Assembly (NCBI RefSeq): GCF_014284155.1
Contig: NZ_JACOFZ010000006.1
Span: forward strand, 1 to 64,000
Direction of reading: 5' to 3'
From: Affinundibacterium nitidum
GTDB taxonomy: Bacteria > Pseudomonadota > Gammaproteobacteria > Burkholderiales > Burkholderiaceae_D
Length of the DNA: 64,000 nt
Of the stretch, positions 1-64,000 are shown one piece after another. The translations under genes and the position numbers were made by a program. The stretch's first letter is position 1; every line of letters begins with the position of its first letter. The notes under the pieces were generated by a model. That model was not told where the DNA came from. It was given only the letters and a program-made list of their open reading frames with translations, and ran no database searches.

Positions 1-71
1 ACAGGACAGTGAAACGACTTTGCGCCGATGATAGTGCTGCAACCAGTGTGAAAGTAGGTCATCGTCAGGCT
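1..71 (+). rRNA. rrf: 5S ribosomal RNA, 3' part (5' end outside window)
   Basis: The first 71 bases match the conserved 3' half of a proteobacterial 5S rRNA: a GAAACGACTT segment, then GCGCCGATGATAGTG, then GTGTGAAAGTAGGTCATCG, ending in the CAGGCT that closes the terminal helix. The 5' part lies before the window, so a 16S-23S-5S operon presumably precedes it. An intrinsic terminator follows 11 bases later. The 3' end at 71 is set by analogy with known 5S molecules. Confidence 0.93.
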
Positions 72-82
72 CTTATCCCAGA

Positions 83-115
83 AAGCCCCTGATTCCAGCG
101 AATCAGGGGCTTTTG
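83..115 (+). terminator. Intrinsic terminator of the rRNA operon
   Basis: A 12-bp perfect stem (AAGCCCCTGATT at 83-94, complement at 101-112) with a 6-base loop is followed by a short T run. It lies just downstream of the 5S rRNA. Confidence 0.88.
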
Positions 116-244
116 CTTTGCGCTTACCGAAAACATCATCAACTCAATTGGGCGTACAGCCTCAGTACGCCCTCCGGTCGTTTCAGTCTTTGACGATAAC
201 CATCAACTCTATCGACTCACCGTAGTAAAAAGTCAACATTACCG

Positions 245-272
245 TTGACAATCTGATCTGTGATTTTATAAT
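245..272 (+). promoter_or_regulatory. Consensus sigma-70 promoter of the minor pilin operon
   Basis: TTGACA at 245-250 and TATAAT at 267-272 are both perfect hexamers, separated by 16 bp. Transcription would begin near 279, about 40 bases before the first pilin start codon. The flanking DNA is very AT-rich. This is the only strong promoter visible before the seven pilus genes, which then run with small gaps or overlaps. Confidence 0.75.
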
Positions 273-318
273 TAAATAAAAAGCATTATTATTTTATAAT
301 TTTAGATCGGGAGCATCT

Positions 319-891
319 ATGCGTACACGATTAACTAAGGCTCAGATTGGCGTTACTTTAATGGAATTGATAATTTGGATACTGATTATCTCCACGCTGT
401 CGATGCTCGCGATCCCGACCTATGGGGATATGGTCATTGTCAATCGAGTTAATAGCGTCACGAGTGAGCTTCATGGAGCACTTCTATATACTCGTTCAGA
501 GGCAATCAAGCGTGGTGGCAATGTTGTTATATGTCGGAGTTCAACTACGCTTAGCGAAAATCCAACTTGTGATCAAGGGGGAGCTGGAAATGGAGCCGGT
601 TGGGGTGATGGATGGTTGATCTTTCACGACCTTGATCGCAACAAGAAATTTTCAAGTGGCGATGTCGTTTTGCGGATGCAGGGCAGATTGTTTAATGACG
701 GAAATGAAGGAGCAATTATCCCAACCCCAGCACATAATCAGTTGACCTTTAATGCTACTGGACAGACATTTGGCAACTACATGCGGTTTAATATCAGGCG
801 ACCTCGCACTGACCAAGAAGTATCCCACGATCGTTTTCTTTGCCTAGCATCCGGTGGCAGAGCGCGCGTGTCGAGAGACGCCTGCCGATAA
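319..891 (+). CDS. fimT: FimT/GspH-family minor type IV pilin (copy 1)
   Basis: A 190-residue prepilin-like protein. A short basic leader ends at Gly11 and is followed by VTLMEL with Glu at mature position 5, then a hydrophobic helix to about residue 35: a class III signal sequence cut by PilD. The rest fits the GspH/FimT pilin domain. The C-terminal tail carries GRAR at 180-183 next to a final Cys189, reminiscent of the GRxR tail that I recall being linked to DNA binding by competence FimT. A GGGAG ribosome site precedes the ATG. It is the first gene of the pilus operon, and a paralogue follows. The exact FimT or FimU name is uncertain. Confidence 0.85.
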   Translation: MRTRLTKAQIGVTLMELIIWILIISTLSMLAIPTYGDMVIVNRVNSVTSELHGALLYTRSEAIKRGGNVVICRSSTTLSENPTCDQGGAGNGAGWGDGWLIFHDLDRNKKFSSGDVVLRMQGRLFNDGNEGAIIPTPAHNQLTFNATGQTFGNYMRFNIRRPRTDQEVSHDRFLCLASGGRARVSRDACR

Positions 892-1001
892 CTCTTTTAC
901 CGCTAGTATGCCAAAGATCGAGCTTTAAACGCCGTTCATCAGAATTACTTTTGAGAACGAACCCAGTTGGATTATTCTCCTACATGCAAATGGGGAGAAT
1001 C

Positions 1002-1568
1002 ATGAAAACAAAATTCAAACAATCAGGCTCACAGATGGGGGTTACCCTAGTTGAATTGATGATTGTCATTGCGATAGCCGCAGTTCTCGCGAGTATTGCA
1101 ATTCCAAGCTATCGACGAATGGTTGTATCGAATCGGGTCTCGAGTATGGTTTCAGATCTACACGGCTCGCTTTTGTTGGCGCGATCAGAAGCGCTCAAAC
1201 GAGGTACTTCGATTGGTGTTTGTAAAACATCGACACCAAGCGCGGCATCACCTTTGTGTGATTCAGTCTCCGGTGCTGTAGGCTGGGGTACGGGATGGAT
1301 GATATACGTGGATACCAATGAATCCCGTACTCGCAATAATGGTGAACCAATTATTCAAATCTACGGCCCTTACTTGGCGAGTGACGCAGAGGGTAAGATC
1401 GTTTCGAATGCGGCGAATGAAAATATCAGTTTCAACGCAACGGGCCAGACTTTCACAAAAACTCAATTTGTCGTTAGCGCTCCGAGTGCCTTTTCCTCGG
1501 AAGATCGAGCTGTTTGTGTTGCGATTGGTGGTCGAGCGAAGGTTGAGAGGGCATCAAGTTGCCCTTAA
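1002..1568 (+). CDS. FimT/GspH-family minor type IV pilin (copy 2)
   Basis: A 188-residue paralogue of the preceding pilin. The frame is open further upstream, but the ATG at 1002 is preferred because GGGGAG lies at 992-997 and it gives a normal 13-residue leader ending at Gly13 before VTLVELM (Glu at +5). The hydrophobic helix runs to about residue 35. Both copies share the same middle segment (SFNATGQTF here, TFNATGQTF in copy 1) and a Cys-containing tail with GGRAK at 176-180. This argues for tandem duplication and divergence. It probably forms part of the pilus tip complex with PilV, PilW, PilX and PilY1. Confidence 0.85.
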   Translation: MKTKFKQSGSQMGVTLVELMIVIAIAAVLASIAIPSYRRMVVSNRVSSMVSDLHGSLLLARSEALKRGTSIGVCKTSTPSAASPLCDSVSGAVGWGTGWMIYVDTNESRTRNNGEPIIQIYGPYLASDAEGKIVSNAANENISFNATGQTFTKTQFVVSAPSAFSSEDRAVCVAIGGRAKVERASSCP

Positions 1569-1582
1569 ATAGGAGAATAAAA

Positions 1583-2161
1583 ATGCGGAAAATATCTCAT
1601 CAAAAGGGTACAACCTTGATTGAAATTATGGTCGCAATTGTTGTAATGGCGATCGGTCTCTTGGGTTTGGCAAGTCTGCAATTGAATGCTCTCAAATATC
1701 AAAAGACGGCAAGTCAACGTTCTGAGGCGGTTCAAGCTGCGTATGATTTGGGCGAGCGGATGCGGGCGAATTGGTTGATTTCCTCTGATCCTTCAAAATA
1801 TTCGCAAGACCGCGCAGACAATGAGGCTCGCTACAAATACGATGCTTATTATTCGACGACAATTGCTTTAGATCGTAGTGCGTTACCTAATAATTGTGCA
1901 ATATTGATGAGTAATTCGGCCGGATGCGATGCGAAGAAAATTGCAGATAATGACAAAATGGCTTGGTTGCGTATGCTTGAGCTTCGATTGGCTGGAGGTG
2001 CTGGACTTATTCTTCCAGTGACGACAGGCACTTCAGTGAGTAGCTTTGACATTACAGTAATGTGGAAAGAACAAGGATTGACGTCAACTGATCCGGCCTG
2101 CCCCGGCAACGCGGCAGCTCCTGTTGGTGTTCGGTGCTTTACCTTGAGGTATACGATATGA
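1583..2161 (+). CDS. pilV: Type IV pilus minor pilin PilV
   Basis: 192 residues with the PilV-type N terminus: leader ending at Gly9, then TTLIEIMVAIVVMAIGLLGLASLQL, a methylation motif with the GLLGLA stretch typical of PilV. The ATG at 1583 follows AGGAGAA at 1571-1577, which decides the start over an upstream in-frame codon. It lies 14 bases after the previous gene, and its stop overlaps the start of pilW (ATGA). In the known system PilV joins PilW, PilX and FimU/FimT in priming pilus assembly at the inner membrane and holding PilY1 at the tip. Confidence 0.88.
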   Translation: MRKISHQKGTTLIEIMVAIVVMAIGLLGLASLQLNALKYQKTASQRSEAVQAAYDLGERMRANWLISSDPSKYSQDRADNEARYKYDAYYSTTIALDRSALPNNCAILMSNSAGCDAKKIADNDKMAWLRMLELRLAGGAGLILPVTTGTSVSSFDITVMWKEQGLTSTDPACPGNAAAPVGVRCFTLRYTI

Positions 2162-3123
2162 AAATTCGTTTTGCAAACCGACGTTCTATACAAGGGCGAT
2201 CGATCGTCGAATTGATGATTGCTGTGACCATAGGCATGGTGATCCTGATCTCAATTTCTTCCTTGTTTTACGCGAACAAAAATACATTTAGAGCAACTGA
2301 TGATAAGAGTCGCCTGGATGAAGAAGGTCGTCTCGCACTTAATTTTTTGAGTTTTCACGTGCGTATGGCTGGCTATGGTACTTTGCTGAGCTCGATTGAG
2401 AAAAGTGAAGATGATTCAACTGTTCCAGTAAAAGTACAAGCTGCCGTATACACCAGCTTCGCTGATAATAAGGGCGCAAGTACAGATGCGATTCGTGGTT
2501 GCGCTGGGGGCTTTGTCGATAGTTCGAAGACGCTGGCCGATCTAACTTGCACAGGACCAGGCTCTACACCAGATGCTTTTCTGGTGCGTTATGTTGTTGA
2601 TCAGTTTTCCGATAATACGACTACTGCGGGTGTGCCAACAGATTGCCTCGGCGCCGCTGTCTTACCAACGGCAATTCCTCCTGATGCTGCGAAGAAAAAG
2701 GGCGGTATTCTCCAAGAATATATTGTCGAAAATCGTTTTTATATCAAAACGACAAATGGCGTTCCTGAATTGTATTGTCGTGGGAATGGTGGTTTAGCGA
2801 ATCCGACCGATGCACTAAATGAAGGGCAGCCAATTGCAGAGAATGTCGAGAATATGCAGTTGAGTTACGGTGTTTCTTTTAATGGGACTCAGACAATAGA
2901 TCGCTATTTGACAGCAGATAAATTGGCCGCGGCCGATTGGCAACGTGTCATTGCAGTTCGAGTTTGTTTGGTTGTTCGTTCGGCGTCTAACAATGTTGTG
3001 ACTGCCGCACAGACCTATGTCGGGTGCGATGGAACGACAAAGATAACGCCAAACGATAAACGTTTGCGCAGTGTGTTTAATACGACCGTAACCATTCGTA
3101 GTCGTGCCGTTGGAGCAGCATAA
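2158..3123 (+). CDS. pilW: Type IV pilus minor pilin PilW
   Basis: 321 residues. The leader ends at Gly13 before RSIVELMIAVTIGMVILISI, followed by LNFLSFHVRMAGYG, a segment typical of PilW. The start overlaps the pilV stop by four bases and the stop overlaps pilX by one (TAATG), implying translational coupling. Several cysteines in the periplasmic part suggest disulfides. The expected role is in the minor-pilin priming and tip complex. Confidence 0.88.
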   Translation: MKIRFANRRSIQGRSIVELMIAVTIGMVILISISSLFYANKNTFRATDDKSRLDEEGRLALNFLSFHVRMAGYGTLLSSIEKSEDDSTVPVKVQAAVYTSFADNKGASTDAIRGCAGGFVDSSKTLADLTCTGPGSTPDAFLVRYVVDQFSDNTTTAGVPTDCLGAAVLPTAIPPDAAKKKGGILQEYIVENRFYIKTTNGVPELYCRGNGGLANPTDALNEGQPIAENVENMQLSYGVSFNGTQTIDRYLTADKLAAADWQRVIAVRVCLVVRSASNNVVTAAQTYVGCDGTTKITPNDKRLRSVFNTTVTIRSRAVGAA

Positions 3124-3659
3124 TGAAGACTAATCGGAATAAAAATCAGCACGGCTTCGTTCTCCCGGTGAGTATGATTTTCTTGATTGTGATGACGATG
3201 CTCGCTGTGACAGCTATTCGTAAAGCAACGATGGACGAGAAAATTGGCGGCAATTTACGTGCGCAAGAGAGTGCTTTTCAAGCGGCGGAGAAGGGCTTGC
3301 GTTTTTGCGAACGCTCGCTCGATCTGGCAGCAGGCTCAACCACAATGTGTCAATTACGTGCCGGGAGCACAATCAATGTTCTTACATCTCAGGATGCCTA
3401 TGACGATACCAACGTGATGGCTAACTTTCCATCCAAGTGGAAAGATAAAACTGTCTGGACAAGTGGAGATGTTGTAACTGTTTCGGGTACAGATGAACTC
3501 AAAGGGGTTGCATCACAGCCTCAATGCCTTGTTGAGCGCTGGCCTCTGCCTGGCCGCGATCAAAACAGTTGGCCGTATGTGATCACAGCGCGTGGCGTTG
3601 GTAGTGTTGATACAGCGGTTGTAGTTCTACAAGAAGTTATACGTTGCGGTAATTACTGA
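3123..3659 (+). CDS. pilX: Type IV pilus minor pilin PilX
   Basis: 178 residues. The N terminus (QHG then FVLPVSMIFLIVMTMLAV) is followed by EKIGGNLRAQESAFQAAEKGLRFCE, matching the PilX pattern of a conserved Asn-x-x-x-x-x-x-Ala-Phe-x-Ala-Ala-Glu stretch after the helix. Like other PilX proteins it lacks Glu at mature position 5. Its start shares one base with the pilW stop. It is probably the partner that links PilY1 to the minor pilins. Confidence 0.85.
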   Translation: MKTNRNKNQHGFVLPVSMIFLIVMTMLAVTAIRKATMDEKIGGNLRAQESAFQAAEKGLRFCERSLDLAAGSTTMCQLRAGSTINVLTSQDAYDDTNVMANFPSKWKDKTVWTSGDVVTVSGTDELKGVASQPQCLVERWPLPGRDQNSWPYVITARGVGSVDTAVVVLQEVIRCGNY

Positions 3660-3671
3660 TAGAGGTTCATC

Positions 3672-6600
3672 ATGGTACGAACATTTTCTCTGACAAAACG
3701 TGCTTGCGCTGCGATATTGATCGTGTCGCAGATTCTGCTTCCTTTACAAGCCTCTGCAACAGTTTCTAAACTGCCACCAATGGTAAAGCCGAAGGTGCCG
3801 CCGAATATCATGTTCACACTTGATGATTCTGGGTCAATGGTTTTTGAATACATGCCCGATAAATTAGTCCCAGGCTTTAGCTATGTTGCCGGCTTTCCTC
3901 AGCCACCAAATGTATATGAGGCTAATAAAGCCTTCCCATCTGACGTCATGGGGTTTGGCGATGGTAATGGTACCGACAATGCCACTACGTTGAAGATTGC
4001 ACGGTTCCGTAACTGGGAAGTGAACGAGATTTACTACAATCCGGGTGTGAAGTATGACCCATGGAAAAATGCGGATGGTACTTCTATGCCGCAGGCGAAT
4101 CCAGTAGCTGCTTATTTTAATCCGGTTGCTCCGACGGGTGGTAATCTAGTAGCAACGATCAATTTGACCTCAAGTACCCAAGGGGTAGTGTGGGGTAAAG
4201 TAGATTGGATAAAAAGCTCTACGGCCGCTGTTGTCAATGAACAAAGAGATTTTTATCCAGCAACCTATTTCAAATATATAGGCGGCACTGGTTGTGTTTC
4301 TGCGGATGATGCGACCAACGTGAATTGCTTTGAAAAGGTTGAAATCAAGTCGACGGTGACGAGCTATCCGAAGTTTTCTAGTGACCGAACCGAATGTGCG
4401 ACGACCTGTACTTATGCACAAGAGATTCAAAATTTCGCGAACTGGTTCCAATATTGGCGTTCACGTACTTTGTTGGCACGTGGCGGCGCTGGTACGGCCT
4501 TCAGTAAGCAAGAGACAAGCTTGCGTGTTGGTTTTGCAACTTTGAATGCGCCAAGTCGAACGATTAATGGCGTGAGTTCAAGTGTCATTGTGGCAGGTGT
4601 GACACCTGATTTCGCTGGCGCTAATCGCCAGAGTTTTTTTGATGAATTGTATAAGTATCCTGCTTATTTGAACGGTACGCCATTGCGTGCAGCGATGGAT
4701 AAAGTAGGTCAATATTTTAGACGTACCGATGCTGGTGGACCTTGGCAGAATACGATTAATGATACTAGCAGTGGACAGGCAAGTTGTCGTCAAAATTACC
4801 ATATCATGACGACCGACGGTACTTGGAATGGTAATGGCGCTAGTGTAGCCAATGGCAACGTTGATGGAACCAATGGTGTCCTGCGGACAGCCGCGGACGG
4901 TAGTACCTTTAAATACGGCATATCTGGCTCAACATTGAAAGATTCAGCTGGAAATGTAACGGTTACGACCGATAAACAGTACGCCGACACCTACTCAGAC
5001 ACCTTGGCAGACGTTGCAATGTATTATTGGGTAAATGATCTCCGTAGCGATTGGACTGATCAAAGTAAGAAAAATGTGCCAACCAATTCCGCTGATCCTG
5101 CCTTTTGGCAACACCTCGTTACTTACACCGTGGGCCTTGGAGTAGTCGGTACACTTGACCCCGCTACTGACCTCCCTGCTTTAAAGGATGGAACTAAGCA
5201 ATGGAGTCAACCTGCTGCCGATTCCACGAACAATGTGGATGATTTGTGGCATGCGGCAGTTAATGGTCGTGGCCAATATTTTAGTGCGCGCAATCCAAAA
5301 CAATTCGGTGAGTCTCTAGCTTTGGCTTTGGCCGACATCGCAAGCCGCGTTGGTAGTGCGGCTGCGGTAGCGACGTCTAATAATACTTTGGGTTCCAATA
5401 CCAAGCTCTATACTTCTTCCTATCGTACAGATAACTGGTCGGGTAAATTGGAGCAGAAATCAGTCAATGCCACGACAGGTGCCGTTTCAGTCACGAATGA
5501 CTGGGATACGGATAATTGGACTGTTAATGCCTCAACACGGAAGGTGTTCACCACGGCAGCATCTGGCATTGGTGGTATTGAATTTAATTACACTAATTTG
5601 GCCGCGAGCGATAAGACAGCATTCAACGATGCGGCGGCAGATTATTTGCCTACGGTTGTGACGGGAACTAACATTGTTGATTACATTCGTGGCGATAAAT
5701 CCTTAGAAAACAATCCTTTCCGTATTCGCAAATACGTGTTGGGAGATTTGGTTAATTCAGATCCACAATATGTTCGTGAAGGTAAGGATGGCGGTTATGT
5801 GTTCCTGCCAGCGGGTTCTGTTGGTAAAGGTTCCTACCAAACTTTCTTAAATTGGAAGAAGAGTTCGAGTAGGGTCGCTACAGTTTATGTAGGCTCAAAT
5901 GATGGTATGTTGCATGCATTTGATGCTGCGGCGAACGACACTTCAGCTTTGGAACGGTTTGCTTATATTCCGAAGTCGATAATTCCTAAATTGCCTCAGC
6001 TCGCGAAAAAGACTTATTCGCATGAGTTTTACGTTGACGGTACAGTGAACGTTGGTGACGCTGCAATTGGCACAGATATTAATGCTCCTTGGCGTATGGT
6101 TTTACTTGGTGCAACGGGCGCTGGTGGTAAGGCAGTGTTCGCGTTGGATGTTACAGATCCTGCTACTTTCGATCAGTCGAAAGTTTTGTGGGAGTTAAGT
6201 TCGACGATTCCTACAGCAGACAGTGATATGGGTTACACCATGGGTGTACCACAAATGGGACGCTTGAAGGATGGTACTTGGGTCGCTGTATTTGGCAATG
6301 GCTACGAAAGTGCTAGTGGTAAGGCAGTGTTGTATGTTGTTAACCTGAGAACTGGTGCGGTGTTGTACAAGAAGGATACTGGTACCACTTCTAACGGATT
6401 GTCTACACCGAAGTTGTTGATTAATTCTGACTCGACGATCAAAGCGGCATACGCCGGTGACTTGCAGGGCAATCTGTGGAAGTTTGACTTCTCTACCCCT
6501 AGCCCAGGTGATCCAACTAAAGTTGAGATAGCATTTAACGGTTCTCCTTTATTCACTGCCAAAAACAGTGTCAATCCGAGTTTGAAGCAACCGATTACGA

Positions 6601-7262
6601 CACAACCTCAGCTGTACCCACATCCTGAAAACGGTATTATCGTCATCTTTGGTACGGGCAAAATTTATGAAGATACGGATCCGACAAACACTTCTCTTCA
6701 GACTCTGTACGGGATTTGGGACAAGGATTCCGCGCCTTCGACTGTCGTTAAGACGAGTTTGGTCCAACAGACCTTGACTAAAGACAACGGAAGCATGTTC
6801 TATAAATTCCTCAATCCACAAGTCGTAGATTGGAACACCAAGCGAGGTTGGTATATTGATTTGACTGTAGTTTCAGCTGAGCGTTTGGTCACAGATCCGA
6901 TTATTTTCGAGGATCAGGTCATCTTTACGACGTTGATACCTGGGACCAGCACAGATCCTTGCATTACGGATGGATTCTCAACGACCCTGCAATTGAGTCC
7001 TTTGAATGGTGGGCCACTTAGTTATAAGACGATTGACACTAATGGTGACAATCAAATCACCCCTTCTGACACAATGGTGAGCGGTCGCCAAAGCACGGCA
7101 ACGATGGGTACCACGATTATTCGTACAGGCAACCGAAATTTGAAGGTGTACCAAGCTGCAAGTAAAGATGGTACGATGATTGGTGGTGCAGAGGGCGTGA
7201 ATAGTCGAGCTTCAGACCCGATCCCAACGGTTCGTTTATGGCGTCAAATTAACATAAAATAG
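3672..7262 (+). CDS. pilY1: Type IV pilus tip-associated adhesin PilY1
   Basis: 1196 residues with an N-terminal signal peptide (hydrophobic to about residue 30). A DDSGS sequence at 51-55 fits the DxSxS start of a von Willebrand A-like fold, whose body would extend to roughly residue 560. The C-terminal half has the PilY1 beta-propeller hallmarks: RKYVLGDLVNSDPQYV, VYVGSNDGMLHAFDA and YAGDLQGNLWKFD. The Asp-rich calcium loop usually just before YAGD is replaced here by LINSDSTIKAA, but DTNGDNQITPSD near residue 1120 looks like an EF-hand-type loop. The ATG at 3672 follows AGAGG. It is a secreted or pilus-tip protein for adhesion and pilus extension control. Its neighbours confirm the assignment. 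Confidence 0.92.
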   Translation: MVRTFSLTKRACAAILIVSQILLPLQASATVSKLPPMVKPKVPPNIMFTLDDSGSMVFEYMPDKLVPGFSYVAGFPQPPNVYEANKAFPSDVMGFGDGNGTDNATTLKIARFRNWEVNEIYYNPGVKYDPWKNADGTSMPQANPVAAYFNPVAPTGGNLVATINLTSSTQGVVWGKVDWIKSSTAAVVNEQRDFYPATYFKYIGGTGCVSADDATNVNCFEKVEIKSTVTSYPKFSSDRTECATTCTYAQEIQNFANWFQYWRSRTLLARGGAGTAFSKQETSLRVGFATLNAPSRTINGVSSSVIVAGVTPDFAGANRQSFFDELYKYPAYLNGTPLRAAMDKVGQYFRRTDAGGPWQNTINDTSSGQASCRQNYHIMTTDGTWNGNGASVANGNVDGTNGVLRTAADGSTFKYGISGSTLKDSAGNVTVTTDKQYADTYSDTLADVAMYYWVNDLRSDWTDQSKKNVPTNSADPAFWQHLVTYTVGLGVVGTLDPATDLPALKDGTKQWSQPAADSTNNVDDLWHAAVNGRGQYFSARNPKQFGESLALALADIASRVGSAAAVATSNNTLGSNTKLYTSSYRTDNWSGKLEQKSVNATTGAVSVTNDWDTDNWTVNASTRKVFTTAASGIGGIEFNYTNLAASDKTAFNDAAADYLPTVVTGTNIVDYIRGDKSLENNPFRIRKYVLGDLVNSDPQYVREGKDGGYVFLPAGSVGKGSYQTFLNWKKSSSRVATVYVGSNDGMLHAFDAAANDTSALERFAYIPKSIIPKLPQLAKKTYSHEFYVDGTVNVGDAAIGTDINAPWRMVLLGATGAGGKAVFALDVTDPATFDQSKVLWELSSTIPTADSDMGYTMGVPQMGRLKDGTWVAVFGNGYESASGKAVLYVVNLRTGAVLYKKDTGTTSNGLSTPKLLINSDSTIKAAYAGDLQGNLWKFDFSTPSPGDPTKVEIAFNGSPLFTAKNSVNPSLKQPITTQPQLYPHPENGIIVIFGTGKIYEDTDPTNTSLQTLYGIWDKDSAPSTVVKTSLVQQTLTKDNGSMFYKFLNPQVVDWNTKRGWYIDLTVVSAERLVTDPIIFEDQVIFTTLIPGTSTDPCITDGFSTTLQLSPLNGGPLSYKTIDTNGDNQITPSDTMVSGRQSTATMGTTIIRTGNRNLKVYQAASKDGTMIGGAEGVNSRASDPIPTVRLWRQINIK

Positions 7263-7289
7263 AAGTTTGAATAATTGGGGGGAGTGCAT

Positions 7290-7745
7290 ATGAAGTCTAT
7301 AAATAAGAATGAAGAGGGTGGTTTCACTCTGATGGAGATGATGATAACGGTAGTCATCATTGCAATCCTCACAGCTATTGCTTACCCAAGTTATCGCGAT
7401 AATGTTAGGCGCGGGGATCGTTCTGATGCCCGTGCTGCATTGCTCGAAAATGCACAGTATATGGAGCGGTTTTTTACTGAAAATAGTTCGTATGATAAAA
7501 ACGTTGCTGGTTCTGATCCTGTTCTTCCAAGAACAATTTCACCACCGAATGCTACCGGAATTCAAGTTAAGTACGAAATTTCAATTAAGAGTAAAGCTGC
7601 GACTACTTATACTTTACAAGCAGTGCCGAAAAACGGTGCTACAACAGACTATTGTAAGACTCTGACAATCAATAACTTGGGACAAAAGTCTGTAGATGGT
7701 ACTCCAACCAATGGTATGACTGCGGACACCTGTTGGACGAAGTAA
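7290..7745 (+). CDS. pilE: PilE-like type IV pilin
   Basis: 151 residues. An upstream in-frame TTG exists, but the ATG at 7290 is chosen because GGGGGGAG lies at 7277-7284. The leader ends at Gly11 before FTLMEMMITVVIIAILTAIAYPSY (Phe+1, Glu+5). The RGDRSDARAALLENAQYMERF segment is typical of PilE/ComP-like minor pilins at the end of fimT-pilVWXY1-pilE operons. Two C-terminal cysteines (YCKTL and DTCW) would form the D-region disulfide. It is the last gene of the operon, followed by a terminator. Confidence 0.85.
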   Translation: MKSINKNEEGGFTLMEMMITVVIIAILTAIAYPSYRDNVRRGDRSDARAALLENAQYMERFFTENSSYDKNVAGSDPVLPRTISPPNATGIQVKYEISIKSKAATTYTLQAVPKNGATTDYCKTLTINNLGQKSVDGTPTNGMTADTCWTK

Positions 7746-7790
7746 GATTGCACCTAACGTGTATATGTGGCGTTGATTCTTGTGAGTGGA

Positions 7791-7818
7791 GGGCTTGAAG
7801 AAATTCAAGCCCTTTATT
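7791..7818. terminator. Bidirectional terminator between pilE and nrdR
   Basis: A 9-bp perfect stem (GGGCTTGAA at 7791-7799, TTCAAGCCC at 7804-7812) is followed by TTTATTTTTT on the plus strand. It lies between convergent genes and overlaps the nrdR stop region. Confidence 0.7.
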
Positions 7819-8266
7819 TTTTCTTTACTTCTTGAATTGCTTCGACGAATTCAGAGACATCTTCAAAGCTCTTATATACCGACGCGAAACGAATATAGGC
7901 GACTTTGTCGAGGCGCTTAAGTTCACGCATCACCAACTCACCTAAGTGCCCAGAGACCACTTCACGTTGTCCGCTATTGAGGAGTTTTTCTTCGATTCTT
8001 TGAATGGCAGTGTCAACCGCCTCTGCTGATACCGGACGTTTGCGCAACGCCAACATGAGACTTGCACGTAATTTTGCCGATTCATATTCTGAGCGGCTAC
8101 CGTTCTTTTTGACGATAACTGGCATCGTGAGTTCGATGCGCTCATAAGTCGTAAAGCGTTTATCGCAACTGGCACAACGACGGCGGCGGCGTATCGTGTC
8201 GCCTTCCTCTGAAATTCGGGTGTCGATCACTTGAGTGTCGTCGTGGTGGCAGTATGGGCATTTCAT
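7814..8266 (-). CDS. nrdR: Transcriptional repressor NrdR
   Basis: 150 residues, the usual NrdR length. The N-terminal zinc ribbon has Cys3, Cys6, Cys31 and Cys34, and RRRRRCASC is the conserved DNA-binding patch. The ATP-cone domain covers about residues 49-139 ([17 protein letters not shown]). NrdR senses ATP/dATP and represses ribonucleotide reductase genes through NrdR boxes. It lies downstream of and codirectional with glyA, an arrangement common in betaproteobacteria. The gap contains a terminator and repeats, so it may also have its own promoter. Confidence 0.97.
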
Positions 8267-8285
8267 GATTGGACTTTCTGTCTCC

Positions 8286-8327
8286 TAGGACTTACGCATA
8301 ATAGAGCTTGGCATTGTTGTGCTCGCG
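8286..8327 (+). repeat. Dispersed repeat, left-half copy (matches 40647-40688)
   Basis: This 42-bp stretch starts with TAGGACTTACGCA and matches the left part of the 70-bp inverted-repeat element at 40647-40716 at about 33 of 42 positions by eye. The right inverted repeat is missing or decayed. It lies just upstream of the nrdR start codon, in the glyA-nrdR gap. Confidence 0.6.
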
Positions 8328-8433
8328 CCGTTTTGCATTTGCACAGCCTTCCGCAGCTTATTGAGCCGTCGCAATTTCGCATAAGCCTATCTTTGTTTAA
8401 ACTTGTGAAGCTGACATCATTGTAAAACATACG

Positions 8434-8494
8434 ATCTCTGTCGTTTCACAGTTTAGCGACTTTTGTTGTGAACAGGACAAAAAACGACAGGATC
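8434..8494. repeat. Inverted repeat upstream of nrdR
   Basis: CTGTCGTTT at 8438-8446 is the exact complement of AAACGACAG at 8482-8490. Flanking GATC on both sides extends the match with a one-base bulge. The loop is about 35 bases. There is no T tract, so it is not a clear terminator. It could be a structured leader or a remnant of a small mobile element. Confidence 0.4.
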
Positions 8495-8532
8495 TTTCGT
8501 TTATCGCAAGTTGAAATCCATTTTTGGATAAA

Positions 8533-8562
8533 AATAAAGCCACTCCGAAGAGTGGCTTTATT
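8533..8562 (-). terminator. Intrinsic terminator of glyA
   Basis: A 13-bp perfect stem (AATAAAGCCACTC at 8533-8545, complement at 8550-8562) with a 4-base loop. Read on the minus strand it follows the glyA stop by 24 bases and runs into TTTTTATCC. Confidence 0.85.
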
Positions 8563-8585
8563 TGTGTTTGGCGCTGCTAAGAAAC

Positions 8586-9833
8586 TTAGTTACCGTAGAC
8601 AGGGAAAGCAGCAGTTAATTTTTTTACTTCTGCCTTTACGCGCTCGATAGTTGCTGCGTCATTTGGATTGTCCAATACGTCTGCAACCAAGTGACCAATC
8701 TTGACAGCTTCAGCTTCTTTGAAGCCACGTGTCGTCAATGCAGGGCTACCCAAACGGATACCTGAAGTGACGAATGGTTTTTCTGGGTCGTTAGGAATAG
8801 AGTTCTTGTTGCAAGTGATATGCGCAGAACCCAGTACCGCTTCCGCTGCTTTACCCGTAATATTTTTGGAACGCAGATCAACCAACATCACGTGCGATTC
8901 TGTGCGGCCAGAGATAATACGCAAGCCACGTTCGATTAAAGTTTTAGCTAACGCGTCAGCATTCTTGACCACTTGTTCTTGGTAAGCTTTAAATTCTGGG
9001 TTGAGCGCTTCTTTGAACGCAACTGCTTTACCAGCGATAACGTGCATCAATGGACCACCTTGCAAGCCTGGGAAAATCGCAGAGTTGATGATTTTCTCGT
9101 GTTCGGCTTTCATCAAAATGATACCGCCACGTGGGCCACGCAACGATTTGTGTGTCGTCGAAGTAACGAAGTCAGCGAATGGGACTGGGTTAGGATAAAC
9201 ACCTGCAGCGATCAAGCCAGCATAGTGAGCCATATCGACCATGAAATAAGCGCCCACTTCTTTCGCGATTTTGGAGAAACGTTCGAAATCGATACGCAAG
9301 GAATAAGCCGATGCGCCCGCAATGATCAATTTTGGTTTGCTTTCGCGTGCCAAACGTTCCATTGCTTCGTAATCGATTTCTTCTTTTTCGTTCAAACCAT
9401 ACGAAACCACGTTGAACCATTTACCAGACATGTTCAAAGGCATGCCGTGAGTCAAGTGACCGCCTTCTGCCAAGGACATGCCCATAATGGTGTCGCCTGG
9501 TTTCAAGACTGCGAAAAATACGCCTTGGTTTGCTTGTGAGCCAGAATTCGGTTGAACGTTTGCTGCTTCAGCGCCGAAAATTTGTTTCAAGCGGTCGATC
9601 GCTAATTGTTCAACGACGTCAACGTGTTCGCAACCACCGTAGTAGCGTTTTCCTGGGTAGCCTTCAGCATACTTGTTCGTCAATTGGGAGCCTTGTGCTT
9701 CCATGACGGCAGGTGAAGTGTAGTTTTCAGAAGCGATCAACTCGATGTGTTCTTGTTGACGGACATTTTCGGCTTGAATCGCGGCGAGCAATTCTGGATC
9801 GATATTAGCGAGAGTATGATTCTTGGAGAACAT
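8586..9833 (-). CDS. glyA: Serine hydroxymethyltransferase
   Basis: 415 residues, the standard GlyA length. It interconverts serine plus tetrahydrofolate with glycine plus 5,10-methylene-tetrahydrofolate, using PLP. Diagnostic stretches are [20 protein letters not shown] near the start, [14 protein letters not shown], the PLP-lysine motif [14 protein letters not shown], and [12 protein letters not shown] near the end. CAGGAAA precedes the ATG. It is cytosolic, one-carbon metabolism, followed by its own terminator and then nrdR. Confidence 0.98.
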
Positions 9834-10498
9834 GGGTTTCCTGTAGAAAAAGCGTGAAAATTGAAAAATTTAGATTGGGACTGATCCGTAAAAATGCGAA
9901 CGCTTGCTGATACAAGTCTCAATCACTTTTACCATCGAGATACCCAGGCGTACGGCCAGAATCAAGAATCGACTCTGCAAATCTCACGCTTCACGATGGA
10001 ACTCCATCTTCTGCAGGTGCTTTTGGATAAAAAGACGCTGCATTTTCGCCAGTTGCGTGAGACAAAAATGGTGCCCGAATTTTACGTGAAGCGCAGGTTT
10101 AGAGCAAGTTGAGAGAGCGAAACAAGGCCGCATTGAATCGCGCTTGTTTAAAGGCGTGCAAATCGACCGGAAGGAAACGATGTCGAACGATGAAATTCTA
10201 TAAGTATTTGTTTTTGAAAGATAAATTGAATCCGATTTGGCGTGGAATTGAGGTCAATAAATGTGCAGATTTGCTTGCCCAAGAAGCCAGTTAAAAGTGA
10301 AATGACAATAAATATGATGTTTTTGATATGCATTGACACGATGCTGTCACGAAAATAGTTTCCGGTGCTACTTTCCTCGTTCGGTTCGAAGCTACGCGAC
10401 TTACAGATTCGCTTTGGAGTGATTCTTCAATGCGGCGACTTTAATTACAAAAAGATTTAGAATGACGGCTTTTCTGGCATTTCGAAAGCGATGAATTT
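9834..10498. other. 665-bp divergent intergenic region, no gene recognised
   Basis: This separates the glyA start (minus) from the ydfG-like start (plus). Short open frames exist (for example around 9894-10112 and 10109-10294), but their products have biased composition, lack ribosome sites and resemble no family I know. A possible promoter for the plus-strand gene is TTGACA at 10333-10338 with a weak TAGTTT 17 bp downstream. No riboswitch or convincing hairpin was recognised. Confidence 0.5.
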
Positions 10499-11245
10499 AT
10501 GTTGGTCTTAGTTACTGGTGCAAGTTCTGGATTTGGTGAAGCGATGGCACGCAAGTTTGTTCAGGCGGGTCATAAAGTGATCGCCGCAGCGCGCCGATTG
10601 GATCGCTTACAGGCATTAAAAGCAGAGTTGGGTGATGCGGTGCTGACCTTGGAGTTAGACGTCACCGATAAAGCATCGATCAGCCAAGCGCTCGCCAGTT
10701 TGAAAGCTGAGTGGAGTGATATTGATGTTTTAATTAACAATGCCGGTTTGGCATTGGGCGTGGCGCCAGCGCAAGACGCTAGCCTCGAAGATTGGGAAGT
10801 GATGATCGACACCAATAATAAAGGATTGGTTCGCATGACCCGTGCTTTATTGCCGCACTTTGTCGATCGTAAGAACGGCGTCATCATCAATATTGGTTCG
10901 ATTGCTGGTTCCACAGCCTACCCAGGGGGTAATGTGTATGGCGCGACGAAGGCCTTTGTCGATCAATTTACGCTGAATTTGCGCGCGGATTTGATTGGTA
11001 CTGGTGTTCGCGCCTGCAATATTGCACCAGGTTTATGTGGTGGCACAGAGTTTTCGAACGTACGCTTTAAAGGCGATGATGCTAAGGCTGCTGCAGTCTA
11101 CCAAGGTACACAACCACTAACCGCAGTCGACATCGCTGAGACAGCCTTTTGGATCGCCACGTTGCCGGCCCACATCAATATTAATTACATCGAAATGATG
11201 CCGATGTGTCAGGGCTTCGGGCCATTGGCGATTCAACGTAGTTAA
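10499..11245 (+). CDS. ydfG: YdfG-type NADP-dependent 3-hydroxy acid dehydrogenase (SDR)
   Basis: 248 residues, a classical short-chain dehydrogenase/reductase. The cofactor motif TGASSGFG is at 6-13, AARR follows beta-2 (fits NADP), NNAG is in the middle, and a catalytic Ser (NIGSIAGS) precedes YGATKAF. The tail GGTEFSNVRFKGDD and LPAHININYIEMMP are almost those of E. coli YdfG, which oxidises L-allo-threonine and other 3-hydroxy acids and reduces malonic semialdehyde. It lies 48 bases upstream of ybgC on the same strand but is not functionally linked to tol-pal. Confidence 0.88.
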   Translation: MLVLVTGASSGFGEAMARKFVQAGHKVIAAARRLDRLQALKAELGDAVLTLELDVTDKASISQALASLKAEWSDIDVLINNAGLALGVAPAQDASLEDWEVMIDTNNKGLVRMTRALLPHFVDRKNGVIINIGSIAGSTAYPGGNVYGATKAFVDQFTLNLRADLIGTGVRACNIAPGLCGGTEFSNVRFKGDDAKAAAVYQGTQPLTAVDIAETAFWIATLPAHININYIEMMPMCQGFGPLAIQRS

Positions 11246-11293
11246 AGCCAATTACAACAGCAGCTTTTCGTTTTTTTTGCATTTAAGGTTCTC

Positions 11294-11707
11294 ATGTCTA
11301 CTGCATTTAGTTGGCCCGTTCGTGTGTATTATGAAGACACTGATTCTGGCGGTGTCGTGTTCTATGCCAATTATCTTAAATTCTTCGAGCGCGCCCGCAC
11401 CGAGTGGCTGCGCTCACTAGGTCTAGAATCATCTGCTTTACTTGCGCAATATGGGGCTTTGTTTGTCGTCAAAGCCAGCAATGTCGAGTATCATGCATCG
11501 GCTCGTCTTGACGATGAACTTCATGTTAGCTCTGCTGTCGAAAAAACGGGACGTGCTTCGGTGGTGTTCTACCAAGAAGTGCGTTGTGGAGAACGATTAA
11601 TGACTTCAGCCCATATTACAGTGTGTTGGGTGGATCAGAAGTCGTGGCGACCAGTGGCCGTGCCTCTTCCAGTGCTTGAACTGATACGTCCGGCTGCCGT
11701 GGTTTAG
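11294..11707 (+). CDS. ybgC: Tol-Pal associated acyl-CoA thioesterase YbgC
   Basis: 137 residues, a single hot-dog domain of the 4-hydroxybenzoyl-CoA thioesterase family. YYEDTDSGGVVFYANYLKFFERARTEW contains the catalytic Asp and the conserved YANYL/ERARTEW signature of YbgC. It hydrolyses acyl-CoA thioesters in the cytosol. As in most proteobacteria it is the first gene of the tol-pal cluster, with tolQ 73 bases downstream. AAGG lies before the ATG. Confidence 0.94.
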   Translation: MSTAFSWPVRVYYEDTDSGGVVFYANYLKFFERARTEWLRSLGLESSALLAQYGALFVVKASNVEYHASARLDDELHVSSAVEKTGRASVVFYQEVRCGERLMTSAHITVCWVDQKSWRPVAVPLPVLELIRPAAVV

Positions 11708-11780
11708 GCAAGCTTGCTGGTGTAAACCAGTAGAGCAAAGAACAGAATTATTTTATTTACGCGTTTATATCGAAATCATT

Positions 11781-12476
11781 ATGACAGTTACTCAAGATCT
11801 CTCACTCTTTACGTTAGTCACAGAAGCTTCTCCATTAGTAAAAATCGTAATGGCGATTCTTCTTGGTGTCTCGATTATGAGCTGGAATTACATCTTCAGT
11901 AAAATGTTCGCCATCAAGAAAGCACGCGCACAAACAGAACAATTCGAACGCAGCTTTTGGGCGGGTGGTAACTTGGTAGAACTCTATCAGCAAGCCGTGG
12001 CGAATCATCGCGGTGCACGTGATAAGACTGGTGCTTTAGAGCGAATCTTTGAAGCTGGTATGAACGAGTATCACAAAGTCAAAGCGGCAAACAAAGCAGG
12101 ATTGGATGCGGGTGCAATGCTGGATGGTGCTCGCCGCGCGATGCGCGCGTCCTATCAACGCGAAATGGATCACTTGGAGTCGCATTTGTCGTTTCTGGCA
12201 TCGGTCGGTTCTGTATCGCCTTACATCGGCTTGTTTGGTACGGTATGGGGCATTATGAACGCTTTCCGTGGTTTGGCTAATGTGCAGCAAGCGACCTTGG
12301 CGGCTGTTGCGCCCGGTATTGCCGAAGCATTGGTGGCGACGGCAATTGGCTTGTTTGCGGCGATTCCAGCGGTATTGGCGTATAACCGCTATTCACATGA
12401 CATCGATCGTCTTGCGATTCGTTTCGAGACCTTCATTGAAGAATTCTCCAATATTTTGCAAAGACAATCGCGTTAA
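11781..12476 (+). CDS. tolQ: Tol-Pal system proton channel subunit TolQ
   Basis: 231 residues with three membrane segments: about 15-38, 136-158 (VGSVSPYIGLFGTVWGIMNAF) and 170-192 (GIAEALVATAIGLFAAIPAV), as in the MotA/TolQ/ExbB family. With TolR it forms the proton-driven inner membrane motor that energises TolA during cell constriction. tolR starts 17 bases downstream. Confidence 0.97.
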   Translation: MTVTQDLSLFTLVTEASPLVKIVMAILLGVSIMSWNYIFSKMFAIKKARAQTEQFERSFWAGGNLVELYQQAVANHRGARDKTGALERIFEAGMNEYHKVKAANKAGLDAGAMLDGARRAMRASYQREMDHLESHLSFLASVGSVSPYIGLFGTVWGIMNAFRGLANVQQATLAAVAPGIAEALVATAIGLFAAIPAVLAYNRYSHDIDRLAIRFETFIEEFSNILQRQSR

Positions 12477-12493
12477 GCGTAAGGTGAGTCTTA

Positions 12494-12937
12494 ATGAGTT
12501 CACTTCGTGGCGAACGTAAACGCAAATTTAAAGCGGAAATCAATGTCGTTCCTTACATCGACGTAATGTTGGTGTTATTGGTGATCTTTATGGTCGCGGC
12601 ACCGATGACGAATCCTAGCGTCATCAATTTGCCGACAGCAGGGCAATCGACAAAACCACCAGCAGATTATATTGAGATCGCATTGGCTCCAAATGCATCG
12701 GCGACGATTAGCATCAATAGCAAAGGCTCATCCAACGGTAATAGTCGACAAGAAGCGAAGGAAACTGCTGCTGATCGTAAGCAATTAATGCAAAAGCTTA
12801 AAGAATTTCATCAAGCTAAACCGGAACTCTCTGTGATGGTCTCGGCAGATAAAGAAATTAAGTATGACGAAGTGATACAAGTGATTTCAGAAGCGAAGAA
12901 ATTAGGGATTTCCCGCGTGGGACTCGCGACAAAATAA
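12494..12937 (+). CDS. tolR: Tol-Pal system protein TolR
   Basis: 147 residues of the ExbD/TolR family. One transmembrane helix spans about residues 19-40 (VVPYIDVMLVLLVIFMVAAPM) with the proton-carrying Asp23. The periplasmic domain ends near 147 (SRVGLATK). AAGGTGAG precedes the ATG. Its stop codon overlaps the start of the next gene by one base (TAATG), and that gene is unexpectedly tamA rather than tolA. Confidence 0.96.
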   Translation: MSSLRGERKRKFKAEINVVPYIDVMLVLLVIFMVAAPMTNPSVINLPTAGQSTKPPADYIEIALAPNASATISINSKGSSNGNSRQEAKETAADRKQLMQKLKEFHQAKPELSVMVSADKEIKYDEVIQVISEAKKLGISRVGLATK

Positions 12938-14838
12938 TGTTTAAAAGCCTGAAGTTGATGTGCTCGGATTTATCGCAGACTGTATTGTCGAATACTGCGA
13001 GGTGGCAGCTGTTTTCTCTTCTCATCGGGGCCAGTATCTGCTGCATGGGTATTGCGCAAGAAACCTTCGCTCAAGAGGTATCAAAAAATTCGGAAGGTAC
13101 TTCTGCCACGCAAGAACGAGCGGAGGACACCAGTACATTCATTTCACCAGGTCAAAGCAAATTGAGGCTGGTGAAGCTGAAAGGGAGTTTGGCAGACCTT
13201 CTTGAAGATCATATCCCTGTTTTATCCACTTCCGCCGAAAGCCAGTTTGTGAATCCTAGTCTCCTGCGCAAGTTGCAAGGTGATATCCAATCTATCTTAT
13301 CGACCGAAGGCTACTTTTCTCCACAAATCAGCTTTCAAAAAAATAGCAGTGGCGATTCCATTGATGTCATCGTTCATGCTGGTCAACAGACGCTAATTAA
13401 AGACGTCCAAATGCGTTTTACAGGTGCTCTCGCAGAGGCTGTAACAGCAGGGCAAGCAACAGCGATACAAAAGCAAAAAGAACTGGAAGACGCTTGGCTT
13501 CTTCCAAAAGGAGAGGCGTTCCGTCAATCGCAATGGAGCGAGGCGAAAACGCAGTTGATCGAAGCCTTGCGAGCCAATTTGTACGCTGGTGCCAGCTTAA
13601 CGGCGAGTAGCGCGAACGTTGATCCGGAAACCTCAAGTGCGGTGATTGAACTGGAAATCGATAGTGGCGCTGCTTTTTTCTTTGGTGACTTGCAAGTGTC
13701 GGGCCTTGATCGTTATCCCCCATGGCTGTTAGATCGGTTCAATCCCCCAAAGAAGGGTGATCCATATTCCAGTGTAAGGTTGTTGGAGTTTCAGCGAGGC
13801 TTGCAGAATTCAGCCTATTTTTCCACGGTCATCTTTAACGTCGAACCTGATGCTACAAAAGCGGCGGCATTGCCGATTGAGGTTTTATTGAGTGAACGTC
13901 AAACACGTGATGTCGGTTTGAGTGCTGGTTACAGTACGAATACTGGTTTTCGCACCGAACTCACTTATCGCGATCGTAATGTGCTAGACCGACTGTGGGA
14001 TCTGCGCTCTGCTGTGCGCCTTGAGCAGAAGCAACAGCTCAGTTATGCGGACATCTATTTGCCACCGACTGACCAACATCGATTGGACTCTTTTGGTGTT
14101 TTATTTGATCGCAGTAATATCGAGGGACTGCTACAAACGCGTGCAGCGTTCGCAGTCAAACGAACTACAACCAATGGCAGCATAGAGCAAACCTTGGGTG
14201 CCAAATATTCAGAGGAAAAAGCAGTACAGACAGTCGCACCTGGCTTGCGTGATGAAAACAAGAGTCAAGCTTTGGTCGCGAGCATCGGTTGGACGTGGCG
14301 GGCAGTCGATGATTTGCTGGCGCCCCGCAAAGGACATCGTGCACAGTTTGAAACCATGGTCTCAAATCAAGCGATTATTTCCGATCAGTCGTTCGTGCGA
14401 GTCTACGGAAAGTACCAATATTGGCATCCCATCGGCAAGCAAGATAGCGTACTGTTGCGCTTAGAGATGGGTAAAGTATTTAGTGGCAGTGGTGATAGTA
14501 TTCCTAACGGTTATTTGTTCCGTACCGGTGGTAGCACCAGTGTTCGTGGCTATGCGTATCAAAGCTTAGGCGTGAAATCCGGTGAGGCTGTATTGGGTGG
14601 GCGAATCATGGGTGTTGCCAGTGCAGAGTATGTGCATTGGATGGGGCCAACCTTCGGCGTGGCGGGTTTTGTTGATAGCGGCGATGCCGCAGCAGATTGG
14701 AAGAGTTTTCAAGCCAAGCAAGGGATAGGATTGGGCGCCCGAGTTAAAACTTTGGCAGGGCCGATTGCGTTGGATCTTGCTTATGGCAACAAGACCAAGA
14801 AGTTCCGACTTGATTTTTCTATCGCCATCGCTTTTTGA
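12937..14838 (+). CDS. tamA: Translocation and assembly module outer membrane protein TamA (Omp85 family)
   Basis: 633 residues. A hydrophobic export signal at about 22-46 ends in QETFAQ and is followed by a Ser/Thr-rich linker and POTRA-like domains to about residue 320. The C-terminal 16-stranded barrel of the Omp85 superfamily carries FRTGGSTSVRGYAYQSLG, the conserved barrel-lumen loop, and ends in an aromatic residue (IAIAF), the beta-signal. It pairs with TamB downstream (40 bases). TamA is usually near 580 residues, so this one is slightly long. The start overlaps the tolR stop, placing tamAB inside the tol-pal operon. Confidence 0.92.
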   Translation: MFKSLKLMCSDLSQTVLSNTARWQLFSLLIGASICCMGIAQETFAQEVSKNSEGTSATQERAEDTSTFISPGQSKLRLVKLKGSLADLLEDHIPVLSTSAESQFVNPSLLRKLQGDIQSILSTEGYFSPQISFQKNSSGDSIDVIVHAGQQTLIKDVQMRFTGALAEAVTAGQATAIQKQKELEDAWLLPKGEAFRQSQWSEAKTQLIEALRANLYAGASLTASSANVDPETSSAVIELEIDSGAAFFFGDLQVSGLDRYPPWLLDRFNPPKKGDPYSSVRLLEFQRGLQNSAYFSTVIFNVEPDATKAAALPIEVLLSERQTRDVGLSAGYSTNTGFRTELTYRDRNVLDRLWDLRSAVRLEQKQQLSYADIYLPPTDQHRLDSFGVLFDRSNIEGLLQTRAAFAVKRTTTNGSIEQTLGAKYSEEKAVQTVAPGLRDENKSQALVASIGWTWRAVDDLLAPRKGHRAQFETMVSNQAIISDQSFVRVYGKYQYWHPIGKQDSVLLRLEMGKVFSGSGDSIPNGYLFRTGGSTSVRGYAYQSLGVKSGEAVLGGRIMGVASAEYVHWMGPTFGVAGFVDSGDAAADWKSFQAKQGIGLGARVKTLAGPIALDLAYGNKTKKFRLDFSIAIAF

Positions 14839-14878
14839 TGTCTTATTCGCCTAACCGCTTAATTCGCCTGCAACGATA

Positions 14879-17800
14879 ATGACTTCATCCACTCCATCCA
14901 AAGACTCTGACAGCGGTGAGAAGATAACACCGTTAAAGACGCGGCCGTCCTTGGTGAAACGTTTGAGTAAGCGCTGTGCGTGGCTTATTTTATTTGCATT
15001 CGTTCTAGTTGTTCTGTTTGTTGCTTGGCTATTTCAAACCACCAGCGGTACTCGTTTTGCGTTAGGTATGGTGCAAGAATTGAGTTTGCATCGTTTGCAG
15101 TTTAAAGAGATCGACGGTCGATTGGCCGACAAACTCAAGCTTGCTGAATTTCAATACCAAGACAGTACCGAAACGATTGTTTTGTCCGGGCTTGAACTTG
15201 AATGGAAGCCTTGGCATCTGTGGCGCGGCCAACTTGAACTGACCTCGGTGAACGCTTCCAAACTGCGTATATCGAGTAAGCCAAGTCATACTCCTGTGGC
15301 CGCTCCTAAGAGCTTACAGTTACCTTTGCCTATCCATATTCAGCAGGCCGCCTTGGGGCAATTGTTGGTGAACGAGGTCGCGGCTGATGGCAAAGAAATT
15401 TTATTATTTAAGCTACACGCCCTTACGGCGTCAGGAACTACATCTGCGCAAGACATGCGCTTACAGCTCAAAGCAAAAAGTCAGTGGGGTAATTTTGATG
15501 CCGATGCGAAAATGCAAAATCAATCACCCTTCAACATTCAAGGTAGGCTTAATTATTCAGGTCAAGCGAATCCAGACATACCTGTAGTCAGTGCTGTGTT
15601 AGATGTCAGTGGATCTTTGCTAGACCTAGACCTAAAAGCCGACATCGAACAGGTTCTGAGTGGCTCTAGTCAAGGGCAAAAGCTTGAAGGCGCACGAGGA
15701 AATGTGCATCTGCAGTTATTGCCATTCGCCAGCAGACCACTCAAGTTGGCGAAGATAGATCTCAATAATTTTGATCCATCACATTTAAATGCTAGCGCCC
15801 CAACTGCTTTGTTGGACGTCCAGCTGGATGTGCATGATGACGATGAACAAAGCGCACTGAACACGAAAACTTCGGCAGTGCTTGCAACGAATAAAAATCA
15901 AAAAGTAGTCAAACCAAAGTCGAATGATGCGAAAAACAAGGTGGAGAGTAAGCCGCAGCAGAGTGCTAACGCAGAAAATTATTTCGCAGTAAAAGGGAAA
16001 CTCGTTGTTAGAAACACTCGCGCGAAGAGTTTTGATCAACATGGCGTCCCATTTAAGGCAGCCCAGGCAACACTCAATTGGCGTCAAGATCGCATTCAGC
16101 TGAGTGACTTACAGTTGCAGATGTTGAGTGGCAGTTTTGTTGGCGATGCACAGTTGGAATTGAAAGAGCATGCACTACCAGTGTTGGATGCACATCTTAA
16201 AGCGAGTGAAATTGATCTCTTGCATTTTGATAGCCGTTTGCGCCACACCCAAATTAAAGGTGAGCTACAAATTCAGACCAAGCGTGAAAGATTTATTGAT
16301 TTTCAAGTGCAAGCAAGCGATGCACGTAATCGTCTCGATGGCAAAGCCAGTTTCGAATTTAACGCGGCGGGAAATAATGGTAGTTTACATGTAGAGAAAA
16401 TAGAACTGCAAGCGGATCAATCTCTGTTTGCTGGTTCTGGTGATATTAATTTTGAAGGACAAAAACCATTTCAATTGCAGGGAAAGTTGACACAGTTTAA
16501 TCCTGCTATGTGGAGTACGCTGCCGTCTGGCAAGCTCGATAGTGAAATAAAAATTAATGGCACACTCTCACCTAAAACCAATTTGCAATTGCAGTTGTCG
16601 CAGCTTGACGGTGAATTTGCCACACACAAGTTGGCTGGGCAAACCAAGCTCAATTGGATCGAAGATCAATTATTGAACGTCGAAAATCTTGACCTGCAAT
16701 GGGGTAAGAATTCACTGCTTGCAAGTGGCCTTGTTGGAAAAAACGATAATGAATTAAATTGGGTTTTGAAGGCGCAGGATTTGAGTCCATTTTCTTCATT
16801 GCTTGGTTTGCCGATTTCTGGAAAAGCCAATGTTGATGGAAAAGTCGGTGGCGTGTTTGGTGCATTGACGACACGACTTGATGCCCAGCTAGAAAACTTT
16901 GCCATGAAGCAGTGGCGCCTTGCTGATGCGAGTTTAAAGCTCGTTTCAGGCGCCGGGAAGCAAGGTGCGTTAAGCGTCGACCTGCAGGCGAAACAAATGC
17001 AGACTGCGGTGATCAATCTGAATGCGAGTGGAACTGATGGTTTGCCTTTGGAAAAGAAACGTACTTGGGCGGAAGTCCTACGTTTTCAATTGAGTGGCAA
17101 TCGAGATGCACATCATTTCGACTTGCAGACTCAATTCGACAAAACGCATCGCACTGAATTGCGCGGCGACGGTGGGCTTGATCTATCTGAATTGGCAACA
17201 GCAAATTGGAAGGGCATGTTTAAGCACTTTAAGTTGGTAGGGTTCTCTGGATCACAAACTCGAAGTGAAGTCGTCGACTTGCAAATGCTGGCGCCCATGA
17301 ACGTAGAATTTAGTCGATCCAAAGTGAGTTTCGGTAGCGGCAAATTTGGTGGCGCGGTCGGCAAGCTCAATGTCGACCAATTGGAATGGACGCCAGTTTC
17401 GATGCAGGCGAAAGGTAGTGCTGATGAAGTCCGCCTGATGGAATTGCTCAATATGTGGAAAATACAAACAGCGCTAGCGGGAGATTTGCGCTTGGGTTTG
17501 AAGTGGGATCTGCAGTTGAAGGGAAGCGCCCAAGGTAGGATTGAATTGCAGCGGCAATCCGGTGACTTATTGCTTACCGACGCCGATGGTGCAGGACAAG
17601 TCATGCCGCTTGGTTTGACTGAGGTGCAGGCAAGCGTACAAGCGGGTGGCCTTTTGCCTGGTACCGATGCAGAGAGAGTGCGTATCGATTTTAGTGCGCA
17701 GGGGAAACGCTTGGGGCAATGGCGAGCGAATCTTAATACTGAATTGCGCCAAAAAGACGAGAAGTGGACGCTTGATTCCGAAGCGCCCGTAAGTGGTGAA

Positions 17801-19174
17801 TTGCATGCGACCATGCCTGAACTGCAGTGGTTAGCTTCGCAGTTGAGTTCGGAGTTTGGCTTAAAGGGATCGATGAATCTTGACGCCAAAATTGCTGGGA
17901 AAATGGGTAAGCCTACTTATCAAGCGAAGGTGGAAGGGAAAGGGTTGGAGTTAGCAGTCGCTTCTGAGGGATTATTGTTTCCTAATGGCGAACTTCGCGC
18001 TGAACTGACCGAAAAAACAGTGAAGTTGCAGCAGCTGCATTTCAGTAACAAAATCAATTTCATTCCTAAGATAGAACAGACGCGTGATCTCAATTGGATG
18101 GGGCAAGAAGGGGAGTTTTTTGCATCGGGCGAGATCAATTGGGTAGAAAACAGTGGCGCGATCGGCATGCAGTGGAAGAAATTTCCGCTCTTGCAGAGAA
18201 AGGATCGTTGGCTAGTGATGAGTGGTGATGCCAAGATTACCCAAGCTGATCGGGTTTGGTCTTTGATCGGCAAACTTGGTGCCGACGCCGCGTATTTTAA
18301 GTTGCCGAAGATGCCGCCACCTAGTTTATCGAGTGATGTCATCGTGAATCAACCCATCAAATTAGATCCAGAGCAGAGTGATCTTGAAGCCGATAAAAAA
18401 GGCTTTAAGACCAAGCTAGATCTACAAATCGATATGGGGCCGCGTTTCGTGTTCGTGGGGCGCGGCTTGAATACTGCATTGACCGGTACTATGCGCATGC
18501 GCATGAACGACAATGGTAGTTTGCAAGCGAGCGGCTCTATTGCGACCAATGGTGGACAGTATGAAGGCTATGGTCAACAACTTGAAATTGAACGCGGCAT
18601 TTTGAAGTTTCAAGGATCGCCAAGTAATCCATCCTTGAATGTAAGAGCTCTACGAAAAGGTTTGTTGGTCGAGGCGGGTGTTGAAGTCACGGGCAATGTG
18701 GCGAACCCGCAAGTGCGTCTAGTCTCCGAACCCAATGTCCCAGACAACGATAAAATTTCGTGGCTTATTTTAGGACGCGAGGCAGATCAGTTAGGGGTCA
18801 ATGACGCTTCTTTACTGCTGACTGCCGCAGGTGCGATTTTTGGCTCTGATGGTTCCGGTAATATTCCGAAAGATTTGGCGCGTGGCCTCGGTTTCGATGA
18901 GTTTTCCATTGGCCCCGCTGAAAATGGTGGTTCGTCTAAGTTGCCAAGTCAAACGATTGCGGGCGAAACGACCGTCGGTTCGGTCACTAATGACAATGTT
19001 TTGACCATTGGTTGGCGTATGAAACCAGGATTGGTACTGTCAATCGAACGAGGGATGTCGGATGCAAGTAGCGCCCTAAAGGCCAGTTGGCAATTAGGAC
19101 GACGTGTGCGATTGGTTGCACGGGCAGGAACGGACGTGAGTCTCGACGTGAAATATAGTTTTTCATTCAATTAA
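14879..19174 (+). CDS. tamB: Translocation and assembly module subunit TamB
   Basis: 1431 residues, an AsmA-like/TamB (DUF490) protein. The N-terminal signal-anchor helix is at about 34-58 (CAWLILFAFVLVVLFVAWLF), followed by a very long beta-rich periplasmic region expected to form a hydrophobic groove. The C-terminal TamB domain starts near residue 1200 and contains GQYEGYGQQLEIERGILKFQG and KISWLILGREAD, ending in SLDVKYSFSFN. TamB spans the envelope, binds TamA and is implicated in anterograde phospholipid transport and outer membrane protein insertion. A charged low-complexity insert (around residues 320-365) is specific to this copy. No strong ribosome site is visible before the ATG. Confidence 0.93.
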   Translation: MTSSTPSKDSDSGEKITPLKTRPSLVKRLSKRCAWLILFAFVLVVLFVAWLFQTTSGTRFALGMVQELSLHRLQFKEIDGRLADKLKLAEFQYQDSTETIVLSGLELEWKPWHLWRGQLELTSVNASKLRISSKPSHTPVAAPKSLQLPLPIHIQQAALGQLLVNEVAADGKEILLFKLHALTASGTTSAQDMRLQLKAKSQWGNFDADAKMQNQSPFNIQGRLNYSGQANPDIPVVSAVLDVSGSLLDLDLKADIEQVLSGSSQGQKLEGARGNVHLQLLPFASRPLKLAKIDLNNFDPSHLNASAPTALLDVQLDVHDDDEQSALNTKTSAVLATNKNQKVVKPKSNDAKNKVESKPQQSANAENYFAVKGKLVVRNTRAKSFDQHGVPFKAAQATLNWRQDRIQLSDLQLQMLSGSFVGDAQLELKEHALPVLDAHLKASEIDLLHFDSRLRHTQIKGELQIQTKRERFIDFQVQASDARNRLDGKASFEFNAAGNNGSLHVEKIELQADQSLFAGSGDINFEGQKPFQLQGKLTQFNPAMWSTLPSGKLDSEIKINGTLSPKTNLQLQLSQLDGEFATHKLAGQTKLNWIEDQLLNVENLDLQWGKNSLLASGLVGKNDNELNWVLKAQDLSPFSSLLGLPISGKANVDGKVGGVFGALTTRLDAQLENFAMKQWRLADASLKLVSGAGKQGALSVDLQAKQMQTAVINLNASGTDGLPLEKKRTWAEVLRFQLSGNRDAHHFDLQTQFDKTHRTELRGDGGLDLSELATANWKGMFKHFKLVGFSGSQTRSEVVDLQMLAPMNVEFSRSKVSFGSGKFGGAVGKLNVDQLEWTPVSMQAKGSADEVRLMELLNMWKIQTALAGDLRLGLKWDLQLKGSAQGRIELQRQSGDLLLTDADGAGQVMPLGLTEVQASVQAGGLLPGTDAERVRIDFSAQGKRLGQWRANLNTELRQKDEKWTLDSEAPVSGELHATMPELQWLASQLSSEFGLKGSMNLDAKIAGKMGKPTYQAKVEGKGLELAVASEGLLFPNGELRAELTEKTVKLQQLHFSNKINFIPKIEQTRDLNWMGQEGEFFASGEINWVENSGAIGMQWKKFPLLQRKDRWLVMSGDAKITQADRVWSLIGKLGADAAYFKLPKMPPPSLSSDVIVNQPIKLDPEQSDLEADKKGFKTKLDLQIDMGPRFVFVGRGLNTALTGTMRMRMNDNGSLQASGSIATNGGQYEGYGQQLEIERGILKFQGSPSNPSLNVRALRKGLLVEAGVEVTGNVANPQVRLVSEPNVPDNDKISWLILGREADQLGVNDASLLLTAAGAIFGSDGSGNIPKDLARGLGFDEFSIGPAENGGSSKLPSQTIAGETTVGSVTNDNVLTIGWRMKPGLVLSIERGMSDASSALKASWQLGRRVRLVARAGTDVSLDVKYSFSFN

Positions 19175-19290
19175 GGGCTACGGTCAGCCAAATGATGGCG
19201 GATGACGTTATCTAGGCTTGCCCCTGCTAATTGAATGCCGAGTGCGTTTATAATGGCGCAGATCCAAATTGAGATGGGTATTTTGGTTTT

Positions 19291-20139
19291 ATGAGTGAAT
19301 TTACATACAACGCGGCAACAGGTTCTTCGCCAGCTTATCGGGCTTCTGGGGATACTTCCTGGAAATCTTTAGGCTTAGCGGGCTTTGTGCACCTCGCGTT
19401 GATTGCATTCCTTTGGATAGGCGTGCAATGGCAGAGCAAGTCGACAGACTACGAAGAGGTTGAAGTGTGGGACCTCACTTCTCGTCAAGCCGCGCCTTTG
19501 CCTGTGGTGGAAGAGCCGATTGAGGAAGTCAAGGAAGTCGAGCCACCCAAAGTCATCGAAAAAGAAGTTGAAAAAGAAGATCCAGAGATCGCATTGGAAC
19601 TTGAGCGCAAACGTTTGGCAGCAGAGAAAAAACGTATTGCCGATGAGGAATTAGAGCGTAAGAAAGAGAAAGAAAAACTCGCTGCCGAAAAACTGAAAAA
19701 AGAAAAACAAGAAAAAGAAGACGAAAAGAAAAAGCTAGCTAAGGAAAAAGCAGCCAGAGACAAAATGTTCGAAGAGGACATGAAGCGCTTAAATAGTCAG
19801 GCAAGTAAGACGGGTAGTGGTGGTGTAGGGGATGCTGTAAAGTCGACCGGCAACAACCGTGGCGATCCGAGTTATCTGGCGAAGATCGGTGCTAAAGTGA
19901 AGTCGAATACGGCATTCTCGGTTACCGACACGTCATCGAATAATCCAACAGTGGAGTTCATCATTAATTTGTTCCCAGATGGCTCTTTGCGTGGTCCAGT
20001 GAAAAAAACAAAATCATCGGGTAATTTGGCCTTTGATGATGCAGTGGAAAAAGCGATCGAAAAATCGGTTCCATTCCCTCGCGACAAAACAGGTGATGTC
20101 CCAGCAAGTCTCGTCTATGTTCATAAAATGAAAGAATAA
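19291..20139 (+). CDS. tolA: Tol-Pal system protein TolA
   Basis: 282 residues in TolA order: cytoplasmic N terminus, one membrane helix at about 27-46 (LGLAGFVHLALIAFLWIGVQ), a Glu/Lys-rich domain at about 70-165 that will form a long helix, and a C-terminal domain at 185-282 (TVEFIINLFPDGSL, DDAVEKAIEKSVPFP) that binds TolB/Pal. It follows tamB with a 116-base gap holding a perfect TATAAT at 19249-19254 but no good -35, so a local promoter is possible. tolB starts seven bases downstream. Confidence 0.95.
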   Translation: MSEFTYNAATGSSPAYRASGDTSWKSLGLAGFVHLALIAFLWIGVQWQSKSTDYEEVEVWDLTSRQAAPLPVVEEPIEEVKEVEPPKVIEKEVEKEDPEIALELERKRLAAEKKRIADEELERKKEKEKLAAEKLKKEKQEKEDEKKKLAKEKAARDKMFEEDMKRLNSQASKTGSGGVGDAVKSTGNNRGDPSYLAKIGAKVKSNTAFSVTDTSSNNPTVEFIINLFPDGSLRGPVKKTKSSGNLAFDDAVEKAIEKSVPFPRDKTGDVPASLVYVHKMKE

Positions 20140-20145
20140 GTATTG

Positions 20146-21429
20146 ATGAAAACGACCTCATTATTTCGCCGCTTTTTATTGCTTAGCGGTTTGATGGCTG
20201 GTTTGAGTATTGCTCCAGCCCAAGCACAGTTACGTGTTGAAGTCTCAGGCGTGGGCTCAACCCAAGTCCCAGTCGCGGTAGCTGCTTTTGCGAACGAAGA
20301 ACTTTCACCGCAATTGGTTAGCACCATTATTCGTGACGATCTCAATCGCAGTGGTTACTTCCGTATTATCGAAGCGGGTGTAGCAATCTCGGAAGCCGCC
20401 CCAGTTAGCTTTGACCAATGGAAAAATAAAGGTGCAGAGGCCTTGGTGGTGGGTAGCGTGTCCAAGAATGTTGAAGGCCGTTTTGACGTGCGCTATAAGC
20501 TCTATGACGTCGTCAAGGGCACGATGATTTCTGGTTTTCAGATGGATGCACAAAGCCACAAGCTGCGTTTGACTGGCCATAAGATTGCTGATGATGTCTA
20601 TGAGAAGCTGCTGGGTATTCCTGGTATTTTCTCGACACGCATTGCTTATGTGACTAAGGCCGGTAATGAGTACCACCTCGAAGTTGCCGATGCCGATGGC
20701 GAAAACGTACAAATTGCCTTAACTTCCAAAGAGCCAATTTTTTCGCCAACATGGTCACCCGATGGTTCCAAAATTGCTTATGTTTCTTTGGAACTGAAAA
20801 AGCCTATTATCTATATCCAACACTTGATGACTGGTCAGCGCACGACCGTCGCCAACTTTAAAGGTAATAACTCCGCACCCTCATGGTCGCCAGATGGAAC
20901 TAAGCTATTAATCTCTTTGTCTAAAGATGCGATTTCCCAGATTTATTCGATCAATGCTGATGGTACCGGCTTGCAGCGCATTACTAGCAGTGGTGGCATC
21001 GATACAGAAGCGCGGTACTCGCCTGATGGCAAGACTATTTACTTCGTTAGTGATCGTAGCGGCGGTTTTCAAATCTATCGCATGAACGCGAGCGGTGGGG
21101 AGGTAAAACGTTTGACATTCAAGGGTGGCGTTAATATTTCACCAAGAATTTCGCCTGACGGCAATACTTTGGTCTATATTTCGCGTCGCGAAGGTGGTGA
21201 TCAAGTGTATTCGCTCGATCTAGTCAATGGTCAAGAGTTACGTTTGTCAGATACAGCGCGCGATGAATTCCCTAGTTTTTCGCCCAATGGTCGTTATATT
21301 TTGTATGCGACACAGCTTGGTCGTAAGGGTAGTTTGGGTATCGTTTCTACGGATGGTAAGGTTAAACAGAAATTATCTTTACAGGCAGCTGATATAAGGG
21401 AACCCACTTGGGGCCCTTTTATGAAATAA
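20146..21429 (+). CDS. tolB: Tol-Pal system beta-propeller protein TolB
   Basis: 427 residues from the ATG at 20146 (an in-frame TTG lies one codon upstream). A signal peptide of about 28 residues ends in APAQA. An N-terminal alpha/beta domain to about residue 165 is followed by a six-bladed propeller of SPTWSPDG, PSWSPDGTK, ARYSPDGK, PRISPDGN and FPSFSPNGR repeats. It is periplasmic and binds Pal and TolA. A 78-base gap with its own promoter candidate separates it from pal. Confidence 0.96.
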   Translation: MKTTSLFRRFLLLSGLMAGLSIAPAQAQLRVEVSGVGSTQVPVAVAAFANEELSPQLVSTIIRDDLNRSGYFRIIEAGVAISEAAPVSFDQWKNKGAEALVVGSVSKNVEGRFDVRYKLYDVVKGTMISGFQMDAQSHKLRLTGHKIADDVYEKLLGIPGIFSTRIAYVTKAGNEYHLEVADADGENVQIALTSKEPIFSPTWSPDGSKIAYVSLELKKPIIYIQHLMTGQRTTVANFKGNNSAPSWSPDGTKLLISLSKDAISQIYSINADGTGLQRITSSGGIDTEARYSPDGKTIYFVSDRSGGFQIYRMNASGGEVKRLTFKGGVNISPRISPDGNTLVYISRREGGDQVYSLDLVNGQELRLSDTARDEFPSFSPNGRYILYATQLGRKGSLGIVSTDGKVKQKLSLQAADIREPTWGPFMK

Positions 21430-21458
21430 TAGCGCCTGTTTTTTAAAATGCGATATAT

Positions 21459-21487
21459 TTGCACCGAATTCGTTTCAAGTTTGTAAT
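21459..21487 (+). promoter_or_regulatory. Possible promoter of pal
   Basis: TTGCAC at 21459-21464 and TGTAAT at 21482-21487 are separated by 17 bp in the AT-rich tolB-pal gap, placing a start about 12 bases before the pal ribosome site. The -10 matches 5 of 6 positions and the -35 only 3 of 6. A separate pal promoter would fit the high abundance of this lipoprotein. Confidence 0.4.
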
Positions 21488-21506
21488 TTATTAACAGGAG
21501 AAATTT

Positions 21507-22031
21507 ATGCGTTTCACTACTGTATCTAAGACCCTCGCTATGTTGATCGCGAGCGTTGCTTTGCTCTCAGCTTGCAGCACACCAATCAAAGAAGAACCAA
21601 AGAAAGTGGAAGTTGTTGAGGCGCAGCCGCAGCCAAAACAACCTGAGCCAGAAATCAAAAAAGTAGTTGCAGAAAAAGTTGATACAACTAAAGGCCCACA
21701 AGGCGTTGCAACGAGTGTTTATTTTGACTTCGACAAATACGACATCAAAGCTGAATACCAAGCTGTAGTTGAAGGTCACGCAAAGTTCTTGGTGGCTAAC
21801 CAAGGTCGCACTATCCTCGTTCAAGGTAACACTGACGAACGCGGTGGCCGTGAATACAATATCGCTTTGGGTCAAAAACGTGCAGAAGCAGTACGTAAAG
21901 CATTGTCTTTGTTGGGCGTAAAAGAAACTCAAGTCGAAGCAGTCTCTTTGGGTAAAGACAAGCCAAAAGCAACTGGCAGCGATGAAGCTTCTTGGGCTGA
22001 AAACCGTCGTTCTGACATCATCTACAAATAA
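21507..22031 (+). CDS. pal: Peptidoglycan-associated lipoprotein Pal
   Basis: 174 residues. A lipobox LLSAC places the acylated cysteine at residue 23. A Pro/Lys/Glu-rich linker runs to about 65, then an OmpA-like peptidoglycan-binding domain (VYFDFDKYDIK, GNTDERGGREYNIALGQKRAEAVRKAL). It anchors the outer membrane to peptidoglycan and works with TolB. AACAGGAGAA is an excellent ribosome site. The linker is longer and more charged than in E. coli Pal. Confidence 0.97.
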   Translation: MRFTTVSKTLAMLIASVALLSACSTPIKEEPKKVEVVEAQPQPKQPEPEIKKVVAEKVDTTKGPQGVATSVYFDFDKYDIKAEYQAVVEGHAKFLVANQGRTILVQGNTDERGGREYNIALGQKRAEAVRKALSLLGVKETQVEAVSLGKDKPKATGSDEASWAENRRSDIIYK

Positions 22032-22089
22032 TTGTTGTGTGACGATTTGTCTTTCGTTTTGTTTTTAACCAAGGCAAAACAGTCTTACT

Positions 22090-22127
22090 AAACGGACTTT
22101 GCAGTGTCATACTGCAAAGTCCGTTTT
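22090..22127 (+). terminator. Perfect 16-bp hairpin between pal and cpoB
   Basis: AAACGGACTTTGCAGT at 22090-22105 and its exact complement at 22111-22126 enclose a 5-base loop, ending in TTTT then GCA. The T tract is short, so it may be a partial terminator or an mRNA 3'-end stabiliser that lowers cpoB relative to pal. Confidence 0.6.
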
Positions 22128-22189
22128 GCATAGAGCTTGCGCTTTACTTTATTTGCGCGTTTTTGTTTGAGAAATGTAGAGGTTAGAAA

Positions 22190-22951
22190 ATGAATTTGTT
22201 GAAGATACGTCAGTGCTGTGCGGTTGCTGCATTTGCAGTGTTGAGCCTGCCAGCGATTGCTGCGCCTGGTTTGTTTGACGATGATGAAGCGCGTAAAGCG
22301 ATTTTAGATTTGCGAGCCAAAGTCACCGCGCTGACTGCAAAGCTTGATGCCAAGCTTGAAGAGAAAGCCGATAAATCAAGTCTGCTCGAACTCAATAATC
22401 AGAATGAACAATTGCGCTCTGAGATTGCAAGTTTACGCGGTCAAATTGAAGTTTTGATGAACGAATTAGCCAATGCGCAAAAGCGTCAACAAGATTTTTA
22501 TGCAGACCTGGACAAGCGACTGCGTGCGCTTGAACCGAAAAAAGTCAGTGTCGATGGACGTGAAGTGACGATCGAACAAAGTGAACAGCGCGCATTCGAT
22601 GCGGCAATGAACTTATATAAAGCCGGCCAGTATGCAAACGCCGCCACTGCCTTTACCAATTTCAATGTGAGTTACGCGAGTTCGATTTTTGCAAGCCAAG
22701 CACAGTACTGGCTGGGTAACTCTTACTACGCTCAGCGTGACTGCAAAAATACAATCGCTGCTTTGCAGATGTTGCTCAAGAGCTTCCCAGATAGCCCTAA
22801 GACTTCAGATGCTATGTTGAACATCGCTGCATGCCAGATTGATTTGAAAGATAAGAAAGAAGCGCGTAAGACTTTAGAGGCGGTGATTGCCAAGTTTCCA
22901 GGGACAGATGCTGCTCAAGCTGCCAAGAGCCGCTTGCCTTCGACAAAATAA
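22190..22951 (+). CDS. cpoB: Cell division coordinator CpoB (YbgF)
   Basis: 253 residues. A signal peptide ends near AIAA (residue 25), a coiled coil of heptads covers about 35-115 (trimerisation domain), and three TPR-like repeats span 130-250 (FDAAMNLYKAGQYANAATAF, QAQYWLGNSYYAQRDCKNTIAAL, AMLNIAACQIDLKDKKEARK). CpoB couples Tol-Pal constriction to PBP1B. It is the last gene of the tol-pal cluster. AGAGG precedes the ATG. Confidence 0.94.
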   Translation: MNLLKIRQCCAVAAFAVLSLPAIAAPGLFDDDEARKAILDLRAKVTALTAKLDAKLEEKADKSSLLELNNQNEQLRSEIASLRGQIEVLMNELANAQKRQQDFYADLDKRLRALEPKKVSVDGREVTIEQSEQRAFDAAMNLYKAGQYANAATAFTNFNVSYASSIFASQAQYWLGNSYYAQRDCKNTIAALQMLLKSFPDSPKTSDAMLNIAACQIDLKDKKEARKTLEAVIAKFPGTDAAQAAKSRLPSTK

Positions 22952-22964
22952 TCTGGCTATGGAA

Positions 22965-22993
22965 TTGACAGCTTCATAGAATCATTCTATAAT
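22965..22993 (+). promoter_or_regulatory. Consensus promoter of tRNA-Lys
   Basis: TTGACA at 22965-22970, a 17-bp spacer and TATAAT at 22988-22993: a full sigma-70 consensus. Transcription would begin about 23000, just before the tRNA at 23005. Confidence 0.88.
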
Positions 22994-23004
22994 TTCGTTC
23001 TTTC

Positions 23005-23080
23005 GGGTCGTTAGCTCAGCTGGTAGAGCAGCGGACTTTTAATCCGTTGGTCGCAGGTTCGAATCCCGCACGGCCTACCA
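23005..23080 (+). tRNA. tRNA-Lys (anticodon TTT), copy 1
   Basis: 76 nt with encoded CCA. The acceptor GGGTCGT pairs with ACGGCCT using G-U pairs at 1-72 and 4-69. The D-loop (AGCTCAGCTGGTAGAGC), anticodon TTT at 23038-23040 and T-loop (GGTTCGAATCC) are canonical. A consensus promoter precedes it and an intrinsic terminator follows. Confidence 0.97.
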
Positions 23081-23092
23081 CGAATTCAGTGG

Positions 23093-23127
23093 AAAAGACT
23101 TAGGTGAAAATCTAAGTCTTTTTTATT
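23093..23127 (+). terminator. Terminator after tRNA-Lys copy 1
   Basis: An 11-bp perfect stem (AAAAGACTTAG at 23093-23103, complement at 23112-23122) with an 8-base loop, followed by TTTTATTT. Confidence 0.88.
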
Positions 23128-23182
23128 TGCCAAGAAATCTTGTTGTTTTGAGAATGATCGGTAAATTGCAGTAAAAAGTTTT

Positions 23183-23258
23183 GGGTCGTTAGCTCAGCTG
23201 GTAGAGCAGCGGACTTTTAATCCGTTGGTCGCAGGTTCGAATCCCGCACGGCCTACCA
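23183..23258 (+). tRNA. tRNA-Lys (anticodon TTT), copy 2
   Basis: Identical in all 76 bases to the copy 178 bp upstream, including the encoded CCA. No perfect promoter like that of copy 1 is visible. A terminator lies between the copies, so copy 2 depends on read-through or a weak local promoter. It has its own terminator. Confidence 0.97.
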
Positions 23259-23262
23259 AAAT

Positions 23263-23298
23263 AAAAAAAGACTTGGTTTATCCAAGTCTTTTTTTTTG
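23263..23298 (+). terminator. Terminator after tRNA-Lys copy 2
   Basis: A 14-bp stem (AAAAAAAGACTTGG at 23263-23276, complement at 23282-23295) with a 5-base loop and a T9 tract. Its core GACTT resembles the terminator of copy 1, suggesting that tRNA and terminator were duplicated together. Confidence 0.88.
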
Positions 23299-23440
23299 TC
23301 TGTACTTTCGATCTCTTTTGTTGATGGACTTGGGCCAACTGCTTGTAATTTTTCATTTGGGTTGGTGTGTGGATGTTGCTTGCGATGTACTATAATCGTT
23401 CGCTTAATCCTATGTGCTCAACGACACTCATTACCTTTCG

Positions 23441-24481
23441 ATGAATAAGAAAAACACAGCGTCTTCAGAAGCCAAAGAGCAAGGTCGTTTGCAAATGGCC
23501 GACATTGCACGTTTGGCAGGGGTGTCGACGTCGACTGTATCGAGAGCATTGAACAAAAGTCCTCTGATCGGCGAGGAGACTCGCTTGCGTATTGAGGCTT
23601 TGGCCAAATCCCTGAATTACTCCATTAATGTCGGTGCGCAAAATCTGCGCTTGAGACAGAACCGCACTGTTGCTGTGGTTGTGCCTTTCGATAGCTCAAG
23701 TCGCCAACATCTTTCTGATCCATTTTTCCTGGGCATTATCGGTAGTATTGCGGATGCTTTAACTGATCGTGGCTACGATATGCTGCTAACGCGTGTGGAT
23801 GCTGAAGAGCTTGATGCTGCGTCGCAGATCTATGACACGGGAAGGGCGATTGGCGTGATTCTTATCGGGCAGTGGCGGCATCATGACCAATTGAATCAGA
23901 TGGCTGCACGTAAGGTGCCTATCGTCGTCTGGGGCGCGCAGATTCCCCAGCAGCTTTATGTTACTGTCGGCAGTGATAATGTGGCTGGCGGTCGCCTCGC
24001 GTGTTCACATCTTCTGCAGCAAGGACGTCGCCGCATCGCCTTCTTCGGTGATGTGCAGTTGCCAGAGGTCGCCCACCGCTACCAAGGTTATTGCCAAGCA
24101 TTGACTGCTGCAGGCGTCGCAATCGATGAAAGCTTAGTTTTGCCTGCTGCCTTTACGGAAGAGGGCGCACGTCTCGCGGTTGAAACCTTGCAATCTAGGG
24201 TAAGCTCCTTTGATGCAGTATTTGCTTGCAGTGATTTATTAGCGATGACGGCGATTAATTTGTTTCGCCAAGCTGGTTTGCGCGTGCCGGAAGATGTGGC
24301 AGTTGTCGGCTACGATGACATCGCTTTGGCGCGATATTTCCACCCACCTTTGTCGACCGTGCAGCAACCCATTGCTGCAGCGGGCGAAGCTCTGGTTAAA
24401 GCCGTATTGCGATTGGCCGACTACGAACCAACCGGGCCCGAGCTTTTGCCTACCGAGTTGATTGTGCGCCAATCAACCTAG
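23441..24481 (+). CDS. LacI-family regulator of the sucrose locus
   Basis: 346 residues from the ATG at 23441 (an in-frame GTG at 23414 would add nine residues; neither has a clear ribosome site). The LacI helix-turn-helix is MADIARLAGVSTSTVSRALN (about residues 19-38), followed by the hinge LAKSLNYSINVGAQNLR and a periplasmic-binding-protein-like effector domain from about 67 (TVAVVVPFDSS). It stands directly upstream and codirectional with the TonB receptor, amylosucrase, fructokinase and transporter, so it probably represses them in the absence of sucrose, as SuxR/SucR-type regulators do. Its likely operators are the TGCAA-YCGW-TTGCA sites at 24593 and 24852. The ligand is inferred. Confidence 0.85.
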   Translation: MNKKNTASSEAKEQGRLQMADIARLAGVSTSTVSRALNKSPLIGEETRLRIEALAKSLNYSINVGAQNLRLRQNRTVAVVVPFDSSSRQHLSDPFFLGIIGSIADALTDRGYDMLLTRVDAEELDAASQIYDTGRAIGVILIGQWRHHDQLNQMAARKVPIVVWGAQIPQQLYVTVGSDNVAGGRLACSHLLQQGRRRIAFFGDVQLPEVAHRYQGYCQALTAAGVAIDESLVLPAAFTEEGARLAVETLQSRVSSFDAVFACSDLLAMTAINLFRQAGLRVPEDVAVVGYDDIALARYFHPPLSTVQQPIAAAGEALVKAVLRLADYEPTGPELLPTELIVRQST

Positions 24482-24592
24482 ACCTTCAGCGAGTTTTCCC
24501 CTACCTTTAGTCCCACATACTGTCGAACATGATCAATTGATGTTGGTCGCAGTTACTCTTTGTTCACCGTGTCAGTTAAATTTATTCATCAA

Positions 24593-24606
24593 TGCAACCG
24601 TTTGCA
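24593..24606. promoter_or_regulatory. Putative LacI-family operator 1 (TGCAACCGTTTGCA)
   Basis: TGCAA-CCGT-TTGCA has the even, CG-centred symmetry of LacI-family operators and shares TGCAANCGNTTGCA with the site 259 bp downstream. It lies between the regulator gene and the TonB receptor gene. Confidence 0.55.
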
Positions 24607-24851
24607 ATTGATTTTGCACGCTTTTACATGAAACAGACAGTGATTATGGATTGCTTTTGCTGCGTTGCAAAAATGAATTGAATTTAATTGTTGTACAGCT
24701 CCTTTTTTTTTCTCTATCTAATTGATTATAAACATATCCTTAAGGCTTTTGTGTGATTGATTGCTTAGGCGGTGTTCCCTCTTTTGAAACGTTTTTTATT
24801 TACGAATATGCAAGTTAATTCGCCCCCCTACCGCGCTGCCGCAACGAAATT

Positions 24852-24871
24852 TTATGCAATCGATTGCATAA
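24852..24871. promoter_or_regulatory. Putative LacI-family operator 2 (20-bp perfect palindrome)
   Basis: A perfect 20-bp palindrome with the core TGCAATCGATTGCA, centred on the CG at 24861-24862. This is the strongest operator candidate for the upstream LacI regulator, controlling the receptor and probably the operon behind it. Confidence 0.72.
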
Positions 24872-25085
24872 GCGTGAAACTTTGCGCATAATTCGACTCA
24901 TCGGTAATGGTCGAAGCGTTGATCGATAAGCTTAGGAAGTTCAACCACGCATCCTGTTGGTCTGTTCTTCGGTGTAAGAAAAAGCTTGATCGGGTGTCAT
25001 AAGCACTAGCTTGGCAATCTTGTTGAACTTTACTGAACTGATTTAGAACGCATTAGTATCTATTCAAAAAACCAAGGAGACACAC

Positions 25086-27389
25086 ATGAAAACGCCAACA
25101 CAATTGAACAAAATGACGCTTGCTGTAGCAATGGCCTTAACTTCCGTTTCGGCCTTTGCTCAAGATGCAGCCCCAGCAGCTCAGGCAGCTGCTGACAAAA
25201 ACGGTTTGAACTTAGATACCGTTGTGATTACGGGTTCACCTATTGGTAAATCTAAAATGAAGGCTAGCGTGGCGGTTAGTACGCTCGAAGCTGATCAAAT
25301 TATGCAAGCCTCGCCAACGAATGCGGCCGAGATCTTGCGCTCAGTTCCAGGTGTTCGTGCAGAATCTTCCGGGGGGGAGGGGAACGCGAACTTGACTGTA
25401 CGTGGCGTGCCAATTTCAGCAGGTGGTGCACGCTACGTACAGTTTCAGGAAGATGGTTTGCCAGTCTTGTTATTCGGTGACGTGGCATTCGTGACACCAG
25501 ACATGTATTTGCGCGCTGATGGTGGTTTGAGCCATTTGGAAGTGGTGCGCGGCGGTTCTGCTTCTACCTTAGCAACCAATGCACCAGGCGGCATCATCAA
25601 CTTTATTACGCGTAGTGGTAAAGAGAAGGGCGGCAGCATCGGCATTACTAAAGGCTTGGACTTCAACCAAACACGCTACGACTTTGATTACGGCGCAGCC
25701 ATCTCTGAAAAAACGCGTATGTTTATCGGCGGGTTCTACCGCACAGGTGACAGTTCACGCCCGGCAGGTGTGACAGCTGAAGATGGTGGCCAATTGCGCG
25801 CCAATATCACACGCGAACTCGATAACGGTTACGTGCGTTTGAGCTTCAAGCACCTTGACGACAAAACGCCAATGAATATGCCAGTGCCAGTGAAAACGGT
25901 GAATGGCACGATTTCTGAAATGGCGGGCATCGATCCACGCAAAGCCAGCTTCTATTCTCCATACTGGGTCAAAGACATTGTGCTCGACAAAAATAATAAT
26001 CGTGTCGCGACGAATATCAATGATGGCCTGCATGTGACGAATAATGCGTTTGGTGCAGAGGCTTCTTTGAATCTGGGTGGCGGCTGGGTGCTCGATGAAA
26101 AATTCCGTAAGTCGACCAATACAGGTCGTTTCATCTCTATCTTCCCAGCTGATAATGGCAATGCGCAGAAGAACATGACCTACGCAACAGGTCCAAATGC
26201 AGGTAAAGCCTACACCGGTGCTGCTTTCACGGCCGCTGTCTTTAATACGTCAATTGATGATGCTGGTAGCACAGTCAATGATTTGCGCGTATCGAACGCC
26301 TTCAATACAGCGGATGGTAAATTCACAGTGACTGGCGGCTTGTTCACATCATTGCAAAACGTAGCGCTGACATGGAACTTTAACCATTACTTACTGCAAG
26401 CGACAGGTGATAAGCCTGCATTGCTAAATTCAGCCGGCACCATCGCTGGTTCACCAGGCTTGTTGGCACAAGGTACTGATGTCTGGGGTGGTTGCTGCAA
26501 TCGTGCGATCGACGCGCAATACAAAACAACCTCACCATATGCAGCTTTTGGCTTTGAATCTGGCCCATTGAATATCGATGCGAGCATTCGTCGTGACGAG
26601 CAAGATGCGAGCGGCACATACAATCAAGCGGTTCGTCAAAACTATAGCCAAGCAAATGTGAAGACGATTGACTATACAGTGAATCACACCTCTTACTCAG
26701 TAGGCGCGAACTATTCCATTGATAAGAACCTTGCCTTGTTTGCGCGCGCCAGTGATGGTATCGCTTTCAATGCAGACCGTGTGATGTTTGGCAATCCATT
26801 GGATGGTACGACACCTATCAGCACCAATATCGTGAAGCAAACTGAAGCTGGCGTGAAATGGAAGAGCGGTGACTTGAGTAGCTTTGTGACTTTGTTCCAA
26901 GCGAAAACGGATGAATCGAACTTTGAAGCAACTACACAAAAATTCACAGCCAATTCCTATGATGCGAAAGGTGTGGAAGTTGAAGCGAGTTATCGTCTCG
27001 GTGATTTCCGTTTGAATGGAGGCTTGACTATTACAAATGCGACGATCGTTGGTGCGAATGATAAATCTATCATTGGCAAGACTCCACGCCGTCAAGCGCG
27101 CACTGTGTACCAGCTGACGCCAACCTACACAATGGGTGATGTCGTTTTGGGCGCAAGCTTAATTGGTACTAGCAAGGCTTGGGGCGATGATGGCAATACT
27201 TTGACACTACCTGGCTTTAATGTCGTGAATGCCTTCGTCAACTATCAAGTGAACGACAAAGTGAAATTGTCCTTGAACGCTAACAACTTGTTTAACCAAA
27301 TTGGTTATACCGAAGTGGAAGGTGATGGACATGCTGCACGTTCGATTAATGGACGCACTATTCGCGCGACGCTGACTTACTCCTTCTAA
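25086..27389 (+). CDS. TonB-dependent outer membrane receptor, probable sucrose receptor
   Basis: 767 residues. A signal peptide ends near AFAQ (residue 26). The TonB box region is LDTVVITGSP, the plug domain about 55-180 (NAAEILRSVPGVRAES, LTVRGVP, VVRGGSASTLATNAPGGIINFITR), then a 22-strand barrel ending in RATLTYSF. The AAGGAGA ribosome site is excellent. Position behind a LacI regulator and before amylosucrase points to sucrose as substrate, parallel to SuxA of Xanthomonas. Substrate is inferred from context. A terminator-like hairpin lies between this gene and amylosucrase. Confidence 0.85.
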   Translation: MKTPTQLNKMTLAVAMALTSVSAFAQDAAPAAQAAADKNGLNLDTVVITGSPIGKSKMKASVAVSTLEADQIMQASPTNAAEILRSVPGVRAESSGGEGNANLTVRGVPISAGGARYVQFQEDGLPVLLFGDVAFVTPDMYLRADGGLSHLEVVRGGSASTLATNAPGGIINFITRSGKEKGGSIGITKGLDFNQTRYDFDYGAAISEKTRMFIGGFYRTGDSSRPAGVTAEDGGQLRANITRELDNGYVRLSFKHLDDKTPMNMPVPVKTVNGTISEMAGIDPRKASFYSPYWVKDIVLDKNNNRVATNINDGLHVTNNAFGAEASLNLGGGWVLDEKFRKSTNTGRFISIFPADNGNAQKNMTYATGPNAGKAYTGAAFTAAVFNTSIDDAGSTVNDLRVSNAFNTADGKFTVTGGLFTSLQNVALTWNFNHYLLQATGDKPALLNSAGTIAGSPGLLAQGTDVWGGCCNRAIDAQYKTTSPYAAFGFESGPLNIDASIRRDEQDASGTYNQAVRQNYSQANVKTIDYTVNHTSYSVGANYSIDKNLALFARASDGIAFNADRVMFGNPLDGTTPISTNIVKQTEAGVKWKSGDLSSFVTLFQAKTDESNFEATTQKFTANSYDAKGVEVEASYRLGDFRLNGGLTITNATIVGANDKSIIGKTPRRQARTVYQLTPTYTMGDVVLGASLIGTSKAWGDDGNTLTLPGFNVVNAFVNYQVNDKVKLSLNANNLFNQIGYTEVEGDGHAARSINGRTIRATLTYSF

Positions 27390-27511
27390 CTTTTTTGTTT
27401 GAAAGGAATCGCCCGAATCTATAGGGTGAAATAAATCGATGGCTCCTGACTAAATCATTTTACGATTGGTAAGGAGCCGCTCCGAAACTTAAAGACTCAA
27501 ACTCCAGTGGC

Positions 27512-27567
27512 CCTGTGGAGCGAAAACCCGACACGTTTGTGATGCGTATCGCTCCACAGGTTTTTTT
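27512..27567 (+). terminator. Terminator or attenuator between TonB receptor and amylosucrase
   Basis: A 12-bp perfect stem (CCTGTGGAGCGA at 27512-27523, complement at 27549-27560) with a 25-base loop and a T7 tract. A second hairpin with arms GGCTCCT (27441-27447) and AGGAGCC (27472-27478) precedes it. The downstream genes begin 27 bases later, so the terminator probably sets the receptor:enzyme ratio. Confidence 0.8.
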
Positions 27568-27593
27568 AGGTCACGGGTCGATTGAATCTACTC

Positions 27594-29579
27594 ATGAGTG
27601 ATTCTTGCTTTTCCATGAAATTCGAACCCCAATTACATGCGTTAGATCCTTCGCGCCGCGCACAATTGCAGCAGCGAGTCGAAGAGCACTGGCCACAGCT
27701 TGAGGCGTGCTTAGAGCGTTTGTATGGAAAGAAAGCCGGGTACAGCGATTTCCTTGATGCGCTGTTGCAAGTGTTGGTGGATGCATCTTTGGAGAGAAGT
27801 GAAGAGTTATTGCAACTTGATGCACTACGTTTGCAGCGATCAGATTGGTTTTGCTCGGAAAATATGTTGGGGTACTGCGCGTACGTCGACCGCTTTGCAG
27901 GAAACTTGCAAGGTGTCGAACAACGAATTCCACATCTACAAAACTTAGGTGTCAGCTATCTCCATCTTTTGCCTTTCTTGAAGGCGAGAAAAGGGGGAAA
28001 CGACGGTGGCTTCGCGGTTGCCAGTTTCGAGGAAATTCAACCCGAGCTCGGCAATCTTAAGGATCTACTAAATCTGACGCGCAGCCTACGTCATGCCGGT
28101 ATTTCTCTGTGTTCTGATCTAGTCTTAAATCACGTAGCAGATGATCACCCATGGGCGCTTGCTGCAAAAAAAGGCGATCCACATTATCAAGCGTTCTTTC
28201 ATACGTTTGATGACCGTGTGCTGCCAGATCAGTATGAGCAAACGGTAGGGCAAATATTTCCGCAGGCTGCACCTGGCAATTTCACATTCGAGACGGGTTT
28301 GCAAAAATGGGTATGGACGACATTTTATCCATTTCAATGGGATTTAAACTACGCGAATCCACAGGTCTTGTTGCAAATGGTGAAGGCCATGCTGAATTTG
28401 GCCAACTGGGGAGTGGAAGTATTTCGTCTAGATTCGACTGCCTTTTTGTGGAAGCGTTTGGGCACCAATTGCATGAATCAGGACGAGGCGCATTGGATCT
28501 TGCAAGCTTTGCGCAGTATTGTACAAATCGCCGCTCCAGCCGTGGTATTGAAAGCTGAGGCAATTGTGCCGACGGCTGACCTTCCTGCGTATTTGGGCAA
28601 CGAGGAAAAGCAAATCAAAGAATGCCAAATTGCGTATCACAGTAGTTTAATGGCGTCGGCATGGATGGCATTGGCCGAGCAGAAAACTGATGTTTTGCAG
28701 TGCGTGATTGAACATACCCCAAGCTTGCCTAAGCAGGCGAGTTGGTTAACCTATGTGCGCTGTCACGATGACATAGGTTGGAATGTTTTGCGCGCTGAGG
28801 TGACGGCCGTGAGCGAATCGACCTCCATCGCACAAGAACGCTTGCAAGCGGTCTCCAGGTTTTATTCGGAACAAGGCGAAGGTTTTGCTGATGGCTTGCG
28901 CTTTCAAGCAAGTGACCCATCGGCTGTGCATGGCACGGTTGGAATGGCAGCCTCTTTGTGTGGCGTTAAAGGAAAAGCGTTGGCGTCGAATCAAATAGCG
29001 ACTCGTCGTATGTTGTTGATGTATGCACTGGCCATGAGTTTTGGAGGTATGCCCTTATTGTATATGGGTGATGAGTTCGCCCAAACTAATGATCGTTCGT
29101 ATCTTCAAGACATTGATCGCAGTCATGACGGACGCTGGTTGCAGAGACCTATGTTTGATGAAGTGGCGCTGAATCTGGTGCATCAAGCAGATCAAGGTAG
29201 TGTTTCTTATGTGCTCTATGCTGCGCTAATCCGCTTATTGGAGAAGCGTCGACAATCGCCAGCATTCTCCGCGGAGATTCCGGCCCATTTAATTCGACTG
29301 CCACACACTTCTATACTTGCCTTTGTACGCGGTGACTTTGACTGCAGAACGAATTCCAAACTTAAGCCCGTGCTGTGTCTATTTAATTTTTCCGACGCTG
29401 AGATAGTCTTGAATTGGAGTCAATTGGTGGAAGCGACAAAAGTGAGCCTAGGCGCGGGAGCCAATTATTTTTCGCGGAAAGACTTAAGTTGGTTTAGTGT
29501 GGATGAAGATGTATTGTTCAATGCGGAGGACGGTCATCGTGTTATGCTCAAAGCTTATGCAGCATTGTGGATTTCTTAG
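27594..29579 (+). CDS. Amylosucrase (GH13 subfamily 4)
   Basis: 661 residues from the ATG at 27594 (an in-frame TTG lies four codons earlier). Amylosucrase transfers glucose from sucrose to a growing alpha-1,4-glucan and releases fructose. The family-specific N-terminal helical domain is at 1-85. The GH13 barrel contains the nucleophile Asp at about 280 (FRLDSTAFLWK), the acid/base Glu at about 322 (KAEAIV) and HDDIGW at about 391, all lining up with the Neisseria polysaccharea enzyme. There is no signal peptide, so it acts in the cytosol on imported sucrose. It is followed by fructokinase and an MFS transporter. Confidence 0.93.
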   Translation: MSDSCFSMKFEPQLHALDPSRRAQLQQRVEEHWPQLEACLERLYGKKAGYSDFLDALLQVLVDASLERSEELLQLDALRLQRSDWFCSENMLGYCAYVDRFAGNLQGVEQRIPHLQNLGVSYLHLLPFLKARKGGNDGGFAVASFEEIQPELGNLKDLLNLTRSLRHAGISLCSDLVLNHVADDHPWALAAKKGDPHYQAFFHTFDDRVLPDQYEQTVGQIFPQAAPGNFTFETGLQKWVWTTFYPFQWDLNYANPQVLLQMVKAMLNLANWGVEVFRLDSTAFLWKRLGTNCMNQDEAHWILQALRSIVQIAAPAVVLKAEAIVPTADLPAYLGNEEKQIKECQIAYHSSLMASAWMALAEQKTDVLQCVIEHTPSLPKQASWLTYVRCHDDIGWNVLRAEVTAVSESTSIAQERLQAVSRFYSEQGEGFADGLRFQASDPSAVHGTVGMAASLCGVKGKALASNQIATRRMLLMYALAMSFGGMPLLYMGDEFAQTNDRSYLQDIDRSHDGRWLQRPMFDEVALNLVHQADQGSVSYVLYAALIRLLEKRRQSPAFSAEIPAHLIRLPHTSILAFVRGDFDCRTNSKLKPVLCLFNFSDAEIVLNWSQLVEATKVSLGAGANYFSRKDLSWFSVDEDVLFNAEDGHRVMLKAYAALWIS

Positions 29580-29676
29580 CGCAGGTGCTAGTATCAGGTT
29601 CTAAAAATAGAATCAGCGCGAATACCTACACGTTATCAAATCCAAACACATATTATTTTTGAGAATGATCGTCATC

Positions 29677-30672
29677 ATGAGAAACGAATCGACCACATTG
29701 AGCACGCCAAATTTTAATTTGATTGTATTTGGTGAAGCATTGATTGATGACTTCCCTGAAGAGAGTGTAATTGGTGGCGCGCCATTCAATGTGGCTAGAA
29801 GCCTAGCGCAGTTGGGCGCACAGCCTTTGATGTTGACACGTATTGGAGATGATCCTCATGGAAGCCTAATTCAAGCCGAATTCGCGCGAACGGGACTATC
29901 AACTCTCGGTATGCAAGTCGATCAGCAGCACCCAAGCGGACGTGTTGCCGTGCATATGGAGCATGGTGCCGATGCGAGTCAGCATCGATTTGAAATTTTA
30001 CCGATGCAGGCCTATGACTTCATCGATGCTAAGCAAGTATTGCATTTGGTCCAGCAACGATTTCCAGAAGATGCGCCAGACTTGATCTACTTCGGGTCCA
30101 TGATTCAACGCTCTGCCGCTTCTCGCGAGGCCTTATTTGCTTTGTTGGAAGCGGATTGCTGTGAAGGTGCGACGAAATTTTTAGATTTGAATCTGCGTGA
30201 TGGCCAAGCCAGTGTTGAAACAATTCAAGCATCGTTAAATTACGCAGACATCGTTAAGTTAAATGAAGATGAATTACGTTTCGTTGCTAAGCATGCTTTG
30301 GATGAGCCTTATGGGGCGGAGATATCACTAGGTAATGAAAGTTTGCGTGCGGCTTGCCTAGCGCTGATGCAGCAGTACATGATGCAAGCAGTAATCGTAA
30401 CCTTAGGCGAGCAAGGCTATTTCTATTTCGATGCAGATCATCAAATTGTTACAAGCTTGGGGCGCACAATGCCAAGTATGCCTGAGGGGTGGGTGCTACG
30501 TGACACGGTGGGTGCGGGCGATGCTTTTAGCGCTTCTTTCATTCGTGGTTGGCAGCAAAATCAAGATTTGCAGACTGTGCTTGAGCGCGCTAATCAATTT
30601 GCTCGAGCGGTGTGCGGCGTACGTGGCGCTGTTGCGCCTGACTTGAACTTCTATACGCCTTGGCGAGTTTGA
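29677..30672 (+). CDS. Fructokinase (PfkB-family carbohydrate kinase)
   Basis: About 331 residues. Three in-frame starts (29659, 29665, 29677) are possible and none has a good ribosome site. PfkB signatures are GGAPFNVARSLAQLG near residue 32 and the C-terminal DTVGAGDAFSASFIRG with the catalytic Asp. It phosphorylates fructose released by amylosucrase, feeding glycolysis. Sucrose-cluster fructokinases share the FGEALIDDFP start. Substrate is inferred from position between amylosucrase and the sugar transporter. Confidence 0.88.
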   Translation: MRNESTTLSTPNFNLIVFGEALIDDFPEESVIGGAPFNVARSLAQLGAQPLMLTRIGDDPHGSLIQAEFARTGLSTLGMQVDQQHPSGRVAVHMEHGADASQHRFEILPMQAYDFIDAKQVLHLVQQRFPEDAPDLIYFGSMIQRSAASREALFALLEADCCEGATKFLDLNLRDGQASVETIQASLNYADIVKLNEDELRFVAKHALDEPYGAEISLGNESLRAACLALMQQYMMQAVIVTLGEQGYFYFDADHQIVTSLGRTMPSMPEGWVLRDTVGAGDAFSASFIRGWQQNQDLQTVLERANQFARAVCGVRGAVAPDLNFYTPWRV

Positions 30673-30738
30673 ACTCAAACTGGTTTTGTATGAGACCGTA
30701 CACCCTCAAATAATGCCAAGAAAATCATCGGAGATATT

Positions 30739-32052
30739 ATGCACATTAGTAAACCGCACCTGAGCTTCTGGCAAATCGTCAACATGAACTTTGGATTCTT
30801 TGGTATCCAATTTAGCTTTGGTTTACAACAAAGTAGCATGAGCCCGATTTATAGTTATTTGGGAGCGGACGAAGCCAGTCTACCTTACCTGTGGTTGGCA
30901 GGACCTGTTACAGGTTTGATCGTACAACCTATCATCGGTGCGATGAGTGATAAAACCGTCAGCCGTTGGGGGCGACGTACCCCGTATTTTTTGATTGGTG
31001 CGATTCTGTGTAGCTTGGGTTTGTTGGCGATGCCGTTTAGTCCAACGCTCTGGATGGCGGCAAGTTTGTTGTGGATTTTGGATGCAGCGAACAACGTGAC
31101 GATGGAGCCGTATCGCGCTTATGTCAGCGACAGGCTCGATTCCTCTCAACATTCACTCGGCTTTTTGACGCAGAGTGCGTTCACAGGGCTTGGCCAAACT
31201 TTGGCTTATCTCACCCCCTCATTGTTGGTGATGTTAGGGATGAATAAAGATGCGGTGAACGCGAATCATATTCCCCATATTGTGATTGCGGCGTTCTTGA
31301 TTGGCGCGGTGTTTTCTCTTGGCTCGGTATTGTGGTCATTGAAAACTACGCCGGAGATACCGCTCACGGCAGAAGAAATTGCGGTGATCCGCTCACAACC
31401 GAATAATGCCTTGAGTACCTTGCAGGATATTTGGCAGGCGATTCAAGAAATGCCTTCAACGATGAAGCAGTTGGCGGTCATGAAGCTATTTCAATGGTAT
31501 GCCTTGTTCTGCTATTGGCAGTACATTATGTTGTCCTTAGCAAAAACCATATTTGATACGACGGACCCTGCTTCTACGGGTTTTCGCGATGCGGGTTTGC
31601 TCAATGGTCAACTTGGTGCGTTTTACAACTTTATCGCCTTTATAGCCGCTTTCGCTTTGGTGCCGTTTGCCCAACGATTCGGTCCGAAAATGGTGCATGC
31701 ATTCTGTCTCACTGCGGCAGGTATTGGCTTGCTGGTCATTCCTTCGATACAGCAAAGTGTCTATTTGTTTATTCCGATGTTTGGCATGGGCTTAGCTTGG
31801 GCAAGTATTATGGGCAATCCTTATATTATGCTGGCTGGCTGTATCCCGAAAGAGCGCACGGGCGTCTATATGGGCATCTTCAATATGTTTATTGTCATCC
31901 CTATGATTATTCAAATTTTTACCCTGCCATTGATTTACCGTAGTCTGCTTGACGCGAATCCACAAAATGTCATTCGTTTGGCTGGTGTGTTGCTGGTGTG
32001 TGCAGCGATCAGTGTCTGTTTTGTGAAAACCGCACCAAAGTCTTCAAATTGA
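30739..32052 (+). CDS. MFS sugar transporter, probable sucrose permease (GPH/SLC45-like)
   Basis: 437 residues with about twelve membrane helices. [24 protein letters not shown] opens helix 1, and the cytoplasmic loop 2-3 carries [21 protein letters not shown], the MFS motif with RWGRR as in plant-type and SuxC-like sucrose transporters. It is clearly paralogous to the protein at 41996. CGGAGA precedes the ATG. It would bring sucrose across the inner membrane for amylosucrase. It closes the sucrose operon. Confidence 0.88.
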
Positions 32053-32212
32053 GGCGGATTGAGGTTCGCACAAGATCCGTGGACCACGCTCGACACAGAG
32101 AGCGCTTTTTTGGTTTTGCTTGGGGCTTCGAGTAAAATACAGACTTTCGTCAGATTTGCTTAAAGAATGGTAAATCTGACATGCACTGTTTTACCTCTAG
32201 GCTCTTGAATTC

Positions 32213-33082
32213 ATGAAATCTGCTGCACCCCAAGATAAGCACGAAGTACGCCCCGGTCAATCGATAGAGCTGTTGAAAGAGCTTCATATCTTGACGCGCG
32301 ATGGCAAGATGAATCAAGACAGCCGCCGTAAGCTCAAACAGGTTTACCACCTCTATCAATTTATTGAGCCGTTGATGCAGCAAGTTTTGGATGCGAAGTC
32401 CGCAGTGAGCTTGGTTGACCATGGGGCAGGCAAGTCTTATCTCGGTTTTATTCTTTACGATCTTTTCTTTAAGCCGTTATTGAATGACAGTGCGGTAGGT
32501 GATGCGGCTGCTTCATCGAAGATTTATGGCATTGAAACAAGGGACGAACTTGTGGCACGCTCGCGTGAATTGGCGCAGCGTTTGCAGTTTCCTGGTATGG
32601 AATTCTTGAATTTGTCCGTCGCCGAGTCCACCACTTCACAAGCCTTACCCGAGCAAATTGATATCGTGACGGCGCTACACGCATGTAATACGGCGACAGA
32701 CGATGCGATCGAATTCGCATTGAAGAAAAAGGCGCGCTTCATGGTCTTGGTACCTTGTTGTCAGGCTGAAGTAGCAGCCGAGCTGCGTAAGTCTAAAGGT
32801 GACGCCGTGCGTAATAATCCTTTGTCTGAAATGTGGCGCCATCCGATTCATACGCGCGAGTTCGGTAGTCAGATCACGAATGTCTTGCGGTGCTTGCAGT
32901 TAGAGTCGCATGGTTATCAAGTGCGTGTGACAGAGCTGGTGGGTTGGGAGCATTCGATGAAAAATGAACTCATCGTGGCAGAATACAAAGGCGGCAAGAG
33001 CAATAAAGCGGCGCAACGCCTCGCTGAAATCCTGAGCACCACGGGTTTGCAATCCTTAGAGCGCCGTTTCTTCACATCCTAA
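32213..33082 (+). CDS. SAM-dependent methyltransferase (Methyltransf_32-like)
   Basis: 289 residues. The SAM-binding glycine loop is VDHGAGKSYLGFILYDLF (about residue 67), acidic residue at YGIETRDEL, then DIVTALHACNTATDDAIEFAL and FMVLVPCCQ, the arrangement of the methyltransferase domain related to GSTCD/Methyltransf_32. The substrate is unknown (RNA or a small molecule). A 9-bp inverted repeat (GTCAGATTT at 32149-32157 and its complement at 32172-32180) lies upstream. It is not obviously linked to the sucrose genes. Confidence 0.8.
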   Translation: MKSAAPQDKHEVRPGQSIELLKELHILTRDGKMNQDSRRKLKQVYHLYQFIEPLMQQVLDAKSAVSLVDHGAGKSYLGFILYDLFFKPLLNDSAVGDAAASSKIYGIETRDELVARSRELAQRLQFPGMEFLNLSVAESTTSQALPEQIDIVTALHACNTATDDAIEFALKKKARFMVLVPCCQAEVAAELRKSKGDAVRNNPLSEMWRHPIHTREFGSQITNVLRCLQLESHGYQVRVTELVGWEHSMKNELIVAEYKGGKSNKAAQRLAEILSTTGLQSLERRFFTS

Positions 33083-33262
33083 GCCTTTACGCCTTAATTC
33101 TGTAACGTTACTCCAAGTTCTTGTGCCGTCATCGCGCGGTAACAGAAAATGATTAATATGATTTAGCTCATTGAACGTGGCGCATGCGCAAAAGTTTGCA
33201 CATGCCCGCATTTGCTTAGGCTATGATGACTTTCATCACAGATTGATCAAAGGAAGGCGAAT

Positions 33263-34720
33263 ATGTTCGCAGCGGTAGATTTAGGGTCGAATAGTTTTCG
33301 ACTGCATATAGGCAGTTTTGATGGCAGCGCCATTCGCGTCATGAAGAGTGCGCGTGATCCGATTCGTCTTGGTGCTGGCTTAGATGCTCAAGGTAACCTC
33401 ACACCAGAAGCGATAGAGCGAGCCTTAGCATGTTTATCGCGTTTCAAAGAGCTTCTCGATAGCTATAAAGATATCGAAGTACGCTGCGTCGCCACTAATA
33501 CCATTCGAATCGCAAAGAACGCGGCCGCGTTTCTGCCTCGCGCAGAAGCCGCTTTAGGCCGCCCAATTGAGGTGATCTCCGGCGAGGAAGAGGGACGCTT
33601 GATTTATATGGGTGTGTCCAATACTTTGGCGATTCCAGCCGAACGGCGCTTGGTGATCGATATCGGCGGCGGCTCAACTGAAATTATCCTCGGGCGAGGG
33701 CATGAGATCGCCAAAGTAGAATCTTTCGGGATGGGTACGGTCAAGCATAGTTCTGCATTTTTTCCAGATGGCGTCATCACTGCAGCTGGATTTGATGCTG
33801 CAGTGGTCTCTGTTCGCTCCTTATTGGAAGATGCCACGCCGGCCTTTCAGCCTGAATACTGGCGTAATGCCTATGGCTCCTCAGGCACAGTGCGTGCGAT
33901 TTCTGATGCCCTTCTCAAAAATGGTTTCGGCGATGCCGAGGTCAGTTTGCCAAAATTGCTGGCCTTGCGCGACTACTGTATTAACAAGGGGCGCATCGAT
34001 GCGCTAAATCTCGCTGGCATTAAGCCCGAACGCGTGGCAATGGTGATTGGCGGTTTATCTATTTTGATCGGTCTCTTTCAAGAGTTAAATATTACGGTCC
34101 TGCATCCTATTGAGGCTGGTTTGCGTATGGGCGTGATGTGGGACTTGCACCTGCGTTCGACCAAGCGCGATCGCCGAGATCAAGCCGTACATGATTTTCT
34201 TGATGTATTTCGAGCTGACGTTATACGAGCAAAATCAGTCGCGGAAATCGCAAAATCTATTTTTGAGCAGTTGAAGCCCAGTAATGAACAGCTGACTCGG
34301 TATGTGTATTGGAGCGCCTTAATGCATGAGGTGGGAATGACGGTATCACATACGGGTTACCACAAACATGGTAGCTATCTCGTTGAAAACGGCGATATTG
34401 CTGGTTTCACGACGCGTGAGCAGAAACTAATGAGCCGCTTGGTGTTAAGTCAGAAAGGGAATTTGCGGAAGTTGGGCGAGAGCTTGTCGGATAGTGACAT
34501 CGCCAAAGCAGTGCTGTCGTTACGCTTAGCTGTGACCTTCATGCATTCACGTATCGAGCTAGATTTTGCTGATTTCCGCTTGAGGATGAAGAATAAGATT
34601 GAGCTTGAAATCAAGCAGTCATGGGTCAATCTTCATCCTACGGTGGCATATTGGCTGCAAAAAGAGATTGAATGCTGGCGTGAAATCGGGGTCGAGTTTG
34701 TGGTGAAGGCCTATGCTTGA
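33263..34720 (+). CDS. ppx: Ppx/GppA family exopolyphosphatase or pppGpp phosphohydrolase
   Basis: 485 residues. The actin-like ATPase fold has AAVDLGSNSFRLHIG at the start, GEEEGRLIYMGV, and phosphate loop VIDIGGGSTEIILG, followed by YGSSGTVRAI. An HD-like C-terminal domain (about 310-485) includes YWSALMHEVGMTVSHTGYHKHG. Such proteins hydrolyse inorganic polyphosphate and/or pppGpp; the two cannot be separated by eye. AAAGGAAGG is a strong ribosome site. Confidence 0.92.
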   Translation: MFAAVDLGSNSFRLHIGSFDGSAIRVMKSARDPIRLGAGLDAQGNLTPEAIERALACLSRFKELLDSYKDIEVRCVATNTIRIAKNAAAFLPRAEAALGRPIEVISGEEEGRLIYMGVSNTLAIPAERRLVIDIGGGSTEIILGRGHEIAKVESFGMGTVKHSSAFFPDGVITAAGFDAAVVSVRSLLEDATPAFQPEYWRNAYGSSGTVRAISDALLKNGFGDAEVSLPKLLALRDYCINKGRIDALNLAGIKPERVAMVIGGLSILIGLFQELNITVLHPIEAGLRMGVMWDLHLRSTKRDRRDQAVHDFLDVFRADVIRAKSVAEIAKSIFEQLKPSNEQLTRYVYWSALMHEVGMTVSHTGYHKHGSYLVENGDIAGFTTREQKLMSRLVLSQKGNLRKLGESLSDSDIAKAVLSLRLAVTFMHSRIELDFADFRLRMKNKIELEIKQSWVNLHPTVAYWLQKEIECWREIGVEFVVKAYA

Positions 34721-34738
34721 AATGCTTCCTTGTTAAAT

Positions 34739-34757
34739 AGTATAAATCGTTTATACT
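34739..34757. promoter_or_regulatory. Palindrome upstream of the RHH-like gene
   Basis: AGTATAAA at 34739-34746 and TTTATACT at 34750-34757 are perfect complements around TCG. It lies 55 bases before the start codon of the next gene, in AT-rich DNA, with no T tract. It may be an operator overlapping the promoter, possibly bound by the downstream gene's own product. Confidence 0.45.
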
Positions 34758-34811
34758 GTTTATGTATTTGAGATATTTTTAATATTGTAGGATCACGAAA
34801 CAGGAGTAAAA

Positions 34812-35342
34812 ATGGTTACCGCAGCGAAGAAAAAAGTAAGTCCTAAATCAAAAGTTTCAGTCGTGTCAGCTAAAGTGATTGCGACGGCCGCAAAATTGGC
34901 TCCTGTGAATGCAGCGGCAAAGCCAGTTAAAGTAAATGCTAAAGCAGCGCCTAAACCAAGCGCGAAGCCTGCCGCGGGCTCTAAGGTGGCAGCGAAGAAG
35001 GGAGTCGCGAAGGTGGCAACCCCCGCAGCAAAGAAAGTGCAGCTTAAGCCAGCGGTGAAGTCAGCAACTAAGCCAGTAAATAAGCCGAAAGCTCCCGCAG
35101 TAAAAGTTGAAAAGATCAAGAAACCAAAATTGGTTCGCGATAGCTTCACGATGCCTGAAGCTGAATATGCTGTCCTTGGTGATGTGAAAAAAGCCTGTTT
35201 GGCAGCTGGAGTTGAAGTGAAAAAGAGTCAATTATTGCGTATCGGCCTGGAATTGTTGAAAAAGACAGAGATGACGCAGTTGAAAGCGATGATCGCTGCA
35301 TTGCCAGCATTAAAAGCAGGTCGCCCCAAATTAGCGAAATAA
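34812..35342 (+). CDS. Lys/Ala/Pro-rich protein with ribbon-helix-helix-like C terminus
   Basis: 176 residues in two parts. Residues 1-110 are a histone H1-like low-complexity tail of Lys, Ala, Pro and Val with repeated AAKK/AKP units. Residues 112-160 read RDSFTMPEAEYAVLGDVKKACLAAG then KKSQLLRIGLELL, which has the beta-strand plus two-helix spacing of a ribbon-helix-helix DNA-binding fold. It is probably a nucleoid-associated or regulatory DNA-binding protein. I do not recognise a characterised homologue. AGGAG precedes the ATG, and a strong terminator follows. The palindrome at 34739 is a candidate binding site. Confidence 0.75.
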   Translation: MVTAAKKKVSPKSKVSVVSAKVIATAAKLAPVNAAAKPVKVNAKAAPKPSAKPAAGSKVAAKKGVAKVATPAAKKVQLKPAVKSATKPVNKPKAPAVKVEKIKKPKLVRDSFTMPEAEYAVLGDVKKACLAAGVEVKKSQLLRIGLELLKKTEMTQLKAMIAALPALKAGRPKLAK

Positions 35343-35424
35343 ATTTGGGTCAGCCGCAGAGCTGCGTTGGTAGGTGCTAATTCATTAAAAAATTAGTCTA
35401 TAAACGAATCTCAGCAAGAGTCTC

Positions 35425-35456
35425 AAAAGCCACGATTTTATCGTGGCTTTTTTATT
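35425..35456 (+). terminator. Intrinsic terminator after the RHH-like gene
   Basis: An 11-bp perfect stem (AAAAGCCACGA at 35425-35435, complement at 35441-35451) with a 5-base loop, ending in TTTTTTATTT. Confidence 0.88.
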
Positions 35457-35654
35457 TGTTGGCAAGTTTGGGCCGGTTGGAGTATCGCTCAGTGGGTGAA
35501 ATATTCGTCGTTAAGTGATCTTAATTGCAACTGGTATCATCACTTCGGGGTATGAATCGCTGAAATCTATGATAGCTGAAAAGCTACCTAGTGTTCTTAT
35601 TGCGGTCTCTTAAGGTAATCAATGGTCTTTATTGTAAAAACAATTGCCCTACTG

Positions 35655-35731
35655 AAAGCGCTTTGGATTTTTGCTCAATAAAAAATCTAAAGCGCTTTGA
35701 GTTTTTTTTGAAAAAAAATGTAAAGCGCTTT
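35655..35731. promoter_or_regulatory. Array of three AAAGCGCTTT palindromes (putative maltodextrin-regulator operators)
   Basis: AAAGCGCTTT occurs at 35655-35664, 35689-35698 and 35722-35731, spaced 34 and 33 bp, each followed by G. A CG-centred even palindrome is typical of LacI-family operators. The same core occurs twice at 56621-56664 before the beta-phosphoglucomutase and maltose phosphorylase genes. The likely binder is the LacI-family protein encoded at 47848. An open frame across this region (35591-35800) only reflects the repeated DNA and is not a gene. Confidence 0.78.
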
Positions 35732-35770
35732 GAATATTGTCGTGAAAACTTGATAATAAAATTCTCGTTA

Positions 35771-35785
35771 TGTAGTTTGACTACA
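35771..35785. promoter_or_regulatory. Inverted repeat TGTAGT-N3-ACTACA
   Basis: A 6-3-6 inverted repeat, 39 bases after the third AAAGCGCTTT site. A related ATGTAG...CTACAT pair lies at 56676-56697 next to the other operator pair. The TTGACT inside it could also be a -35 element. Confidence 0.4.
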
Positions 35786-35883
35786 TTTAAAAAAATGTGA
35801 AATCTGTGGTTTTCCAGCCACGCTCTACCAAATTGCTCTAGAGGAGAGGCGGTTTTTGTCGCAGTTATTCGAATTATTTATGG

Positions 35884-35911
35884 TTGACATACGATTTAGT
35901 TTTGGTACAAA
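35884..35911 (+). promoter_or_regulatory. Promoter candidate of the maltodextrin TonB receptor
   Basis: TTGACA at 35884-35889 and TACAAA at 35906-35911 with a 16-bp spacer. The start would be near 35918, giving a leader of about 125 bases. The AAAGCGCTTT array lies 150-230 bp upstream of this promoter, which would suit activation or looping rather than simple occlusion, unless the real promoter is nearer 35780. Confidence 0.5.
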
Positions 35912-36043
35912 CTAGCTTCAAGAATTTAATTGGAAAAGAAAAGTGCCAAGTCGAATTCGGTTGCAATAAGAAGTCGCAGTAGTTTTAGAAATCCTCCCCC
36001 CCAATTGGAATTTGAGCCTCACAAAAATTATTTGGAGATTTGT

Positions 36044-38872
36044 ATGGAACAGAAAAGCCGTCAGCAACAACAGGTATCAAGCCTGAATCGTGCTGTATTA
36101 AAAATGACCCCAATCGCAGCCGGTTGTGCTGTGATGTTTGCATTGAGCTCTGGCAATGTGTACGCGCAACAAGCTGAAGCACCGAAAGCTGCTGCGCAAG
36201 AGCAAGCGCCTGATACTGTTGTTGTGACAGGTATTCGTCGTGGTATCGAAGCTGCGATTTCATTAAAGAAAAACTCCACATCCATCGTGGAAGCGATCTC
36301 TGCTGAAGATATCGGTAAGTTGCCAGATTCCAGCGTTGCTGAATCTATCTCCCGTTTGCCAGGTGTTACTTCACAACGTAGCCGTTCTTCTGGTAAATCA
36401 GCTGACATCAGTATTCGTGGTTTGGCACCATCGTTCAACGGTTCTTTATTGAATGGCCGTGAGCAAGCTTCCACAGGTAATGCACGCGCACCAGAATTCG
36501 ATCTGTTCCCAGCGGAATTGATGGGTTCTGTATTGATCTACAAAACACCAGACGCTTCTTTGGTTGGTCAAGGCTTGGCAGCGACTATCGACTTGAATAC
36601 TTTGAAGCCATTGGATTTCGGTAAGCAAGTGATCTCTGCAGCGTATCGCAAGCAACGTACTGGCGTGAAAACTTCCTCCGAAGGTTCAGGCGATCGTTAC
36701 TCTTTCTCTTATGTAGATCAATTTGCTGACCGTACAATCGGTTTGGCATTGGGCTTTACTAAGTTCAAAGAAGATGGTGGCGCGCAACAACGTTTCAATA
36801 CTTGGGGCGGTTGGAGCCCAGAAGTAGACTATCAAGGTAAGAAAGTTAAAACGATCGGTGGTTTCGGTGCTGATACTGAAACAAGTAAGAGCGATCGTGA
36901 TGGTGCTTCCGTTACTTTGCAATTTAAACCAAACAAAGACTTCAAATCGACAGTCGATATGTTCTACTCTGCAGGTAGCAACAGCTTGAAGAAAACTGGT
37001 TTGGAAGGCGCGATCGCTGGTTCTGCTGGTGGTTACGATCCAGACGGCGTATTGTCAAATGCAACAATCGATTCCAATGGTGTCGCTACAGCTGGTACAT
37101 TCAGCAACTACAAAGGTGTAGTGCGTAACCATAAAGAATCCGCAAAAGACAAATTCACATCGATCGGTTGGAATACTGAACTGAAACTCGATGACTGGAA
37201 ATTGAAAACAGATTTGTCTTACTCTAAAGCGAAAAAAGACGCATCTCGCTACGAAACAACAGCAGGTCAACCAGGCAATGCAGCGAGCTTGGGCTCTATT
37301 AGCTACACGGGCTTCAATGGCGGTAACTTCAATGACGTTAAGTACACGACATCTTTGAACTACGGTGATCGTAACGTTGCTCTTTTGACTGACGTGAACG
37401 GCTGGGGTGGTGGTGTTAATTCTCCACAAGCTGGTTATGTAGCATTGCCAACAGTAAACGATAAAGTGAATAGCTTCCGTATCGCTGCAAGCCACGAAGT
37501 AAGCTGGGGCCCAATCGTTAATACTCACTTCGGTTTGAACTACAACGATCGTGAAAAAATCCGTGCTGGTCAAGAAGGTCGCTTGGTTGTCAAAGGTGCT
37601 AATGGCTACGCAAGTGCTACAGTGCCAGGTTCTGCTGTAGGTACAGCGGGTACAACAGGCTTGCCTATCGTTTCCTTCGATCCAGAAGGCTCTTTGGGTC
37701 CAATTTATAGCTTGGCACAATGGGTAGACGCATCTGTGTTGGCAAAAGATTGGTCTGTTCGTGAGAAAGTCACTACAGCCTATGCAATGGGCGACCTCGA
37801 TGGCGATTTGGGCGGTGTTCCTTATCGTGGTAACGTTGGTGTGCAGTTCGTCAATACAGATCAATTCTCGACAGGTGCTCAAGTTGATTTGGCTTTCTGT
37901 ACCGGTATTACAGCGGCCACTTGCCCATCTAAAGTGGTAGGTGCGGGTACGACATATTCGAACATCTTGCCAAGTACAAACGTATCTTTCGAATTGGGTA
38001 ACGAACAGTTCATCCGTTTAGGTTTGGCGAAAGTATTGTCTCGTGCCAATATGGACGACATGCGTGCAAGCCAACAATTTGGTGTTACAACACAAGGTAA
38101 CAACCCAATCTTGACGGGTAGCGGCGGTAACCCAAATCTGAAGCCATTCTTGGCTAAAGCATTGGACGTGTCCTATGAAAAATACTTCGGTAACAAAGGC
38201 TACTTCAGCTTTGCTGGTTTCTACAAATCGCTCGATACTTACATTTATCGCGCACCGACAACGTTTGACTACAAACCATTCGTAAGTGCAAACACACCAT
38301 TGCCATTGACTGGTGCATACAAAGGTTCAACAGTCGGTTTGTTGACTGCACCACGTAACGGTGAAGGCGGTAAGATCTCTGGCTTCGAAATGTCTTTGAA
38401 CATTCCGTTGAACATGGTTTCAAGCTACCTCGATGGTTTCGGTGTCATGGTTAACCACTCTGATACAAATAGCCAAATCACTTTACCAGGCTTCGGTTTT
38501 AGCAATATCACAGTATCTTCTGCGAATATTCCATTGCCAGGTTTGTCTAAGAAAGTATCCAACTTGCGTTTGTACTATGAAAAAGATGGCTTCCAATTTG
38601 CATGGGCTGCTCGTAAGCGCTCTGACTTCTTGGGTCAAGTCAGCGACTATCAAGACAATATGCAGTTGACGATGGTTAAAGGCGAAACACTGGTGGACTT
38701 GCAAGCATCTTATGAGTTCAAAACAGGTTACTTGAAAGGTTTGTCTTTGTTGATTCAAGCGAATAACTGGAATAACACACCATTCCAAGAATACAACACA
38801 GATCCTAACGTCATTACAAATAAAGTTACCTACGGTAGAACTTATTTGTTCGGCGCAAACTACAAGTTCTAA
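36044..38872 (+). CDS. TonB-dependent receptor, probable maltodextrin receptor (MalA-like)
   Basis: 942 residues from the ATG at 36044, chosen over upstream in-frame codons because TTGGAG lies 7 bases before it and a signal sequence follows (NRAVLKMTPIAAGCAVMFAL, cleaved near VYAQQ). The TonB box is DTVVVTGIRRGIEAAI. The plug has EDIGKLPDSSVAESISRLPGVTSQR and ISIRGLAPSFNGSLLNGREQ, the pattern of the Xanthomonas/Caulobacter oligosaccharide receptor subfamily. The barrel ends in YLFGANYKF. Three AAAGCGCTTT operators precede it. A halogenase, MFS transporter and alpha-glucan hydrolases follow, suggesting maltodextrin as substrate. Confidence 0.88.
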   Translation: MEQKSRQQQQVSSLNRAVLKMTPIAAGCAVMFALSSGNVYAQQAEAPKAAAQEQAPDTVVVTGIRRGIEAAISLKKNSTSIVEAISAEDIGKLPDSSVAESISRLPGVTSQRSRSSGKSADISIRGLAPSFNGSLLNGREQASTGNARAPEFDLFPAELMGSVLIYKTPDASLVGQGLAATIDLNTLKPLDFGKQVISAAYRKQRTGVKTSSEGSGDRYSFSYVDQFADRTIGLALGFTKFKEDGGAQQRFNTWGGWSPEVDYQGKKVKTIGGFGADTETSKSDRDGASVTLQFKPNKDFKSTVDMFYSAGSNSLKKTGLEGAIAGSAGGYDPDGVLSNATIDSNGVATAGTFSNYKGVVRNHKESAKDKFTSIGWNTELKLDDWKLKTDLSYSKAKKDASRYETTAGQPGNAASLGSISYTGFNGGNFNDVKYTTSLNYGDRNVALLTDVNGWGGGVNSPQAGYVALPTVNDKVNSFRIAASHEVSWGPIVNTHFGLNYNDREKIRAGQEGRLVVKGANGYASATVPGSAVGTAGTTGLPIVSFDPEGSLGPIYSLAQWVDASVLAKDWSVREKVTTAYAMGDLDGDLGGVPYRGNVGVQFVNTDQFSTGAQVDLAFCTGITAATCPSKVVGAGTTYSNILPSTNVSFELGNEQFIRLGLAKVLSRANMDDMRASQQFGVTTQGNNPILTGSGGNPNLKPFLAKALDVSYEKYFGNKGYFSFAGFYKSLDTYIYRAPTTFDYKPFVSANTPLPLTGAYKGSTVGLLTAPRNGEGGKISGFEMSLNIPLNMVSSYLDGFGVMVNHSDTNSQITLPGFGFSNITVSSANIPLPGLSKKVSNLRLYYEKDGFQFAWAARKRSDFLGQVSDYQDNMQLTMVKGETLVDLQASYEFKTGYLKGLSLLIQANNWNNTPFQEYNTDPNVITNKVTYGRTYLFGANYKF

Positions 38873-38885
38873 TCTGAACCCGTAT

Positions 38886-38920
38886 AAAACCCCTGCGCGG
38901 CATGGCAGGGGTTTTTTTTT
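38886..38920 (+). terminator. Intrinsic terminator after the maltodextrin receptor
   Basis: An 11-bp stem (AAAACCCCTGC at 38886-38896, complement at 38905-38915) with an 8-base loop and a T9 tract. It separates the highly expressed receptor from the halogenase gene. Confidence 0.9.
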
Positions 38921-39106
38921 ACCCGTCGCAGACATGGCGATGGCAAAGAAAGAGAATTTACGTAAAACCTGGTCGACTTTGGCTTGAAACGAGAACGTGC
39001 ATGAAGTTCTGCGTGCCTTTCTGTGCAGTAGGCTTCTATCGCGGGCTAATCCACGGTAGAGTATGTGCAGGTTTTCCGTCAATTCTTTTTGATAAGAGAT
39101 TTTGTA

Positions 39107-40633
39107 ATGAATAACGAAGCAAATCGCAACGAAGCCATTAAAAACGTCGTGATCGTCGGCGGTGGTACATCAGGTTGGATGACAGCGGCAGCTCTGGCCG
39201 TTGTTCTAAAAGGCAAATACCATATTCGCGTCGTCGAATCAGATGAAATCGGCATTGTCGGTGTAGGAGAAGCGACGATTCCGATGATACAGCGCTATAA
39301 CCAAATTCTCGGTATCGATGAAAACGAGTTTCTGCGTGAGACTCAAGGTACCTTCAAACTCGGTATCGAATTTGTGAATTGGGGTCGTCTCGGCGATCGT
39401 TATATGCACGGCTTCGGCACCATCGGTCAAGAGATGTGGACGGTGCGTTTTGATCAGTACTGGCAAAAATATAATCTGCAAGGCAAAGTGGCGAAGCTGG
39501 AGGAATATTCAATCACGCGTATGGCTTCGAAGAAAAATAAGTTCATGCCTGCCGATTTGAGCGTGCCGAATTCGCCTTTGAACCAAATCGTGCATGCCTA
39601 TCATTTTGATGCGAGTTTGTACGCCAAGTACTTACGTAAATTCTCTGAGGCGCGTGGAGTGGTGCGCACTGAAGGCAAAATTACCCAAGTCAAACAGCGC
39701 GAGAGCGATGGATTTATCGAATCTGTTGTCATGGAAAATGGTGAGCAAGTTCAAGGCGATTTATTTATCGACTGTTCCGGCTTCCGTGGGCTGTTGATCG
39801 AGCAAACGCTCAAAACAGGCTATGAAGACTGGACCCATTATTTGCCGTGCGATCGTGCTTTGGCAGTGCCGTGTGAATCCGCGCCAGTGCTTACACCCTA
39901 TACCCGCTCAACTGCACATAAAGCAGGTTGGCAATGGCGCATTCCGCTGCAACATCGTATTGGTAATGGTCATGTGTTTTGTAGTCAGTTCACGAGCGAA
40001 GATGAAGCGGCGGCAACGCTGTTGGAAAACCTCGATGGCAAGCCATTGGCTGACCCACGTCTAATCAAATTTACGACGGGAATGCGTAAGCAAGCATGGA
40101 ATAAAAATGTCATCGCAATTGGTTTGGCGGGTGGTTTCTTAGAGCCGCTTGAGTCGACCAGTATTCATTTGATTCAAACAGCGATTGCGCGCTTGATCAA
40201 CTTTTTCCCGAGCCGTCATTTTAATGAAGTGGATATCAAGGAATACAACCGCCAAAGCCGCTTCGAATTCGAGCGCATTCGCGATTTCGTGATCTTGCAT
40301 TACAAATTAAACCAGCGTGAAGACTCCGCCTTCTGGAACAACTGCGCCGAGATGGCAGTGCCGGATAGCCTCACTCACAAGATGGAAATGTACCGTGCCA
40401 GCGGACGTTTGCTGCGCGTTGACGACGAGTTGTTCGCCGAGATTGGTTGGTTGCAGGTACTCGAAGGGCAAAATATGCCGGTCGAAGGCTATCACCCACT
40501 AGTCGACTTGCAAACCGAAGAGGGTACTCTGGAATATTTAGAAAGCGTGCGTCAAGTCATCGCCAAGTGCGTTGATGTGATGCCTGACCATGCTGCCTAT
40601 ATTGCTAAACATTGTGCATCACCACGCATGTAA
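39107..40633 (+). CDS. Flavin-dependent (tryptophan-type) halogenase
   Basis: 508 residues. The FAD motif GGGTSGWM spans about 18-25. GVGEATIPMIQ is followed by TFKLGIEFVNW with Lys84 at the position of the catalytic lysine (Lys79 of PrnA). The halogenase signature WQWRIP is at 275-280 and FLEPLESTSIHL at about 344-355. All hallmarks of an active enzyme forming a lysine-bound haloamine from HOCl/HOBr are present. The substrate is unknown. Genes of this family are often found beside TonB receptors in sugar loci of Xanthomonas and Caulobacter relatives. A flavin reductase partner is not encoded nearby. The ATG at 39107 is preferred to an upstream codon. Confidence 0.92.
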   Translation: MNNEANRNEAIKNVVIVGGGTSGWMTAAALAVVLKGKYHIRVVESDEIGIVGVGEATIPMIQRYNQILGIDENEFLRETQGTFKLGIEFVNWGRLGDRYMHGFGTIGQEMWTVRFDQYWQKYNLQGKVAKLEEYSITRMASKKNKFMPADLSVPNSPLNQIVHAYHFDASLYAKYLRKFSEARGVVRTEGKITQVKQRESDGFIESVVMENGEQVQGDLFIDCSGFRGLLIEQTLKTGYEDWTHYLPCDRALAVPCESAPVLTPYTRSTAHKAGWQWRIPLQHRIGNGHVFCSQFTSEDEAAATLLENLDGKPLADPRLIKFTTGMRKQAWNKNVIAIGLAGGFLEPLESTSIHLIQTAIARLINFFPSRHFNEVDIKEYNRQSRFEFERIRDFVILHYKLNQREDSAFWNNCAEMAVPDSLTHKMEMYRASGRLLRVDDELFAEIGWLQVLEGQNMPVEGYHPLVDLQTEEGTLEYLESVRQVIAKCVDVMPDHAAYIAKHCASPRM

Positions 40634-40646
40634 AATCTGATTACGA

Positions 40647-40716
40647 TAGGACTCACGCAAAACAGATGTTGGCCTTGTTATGTTCGCCTTGTCAGCACAA
40701 TTTTGTGTAAGTCCTA
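40647..40716. repeat. 70-bp MITE-like element with 16-bp terminal inverted repeats
   Basis: The left end TAGGACTCACGCAAAA and right end TTTTGTGTAAGTCCTA are inverted copies with two mismatches, spanning exactly the gap between the halogenase and antiporter genes. The first 42 bp match a solo copy at 8286-8327. It encodes no protein. It may also act as a large hairpin at the 3' end of the halogenase mRNA. Confidence 0.65.
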
Positions 40717-40741
40717 GCTCACAACTTAGGGGAGGTGAACG

Positions 40742-41941
40742 ATGAGTAATACAGAGATTTTTTTGCTGGCGATGTTGGTGATTTTTACTTTGCCTTATTT
40801 GATTTGGCGAGTAGGTCGCACCGACTATTACGCGCCTTTGGTGGTGGTACAAATTATTACCGGCATTTTATTGGGGCCTGGCGTGTTGGGGAATGCGTTT
40901 CCCGAGGTGTATAAGTTTGTATTTGCACCGACGATTGTGCATTCGCTCAACGGTATCGCATGGTGGGCGGTGATGTTGTTCGTGATGATTGCAGGCATCG
41001 AACTCGATTTACGTAAAGCCTGGGAGCATAAGCGCGAAAGTAGTATCACGGCAGGCTTAGCCTTATGCGTGCCGCTCATGTTTGGTTCTGTGGTTGCGAT
41101 GGCGATGCTGCCGACGGACGGGTGGATGGGGAGCAAGGCATTACCTTGGCAATTTGTTCTCGGCATTGGCATGGCGTGCGCGGTGACTGCATTACCGATT
41201 CTGATTTTGTTGATGGAGAAAATGCAGATCCTGCGCGAACCAATGGGACAACGTATTTTGCGTTACGCCAGTGTTGACGATATTGCGATTTGGGGTGTCT
41301 TAGCATTAATCATGCTCGATTGGACACGTGTTGGAAGACAGGCGATTTTCTTAGTCTCGTTTGCGATTGTGGCCTACTTGTTCCGCCGTTTAATGCAAAG
41401 CTTGGCTGAAAGAGATCGCTGGTTTGTGTCTTTGATTTGGTTAGCGATTTGCGCCTTGGCGGCTGATTGGGCGGGGTTGCATTTCATGGTCGGTGCCTTT
41501 TTAGCCGGCGCGGTGATGGATGCCGAATGGTTTGATCAGGAAAAAATGGATGCCTTACGCCACCACGTGTTGCTGGTGATGATGCCCGTGTTTTTCTTGA
41601 GTACGGGTTTGAAAACAAATTGGACCTTGGGTGGCGTCACCGTGTTCATCGCAGCTGCTGCGCTGTTAGTGGCGGCGATTAGCGGCAAATGGGTTGGCGT
41701 CCAACTTGCAGGTCGTATATTGAAGTGGCAAAAAGGTGAAGCCAGCATCATCGCTTGGTTATTGCAGACCAAGGCCTTGATCATGATTATCTTTGCCAAT
41801 ATTTTGTTAGACAAAGGCGTGATCACCGATGCCACATTTACGGCACTGCTATTGATGGCCATCGGCAGCACGATGTTGACCGTGCCAGTAGTTCAACCGA
41901 AGTTGAATAAGCTGCGTGAGTTAATACAGCGCAGTACGTAA
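40742..41941 (+). CDS. Kef-type cation:proton antiporter (CPA2 family)
   Basis: 399 residues, about 11-12 hydrophobic segments, no signal peptide and no TrkA-N domain, so only the membrane part of a Kef/NhaS-like exchanger. Features are GILLGPGVLGNAFP in helix 2 and ADWAGLHFMVGAFLAGAVMD, the discontinuous-helix segment. It probably exchanges Na+ or K+ for protons. GGGGAGGTGA is a very strong ribosome site. It lies between halogenase and MFS genes; its link to sugar uptake is unclear, perhaps ion or pH homeostasis for proton-coupled import. Confidence 0.85.
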   Translation: MSNTEIFLLAMLVIFTLPYLIWRVGRTDYYAPLVVVQIITGILLGPGVLGNAFPEVYKFVFAPTIVHSLNGIAWWAVMLFVMIAGIELDLRKAWEHKRESSITAGLALCVPLMFGSVVAMAMLPTDGWMGSKALPWQFVLGIGMACAVTALPILILLMEKMQILREPMGQRILRYASVDDIAIWGVLALIMLDWTRVGRQAIFLVSFAIVAYLFRRLMQSLAERDRWFVSLIWLAICALAADWAGLHFMVGAFLAGAVMDAEWFDQEKMDALRHHVLLVMMPVFFLSTGLKTNWTLGGVTVFIAAAALLVAAISGKWVGVQLAGRILKWQKGEASIIAWLLQTKALIMIIFANILLDKGVITDATFTALLLMAIGSTMLTVPVVQPKLNKLRELIQRST

Positions 41942-41995
41942 GAATAGTAACTAAGAATAGTAATTAGGATCGTAGGGATTTTTGAGAGGAAGACC

Positions 41996-43342
41996 ATGCA
42001 AAACAGTAGCGTATCAGGTAGTAAACCGAGTCTGTCGTTTTGGCAGATATGGAATATGAGTTTGGGTTTTTTCGGTATCCAATTCGGCTTTGCCTTACAG
42101 AATACCAATACCAGCCGTATTTTCGCCACGCTCGGTGCCGACATCGATAAGCTATCGATTTTGTGGTTAGCTGCACCGATCACTGGCTTGTTAGTGCAGC
42201 CTGTAATTGGCTATCTCAGCGACAATACTTGGCATCCGAAATGGGGCCGTCGCCGTCCATTCTTTTTCATCGGCTCTTTGTTGGCATCGATTGCGATGTT
42301 TTTAATGCCAAACTCTGGGGCATTGTGGATGGCGGTGTTTGTGTTGTGGTTGATGGATGCTTCCATCAATATTTCGATGGAGCCTTTCCGCGCGTTTGTG
42401 GGTGATAAGTTGAACACCAGCCAGCAAACCGGTGGTTTCGCGATGCAGACTTTCTTTATCGGCTGCGGCGGTGTAATCGCCTCCTTGTTGCCAACCATTT
42501 TTACCAACTATCTTGGTGTCAGTAATGATGCTGTGAACGGCACTATTCCAGATACCGTGAAGTACTCTTTCTATGTTGGCGGTGCAGTGTATTTCCTTTC
42601 TGTGTTGTGGACGGTATTGACGAGCACCGAAGACGCACCAGCTGATATGGCCAAGTTTGAAGCGGAACGCGCAGCCAATAAAGGTCTGGTCAATGCAGTG
42701 AAAGAGATTTTAGGCGGTTTCTTCAAAATGCCTAAGACCATGATCCAACTGGCGATTGTGCAGTTCTTTACTTGGGTTGCCTTGTTTGCGATGTGGGTGT
42801 ACACCACGCCTTCGATTGCTGATGGTGTGTTCCATGCAACTGACGCGCAATCAAGTGCATACCAAGAAGCGGGTAACTGGGTTGGTATTATGTTTGCGAT
42901 GTATGGCGGTGTCTCTGCGATTGCAGCCTTCCTCTTGCCATGGTTGGCCAAATTTACTAGCCGCAAATCTGTTCATTTGATTTGCCTCGTCATCGGTGGT
43001 GTTAGCTTGATGAGTATCTTCGCGATCACATCAAAAGAAATGTTGTTATTGCCTATGGTGGGTGTTGGTGTTGCTTGGGCGAGCGTATTGACTATGCCTT
43101 ACGCCATCCTCGCAGGTTCCCTGCCATCAAATAAGATGGGTTACTACATGGGCTTGTTCAACTTCTTCGTGGTGATTCCGCAAATCGTCGCGGGCGTTGT
43201 ATTGGGTGCGATTTTGAAGAATTTCTTTGCCAACCAGTCAGTCAAAGTCTTGATGCTCGGTGGCGCATGCATGGTGTTAGCGGGATTGCTGACATTGGTC
43301 GTGCAAGATGATGCAGACAAAGTAGACGCTACTTCAGTATAA
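41996..43342 (+). CDS. MFS sugar transporter, probable maltose/maltodextrin permease (SLC45/GPH-like)
   Basis: 448 residues, twelve predicted helices. PSLSFWQIWNMSLGFFGIQFGFALQNTNTSRI opens it, and GYLSDNTWHPKWGRRRPFFFIGS is the loop 2-3 motif. It is paralogous to the sucrose transporter at 30739, with the same FWQI-N-GFFGIQF start. The operon context (MalS-like amylase, GH31 glucosidase, LacI) points to maltose, like MalY of Caulobacter. TGAGAGGAAG precedes the ATG. Confidence 0.88.
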   Translation: MQNSSVSGSKPSLSFWQIWNMSLGFFGIQFGFALQNTNTSRIFATLGADIDKLSILWLAAPITGLLVQPVIGYLSDNTWHPKWGRRRPFFFIGSLLASIAMFLMPNSGALWMAVFVLWLMDASINISMEPFRAFVGDKLNTSQQTGGFAMQTFFIGCGGVIASLLPTIFTNYLGVSNDAVNGTIPDTVKYSFYVGGAVYFLSVLWTVLTSTEDAPADMAKFEAERAANKGLVNAVKEILGGFFKMPKTMIQLAIVQFFTWVALFAMWVYTTPSIADGVFHATDAQSSAYQEAGNWVGIMFAMYGGVSAIAAFLLPWLAKFTSRKSVHLICLVIGGVSLMSIFAITSKEMLLLPMVGVGVAWASVLTMPYAILAGSLPSNKMGYYMGLFNFFVVIPQIVAGVVLGAILKNFFANQSVKVLMLGGACMVLAGLLTLVVQDDADKVDATSV

Positions 43343-43356
43343 GAATTACCGCTTGA

Positions 43357-43392
43357 GCCTCGCACACCAAAAAATGCGGGGCGTTTTTTTTT
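43357..43392 (+). terminator. Terminator between the MFS and alpha-amylase genes
   Basis: GCCTCGCA at 43357-43364 pairs with TGCGGGGC at 43375-43382 (one G-U), loop of 10, followed by G then a T9 tract. It probably reduces expression of the following hydrolase genes. Confidence 0.75.
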
Positions 43393-43410
43393 GAAGCATG
43401 AAGGTTCACC

Positions 43411-45135
43411 ATGTTGCGCTCAACGACGAAAATGACGAAAATAACGACTGTAGGTTTAAGCTTAGTGGCCTCGCTAGCTATGATGTCTGGTGTGCAAGCG
43501 AAGCCAAATGCGGTAATGGCTGCAACCAGCAAGGTGCAGGCCAAAGCATTTCATTGGAAAAATGCCACTGTCTATTTTCTGTTGACTGATCGCTTCAACA
43601 ATGCTGACCATCGTAATGATTTGAGTTACGGGCGAAAAGCAGACGCCGCGCCCTTGCGCGGGTATATGGGCGGTGACCTCAAAGGCATTACCGCTAAAAT
43701 CAAAGAAGGCTATTTCGAAAAACTCGGTGTCGATGTTTTGTGGATGACGCCGCCTGTTGAGCAGATTCATGCCGGTACGGATGAAGGTACAGGTAAGTCT
43801 TATGGTTTCCACGGTTATTGGGCGAGAGACTTCACGCGCGTCGATGCCAATCTGGGTACTGACAAAGATTTTAAAGAAATGGTGGAAACCGCACACCAAC
43901 ATGGCATGCGTGTGTTGCTCGATGTGGTGATGAACCACACGGGGCCGGTCACAGAAACAGATCCAGTTTGGCCTGCCGATTGGGTGCGGACCTCACCACA
44001 ATGTGATTACAAAAACGCCGATGGTGCGATCAAATGTACCTTGGTAAAAAACTTACCTGACTTTCTGACCGAGAGCGATCAAGCGGTGGCATTGCCGCCG
44101 ATGCTCGTTGCGAAGTGGAAGAAAGAAGGGCGCTACGAACAAGAAGTGAAAGAGCTAGATCAGTTCTTCGCGAAGACCGGCTATCCACGTGCGCCGCGTT
44201 TCTATTTGATGAAGTGGCATGCCGACTGGATTAAAAAATATGGTGTTGATGGTTTCCGGGTTGATACCGTCAAGCACGTTGAAGCCAAAGTGTGGAAAGA
44301 GTTAAAGCAGGTGGCCAGCGCGGCCTACGAAGAATGGAAGGCTGCACATCCAAAGCGTAAGTTGAGCAACGAGGCCTTCTTCATGACCGCTGAAGCCTAC
44401 AATTACGATATTCAAGACGGTTTGCAATTCCGCATGGATGGCGGTACGCGTGTGAATTATTACGCCAATGGCTTCGACAGCATGATTAACTTCGGTTTGA
44501 AGTTCGCTGCTCACCAAGAATACGAAGCCATCTTCTCCCGCTATGATCAGATTCTGCATGGCGAATTGAAAGACTATTCCGTCTTAAATTACATCAGCTC
44601 TCACGATGATGACAAACCATTCGATCCTGCACGTAAGCGCAATTTCGAAGCCGCCAACAAGCTCTTGTTAGCACCAGGTGCGGCGCAGATCTATTACGGC
44701 GATGAAACCGCACGTTCATTAGTGCAGCCACAAGCACAAGGCGATGCGGTGTTGCGTTCGATGATGAATTGGGATGATCTCAAACGCAATTCTCCCTTAC
44801 CAGATCAAGCGGGCGTGAATTACCAAGATGTGCTGCGTCATTGGCAAAAGCTAGGGCAATTCCGTCAAGCGCATCTCGCTGTTGGGATGGGGCGTCATCA
44901 ACAATTGCAAGCATCACCGTATGTGTTTGAACGCAGTTTGCACGAGGGTACGCAACAAGACTACGTCATCGTCGCACTTGATTTACCGAAAGCGCCGCAA
45001 CACGTGATCCCAGCAGGACAGTTCAAAGAAGGGCAACGTGTGCATGACGCTTATAGCGGAACTGAGAGCGTGGTCAAAGACGGTAAATTAGTTTTTTCCA
45101 CTGGTTTTCCGGTGCTGCTATTGAGCGCGAAATAA
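43411..45135 (+). CDS. malS: Periplasmic alpha-amylase, MalS-like (GH13 subfamily 19)
   Basis: 574 residues with a signal peptide (hydrophobic to about 25, cleaved near VQA). GH13 regions: DVVMNHTG (I), GFRVDTVKHVE with nucleophile Asp285 (II), MTAEAYNYD with acid/base Glu328 (III), ISSHDDDKPFD with Asp399 (IV). The helix EWKAAHPKRKLSNEAFFMTAEA and NGFDSMINF are very like E. coli MalS, though about 100 residues shorter at the N terminus. It would cut maltodextrins in the periplasm after TonB-dependent uptake. GAAGG precedes the ATG. Confidence 0.88.
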   Translation: MLRSTTKMTKITTVGLSLVASLAMMSGVQAKPNAVMAATSKVQAKAFHWKNATVYFLLTDRFNNADHRNDLSYGRKADAAPLRGYMGGDLKGITAKIKEGYFEKLGVDVLWMTPPVEQIHAGTDEGTGKSYGFHGYWARDFTRVDANLGTDKDFKEMVETAHQHGMRVLLDVVMNHTGPVTETDPVWPADWVRTSPQCDYKNADGAIKCTLVKNLPDFLTESDQAVALPPMLVAKWKKEGRYEQEVKELDQFFAKTGYPRAPRFYLMKWHADWIKKYGVDGFRVDTVKHVEAKVWKELKQVASAAYEEWKAAHPKRKLSNEAFFMTAEAYNYDIQDGLQFRMDGGTRVNYYANGFDSMINFGLKFAAHQEYEAIFSRYDQILHGELKDYSVLNYISSHDDDKPFDPARKRNFEAANKLLLAPGAAQIYYGDETARSLVQPQAQGDAVLRSMMNWDDLKRNSPLPDQAGVNYQDVLRHWQKLGQFRQAHLAVGMGRHQQLQASPYVFERSLHEGTQQDYVIVALDLPKAPQHVIPAGQFKEGQRVHDAYSGTESVVKDGKLVFSTGFPVLLLSAK

Positions 45136-45208
45136 TCTATTTTGATTTTGGTGGGCGATTGTTCTCGCCAAGTGATTCTTTTATCTGATGTCGTTTGAAA
45201 AGAAAAGT

Positions 45209-47731
45209 ATGATGAAAAAATTGAGTGTGCCTGCTTTGTCTTTGTCCTCATCTCTGGTGAGTCTTGCTGTCATGAGCCTGTGTGCGATGAGCGCGACCGC
45301 GCATGCGCAAAACACCGAGCGACGTTTTGAGTCTGCGAAACGTTTTAAAGACCACGTGGAAGTGCGCACCAATGATGGCGTGTATGTGATCAAGCCCTAC
45401 TCAAACGAGATTTTTGAAACCAGTTTTATTCCGAAAGAGCAAAGTAGTGCTACTGCAGGCAGCGATCTGATCAAGAACAAGTCACATGCTGTGGTCGCCG
45501 TGCCGCAAAGGCTGAAAACCCGCTTTGTGCAATCGGGTGCGTATGTAGAATACGGCAGCGCAGGCTTGAGCGTGCAAATTCGTAAATCCCCATTTCAGCT
45601 GAAGTATTTTTACCAAGACAAACTGCTGACGTCGGAAAAGCTCGGGTACCAAACCATCAAAGACAAACAAGCAGATGCTGACCCTAACCTCACGCCGAAT
45701 CGTGAACGCCTGAGTTTTAATCTTGACGCCAACGAAGCTTTATATGGTGGCGGTGCACGTGCACTAGGTATGAATCGTCGCGGCAATCGCTTGCCTTTGT
45801 TTAACAAGGCGCATTACGGTTACGAAGAGCGCTCACAACAAATGAATTACAGTATTCCTTTGGTGTATTCATCAAAGTTGTATGCGATCCATTTCGATAA
45901 TGCAGCCATCGGTCATCTTGATCTCGATAGTCAGCACGATAATTCCTTGAACTACGACACCATCGGTGGTCGTAAAACCTACCAAGTCATCGCTGGTAAA
46001 AATTGGCAAGAATTGGTGACTAACTATGTTGGCCTCACAGGTAAACAACCACTGCCACCGCGCTGGGCTTTCGGTAATTTTGCCAGCCGTTTTGGTTATC
46101 ACAGCGAAGACGAAGCACGTAAAGTCATCGCCCAATTCCGCGCTGAAAAAATGCCGGTCGATGCCATCATTTTCGACTTGTACTGGTTCGGCAAGGATAT
46201 CAAAGGCACCATGGGCAATCTCGCCTTCGATGCTGACAATTTCAAAAATCCACGTGGCATGATTGCCGACTTTGCACAGCAAGGCGTCAAGACCGTGTTA
46301 ATTACCGAGCCTTTCATTTTGACGACCTCGCAGCGTTGGAAAGAGGCGGTTGACCAAGGTATTTTGGCGACCGACGGCAAAGGCAAGCCTTTCACCTATG
46401 ATTTCTATTTCGGGAACACAGGCTTAATCGATGTCTTCAAACCGCAAGCGCGCACTTGGTTTTGGAATATCTATAAAGACTTAGCACAACAAGGTGTAGC
46501 AGGTGTATGGGGTGATTTGGGCGAGCCTGAAGTGCATCCAAGCGCGCTAAAACATGAAGGGGCGAGTGCCGATGAAGTCCACAATATTTACGGGCACGAA
46601 TGGGCAAAGCTGGTGGCTGATGGCTACCGCAAAGACTTTCCACAGCAACGTCCATTTATCTTGATGCGTGCAGGCTCTTCTGGTTCGCAACGCTTTGGTT
46701 TGATTCCATGGTCCGGTGACGTTAATCGCACCTGGGGTGGATTACGTTCGCAAACCGAAATCGCCTTGCAAATGGGTATGCAAGGCTTGGCCTATATGCA
46801 TTCAGACTTAGGCGGGTTTGCCGGCGCAAATCTTGATGACGAGCTATATGCGCGTTGGTTGCAATACGGTGTGTTCCAACCGGTATTCCGTCCGCACGCA
46901 CAAGAAGAAGTGCCTGCCGAGCCTATCTTCCGTTCAGAGCAAGCCAAAGCCTTGGCGCGCCAAGCGATTGAATTGCGCTATCGCCTTTTGCCGTACAACT
47001 ACACGCTAGCGTTTGAGAATAGCCAAACCGGCATGCCTTTGATGCGCCCCGGTTTCTTTGCTGAACCGGGTAATGCTGAGCTCTTGAAAGACGCCAGCAC
47101 GTTTTTGTGGGGCCAAGATTTCTTGGTGCAACCGGTGACCAACCCGGGCCAAAAGACGGCGAATGTGCGCTTCCCAGCTGATAGCGCCTGGATTAATTTC
47201 TATTCCGGCCAACGTCATGCGGCAGCGAGCCAAAGCTTAGAGCAGCTAGAAGCAAGCCATATTCCTGTGTTTGTTCGTGCTGGTGCTTTTATTCCTATGG
47301 TGCCCGAGCAAGCAAAGTTACAAAGCACTCAATTCTATGACGGCAGCCAACTTGAGCTGCATTACTACCATGATGAAAGCGTCGCTAACAGCCAGCGTCA
47401 ACTCTATGAAGATGATGGCCTGACGTCAGATGCTTGGGCAAAAGGAATCTATCGTCTAAGCCACCTGAAGGCGCAATGGAACAAGCCGAGCAATACAAAA
47501 CCAGCATCCTTGATGATTGAATTACAGCAGACTCTTGGCAAGGCAGCACCGCAAGCATTGAAGCAAGAACGCCAAACGCTTGTGGTGTTGCATCAAATTA
47601 CCAGCCAACCAAAACAAGTATTGCTCAATGGCGCGCCTGTAAATATGGAGTGGGAAGCTCAGCAACAAGAGCTGAGAGTCAGTTTGAGTGAGAAAGCCGG
47701 TAGTAAGAATCAGTTGAAGGTGCTGTGGTAG
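45209..47731 (+). CDS. Exported alpha-glucosidase (GH31)
   Basis: 840 residues from the ATG at 45209, which follows GAAAAG; an in-frame ATG at 45188 would add seven residues. The signal peptide ends near AHAQ. An N-terminal beta-sandwich is followed by the GH31 barrel: FASRFGYHSEDEARKVIAQFR, nucleophile Asp436 in GVWGDLGEPE, acid/base Asp504 in WSGDVNRTWGGLR, and DLGGFAG. C-terminal beta-domains include LYEDDGLT. GDLGEPE rather than DMNEP marks a bacterial exo-acting subfamily. It should release glucose or maltose in the periplasm or at the outer membrane. Confidence 0.88.
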   Translation: MMKKLSVPALSLSSSLVSLAVMSLCAMSATAHAQNTERRFESAKRFKDHVEVRTNDGVYVIKPYSNEIFETSFIPKEQSSATAGSDLIKNKSHAVVAVPQRLKTRFVQSGAYVEYGSAGLSVQIRKSPFQLKYFYQDKLLTSEKLGYQTIKDKQADADPNLTPNRERLSFNLDANEALYGGGARALGMNRRGNRLPLFNKAHYGYEERSQQMNYSIPLVYSSKLYAIHFDNAAIGHLDLDSQHDNSLNYDTIGGRKTYQVIAGKNWQELVTNYVGLTGKQPLPPRWAFGNFASRFGYHSEDEARKVIAQFRAEKMPVDAIIFDLYWFGKDIKGTMGNLAFDADNFKNPRGMIADFAQQGVKTVLITEPFILTTSQRWKEAVDQGILATDGKGKPFTYDFYFGNTGLIDVFKPQARTWFWNIYKDLAQQGVAGVWGDLGEPEVHPSALKHEGASADEVHNIYGHEWAKLVADGYRKDFPQQRPFILMRAGSSGSQRFGLIPWSGDVNRTWGGLRSQTEIALQMGMQGLAYMHSDLGGFAGANLDDELYARWLQYGVFQPVFRPHAQEEVPAEPIFRSEQAKALARQAIELRYRLLPYNYTLAFENSQTGMPLMRPGFFAEPGNAELLKDASTFLWGQDFLVQPVTNPGQKTANVRFPADSAWINFYSGQRHAAASQSLEQLEASHIPVFVRAGAFIPMVPEQAKLQSTQFYDGSQLELHYYHDESVANSQRQLYEDDGLTSDAWAKGIYRLSHLKAQWNKPSNTKPASLMIELQQTLGKAAPQALKQERQTLVVLHQITSQPKQVLLNGAPVNMEWEAQQQELRVSLSEKAGSKNQLKVLW

Positions 47732-47847
47732 TTGTCGCGTATGCAAAGATAGGGGCCGATCAGCGGAAAGTATCGGTTTCCTTGTCATAGGGGGCGTCAG
47801 GCTTTACACTGCACGCTTTGTGAAATTCATTCTGGTAGATTGCTTCA

Positions 47848-48861
47848 ATGAACCTGAAAAGCCTTGCTCAACAATTGGGGATCTCGGAAACGACGGTGAG
47901 TCGCGCCCTGAATGGTTATCCTGAAGTCAGCGAACGTACGCGCCAACGCGTGCTAGCGGCCGCCGAAGAATTTGGATATCGCCCTAATCCTATGGCGCGT
48001 AGCCTTGCCTCTGGCCGAACGAACGTCATTGGTATCGTCCATCCTTTGTTCCCCAATGATTTAGCCGACCCGATGTTCATGCAAATCGTCGGTGGTATGG
48101 TGGAAGCCCTAGAAGCCCGCCAGATGGACCTTATCATGGCGCCAGTCTCGCCGTTGCATGAATTACGCGCTTACGAACACATCGTCAAAGAACGCCGTGT
48201 TGATGGCCTGATCGTCGGTCGTACACATTTGTATGATGAACGCATTGCTTATTTGGCGAAACAAGGTCTCCCTTTTGTCGCGCACGGTCGTACTAGCATC
48301 AATGAGCCGCATGCCTGGTTCGATTACGATAACGAAGCTGGCATGCGTATCGCTGTCGAACATTTACTGGCACACGGCCATCAACGCATAGGCTTGATCA
48401 GCGCCCCGCTCGACATGAACTTCGCGCGCCAACGTTTCGCTAGTTTCGGCAAGGCACTCGACGCTGCAGGCCTCAAAGCAGACCCACGCCACTTAATTGA
48501 AAACACCAACGACAGACGCAGCGGCTATCTCGCCATGCAGAAGATCTTGGCAAGCGACACTCCACCAAGCGCGGTCATCGTCGACAACCACATGTCAGGT
48601 GTAGGCGCCATGCGTGCTTTACTCGATGCGGGTGTCAAAATCGGTCAAGACATGTCCATCATCGTCTGGGGCAAAATGGAAGACTCACTTGCAGGCTACC
48701 ACGTCACCACGATCGACCAACCACACCCCGACTTAGCAGGCGCGAAGATGATAGAGATGCTGCTGTCACTGCAAGCGGGAACACCGCCAGAACAATTGCA
48801 AGTGTTGTGGCAACCGGTGCTGGTGCCGGGCGAGACTGTGGGGCAGGTGAAGTTGGGGTAG
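47848..48861 (+). CDS. LacI-family regulator of the maltodextrin regulon
   Basis: 337 residues. The helix-turn-helix begins at residue 1 (MNLKSLAQQLGISETTVSRALNGYPEVSERTR), followed by hinge FGYRPNPMARSLASGRT and a sugar-binding domain. It closes the MFS-amylase-GH31 group and resembles AglR/MalR-type repressors. Its probable targets are the five AAAGCGCTTT palindromes at 35655-35731 and 56621-56664. No such site lies just before its own gene. The ribosome site is weak. Confidence 0.85.
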   Translation: MNLKSLAQQLGISETTVSRALNGYPEVSERTRQRVLAAAEEFGYRPNPMARSLASGRTNVIGIVHPLFPNDLADPMFMQIVGGMVEALEARQMDLIMAPVSPLHELRAYEHIVKERRVDGLIVGRTHLYDERIAYLAKQGLPFVAHGRTSINEPHAWFDYDNEAGMRIAVEHLLAHGHQRIGLISAPLDMNFARQRFASFGKALDAAGLKADPRHLIENTNDRRSGYLAMQKILASDTPPSAVIVDNHMSGVGAMRALLDAGVKIGQDMSIIVWGKMEDSLAGYHVTTIDQPHPDLAGAKMIEMLLSLQAGTPPEQLQVLWQPVLVPGETVGQVKLG

Positions 48862-48892
48862 TTTGCGTCACTTCATAAGGTAAAATGAAAAG

Positions 48893-48917
48893 CGAGCCAC
48901 GGCTCGTTTTTTTATTT
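48893..48917 (+). terminator. Intrinsic terminator after the lacI-type gene
   Basis: GCGAGCC at 48893-48899 pairs with GGCTCGT at 48901-48907 after a very short loop, with a T7 tract directly behind. Confidence 0.6.
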
Positions 48918-49053
48918 TTTGGGGTGAGTGTTTTTGAAAATGTTTCACCTCGAAAAAGTATTGTCTACGGAAAACACTATTTTGCGAGCAGGTCGGGAAA
49001 ACAATGAGTTCAGCGTATTTTTCCGTGAGCCAGGTTGAAAGGTTGATGGTTAC

Positions 49054-49170
49054 TTGTCGATCAGTCTTTCGCTGGGATATAGACTGATGTGCAAGTGATG
49101 GCAGAGGCGAGTTTGTAACTCGCTTATTTTTTTGTTTCTTCTTGAAGTGGATGTCCACTGATTCTCCCCT
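49054..49170. repeat. Dispersed 117-bp repeat, copy A
   Basis: This resembles 51391-51506 in the same orientation. Shared blocks include CGATCA, CTTTCGC, GATGTGC, CAGAGG-GAGTT-GTA-CTCGCTTATTTTT and a GTG-ATG-ACTG end. The two copies bracket the S41-type lipoprotein gene. Minus-strand frames through both give similar peptides (KISE..T.LCH..H), which come from the repeat and not from a real gene. Confidence 0.65.
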
Positions 49171-49228
49171 CGGAATAAACGGAGAAATCGACGATGTAGC
49201 TTGTTCATACACGTTCCATCTTTAAAGC

Positions 49229-49258
49229 AGGCGGTCAGACCATGACCGCCTTTTTTTT
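49229..49258 (+). terminator. Orphan plus-strand intrinsic terminator
   Basis: AGGCGGTCA at 49229-49237 pairs with TGACCGCCT at 49243-49251 and is followed by a T8 tract. The last plus-strand gene ended at 48861 and already has a terminator, so this one may end an unannotated short transcript starting near the repeat. It faces the 3' end of the minus-strand S41 gene. Confidence 0.8.
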
Positions 49259-49292
49259 CGAGCGTCAATTGCGTTGCGTTGATCGTTCTTAC

Positions 49293-51182
49293 TTATTTTC
49301 CTAATGGCCGAAGCAGAATCTGTTGCGCTGTTTCTAGGATCTCATCTTTCCCGGCACGAATACCCGCAATAGACTGATTGACTGTGATATCCGGTTTAAT
49401 TCCTATGCCGATATGGCGACTCAAATCGAGTTGCCGCACTTCGGTGCCAGTGAATTTTAATTGGAGATCGACTGAATTTTCACCACGCACGTATATCGTT
49501 GTGACTTCTCCGTTGATGCCGCCTGTTTGCTCACCAATGATTTTGATTTTAGCTCGCTGTGCAAAGCCAAGCACTTGGTCGGTTTGGCTAATACCAAAGC
49601 GGCTGGAGAGTGCGACGACATTCGTGCTTAAGGTGGGTAGTGATGCAGGCACTTCTTCACCTGTTAATTCTCGGAACCAATTGGCACGGTTAGGGGCATT
49701 TGCGTATGGCATATAAATAGGCGGGTCGATCAGAGCGTCTTTGCTAAAGTGGCTGAGAAATTCCCACCAGAAGCTATTTGATGAAGGGTAAGAGCGCATG
49801 TCTAAAATAATGCCGTTGGCTAACTTTAATTTGTTGATCGTGTCGGCATGGTCTGCCTTTGGGAGTCGTGAGACGTTCACATAATGAATGTTGTTGGGTA
49901 ACACTTGGTAAACGGCACTGGGCATCGAGTAAAAGTAGCGCTCGATTGTCGACGCACCTAGCGTTGGGGTGGTGTCTGCATTGAACGTTTTACTTTGGAT
50001 TTCTCCGTTGGCTTTTCGGATTGAGAGTTTAATTGGACGGATACTGTCGCGCAGCAGTAGTGACCGTAAGGCGACGCTCGCGGTATCGCGCGTATCTTTT
50101 AAGGTAGAACGCTTTGCTGTCGGCAGCAAACTGGAAACTGAACTGCCATCGATTTCAGTTATTTCGTCACCAATGTCAAGCAGACCTTGGGCATCGGGTT
50201 TGATGATGGTTGCTTTGTCTTCTACCATCAACAGGCTAAAGTTGGGTGTGAACCGTAAGGGCAAGGCGCCTGGGACTTCTAACACCATATGTCCATCTTG
50301 AAGTTTGGTGAGCGCGAGGCGCAATGCCAAATCTAATGCTGTCGATGCTCTCTCTGTCGTATTGCAGGATTTTAAAAGAGGGATCAGCTCGGCATCCCAG
50401 TCCACCTCAATGTCAGCGAAGTACGGCCAGAAGTTATCAAGTACCGCCCAGATTTTTGCGGCGCTGGCGAGACATTGATAAGGATTGTCGAAGCTTTTCG
50501 AGAGGCTGATCGATTTTGGCAAGGCAAATGCACTACTGGCTGGCAATGTTTTTCCTGCTTTGGTTTCTAAAACAAGAGGCTGGAGAATAGAAATTTGATC
50601 GACTGAATAGCGTGCGAAGCTTGCATTCGCCAGGCGCGGGTTCTTTCCCAGATCGGCCGCTTTGATGGAGACTCGCTTACGACTATAACTGGAATCGCTC
50701 TTTTCTAATGCGGTTGCATTTTGGTCGACATAAGAGGTGTTTTGCCACACCAATAAATCGGTGTCTGGTGAAAATGTTGGACCCGTCGTGTTGCTATTGA
50801 ATTTGACTGACGGCGCGATTCCCGAAAACAATTCATTTAGAACGGAAACCTGTTCGTCGGTCGAATTCGTCTTGGCAATCCGATACATGGCATATGGCAA
50901 GAATGTGTCCCAATCGGTGTCGGCGACGCCATCGCTTGGATGGAAAAATTCGATGTTATGCGCGACTTTAGTCAACATCGCTAGCTGTGGGAGCTTGTTC
51001 TCGAAGCTGATGATCTCGAGAGGCTTTGGTTGGCTACTTGTGTCGCTAATGGGCGTTGTGTTTGGCACGTTGGTGGTATTGGACGAACCGCCGCCACAAC
51101 CGAATAAGCTTAGGGATAAAACGCTGATCAGAATAAAGTGGATGGAATTTTTGGTATGCAGAGCTATCTTAGAATTGGGCAT
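49293..51182 (-). CDS. S41-family peptidase-like lipoprotein
   Basis: 629 residues. The N terminus has a hydrophobic signal and a lipobox-like LSLFGC (acylated Cys at about 29) followed by a GGGSSN linker. A central PDZ-like part contains DEITEIDGSSV. The C-terminal region has the S41 tail-specific protease pattern: NGIILDMRSYP, then VVALSSRFGISQTDQVLGFAQ with the likely nucleophile Ser in ISQTD, and IGEQTGG. The usual Glu after the Ser is Asp here, so activity is uncertain. It is probably anchored to the outer membrane facing the periplasm. No partner genes are adjacent; repeat copies flank it. Confidence 0.78.
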   Translation of the reverse strand: MPNSKIALHTKNSIHFILISVLSLSLFGCGGGSSNTTNVPNTTPISDTSSQPKPLEIISFENKLPQLAMLTKVAHNIEFFHPSDGVADTDWDTFLPYAMYRIAKTNSTDEQVSVLNELFSGIAPSVKFNSNTTGPTFSPDTDLLVWQNTSYVDQNATALEKSDSSYSRKRVSIKAADLGKNPRLANASFARYSVDQISILQPLVLETKAGKTLPASSAFALPKSISLSKSFDNPYQCLASAAKIWAVLDNFWPYFADIEVDWDAELIPLLKSCNTTERASTALDLALRLALTKLQDGHMVLEVPGALPLRFTPNFSLLMVEDKATIIKPDAQGLLDIGDEITEIDGSSVSSLLPTAKRSTLKDTRDTASVALRSLLLRDSIRPIKLSIRKANGEIQSKTFNADTTPTLGASTIERYFYSMPSAVYQVLPNNIHYVNVSRLPKADHADTINKLKLANGIILDMRSYPSSNSFWWEFLSHFSKDALIDPPIYMPYANAPNRANWFRELTGEEVPASLPTLSTNVVALSSRFGISQTDQVLGFAQRAKIKIIGEQTGGINGEVTTIYVRGENSVDLQLKFTGTEVRQLDLSRHIGIGIKPDITVNQSIAGIRAGKDEILETAQQILLRPLGK

Positions 51183-51390
51183 AATGTGGACGCGACGAAA
51201 TTGTTAAATGAACTTACATATCAATTTCATATTCTAATCTGATATGTCAGAAAATAAACATATCCGTTCTTCGCCGGTCAGAACATTTTCCGTATCAGCA
51301 GGCACCCACTTCAAAAAGCAACAGAACTAGATCTCAAAAAATGAATCAAATAAGAACGAAATTTGAAGAGTGAGTTGGATGTGCACTGAT

Positions 51391-51506
51391 TTGCGATCAA
51401 ACTTTCGCCGCGATATTGATGTGCGTGAAAATCATGACAGAGGAGAGTTCGTATCTCGCTTATTTTTCGTCTGTCTTTGAGGTGAATGCCTACTGGTCTG
51501 CGCCTC
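51391..51506. repeat. Dispersed 116-bp repeat, copy B
   Basis: The partner of 49054-49170. The 30 bases before it (GGATGTGCACTGATTT at about 51378-51393) also resemble the end of copy A (GGATGTCCACTGATTC), suggesting that a longer unit was tandem here. It lies upstream of the S41 lipoprotein start in a 387-bp gap that otherwise shows only a small ACATATCA...TGATATGT inverted repeat. Confidence 0.65.
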
Positions 51507-51569
51507 AAAAATGTAGAGATGCATGAAGGATAAATTCGGTGTTCGACCTGATCTTCGATGCCGTAGGAT

Positions 51570-51962
51570 TTAACGCTTAGACTTCATATCCATTTTAGGA
51601 TTAGTAAAAGTCAGAGTGGTTTCTCGCACTTGTCCTGGCGCCAGTGGCTTGTCCGCAGCTTTGTGGAAGGCTTCGATAGCCATACGATTTTGCGTCTCAA
51701 CCGAATTCAAATAGTCTCTTTGGGCCTGGCGTTGGTTAAAGGCTTTGCTTTCTTCTGACAAATCTCTGCCCTGATTGGGTTTGGCTGAGCTGGTGGGAGT
51801 GAAGCTCATTAAGGTGTGATCCTTCTGGGTCGCTTTTGGACAAGTTGATTGTGCATAAGTGACCTTGCCATTACTGTCAGTGCATTTTTTTACTTGCGCT
51901 TGAGCAAGCGGCGTGAGTGTGGCCGACAAAAGTAGAGCGCTGATTGCAACTGTCTTGATCAT
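51570..51962 (-). CDS. Small exported DUF4124-domain protein
   Basis: 130 residues from the ATG at 51962; further upstream codons exist, but this one begins a clean signal peptide (MIKTVAISALLLSATLTPLAQAQ). VKKCTDSNGKVTYAQSTCPK is the DUF4124 motif, a small beta-domain with two cysteines likely bridged. The rest is a charged helical region with QRQAQRDYLNSVETQNR. It is periplasmic, function unknown. Confidence 0.82.
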   Translation of the reverse strand: MIKTVAISALLLSATLTPLAQAQVKKCTDSNGKVTYAQSTCPKATQKDHTLMSFTPTSSAKPNQGRDLSEESKAFNQRQAQRDYLNSVETQNRMAIEAFHKAADKPLAPGQVRETTLTFTNPKMDMKSKR

Positions 51963-52232
51963 AAATATCCGCCGGTTTTTCTCACTATTCAATACTTCAA
52001 ACCTTGTTCGAGGCTGAAGCACGCTTTGCTTCGATATTGAGCGCAAGTGTAAACTTCATTGTTTGGGTTGGCTACCAAAATTCATCAATCGTCTGCCATT
52101 TGACACAGTAAATTTTCTACTGAATCGCTGAAATTGGTCAACGCCAGCCGCGCCGCATAGAAGGTGTGAGTGGTGATTGTTCGACGTTCTCTTGATCGAG
52201 GTTAGCGTAGATCTGGCTTCTACGTTTTATGT

Positions 52233-52490
52233 TCAAAAATCCCGATTCTTCTGATCAGAAGATTTAAACCGTATCACTTCTTTACCGCGCAAGGCTTGAT
52301 GTTTGGTTTTACGTCCAGTCACACGCGCTCGCCACATTCTGAAACTCGAGGCTTTCATTTCCGAACGCATCAGGCGAATCACCGCTTGTTCTGTTAAGCC
52401 GAATTGAGTTTGTATAGCGTCGAAGGTGGTGCGGTCTTCCCAGGCCATTTGTATCACTCTATCGATGCTCGCTTGATCTAGTTGTTGCAT
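52233..52490 (-). CDS. TIGR03643/DUF2805 family small protein
   Basis: 85 residues, a recognisable conserved small family: IDRVIQMAWEDRTTFDAIQTQFGLTEQAVIRLMR, then SSFRMWRARVTGRKTKH. The first part looks like a helix-turn-helix. It is cytosolic, possibly nucleic-acid binding. No operon partner. Confidence 0.85.
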   Translation of the reverse strand: MQQLDQASIDRVIQMAWEDRTTFDAIQTQFGLTEQAVIRLMRSEMKASSFRMWRARVTGRKTKHQALRGKEVIRFKSSDQKNRDF

Positions 52491-52708
52491 AGGCTTTGCT
52501 TGGTGTGTTGTGAATAAAACTGCTGAATAGCTGGATTAGGTTTGGTGCTGTGAAATTACCATAGCGTGAGTGTAGCCCAAGCTGGGTATTTTCTATGGTT
52601 TGCAGACCGTGATTAGCGGGTCATGCATGACCAAGGTCGTGAGTTTGATGAATTGAAGTGTTTGTGTGTTAATCTTTATTTTTAAGTATTTGTTTGGGAA
52701 TAGTCATT

Positions 52709-53137
52709 ATGGTGTTTGCTCAAGCTAACGTTGCGCTTTCTTTGTCCGCGATCCTTACCTTGATCGCTTCTGCCTTACATTTTGCTTGTTTGATATTCGG
52801 AGCCCAACTGTTTCGTATCTTGGGGGCAGGTGAGGTCGTGGTGTCGATGGCGGAGCACGGTCATCCTCAGCCGTATGTGATGGCTGCGGTTGTTGGTGTC
52901 GGCTTGCTGGTGTTTGCTGTTTTGAGTTTGTCTTTGGCTGGAGTCGTTCGACCTATCCCTTATGCGCAATATCTGCTCGCGTGCTTCGCATTGGTGTTGG
53001 GTTTGCGTGGTCTTCTTTTTCCGTTTCTGAAACCATATTTCAGCGGGAATAGTGATTTGTTTTGGTGGTTGAGTTCTGCGTTTTGCTTGATTCTGGCGGC
53101 CTTGATTTTCAAGGGTTTGCGCGACGTTTGGAACTAA
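52709..53137 (+). CDS. Hypothetical four-helix inner membrane protein
   Basis: 142 residues from the ATG at 52709 (an in-frame TTG is five codons upstream; GGGA lies at 52696). Four hydrophobic segments at about 5-30, 45-68, 78-98 and 110-130 fill most of the protein. I do not recognise a characterised family. A VOC protein follows 62 bases downstream on the same strand. Confidence 0.7.
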   Translation: MVFAQANVALSLSAILTLIASALHFACLIFGAQLFRILGAGEVVVSMAEHGHPQPYVMAAVVGVGLLVFAVLSLSLAGVVRPIPYAQYLLACFALVLGLRGLLFPFLKPYFSGNSDLFWWLSSAFCLILAALIFKGLRDVWN

Positions 53138-53199
53138 GTGATGTGAGCTCAAGTCGAACTCAACGTCAAACCGCAATCTTTAATCTGTGAGGTCCAACG

Positions 53200-53562
53200 A
53201 TGTTTAAACATGCCACACCCATCTTCCGCAGCTTTGATGAAAAGCTCGCGCGTGAGTTCTATATTGATTTCTTGGGGTTTGAGGTCGTGTTCGAGCATCG
53301 CTTCGAGCCGAATACCCCTTTATATCTGGGTCTTGTACGCGATGCTTGCACCTTGCATTTATCCGAACACTTTGGCGATGGCGCACCTGGCACGCAGTTG
53401 CGAATTGAAGTCGATGATGTGGATGCGATGTGCGCCCGGTTGAACGCTAAGCAGTACCGCAATGCGCGGCCTTCTTGCCAAGATATGCCTTGGGGTAGTC
53501 GTCAAATGACGATTAACGATCCGTTTGGAAATCGTATTACCTTCTATACAGAGATCGAGTAG
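53200..53562 (+). CDS. VOC-superfamily (glyoxalase/bleomycin-resistance-like) protein
   Basis: 120 residues, a single vicinal-oxygen-chelate domain: TPIFRSFDEKLAREFYIDFLGFEV, LHLSEHFGDGAPGTQLRIEVDDVDA and the end WGSRQMTINDPFGNRITF. The His in LHLSEH and the terminal acidic residue (FYTEIE) fit metal ligands or the bleomycin-binding homologues. The substrate is unknown. GTGAGG precedes the ATG. Confidence 0.85.
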   Translation: MFKHATPIFRSFDEKLAREFYIDFLGFEVVFEHRFEPNTPLYLGLVRDACTLHLSEHFGDGAPGTQLRIEVDDVDAMCARLNAKQYRNARPSCQDMPWGSRQMTINDPFGNRITFYTEIE

Positions 53563-53598
53563 CAGCTAGACGATCACCGAAGCTGGGCCATCAAAGAA

Positions 53599-53637
53599 AA
53601 AACGCCTCGAATTTTAAATCGAGGCGTTTTTGTTTTT
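53599..53637. terminator. Bidirectional terminator between VOC and oligopeptidase genes
   Basis: A 12-bp perfect stem (AAAACGCCTCGA at 53599-53610, complement at 53619-53630), loop of 8, with TGTTTTT on the plus side and A-rich DNA on the other, serving both convergent genes. Confidence 0.85.
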
Positions 53638-53686
53638 ACCGAGTAAAGATGCTTTATTCCTTATTTACTCCGTATTTATTCCTCAT

Positions 53687-55825
53687 TTACTCTTTTATGC
53701 CCCATTGTGACAACATCCAAGCAAAGTTGAATGAACTTTCCTTGATAGCGTCATAGCGACCCGATGCGCCGCCGTGACCAGCGGCCATATTGGTTTTCAA
53801 GAGCAGAGGATTGCTATCTGTTTTATGTGCGCGCAATTTGGCGACATACTTCGCGGGTTCCCAATACATCACTTGGCTATCGTTCAAACCTGTTGTCACC
53901 AACATCGCTGGATAGGCTTTCTTTTCGATATTGTCGTATGGAGAGTAGCTACGCATGTAGTCATAAGCGGCTTTCTCGTTTGGATTGCCCCACTCGAGAT
54001 ATTCACCTGTCGTTAATGGCAAGCTAGCATCCATCATCGTGTTCATGACGTCGACGAAAGGCACGGCTGCGTGTGCTGCTTTGAATAAATCAGGACGCAT
54101 ATTGACGACCGCACCCATCAACAAACCACCGGCGCTACCACCTTGAATAATGAGCTTATCTTTGCTGGTCCATTTTTCTTGAATCAAGAATTCAGCTGCT
54201 GCGATAAAGTCAGTGAAGGTATTTTTCTTCTTCATCAACATACCATCTTCATGCCATTTTTCGCCGAGGTCGTTACCACCACGAATATGGGCTTGAACAT
54301 AAATGATGCCGCGATCAAGTAAGCTTAAACGGCTAATAGAGAAGCCGGCTTCAGTTGGAATGCCATAGCTGCCATAGGAGTACAACAAGGTTGGTGCGGT
54401 GCCATCAAACTTCACACCTTTTTTGTAGACCGCCCACAGTGGTACTTTAACGCCATCTTTCGCTGTTGCCCACAAACGTTTTGCTTCGTACTTGCTGGCG
54501 TCATAGCCTCCCACGACTTCCTGTTGCTTCAAGACCGTGCGATTGCCAGTTGCCATATCAACGTCGATCACCATGGAAGGTGTCGTTGGTGATTGGTAAG
54601 ACATACGCAACTTCTGTGAGGTGAATTCTGGCGTGCCCGCGCTATTCGCTAAGTACACTTCATCATTGAAGCTGACGTTTTTCCACTGCTTAGTTTTGAA
54701 GTTATAAATGCGCGTGCGATTGAGTGCATTGGTTTTTTCGGTCACGGCGACATAGTCACGGAAAACCTCGACATTGCCGAGCAAAACTTTGTCATCGTGT
54801 TTGACCAATTCTTTCCAATGCTTGGCGTCTGGAGTGGCAACGGGCGCCATCACCAGCTTGAAGTTCTTCGCATTTTTATTGGTACGAATAAAGAGCATGC
54901 CATCGCGATGATCAATATTGTAGCGGTGACCTTTTTCACGGCCTAAGACCGACTTGAATTTACCTTGGGGTTGGTCTGCAGGTAAGAGCCAAGTTTCAGA
55001 GGTGTCTGTCGCATAGGCATACAACTCGATGAATTTTCTATCGTGGCTATTGCCGACGCCGATACCAAATTGCTCGACCTTTTCATTATAGATTTCGGTC
55101 GGTGTACTACCAATTTCCATGCGGAACAGGCGGTCTGAGCGCTTGGTGACAGGATCTTCTTGGACGAAGAACATGGTCTTGTTGTCGGCTGCCCAAGCAA
55201 AGCTGGTGACACGTTCTGCACTATCACTCAGCAATTGGCCTGTTTTCAAATCTTTGATTTGCAATTTGAATTGACGATAGCCTGTGGTGTCAGTCAAATA
55301 CGCTAAGTAGCGGTCATCTGGGCTGACCAAGCTACCTGCCACCATAAAGAACTTATGTGGTTTCGCGAGTTCATTTTGATCAAGCAAAATTTCTTCCGCC
55401 GCTTTTTCATCGTAATTCATATTGGCGTCGGCCAAGCGACGGCAGTTGATGCTGTATTGCTTGCCTGCTTCGGTACGCGAATAATAGTAGTATTTGCCGC
55501 GACGGACAGGTACTGATAAATCTGTCTCTTTCATGCGGCCTTTGGTTTCCGCAAACAATTTATCGGCCAAGGCTTGCACGCCATCTGTCATGGTGACTGT
55601 GTAGGCATTTTCTGCATTCAAATAATCGATGACTTTTGGGTCTTCTTTCTTTTGTAGCCAGCGATAGTCGTCGGTCACTGTTTCGCCATGGCGAACTTCT
55701 GACCATTGCACTTTAGCGGCTACAGGGGCTGTGGGGGCGCTTGCCGTTTGTGCGTTTGATAGAGTGCTTGTTAGCATGCTGATCGCTGCAGTGGCGCCCA
55801 AAATAGGTAGGTTCTTAAAAATCAT
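53687..55825 (-). CDS. ptrB: Exported S9A serine peptidase (oligopeptidase B / protease II-like)
   Basis: 712 residues. An N-terminal signal peptide ends near SNAQT. A seven-bladed propeller (about 80-430) is followed by the alpha/beta-hydrolase: Ser564 in IQGGSAGGLLMGAV, Asp649 in TTGLNDSQVMYWEP and His684 in AAGHGGASGRYD. SYGSYGIPTEAGFS and YAHIRGG-like VQAHIRGGNDLG fit oligopeptidase B. Typical E. coli PtrB is cytosolic, so the signal peptide points to the periplasm here. GGAAAA precedes the ATG. Confidence 0.9.
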   Translation of the reverse strand: MIFKNLPILGATAAISMLTSTLSNAQTASAPTAPVAAKVQWSEVRHGETVTDDYRWLQKKEDPKVIDYLNAENAYTVTMTDGVQALADKLFAETKGRMKETDLSVPVRRGKYYYYSRTEAGKQYSINCRRLADANMNYDEKAAEEILLDQNELAKPHKFFMVAGSLVSPDDRYLAYLTDTTGYRQFKLQIKDLKTGQLLSDSAERVTSFAWAADNKTMFFVQEDPVTKRSDRLFRMEIGSTPTEIYNEKVEQFGIGVGNSHDRKFIELYAYATDTSETWLLPADQPQGKFKSVLGREKGHRYNIDHRDGMLFIRTNKNAKNFKLVMAPVATPDAKHWKELVKHDDKVLLGNVEVFRDYVAVTEKTNALNRTRIYNFKTKQWKNVSFNDEVYLANSAGTPEFTSQKLRMSYQSPTTPSMVIDVDMATGNRTVLKQQEVVGGYDASKYEAKRLWATAKDGVKVPLWAVYKKGVKFDGTAPTLLYSYGSYGIPTEAGFSISRLSLLDRGIIYVQAHIRGGNDLGEKWHEDGMLMKKKNTFTDFIAAAEFLIQEKWTSKDKLIIQGGSAGGLLMGAVVNMRPDLFKAAHAAVPFVDVMNTMMDASLPLTTGEYLEWGNPNEKAAYDYMRSYSPYDNIEKKAYPAMLVTTGLNDSQVMYWEPAKYVAKLRAHKTDSNPLLLKTNMAAGHGGASGRYDAIKESSFNFAWMLSQWGIKE

Positions 55826-56144
55826 AGTTTTCCAATCAGGGTGGAGAATCTAGAGAAAAAACGATACTGGTTGTTTGAGACATCTACACAAAATACTGTG
55901 CGTTCGAGTTTCGAATGAAGCTTCGGACGCACACGACTTTGCACAGAAGTCTCAATTTGATCGCTCTCACACTAAGCAGGCTTTGGTGCGAGAGTAACGT
56001 GTCAATATCATATCTGTTTTGCAAGATCTTCGACAATATTTACGAAGAAGAGTTTCGACCATTCGTCGTTCTGCACAAAAAAAACGCGTTCGTCGCTTGA
56101 GAATGTTTATTTGGTCGACCGTCTCTTGCTTGAATGCCACTTGC
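55826..56144. other. 319-bp intergenic region, nothing recognised
   Basis: Upstream of the oligopeptidase start and downstream of the PriB-like stop (both minus strand). There are no terminator hairpins with T tracts and no gene-like frame; the plus-strand frame at 55915-56100 lacks a ribosome site and any known motif. Confidence 0.5.
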
Positions 56145-56450
56145 TTAGATCTTTGTTTCGTTCAAACTCAGCCATCTGTGGGCGACTAAGTCTAAGGCCG
56201 GACGGGCATTGCCTTGTTTGTCTGTCCAGACTTTGGGCGTTAATGCACCGCTCAGGCTGATACTGGCACCATCGTCTAATTGCAGCAATTGCTGGCAAAG
56301 CTTGTCATTGAAGGCAATCACATTACATAAGAGGGTATCGCCATCATCGGTCATCACTTTAACTTTACAAGTGACGTAGCGTGAGCCACCTTGGCCTTGT
56401 CCTGCTTCGGCATTGCCATGGAGGCGGCCAGAGATAAGTGCATCGATCAT
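56145..56450 (-). CDS. PriB/Ssb-like OB-fold single-strand DNA-binding protein
   Basis: 101 residues, single OB-fold: MIDALISGRLHGNAEAGQG start, RYVTCKVKVMTDDGDTLLCNVIAFND, then LDDGASISLSGALTPKVWTDKQGNARPALDLVAHRWLSL. It resembles PriB and short Ssb homologues of betaproteobacteria; no acidic Ssb tail is present. It is probably a primosome or ssDNA-binding accessory. It stands alone, divergent from the beta-phosphoglucomutase gene. Confidence 0.85.
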   Translation of the reverse strand: MIDALISGRLHGNAEAGQGQGGSRYVTCKVKVMTDDGDTLLCNVIAFNDKLCQQLLQLDDGASISLSGALTPKVWTDKQGNARPALDLVAHRWLSLNETKI

Positions 56451-56620
56451 TGTTGATTTTTCAAGTGGTTGGGAAGGGCATTGTAGAGCATGGCTTGTGG
56501 TTTCGGTGTGAGCTTGAGGTGAATTCTGCTAAACCATTGAAATATCAACATATTGTGTGCAGTGCGGCATAAAAAGTGCGGTCGAAAACAACACAATAAG
56601 CTGAATTTCGCTTTACTTTT

Positions 56621-56664
56621 CAAAGCGCTTTGAATTAAACTTCGAAGCAGTCCAAAGCGCTTTG
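56621..56664. promoter_or_regulatory. Pair of CAAAGCGCTTTG palindromes (putative maltodextrin-regulator operators)
   Basis: 12-bp perfect palindromes at 56621-56632 and 56653-56664, 32 bp apart, in the divergent gap before beta-phosphoglucomutase. The same 10-bp core occurs three times before the maltodextrin receptor at 33-34 bp spacing, so the sites very probably bind the same LacI-family protein (gene at 47848). Confidence 0.78.
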
Positions 56665-56675
56665 AATTTGTTTGA

Positions 56676-56697
56676 ATGTAGTTGAACCAATCTACAT
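56676..56697. promoter_or_regulatory. Inverted repeat ATGTAG-N10-CTACAT next to the operators
   Basis: ATGTAG at 56676-56681 and CTACAT at 56692-56697, 11 bases after the operator pair. The same arms, spaced 5 instead of 10, occur at 35770-35786 near the other operator array. The region likely contains the promoter of the mutase-phosphorylase group, but no standard -35/-10 pair is clear. Confidence 0.4.
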
Positions 56698-56808
56698 TGA
56701 GTCTCTAGCGAGTAGTTCCTTGGGAACGATGTGAATCGCAATAGAGAACAGAAATTGGAGAACATCAGTTCAGCGCTGCATTGTTTGTTGTACCAACCAG
56801 ATCCGTTT

Positions 56809-57462
56809 ATGAAAACTGCCTGCATCTTTGATCTCGACGGTGTGATCGTCGATACCGCCAAATATCACTATTTGGCGTGGAAGCGTTTGGCAAATAGCCT
56901 CGGTTTTGATTTCACCGAACACGATAACGAGAAGCTGAAGGGCGTGAGTCGCATCGAGTCTTTGAAATTAATTTTGCGGTTGGGTGGTAAGCAGCTCAGC
57001 GCAGAAGAGTTTGAAGCAGCTTTAACGCGCAAGAACGGCTGGTATCTCGAATACATACAAAAGATCGGCCCAGAAGAAATTCTCCCTGGCGCTGCTGAAT
57101 TTTTGCAGTCGGCCAAAGCGAAGGGGATGAAAGTCGCGTTGGGCTCGGCGAGTAAGAACGCGGTATTGATTTTGGAACGCATTGGCTTAGTGAATGAGTT
57201 TGACGCCATCGTCGATGGCAATAAAGTGAGCCAAGCGAAACCTGATCCTGAAGTATTTCTCAAAGCCGCCCAAGAGTTGGCGGTGGATGCAGAGCAGTGT
57301 GTGGTGTTTGAAGATGCAGTCGCCGGTGTACAAGCCGCATTGAACGCCAAGATGGCGGTCGTCGGTATCGGTGAAGCATCTGTGCTGCATGCAGCGCATA
57401 CCGTGTTGGCTAATTTTTCAGGGCTTAGCGTTGATGATGTCTTGGCGCGCTTGCCCGCTTAA
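56809..57462 (+). CDS. pgmB: Beta-phosphoglucomutase
   Basis: 217 residues from the ATG at 56809; an upstream in-frame GTG at 56731 would add 26 unrelated residues. HAD-superfamily signatures: CIFDLDGVIVDTAKYHYLAWKRLA (nucleophile and acid Asp of DxD), GSASKNA, and EDAVAGVQAALNA. The family length is near 220. It converts beta-glucose-1-phosphate to glucose-6-phosphate, matching the product of the maltose phosphorylase encoded 177 bases downstream. No clear ribosome site. Confidence 0.92.
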   Translation: MKTACIFDLDGVIVDTAKYHYLAWKRLANSLGFDFTEHDNEKLKGVSRIESLKLILRLGGKQLSAEEFEAALTRKNGWYLEYIQKIGPEEILPGAAEFLQSAKAKGMKVALGSASKNAVLILERIGLVNEFDAIVDGNKVSQAKPDPEVFLKAAQELAVDAEQCVVFEDAVAGVQAALNAKMAVVGIGEASVLHAAHTVLANFSGLSVDDVLARLPA

Positions 57463-57639
57463 GTTTGTTGCGATGGCAATTTGATTTCGATTTGAATGTG
57501 TCAGTTGATTTGAAATAAAAACCTTCTCCCCCCCGAGAGTGTGGAAAGCCGGGTACGCAGTTTGTTGGTAGTTAGCCTGCGTAGGGTGTGTATAGAGCGT
57601 ATCCGGCGTTCCAGTTTTACCGATTTGGATAAGTAAAAA

Positions 57640-59952
57640 ATGAGAGACTATATTAAGAAAGACCCGTGGAATATTATCGAAGAAGGATTTGATCCTGCTT
57701 TGAACCGCATTTCCGAAAGTATTTTTTCCATTGGTAACGGCAAGATGGGCCAGCGCGCTAACTTTGAAGAAAAGTATAGCGGTAGTAGCTTGCGTGGTAG
57801 CTATGTGGCGGGTGTTTATTATCCAGATAAAACACGCGTGGGTTGGTGGAAGAATGGTTATCCCGAGTATTTTGCAAAAGTCCTCAATGCCACCAATTGG
57901 ATCGGTATTAACGTCGCCATCGATGGTGAGGAATTAGATCTGGCCACCGCCAAAGTCTCTGCATTTACGCGTGTCCTGAATATGCGTGAAGGTTTGTTGC
58001 AGCGTCAATTTGTCGCAACCCTGCCATCCGGTAAGCAAGTGCAAGTGCGCTCCACACGCTTCACGAGTATTGTCGATGCCGACAATGGCGTGATTCGTTA
58101 TGAAGTGACGCCATTAAACTTCTCCGGCAAGATTCGTTTTACACCCTTGATCGATTTGAACGTCTTCAATCAAGACTCCAACTACGACGAGCAATTTTGG
58201 ACAGAAGTGTCGCGTGCAGCAGGTAATGGCAGCGCGGTGATCACGGGCGAAACCAAAAAGACACAATTCCATGTGGCTACAGCCTTTGCGATTGAGCTTG
58301 CTCTCGCTGGTGAAAAACAAGCGATCAATGCTGAAGTAGTCACTCAAGACAAATTTGTGGCGAACGTCGTTGAAGTGAATGCTACACAAGACCAGACAGC
58401 AACCTTGTTTAAGTATGCTGCTGTGATTTCTTCACTGTATTCCGACAAAGCTGCTATCCAAAGTGATGCGGAGAAGAGTGCAGCAGCAGCGATGAGCAAA
58501 GGTTTCGATACGCTGTTAAAAGAACATAGCGATGCTTGGATTCAGAAATGGGCTGAGTGCGATATCACGATTGAAGGCGATGTCGCTGCTCAGCAAGCGA
58601 TTCGCTTCAATATTCTGCAAATGAACCAAACCTACACCGGTGAAGATGAGCGTTTGAACATCGGCCCGAAAGGATTCACTGGCGAAAAATACGGCGGTGT
58701 GACGTACTGGGATACGGAAGCTTACTGCTTACCGTTCTACCTGAAAACGGCAGACCCGAAAGTCGCTCGTCAACTTTTGGTGTATCGCTATAAGCATTTG
58801 CAAAAAGCGATAGAGAATGCAGCTAAGTTAGGTTTTAAAGACGGTGCAGCACTGTATCCGATGGTGACTATCAACGGTGAGGAATGCCATAACGAATGGG
58901 AAATTACGTTTGAAGAAATTCATCGTAACGGTGCCATGAGTTTTGCGATCTATAACTACATCAACCATACCGGTGATACAGGCTATTTGGCTGAATATGG
59001 TTTGGAAGTCTTGATCGCGATTTCACGCTTCTGGCGTCAACGCGTGCAATGGTCAGACCGTCGCAATGGCTACATCATGCTTGGTGTGACAGGCCCTAAC
59101 GAATACGAGAACAACGTTAATAACAATTGGTACACCAACTTGTTGGCGCAATGGACCTTGAACTACACACGCGAATCTTTGGCGCAAGTGCAAGCAAGTA
59201 ATCCAGCACGTTATGCCGAGATCGTACAAAAGACCAACTTTGGTGCGAAAGAAGATGAGCTCGCTGCGTGGAGTGATATCGCCGCGAAGATTGTATTGCC
59301 AGTCGATCAGCAAACCGGTGTCTTTATTCAGCACGATGGTTTCATGGATAAAGATTTGCAACCGATGTCTGCTATTCCAAAAGGCGAATACCCGATTCAT
59401 AAGAATTGGTCATGGGATCGTATTCTGCGCTCGTGCTACATCAAGCAAGCCGACGTCTTGCAAGGCATCTATACCTTCGAAGCGAATTACGACAAAGAGA
59501 CCTTGCGTAAAAACTTTGACTTTTACGAGCCATTGACAGTACATGAGTCGTCTTTGTCGCCATGTATACATTCGATCTTGGCATCGTCTTTGGGTTATGA
59601 AGACTTAGCGTATAAATTCTATTTGCGTACCGCGCGTTTAGACTTGGATGACTACAACCACGACACCGATGATGGCTTGCATATTACGTCGATGGCGGGT
59701 ACGTGGATGTCCGTGGTGGAAGGTTTTGGTGGCGTGCGTGTACAACAAGGCCAATTGCGTTTGGCTCCAGCATTACCGAAGCAATGGCAAGGCTACTCTT
59801 TCCGCATCACTTTCCGTGGTGCCTTGGTTAAAGTAGCCGTGACGCCAAATGCGGTGATCTTGGAAAACGAATCCGATACGGCATTGAACGTACATGTGTA
59901 TGGCGCGGAGAAAAATTTGCCAGCGCGCCAAATACTGAGCGTCGCTCGTTAA
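57640..59952 (+). CDS. malP: Maltose phosphorylase (GH65)
   Basis: 770 residues. It phosphorolyses maltose to glucose and beta-glucose-1-phosphate in the cytosol. SIGNGKMGQRANFEEKYSG, GVYYPDKTRVGWWKNGYP, HNEWEITFEEIHRNG, GVTGPNEYENNVNNNW with catalytic Glu488, and VHESSLSPCIHS follow the Lactobacillus maltose phosphorylase very closely along the whole length. Kojibiose and trehalose phosphorylases are related, but the motifs and neighbours favour maltose. It forms a pair with pgmB. Confidence 0.93.
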   Translation: MRDYIKKDPWNIIEEGFDPALNRISESIFSIGNGKMGQRANFEEKYSGSSLRGSYVAGVYYPDKTRVGWWKNGYPEYFAKVLNATNWIGINVAIDGEELDLATAKVSAFTRVLNMREGLLQRQFVATLPSGKQVQVRSTRFTSIVDADNGVIRYEVTPLNFSGKIRFTPLIDLNVFNQDSNYDEQFWTEVSRAAGNGSAVITGETKKTQFHVATAFAIELALAGEKQAINAEVVTQDKFVANVVEVNATQDQTATLFKYAAVISSLYSDKAAIQSDAEKSAAAAMSKGFDTLLKEHSDAWIQKWAECDITIEGDVAAQQAIRFNILQMNQTYTGEDERLNIGPKGFTGEKYGGVTYWDTEAYCLPFYLKTADPKVARQLLVYRYKHLQKAIENAAKLGFKDGAALYPMVTINGEECHNEWEITFEEIHRNGAMSFAIYNYINHTGDTGYLAEYGLEVLIAISRFWRQRVQWSDRRNGYIMLGVTGPNEYENNVNNNWYTNLLAQWTLNYTRESLAQVQASNPARYAEIVQKTNFGAKEDELAAWSDIAAKIVLPVDQQTGVFIQHDGFMDKDLQPMSAIPKGEYPIHKNWSWDRILRSCYIKQADVLQGIYTFEANYDKETLRKNFDFYEPLTVHESSLSPCIHSILASSLGYEDLAYKFYLRTARLDLDDYNHDTDDGLHITSMAGTWMSVVEGFGGVRVQQGQLRLAPALPKQWQGYSFRITFRGALVKVAVTPNAVILENESDTALNVHVYGAEKNLPARQILSVAR

Positions 59953-60008
59953 TACAGAAATTCTTGCTCACATCGGCAGGGTAGAAGGATCCGATGATGA
60001 GTTTCGGT

Positions 60009-60047
60009 CCCCATGGTTATAGATCTATAAGCATGGGGCTTTTTTTA
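60009..60047 (+). terminator. Terminator after maltose phosphorylase
   Basis: A 14-position stem with one mismatch (60009-60022 with 60025-60038), including CCCCATG/CATGGGG and a palindromic centre, followed by CTTTTTTTATT. Confidence 0.85.
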
Positions 60048-60056
60048 TTCTTTTCC

Positions 60057-60310
60057 AAATCGTTTATCTGGGCGAATTGCGTTGTTGCTTGTCCTCGCAA
60101 TATTGGAGTATTGCTGTGGGAAGCGCCTAGCACTTCATCCCAACTAAACGATTTATGTTTGGTGGAACTAGCGGTCGTTTCCTTGCAATACTTTGTATTG
60201 CTCGGGACGGCTCTTAGTGCATCACACCAAATAAACGATTTGCGGTTGGTGGAATTGGAGTCGCGGGCCTCTACTCTTCCTCGCAATACTTCGTATTGCT
60301 CGGGGAAACG
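60057..60310. repeat. Degenerate tandem palindromic repeat region
   Basis: In the 472-bp gap after maltose phosphorylase, three hairpins with arms like GCAATAC/GTATTGC occur at 60097-60114, 60185-60201 and 60283-60299, spaced 88 and 98 bp. Between them lie CTAAACGATTT/ATAAACGATTT copies at about 60143 and 60231 with TTGGTGGAA after each. The first AAATCGTTTA at 60057 is inverted. This gives about 2.5 diverged units of roughly 97 bp. Open frames here on both strands are by-products. Confidence 0.7.
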
Positions 60311-60424
60311 GCTAAAAGTTTTTCTAAGAAGAGTTGTTCGTTTTTGATATGGTTGATTCGCAGACGATGCGAGTAATTTGAATACTTCAACGCACTCACT
60401 ATGCGCTACAATTTGACGATGTGA

Positions 60425-62083
60425 ATGATGACGAATTTGATGCCGAACTTGATGACTATGCTTACACAGAATCCCAATTGGTGGCGTGAAGCCGTGATTT
60501 ATCAGGTTTATCCGCGTAGCTTTATGGATAGCAATGGCGATGGTGTCGGTGATTTGCCTGGTATCACCAGTCGCTTGGAATACATTGCGAGTTTGGGCGT
60601 GGACATCGTTTGGATATCACCATTCTTTACGTCGCCGATGAAAGACTTTGGTTACGACGTCGCAGATTATTGTAATGTCGATCCCTTGTTTGGTAGTTTG
60701 GCGGATTTCGATGTATTGGTCGCACGTGCGCATGAATTGGGTCTGAAGATTATGATCGATCAAGTCTTGTCGCATACTGCCGAATCGCATCCTTGGTTTG
60801 TCGAGAGTCGTTCTAATCGCAATAATCCTAAAGCCGATTGGTATGTGTGGGCAGACCCGCAAGCGGACGGCACGCCACCCAATAATTGGCTTTCTATTTT
60901 TGGGGGCTCGGCATGGCAATGGGATACGCGTCGTTGCCAGTACTACCTCCATAATTTTCTTGTTAGCCAACCAGATATGAACTTCCATTGCACGGAAGTG
61001 CAAGAAGCGCATTTACGGAATATGCGGTTTTGGTTGGAGCGCGGGGTTGATGGCTTCCGTATGGATGCTTGTATTTATCATTTTCATGATCCTTTATTGC
61101 GCAATAATCCTGTGGCTGCCAAGCAAAATACAGTAAATGTCGCGGCTTCGAATCCGTATGGGATGCAGGCGCATATTTACGATAATTCTCGTCCTGAGAA
61201 TCTGCCTTTTTTAGAGCGCGTGCGCGCTTTACTCAACGAGTATCAAGCCATTTCGATTGGAGAGATTGGTGCCGACGACGCATTGGAAGTGATGGCGCAA
61301 TACACCGAAGGGCAGCGCCGTTTGCATATGGCCTATAGCTTTAATTTGTTGACTGCTGAATTTAGTGCGACCCACATTCGCCGTCAAGTTGAAGCGTTTG
61401 AAGCACGGGTGAAAGACGGTGGCGCTTCGTGGTCGGTAGGTAATCATGATGTGGCGCGCGTGATGAGCCGTTGGGGCGGCGCGCAAGCAAGCCCTGATTT
61501 CGCTAAGATGATATTGACGATGCAGTTGGCTCTGAAAGGCACGCCGTGCTTGTATCAAGGTGATGAATTGGCCTTAACCGAGGCTGAAATTGCCTACGAA
61601 GATCTACAAGATCCAGTTGGTCTGTCTTTCTGGCCTGAAGTGAAAGGTCGTGATGGCTGCCGCACACCGATGCCTTGGCATGCGCAGCAAGCCTTTGCCG
61701 GCTTTTCCAACCACAAACCTTGGTTGCCGGTGCCACTACAGCACCAACAACAAGCGGTGTCAGTACAGGAATCAAACCCTGACTCGATGCTGCAATTTGC
61801 CCGTCGGGTGATTCGTTGGCGTAAAAGTATTCCCCAACTTTTACGTGGCTCCATCCATTTCTTTGATATCGCAGAGCCTGTATTGGCCTTTCAACGGGAT
61901 TTGCCCGGTGCACCAAGTGTGATCGCGGTCTTTAACTTAAGTGCCGAGGCGGTCGTGTGCCGATTGCCTTCCGTCAGTGAGGCGATGGGGTTGACCGGAC
62001 ATGGCCTGCAGGCCTCGGTTCAAGGCGATCAAGTTCATTTGCCTGCCTATGGCGGTTGGTTTGGCATTCAACGTAGTAATTGA
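60425..62083 (+). CDS. Alpha-glucosidase, GH13 subfamily 23-like
   Basis: 552 residues from the first ATG; several further Met codons (to residue 12) leave the true start open. There is no signal peptide. WWREAVIYQVYPRSFMDSNGDGVGDLPGI is the oligo-1,6/alpha-glucosidase start. Nucleophile Asp214 in GFRMDACIYHF, acid/base Glu280 in SIGEIGADD and Asp342 in VGNHDVARV. The HF/YF after the nucleophile fits subfamily 23 (XgtA, Halomonas HaG), which hydrolyse or transfer alpha-1,4-glucosyl units of small sugars. It is probably cytosolic, acting on maltose alongside maltose phosphorylase. Confidence 0.88.
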   Translation: MMTNLMPNLMTMLTQNPNWWREAVIYQVYPRSFMDSNGDGVGDLPGITSRLEYIASLGVDIVWISPFFTSPMKDFGYDVADYCNVDPLFGSLADFDVLVARAHELGLKIMIDQVLSHTAESHPWFVESRSNRNNPKADWYVWADPQADGTPPNNWLSIFGGSAWQWDTRRCQYYLHNFLVSQPDMNFHCTEVQEAHLRNMRFWLERGVDGFRMDACIYHFHDPLLRNNPVAAKQNTVNVAASNPYGMQAHIYDNSRPENLPFLERVRALLNEYQAISIGEIGADDALEVMAQYTEGQRRLHMAYSFNLLTAEFSATHIRRQVEAFEARVKDGGASWSVGNHDVARVMSRWGGAQASPDFAKMILTMQLALKGTPCLYQGDELALTEAEIAYEDLQDPVGLSFWPEVKGRDGCRTPMPWHAQQAFAGFSNHKPWLPVPLQHQQQAVSVQESNPDSMLQFARRVIRWRKSIPQLLRGSIHFFDIAEPVLAFQRDLPGAPSVIAVFNLSAEAVVCRLPSVSEAMGLTGHGLQASVQGDQVHLPAYGGWFGIQRSN

Positions 62084-62128
62084 ACTCCTTTTACGCTCAT
62101 CACCCACATTCCGCCGTTAGTAAGAGAT

Positions 62129-62160
62129 AAGCAGCGGATTTTCACCAAATCTGCTTTTAC
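62129..62160 (+). terminator. Weak terminator after the GH13 alpha-glucosidase
   Basis: An imperfect stem with AAGCA/TGCTT and GATTT/AAATC arms with a bulge, then TTTTACGTTT. It lies between the alpha-glucosidase and dsbA genes. Confidence 0.35.
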
Positions 62161-62283
62161 GTTTATACTTCTGCGCACAACAAAAACTTTTGGAAGTTCG
62201 GTGATGGCATTCGCAGCTAATGATTTTGCTGGCGGCTGTTTGCCCTAAAGCTGGAATTTCCCAATCTTTAGAGGAAGAAGAAT

Positions 62284-62955
62284 ATGCGTTTTTTGAAACA
62301 TATGATTGCTGGCTTGAGTTTGGGTTTGCTTGCTTTATCTGCTAGCGCAGCGGTGGGTAATCCAGAGAACGGACGTGAGTATCGTAATTTGCGTCAGGCG
62401 CAGCCGACCGATGCTGGTAAAAAGATTGAAGTCATTGAGTTTTTTGCTTACTACTGCCCGCATTGCAATGCGCTCGAACCATTATTGGCAGATTGGGTGA
62501 AGAAAAACAGCGACAAGATCAATTTTAAGCGTGTGCATGTATTGAACCCTGGCGTTGAAGCACAATTGAAAACCTATTATGCGCTCGAGGCTATGGGTAA
62601 GGTTGAGCAGTACCACGCTAAAGTGTTTTACACCTTCCACGTTGAAAATAACCGTCTATTAACGAATGAGCAAGTCGGGCAGATGGTAACGAAATTGGGC
62701 ATTGATAAGACTGCTTTTTTCAACGCCTACAATTCGTTCTCAGTCACAACGCGTCTTGGCCGCATGGAAAAGACGATGGCCGATTACGAAGTAAATTCAT
62801 GGCCAACGGTTGTTGTTGATGGGCGTTTGATCACGTCACCAACGATGGCCGTGTCCACTCGTGGCCGAGTCAGTGAAGAAGAGCAAAATCGTGCACTTTT
62901 GCCGGTGTTAGATTGGTTGGTTGCGAAAGCACAAAAAGAACGTACTGCAAAATAA
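62284..62955 (+). CDS. dsbA: Thiol:disulfide interchange protein DsbA
   Basis: 223 residues with signal peptide ending near SASA. A thioredoxin fold with inserted helical domain. Active site CPHC at 58-61 in EFFAYYCPHCNALEP. The cis-Pro loop reads NSWPTVVVDG, with Trp before the Pro where Val or Thr is usual. It oxidises cysteines in exported proteins, including pilins, PilY1 and Pal-system proteins. AGAGGAAGAAG precedes the ATG. It is not a sugar gene. Confidence 0.93.
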   Translation: MRFLKHMIAGLSLGLLALSASAAVGNPENGREYRNLRQAQPTDAGKKIEVIEFFAYYCPHCNALEPLLADWVKKNSDKINFKRVHVLNPGVEAQLKTYYALEAMGKVEQYHAKVFYTFHVENNRLLTNEQVGQMVTKLGIDKTAFFNAYNSFSVTTRLGRMEKTMADYEVNSWPTVVVDGRLITSPTMAVSTRGRVSEEEQNRALLPVLDWLVAKAQKERTAK

Positions 62956-62976
62956 TCTGATTTTCTATCATGAGTA

Positions 62977-63006
62977 AAAAAGCCGGGATCTCCCCGGCTT
63001 TTTTAT
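62977..63006. terminator. Bidirectional terminator between dsbA and the amylase
   Basis: AAAAAGCCGGG at 62977-62987 and its complement at 62993-63003, loop of 5, with a T6 tract on the plus strand and A-rich DNA on the other side. It serves convergent genes. Confidence 0.87.
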
Positions 63007-63029
63007 TTGTACTAACCCTCAGTGGCGAC

Positions 63030-64000
63030 TTACTTCGCGAATACTTTATATTCCCAAGGTTTTAATTCCAACTTCACCTGAGCGCCAGTCGGTGCTGCTT
63101 TACCAGAGCTAATGTCTTTGAGACCCTTACTAGCTAAGGCTGCGTCGATAGTTGCCGTTTGTGGTTTGCTCGAGAGGTTGAATACGGCTACCACTTTATT
63201 GCCGGCCTTTTCGCGAGAGAAGGCAAAAACTTGTTCGTCGCTACCTGTCTTCAAACGCACCATAGGGCCGCCGTCGACACCATTCCACAACGCCTTATTG
63301 CTTTGTTTGAGATGGAATAACTTAGTGTACAACTGCTTGTACGGATGATCTTTCCATTGAATCGGATCGCGTTCAAAGAAGTTTAAGGCTTTGTTGTTGC
63401 CTGCTTCTTGGCCGCTATACAGCAATGGCATGCCAGGCATGATATTCGACAAGACTAAGAAAGCTTCTACGCCATCACCTAAACGTTCAAATTCGGTTCC
63501 TTCCCAGCTATTTAAATCGTGATTAGTGATGTGCAACATGCGATAGGAGTTTGGATGATAGTTTTTCTCTTCGCCATTCAAATAGGCATCAAAATCTTTA
63601 ACTGATTTTTTGCCTTTGGCGATGTCACCCCACAGGTCTTTGTATTGCCAACCGTAAGTCATGTCAAAGGCTTTTTCTTGCAGGTCCCATTCCATCGCCT
63701 CGGCCAACATGAATACCTTCTTGGTTTTGTCGAGTTCTTTACGTGCATCGTTCCAGAAGTCAGTCGGCACCATTGCCGCAACGTCGCAACGGAAACCATC
63801 GATGTCATATTCCTTCAACCAAAAACGCATCGCCTCGATCATCTCTTTGCGTAGATTTTGATTAGTGTAGTCGAGGGCGATGACGTCTGCCCAGTCTGGC
63901 ACTGGCGGCACAAAATTTCCATCTTTGTCTTTTTTATAGAACTCTGGGTGCTGTGTTGCCCATGCGTGATCCCACGCGGAATGGTTAGCGACCCAGTCAA
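63030..64000 (-). CDS. Alpha-amylase family protein (GH13), 5' end outside window
   Basis: The frame stays open to the right edge, so the N-terminal part is missing; about 323 residues are visible. It starts inside region I (DWVANHSAWDHAW), followed by GFRCDVAAMVP with the nucleophile Asp, FMLAEAMEWD with the acid/base Glu, and ITNHDLNSWEG with the last Asp, then a C-terminal beta-domain ending in PWEYKVFAK. An internal GTG near 63911 is not the start. The fit is to an alpha-amylase or cyclomaltodextrinase-like enzyme of the maltodextrin locus; its location depends on the missing signal region. Confidence 0.85.
   Translation of the reverse strand, partial: DWVANHSAWDHAWATQHPEFYKKDKDGNFVPPVPDWADVIALDYTNQNLRKEMIEAMRFWLKEYDIDGFRCDVAAMVPTDFWNDARKELDKTKKVFMLAEAMEWDLQEKAFDMTYGWQYKDLWGDIAKGKKSVKDFDAYLNGEEKNYHPNSYRMLHITNHDLNSWEGTEFERLGDGVEAFLVLSNIMPGMPLLYSGQEAGNNKALNFFERDPIQWKDHPYKQLYTKLFHLKQSNKALWNGVDGGPMVRLKTGSDEQVFAFSREKAGNKVVAVFNLSSKPQTATIDAALASKGLKDISSGKAAPTGAQVKLELKPWEYKVFAK

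What the first reader, a model, noticed from the sequence alone, without database searches (positions are those of the whole stretch)
39107..40633. Catalytically intact flavin-dependent halogenase inside a maltodextrin utilisation locus
FAD motif, catalytic Lys84, WxWxIP and the LEPLEST Glu are all present, so the enzyme should halogenate something. Yet its neighbours are a maltodextrin TonB receptor, sugar transporter and alpha-glucan hydrolases, and no biosynthetic cluster or flavin reductase is seen. The recurring association of such halogenases with TonB sugar loci lacks an explained substrate. Possibilities include modification of a receptor-derived or aromatic compound, or detoxification or signalling linked to sugar uptake.
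Basis: partly seen in the sequence, partly recalled or inferred. Interest (0 to 1): 0.75.

Follow-up and report, generated by a model that had tools for sequence, protein, structure and literature searches.

The report
Halogenase paired with TonB sugar receptor
Next to the outer-membrane starch-sugar receptor gene of an environmental bacterium sits an apparently intact gene for an enzyme that attaches bromine or chlorine to aromatic rings; related bacteria repeat this pairing for several different sugars, so the enzyme probably serves the receptor rather than antibiotic making, but what it halogenates is unknown.

Summary
39107-40633 (+) encodes an intact flavin-dependent halogenase (PF04820, 654 bits) with its catalytic residues, nearest among solved enzymes to 9luq, Xcc4156 and BrvH. 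It follows a TIGR01782 TonB receptor (36044-38872) in a maltodextrin locus. The association is systematic: in 80 relatives a TonB receptor lies within three genes in 68 and directly upstream on the same strand in 59. In an independent genome sample 18 of 24 halogenases lie within 7 kb of a receptor. Neighbouring glycosidases point to different sugars (alpha-glucan, beta-glucan, fucoside, xyloside, galactoside), so the shared partner is the receptor, not the sugar. Two further regularities emerged: a terminator-like hairpin lies between receptor and halogenase in 40 of 51 gaps (about 3 expected), and 2OG-Fe(II) oxygenases (DUF6445, so identified here by motif and predicted fold), Cupin_8 or SapC genes recur nearby. 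Published structures of this clade show an indole pocket without the clamp for free tryptophan. My leading reading is a receptor-operon accessory enzyme acting on polypeptide-bound tryptophan, the receptor being first candidate. That step is inference: a candidate receptor Trp (W454) tracks the halogenase only imperfectly, and some maltodextrin loci lack the gene.

The parts
35655..35731 (.). three AAAGCGCTTT palindromes (35655, 35689, 35722; 33-34 bp apart), putative LacI-family operators
   Evidence: 2-3 copies upstream of the receptor in L011-L013
36044..38872 (+). TonB-dependent receptor, TIGR01782 TonB-Xanth-Caul type, MalA-like by locus; carries W454 (LTDVNGWGG)
   Evidence: 545 bits; for W454
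38886..38915 (+). intrinsic-terminator-like hairpin plus T-run between receptor and halogenase
   Evidence: nearly invariant in L011-L013; such hairpins in 40 of 51 receptor-halogenase gaps
39107..40633 (+). flavin-dependent halogenase, BrvH/Xcc4156 clade, 508 aa
40742..41941 (+). Na+/H+ (CPA2-like) antiporter
41996..43342 (+). MFS transporter, probably sugar
43411..45135 (+). GH13 alpha-amylase family enzyme
45188..47731 (+). GH31 alpha-glucosidase family enzyme
47848..48861 (+). LacI-family regulator, candidate binder of AAAGCGCTTT (inference)
27582..29579 (+). GH13 enzyme upstream in the same region
57640..59952 (+). GH65 family enzyme (maltose phosphorylase-like); two AAAGCGCTTT sites (56622, 56654) lie about 1 kb upstream, ORF 56731-57462 between

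Best explanation
A catalytically competent, cytoplasmic BrvH/Xcc4156-type halogenase that belongs to the sugar-receptor transcription unit. SHOWN by sequence: intact active site, clade membership, systematic pairing with TonB receptors in alpha-, beta- and gammaproteobacteria and beside glycosidases for different sugars, operator-like palindromes before the receptor, terminator-like hairpin before the halogenase. INFERRED: no export signal is apparent, so it works in the cytoplasm; the unit is derepressed by maltodextrin through a LacI regulator; partial read-through of the terminator makes the halogenase at a fraction of receptor level, as suits an enzyme; FADH2 comes from a flavin reductase encoded elsewhere; FADH2, O2 and bromide or chloride give HOX, which reaches an indole ring by way of Lys84. 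As the clamp for the amino and carboxyl groups of free Trp is missing and the pocket is open in solved clade members, the substrate is most likely a Trp side chain in a polypeptide, first candidate the receptor precursor before export, where halogenation would tune binding, gating or resistance to receptor-targeting agents. My odds: locus accessory 0.93; active halogenase 0.85; polypeptide substrate 0.5; the receptor itself 0.35.
For: Receptor within 3 genes in 68 of 80 loci, directly upstream same strand in 59 of 80, median gap 92 bp; 18 of 24 halogenases of the class sample within 7 kb of a receptor; genome-level co-occurrence 7 of 12 halogenase genomes vs 7 of 262 others, p 1e-7; a receptor adjacent or one gene away in 9 of 9 plasmid contexts that I picked; hairpin in 40 of 51 gaps; receptor and halogenase distances correlate r 0.88-0.96 in loci where either correlates 0.23-0.40 with GH13 or MFS genes; pocket facts from passages of PMC5945002 and PMC7336383, with H101, F103, F443 kept here; a halogenase acting on Trp in peptides and on one Trp of an intact protein is known, ChlH, PMC12518702 (abstract, passages and section 15); 2OG oxygenase, Cupin_8 and SapC neighbours suggest a modification set.
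Against: No halogenated receptor has been seen. The beta-glucan ABC locus of this same genome (L007) and of L041, L043, L068 has a halogenase and no receptor in the operon; 12 of 80 loci have no receptor within three genes. Receptors L196 and L198 keep W454 with no halogenase in the locus, and 11 of 64 halogenase-adjacent receptors lack W454. The enzyme is cytoplasmic while receptors work in the outer membrane. The halogenase correlates with LacI at least as strongly as with the receptor in the 16 loci where that could be measured (0.86 vs 0.76). 5 of 24 sampled halogenases are unlinked to receptors. In vitro the clade brominates free indole, if slowly, which leaves small molecules open. ChlH modified only 1 of 97 Trp in seven proteins tested. 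Related maltodextrin loci do without the gene.
Confidence: 0.38

Rival explanations
1. Small-molecule indole or aromatic halogenase: it halogenates indole, an indole derivative or another aromatic metabolite, whose product acts as signal, antimicrobial or chemical mark when sugar is abundant; it sits in sugar operons for timing only.
For: Characterised clade members brominate indole and indole derivatives in vitro (PMC5945002, PMC7336383 passages); a halogenase also occurs in a receptor-less ABC sugar operon (L007).
Against: Low activity on indole and native substrates unknown by the authors' own words; among the neighbour families shown no biosynthetic or export family recurs (only the top 25 families of each scan are shown); a receptor gene directly upstream in 59 of 80 loci is left unexplained.
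Confidence: 0.35
2. Non-halogenating flavin enzyme: in the cell it works as a flavin monooxygenase, peroxide or hypohalite source or redox sensor, and halogenation in vitro is incidental.
For: Known clade members prefer or need bromide, which is scarce in fresh water (recalled, no call); no PF01613 flavin reductase is linked.
Against: K84, E349, both Trp of WxWxI are invariant and the S350-S352 stretch is kept in 69-73 of 73 sequences, as expected if halogenation itself is selected.
Confidence: 0.12
3. Biosynthetic halogenase of an unrecognised peptide or natural-product cluster that happens to lie beside the sugar locus.
For: Family members such as PrnA serve such clusters (recalled).
Against: No cluster genes among the window genes scanned; repeated pairing with receptors in the 80-locus, class and plasmid samples.
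Confidence: 0.03

Closest known systems
Xcc4156 (PDB 6y1w) of Xanthomonas campestris
   Same: 46.6% identity over the printed stretch, same clade in the tree, TM 0.95, active-site residues
   Different: native substrate unknown too; no receptor context in the passages I saw
BrvH (PDB 6frl) of Brevundimonas
   Same: 45.7% identity, ungapped alignment in the loop that replaces the Trp lid
   Different: studied as an in vitro brominase of indole; the passages report a second halogenase upstream and no receptor
Pseudoalteromonas sp. L11 tryptophan halogenase (PDB 9luq)
   Same: 51.4% identity, the best-scoring solved sequence
   Different: no paper on it seen
PrnA / RebH tryptophan halogenases
   Same: fold and catalytic Lys/Glu, WxWxIP
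   Different: 38.7% identity to PrnA over its first part; RebH has a long lid over free Trp, by PMC5945002; natural-product clusters (recalled)
ChlH / MibH peptide halogenases
   Same: functional precedent for Trp in peptides (ChlH abstract, passages and section 15; MibH from passages)
   Different: peptide-product clusters; membership of this clade not tested
MalA-type TonB maltodextrin uptake of Caulobacter (PMC1790865 passages)
   Same: receptor and sugar-uptake logic
   Different: 'halogenase' has 0 occurrences in that paper's main text

Membership tests
Flavin-dependent halogenase (PF04820) | full-length domain above the curated cut-off | tested here: met
   654 bits vs cut-off 21
Flavin-dependent halogenase (PF04820) | FAD motif, catalytic Lys, WxWxIP, catalytic Glu | tested here: met
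Flavin-dependent halogenase (PF04820) | halide- and FADH2-dependent halogenation | not testable with these tools
   needs an assay
BrvH/Xcc4156 indole-halogenase clade | phylogenetic placement with BrvH and Xcc4156, apart from PrnA | tested here: met
   105-row clade, SH-aLRT 99, quick tree rooted by my choice on PrnA and LooH
BrvH/Xcc4156 indole-halogenase clade | short loop instead of the Trp-clamping lid | tested here: met
   ungapped alignment to BrvH there; model loop 433-444 between two helices; lid lengths of BrvH and RebH from PMC5945002
Free-tryptophan halogenase (PrnA/RebH) | lid residues binding amino and carboxyl groups | tested here: not met
   indirect: the loop is as short as BrvH's; the alignment to PrnA itself stops at residue 435, before that region
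Two-component halogenase system | linked flavin reductase | tested here: not met
   the only PF01613 match of the genome is on another contig; other reductase families not searched
TonB carbohydrate utilisation locus | receptor, inner-membrane transporter, glycosidases, regulator together | tested here: met
Receptor-modifying enzyme | covalent modification of the receptor | not testable with these tools
   indirect test by Trp conservation inconclusive

The most novel reading that the evidence does not exclude
A widespread receptor-modification cassette: flavin halogenase, 2OG-Fe(II) oxygenase (DUF6445), Cupin_8 and SapC proteins act in varying combinations on the TonB receptor beside which they are encoded, halogenating or hydroxylating side chains before export, so that bacteria tune or protect their receptors (for instance against phages or bacteriocins). 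A Pelagibacter phage carries a 2OG oxygenase and a halogenase back to back among its terminase and tail genes, which would be the same chemistry used on structural proteins.
Probability: 0.22. Interest if true: 0.92.

Novelty: new variant of a known kind. Interest (0 to 1): 0.64.

Why it matters
A clade of halogenases studied in vitro without a known native substrate turns out to be tied to outer-membrane receptor genes in most of the contexts sampled here. That replaces 'unknown substrate' by a short list that one proteomics and one metabolomics experiment on a gene deletion could decide. If the receptor is the substrate, it would be, as far as I know, a new kind of protein modification in bacteria; if a small molecule is, it would be a sugar-triggered halogenated metabolite in many environmental bacteria.

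Tried and rejected
Receptor Trp as a halogenation mark. In halogenase-adjacent receptors (49 rows) all 5 Trp columns conserved at 60% or more were rare in 21 non-adjacent TIGR01782 receptors (5 of 5 vs 78 of 290 other conserved columns, p 0.0016), but the two sets differ in kinship (mean identity 37% inside the first, 27% inside the second). W454, recounted: W in 42 of 49 adjacent rows (missing in L038, L064, L075, L079, L088, L089, L135), in 5 of 7 adjacent rows of the class sample and 6 of 8 adjacent plasmid rows, together 53 of 64; in receptors without a local halogenase 2 of 10 (L196 and L198 yes; L180-L182, L189-L191, L200, L201 no), and 3 of the 21-row set carry a W there. 53 of 64 vs 2 of 7 (the seven nearer ones) gives p 0.005, vs 2 of 10 p 0.0002 (and my note had one W too many). 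Rows are related, only 1.5-5 kb around each receptor was looked at, and L196 and L198 break the rule, so I do not claim it. L196's plasmid has halogenases elsewhere; the L198 record is not among the 60 of 80 records listed there and its chromosome was not seen.

A seed called TBDR_49 proved to be a pullulanase; counts (70 and 61 of 80) are replaced (68 and 59 of 80), and row L049 was dropped from the hairpin count (40 of 52 became 40 of 51). In the tree the 'TBDR' label is wrong or unproven for L048, L049, L150 and L160. Three of the 40 hairpins (L028, L071, L073) are weak (4-6 pairs). The first gene calls were spoiled by antisense ORFs and replaced; gene calling was my own script, not a standard caller. 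The sigma-70-like match at 35730-35757 is no better than chance (2 found, 7.9 expected). Neighbour family scans show only the top 25 families (99 and 54 families matched), so a rare flavin reductase neighbour cannot be excluded in the 80 loci; 147 unlabelled genes three or four places away were not scanned.

In-print check: ten paper searches (listings) showed no paper in the held library whose listing deals with a halogenase next to TonB receptors; subscription journals are largely missing, and annotators have surely seen the pairing. I recall, from no call, that such genes were noted near TonB genes in Caulobacter and Shewanella annotation; the Shewanella sugar paper holds no 'halogenase'. 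Only passages were seen of PMC7336383, PMC5945002, PMC8269204, PMC1790865, PMC11337851 and PMC2996990.

Full report
What is there. The window lies in a genome of 4.38 Mb whose nearest halogenase relatives are Undibacterium and a Burkholderiales bin (84-85% identity). ORF 39107-40633 is a full-length PF04820 halogenase. K84, H101, F103, W275, W277, E346 and E349 are invariant in 73 of 73 aligned sequences; the predicted fold matches Xcc4156, 9luq and BrvH at TM 0.93-0.95. It stands 234 bp behind a TIGR01782 TonB receptor and before a CPA2-like antiporter, MFS carrier, GH13, GH31 and LacI genes.

Own genome. Four full-length halogenases were found: this one; one directly behind a receptor (L008) without evident sugar genes; one divergent from a receptor with GH1, MFS and LacI (L009); one inside a beta-glucan-type ABC operon with LacI, GH5, GH1 and GH3 and no receptor in the operon (L007). 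A further match is a weak FAD protein. Four receptors pass the TIGR01782 cut-off; only the window's has a halogenase beside it. One PF01613 flavin reductase was found, unlinked.

How general. With corrected labels a TonB receptor lies within three genes in 68 of 80 and directly upstream on the same strand (tandem halogenases skipped) in 59 of 80; a labelled glycosidase lies within six genes in 62 and a LacI gene in 33. Of the 12 without a receptor, six have under 5 kb of upstream sequence, and L041, L043 and L068 are the ABC locus. Because those loci were chosen by likeness, I took 274 genomes drawn across the class: 12 have a strong halogenase, 14 a TIGR01782 receptor, 7 both (p 1e-7; 1e-6 without the window's genome). 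Of 24 halogenases outside this genome 18 lie within 7 kb of a receptor, 5 do not, 1 is at a contig edge (the two least clear contigs re-read, the largest distance being 6.7 kb). Plug-domain counts in two of these genomes (32 and 42) would, at about a gene per kb, put a receptor within three genes of a random gene about 6% of the time. In 60 genomes of the order three carried strong halogenases; of the five outside this genome three are receptor-linked and for two no receptor was found.

Sugars differ. Nine plasmid contexts, picked by me from the 60 listed of 80 records among proteobacterial rows with annotation, all have a receptor next to the halogenase or one gene away; neighbours include GH95 and fucosidase, GH43 and beta-xylosidase, GH68, amylosucrase and GH3. 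Of 12 receptor loci fetched from 22 plasmid hits, 8 have a halogenase beside the receptor, several with starch, fucose or galactose genes; L196, L198, L200 and L201 have none. L196 is an alpha-glucan locus in the gene order of L193 minus the halogenase, L198 likewise except that its MFS gene was not seen: the halogenase is an accessory, not essential to the locus.

Regulation. Three AAAGCGCTTT sites 33-34 bp apart precede the receptor; 5 of the genome's 13 sites lie in this window, two of them about 1 kb before a GH65 gene. Relatives L011-L013 have three, two and two, 33 bp apart; more distant relatives L014-L016 have none. Between receptor and halogenase stands an 11-pair hairpin with a T-run (38886-38915), nearly invariant in L011-L013 while its surroundings diverge. 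Of 51 receptor-halogenase gaps of 30-360 bp, 40 hold such a hairpin, about 3 expected from letter shuffles. I read this as high receptor, low halogenase output from one promoter; a separate promoter in the gap is not excluded, and receptors without a halogenase were not checked for such hairpins.

Family and pocket. In a quick tree of 118 sequences the window's enzyme, BrvH, Xcc4156, 9luq and most receptor-linked enzymes form one clade (SH-aLRT 99), rooted by choice on PrnA and LooH; five receptor-linked enzymes lie outside it and several outer rows have long branches. From passages of two papers: BrvH and Xcc4156 do not take free Trp, keep most residues around the indole ring, lack those that hold its amino and carboxyl groups, and their authors suggested a peptide substrate; native substrates unknown. 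The window enzyme aligns to BrvH without gaps in that loop.

Co-evolution. Over 48 pairs halogenase and receptor distances correlate at r 0.60; in loci with GH13 (27) or MFS (15) controls at 0.88 and 0.96, whereas the halogenase correlates with those genes at 0.23 and 0.35; with LacI (16 loci) at 0.86 against 0.76 for the receptor there. Control genes may mix paralogues. So the receptor is the steadier partner in the first two sets and LacI in the third.

A modification set? DUF6445 genes occur in 11 of 84 loci (two of them weak matches) and stand between receptor and halogenase in L209 and L210; a gene named 2OG-Fe(II) oxygenase does so in L206. All 10 aligned DUF6445 rows keep HxD...H and R; the model (pLDDT 91.8) finds prolyl 4-hydroxylase and other 2OG oxygenases first (best E 2.4e-5, TM about 0.43-0.47 for the best). 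A Cupin_8 cluster occurs in 7 loci; SapC genes in L203, L204, L215, L216 and 2 of the 80 loci. Pelagibacter phage HTVC008M has a 2OG oxygenase and a halogenase side by side among terminase and tail genes. This suggests, without proving, enzymes that act on proteins.

Conclusion. Established: an intact halogenase of a kind systematically tied to TonB receptor operons. Open: its substrate. I favour a polypeptide Trp, the receptor first, at 0.38 for the whole chain; a small aromatic molecule follows closely at 0.35.

Noticed in passing
L008:2228-2962 and related loci (A6): DUF6445 (PF20043), listed as of unknown function, has HxD...H...R and a predicted 2OG-Fe(II) oxygenase fold, and recurs near halogenase-receptor pairs.
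   Followed up: partly
L214:3448-5407 (Pelagibacter phage HTVC008M): 2OG-Fe(II) oxygenase and tryptophan halogenase genes overlap by a few bases between the small and large terminase genes; halogenase matches occur in 65 phage records, mostly cyanophages.
   Followed up: partly
L064, L088, L213, L202: Two or three halogenase genes in tandem behind one receptor; 8 of 80 loci have a second one within three genes.
   Followed up: no
L215:1132-6039 and L216:1834-8294: SapC-like genes lie between two halogenases (L215) and between receptor and halogenase (L216).
   Followed up: no
window 56622-56663: Two more AAAGCGCTTT sites upstream of ORF 56731-57462 and a GH65 gene, suggesting one maltose regulon.
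   Followed up: partly
window 25086-27389: A second, different TonB receptor stands before the upstream GH13, PfkB and MFS genes and has no halogenase beside it.
   Followed up: no
MT837902.1 and MT835646.1 (phage collection): Halogenase matches of 49-50% identity in unannotated 'Bacteriophage sp.' contigs from human fecal samples; may be bacterial DNA.
   Followed up: no
L196 and L198 vs L193: Similar starch loci with and without the halogenase, natural presence/absence cases for comparison.
   Followed up: partly
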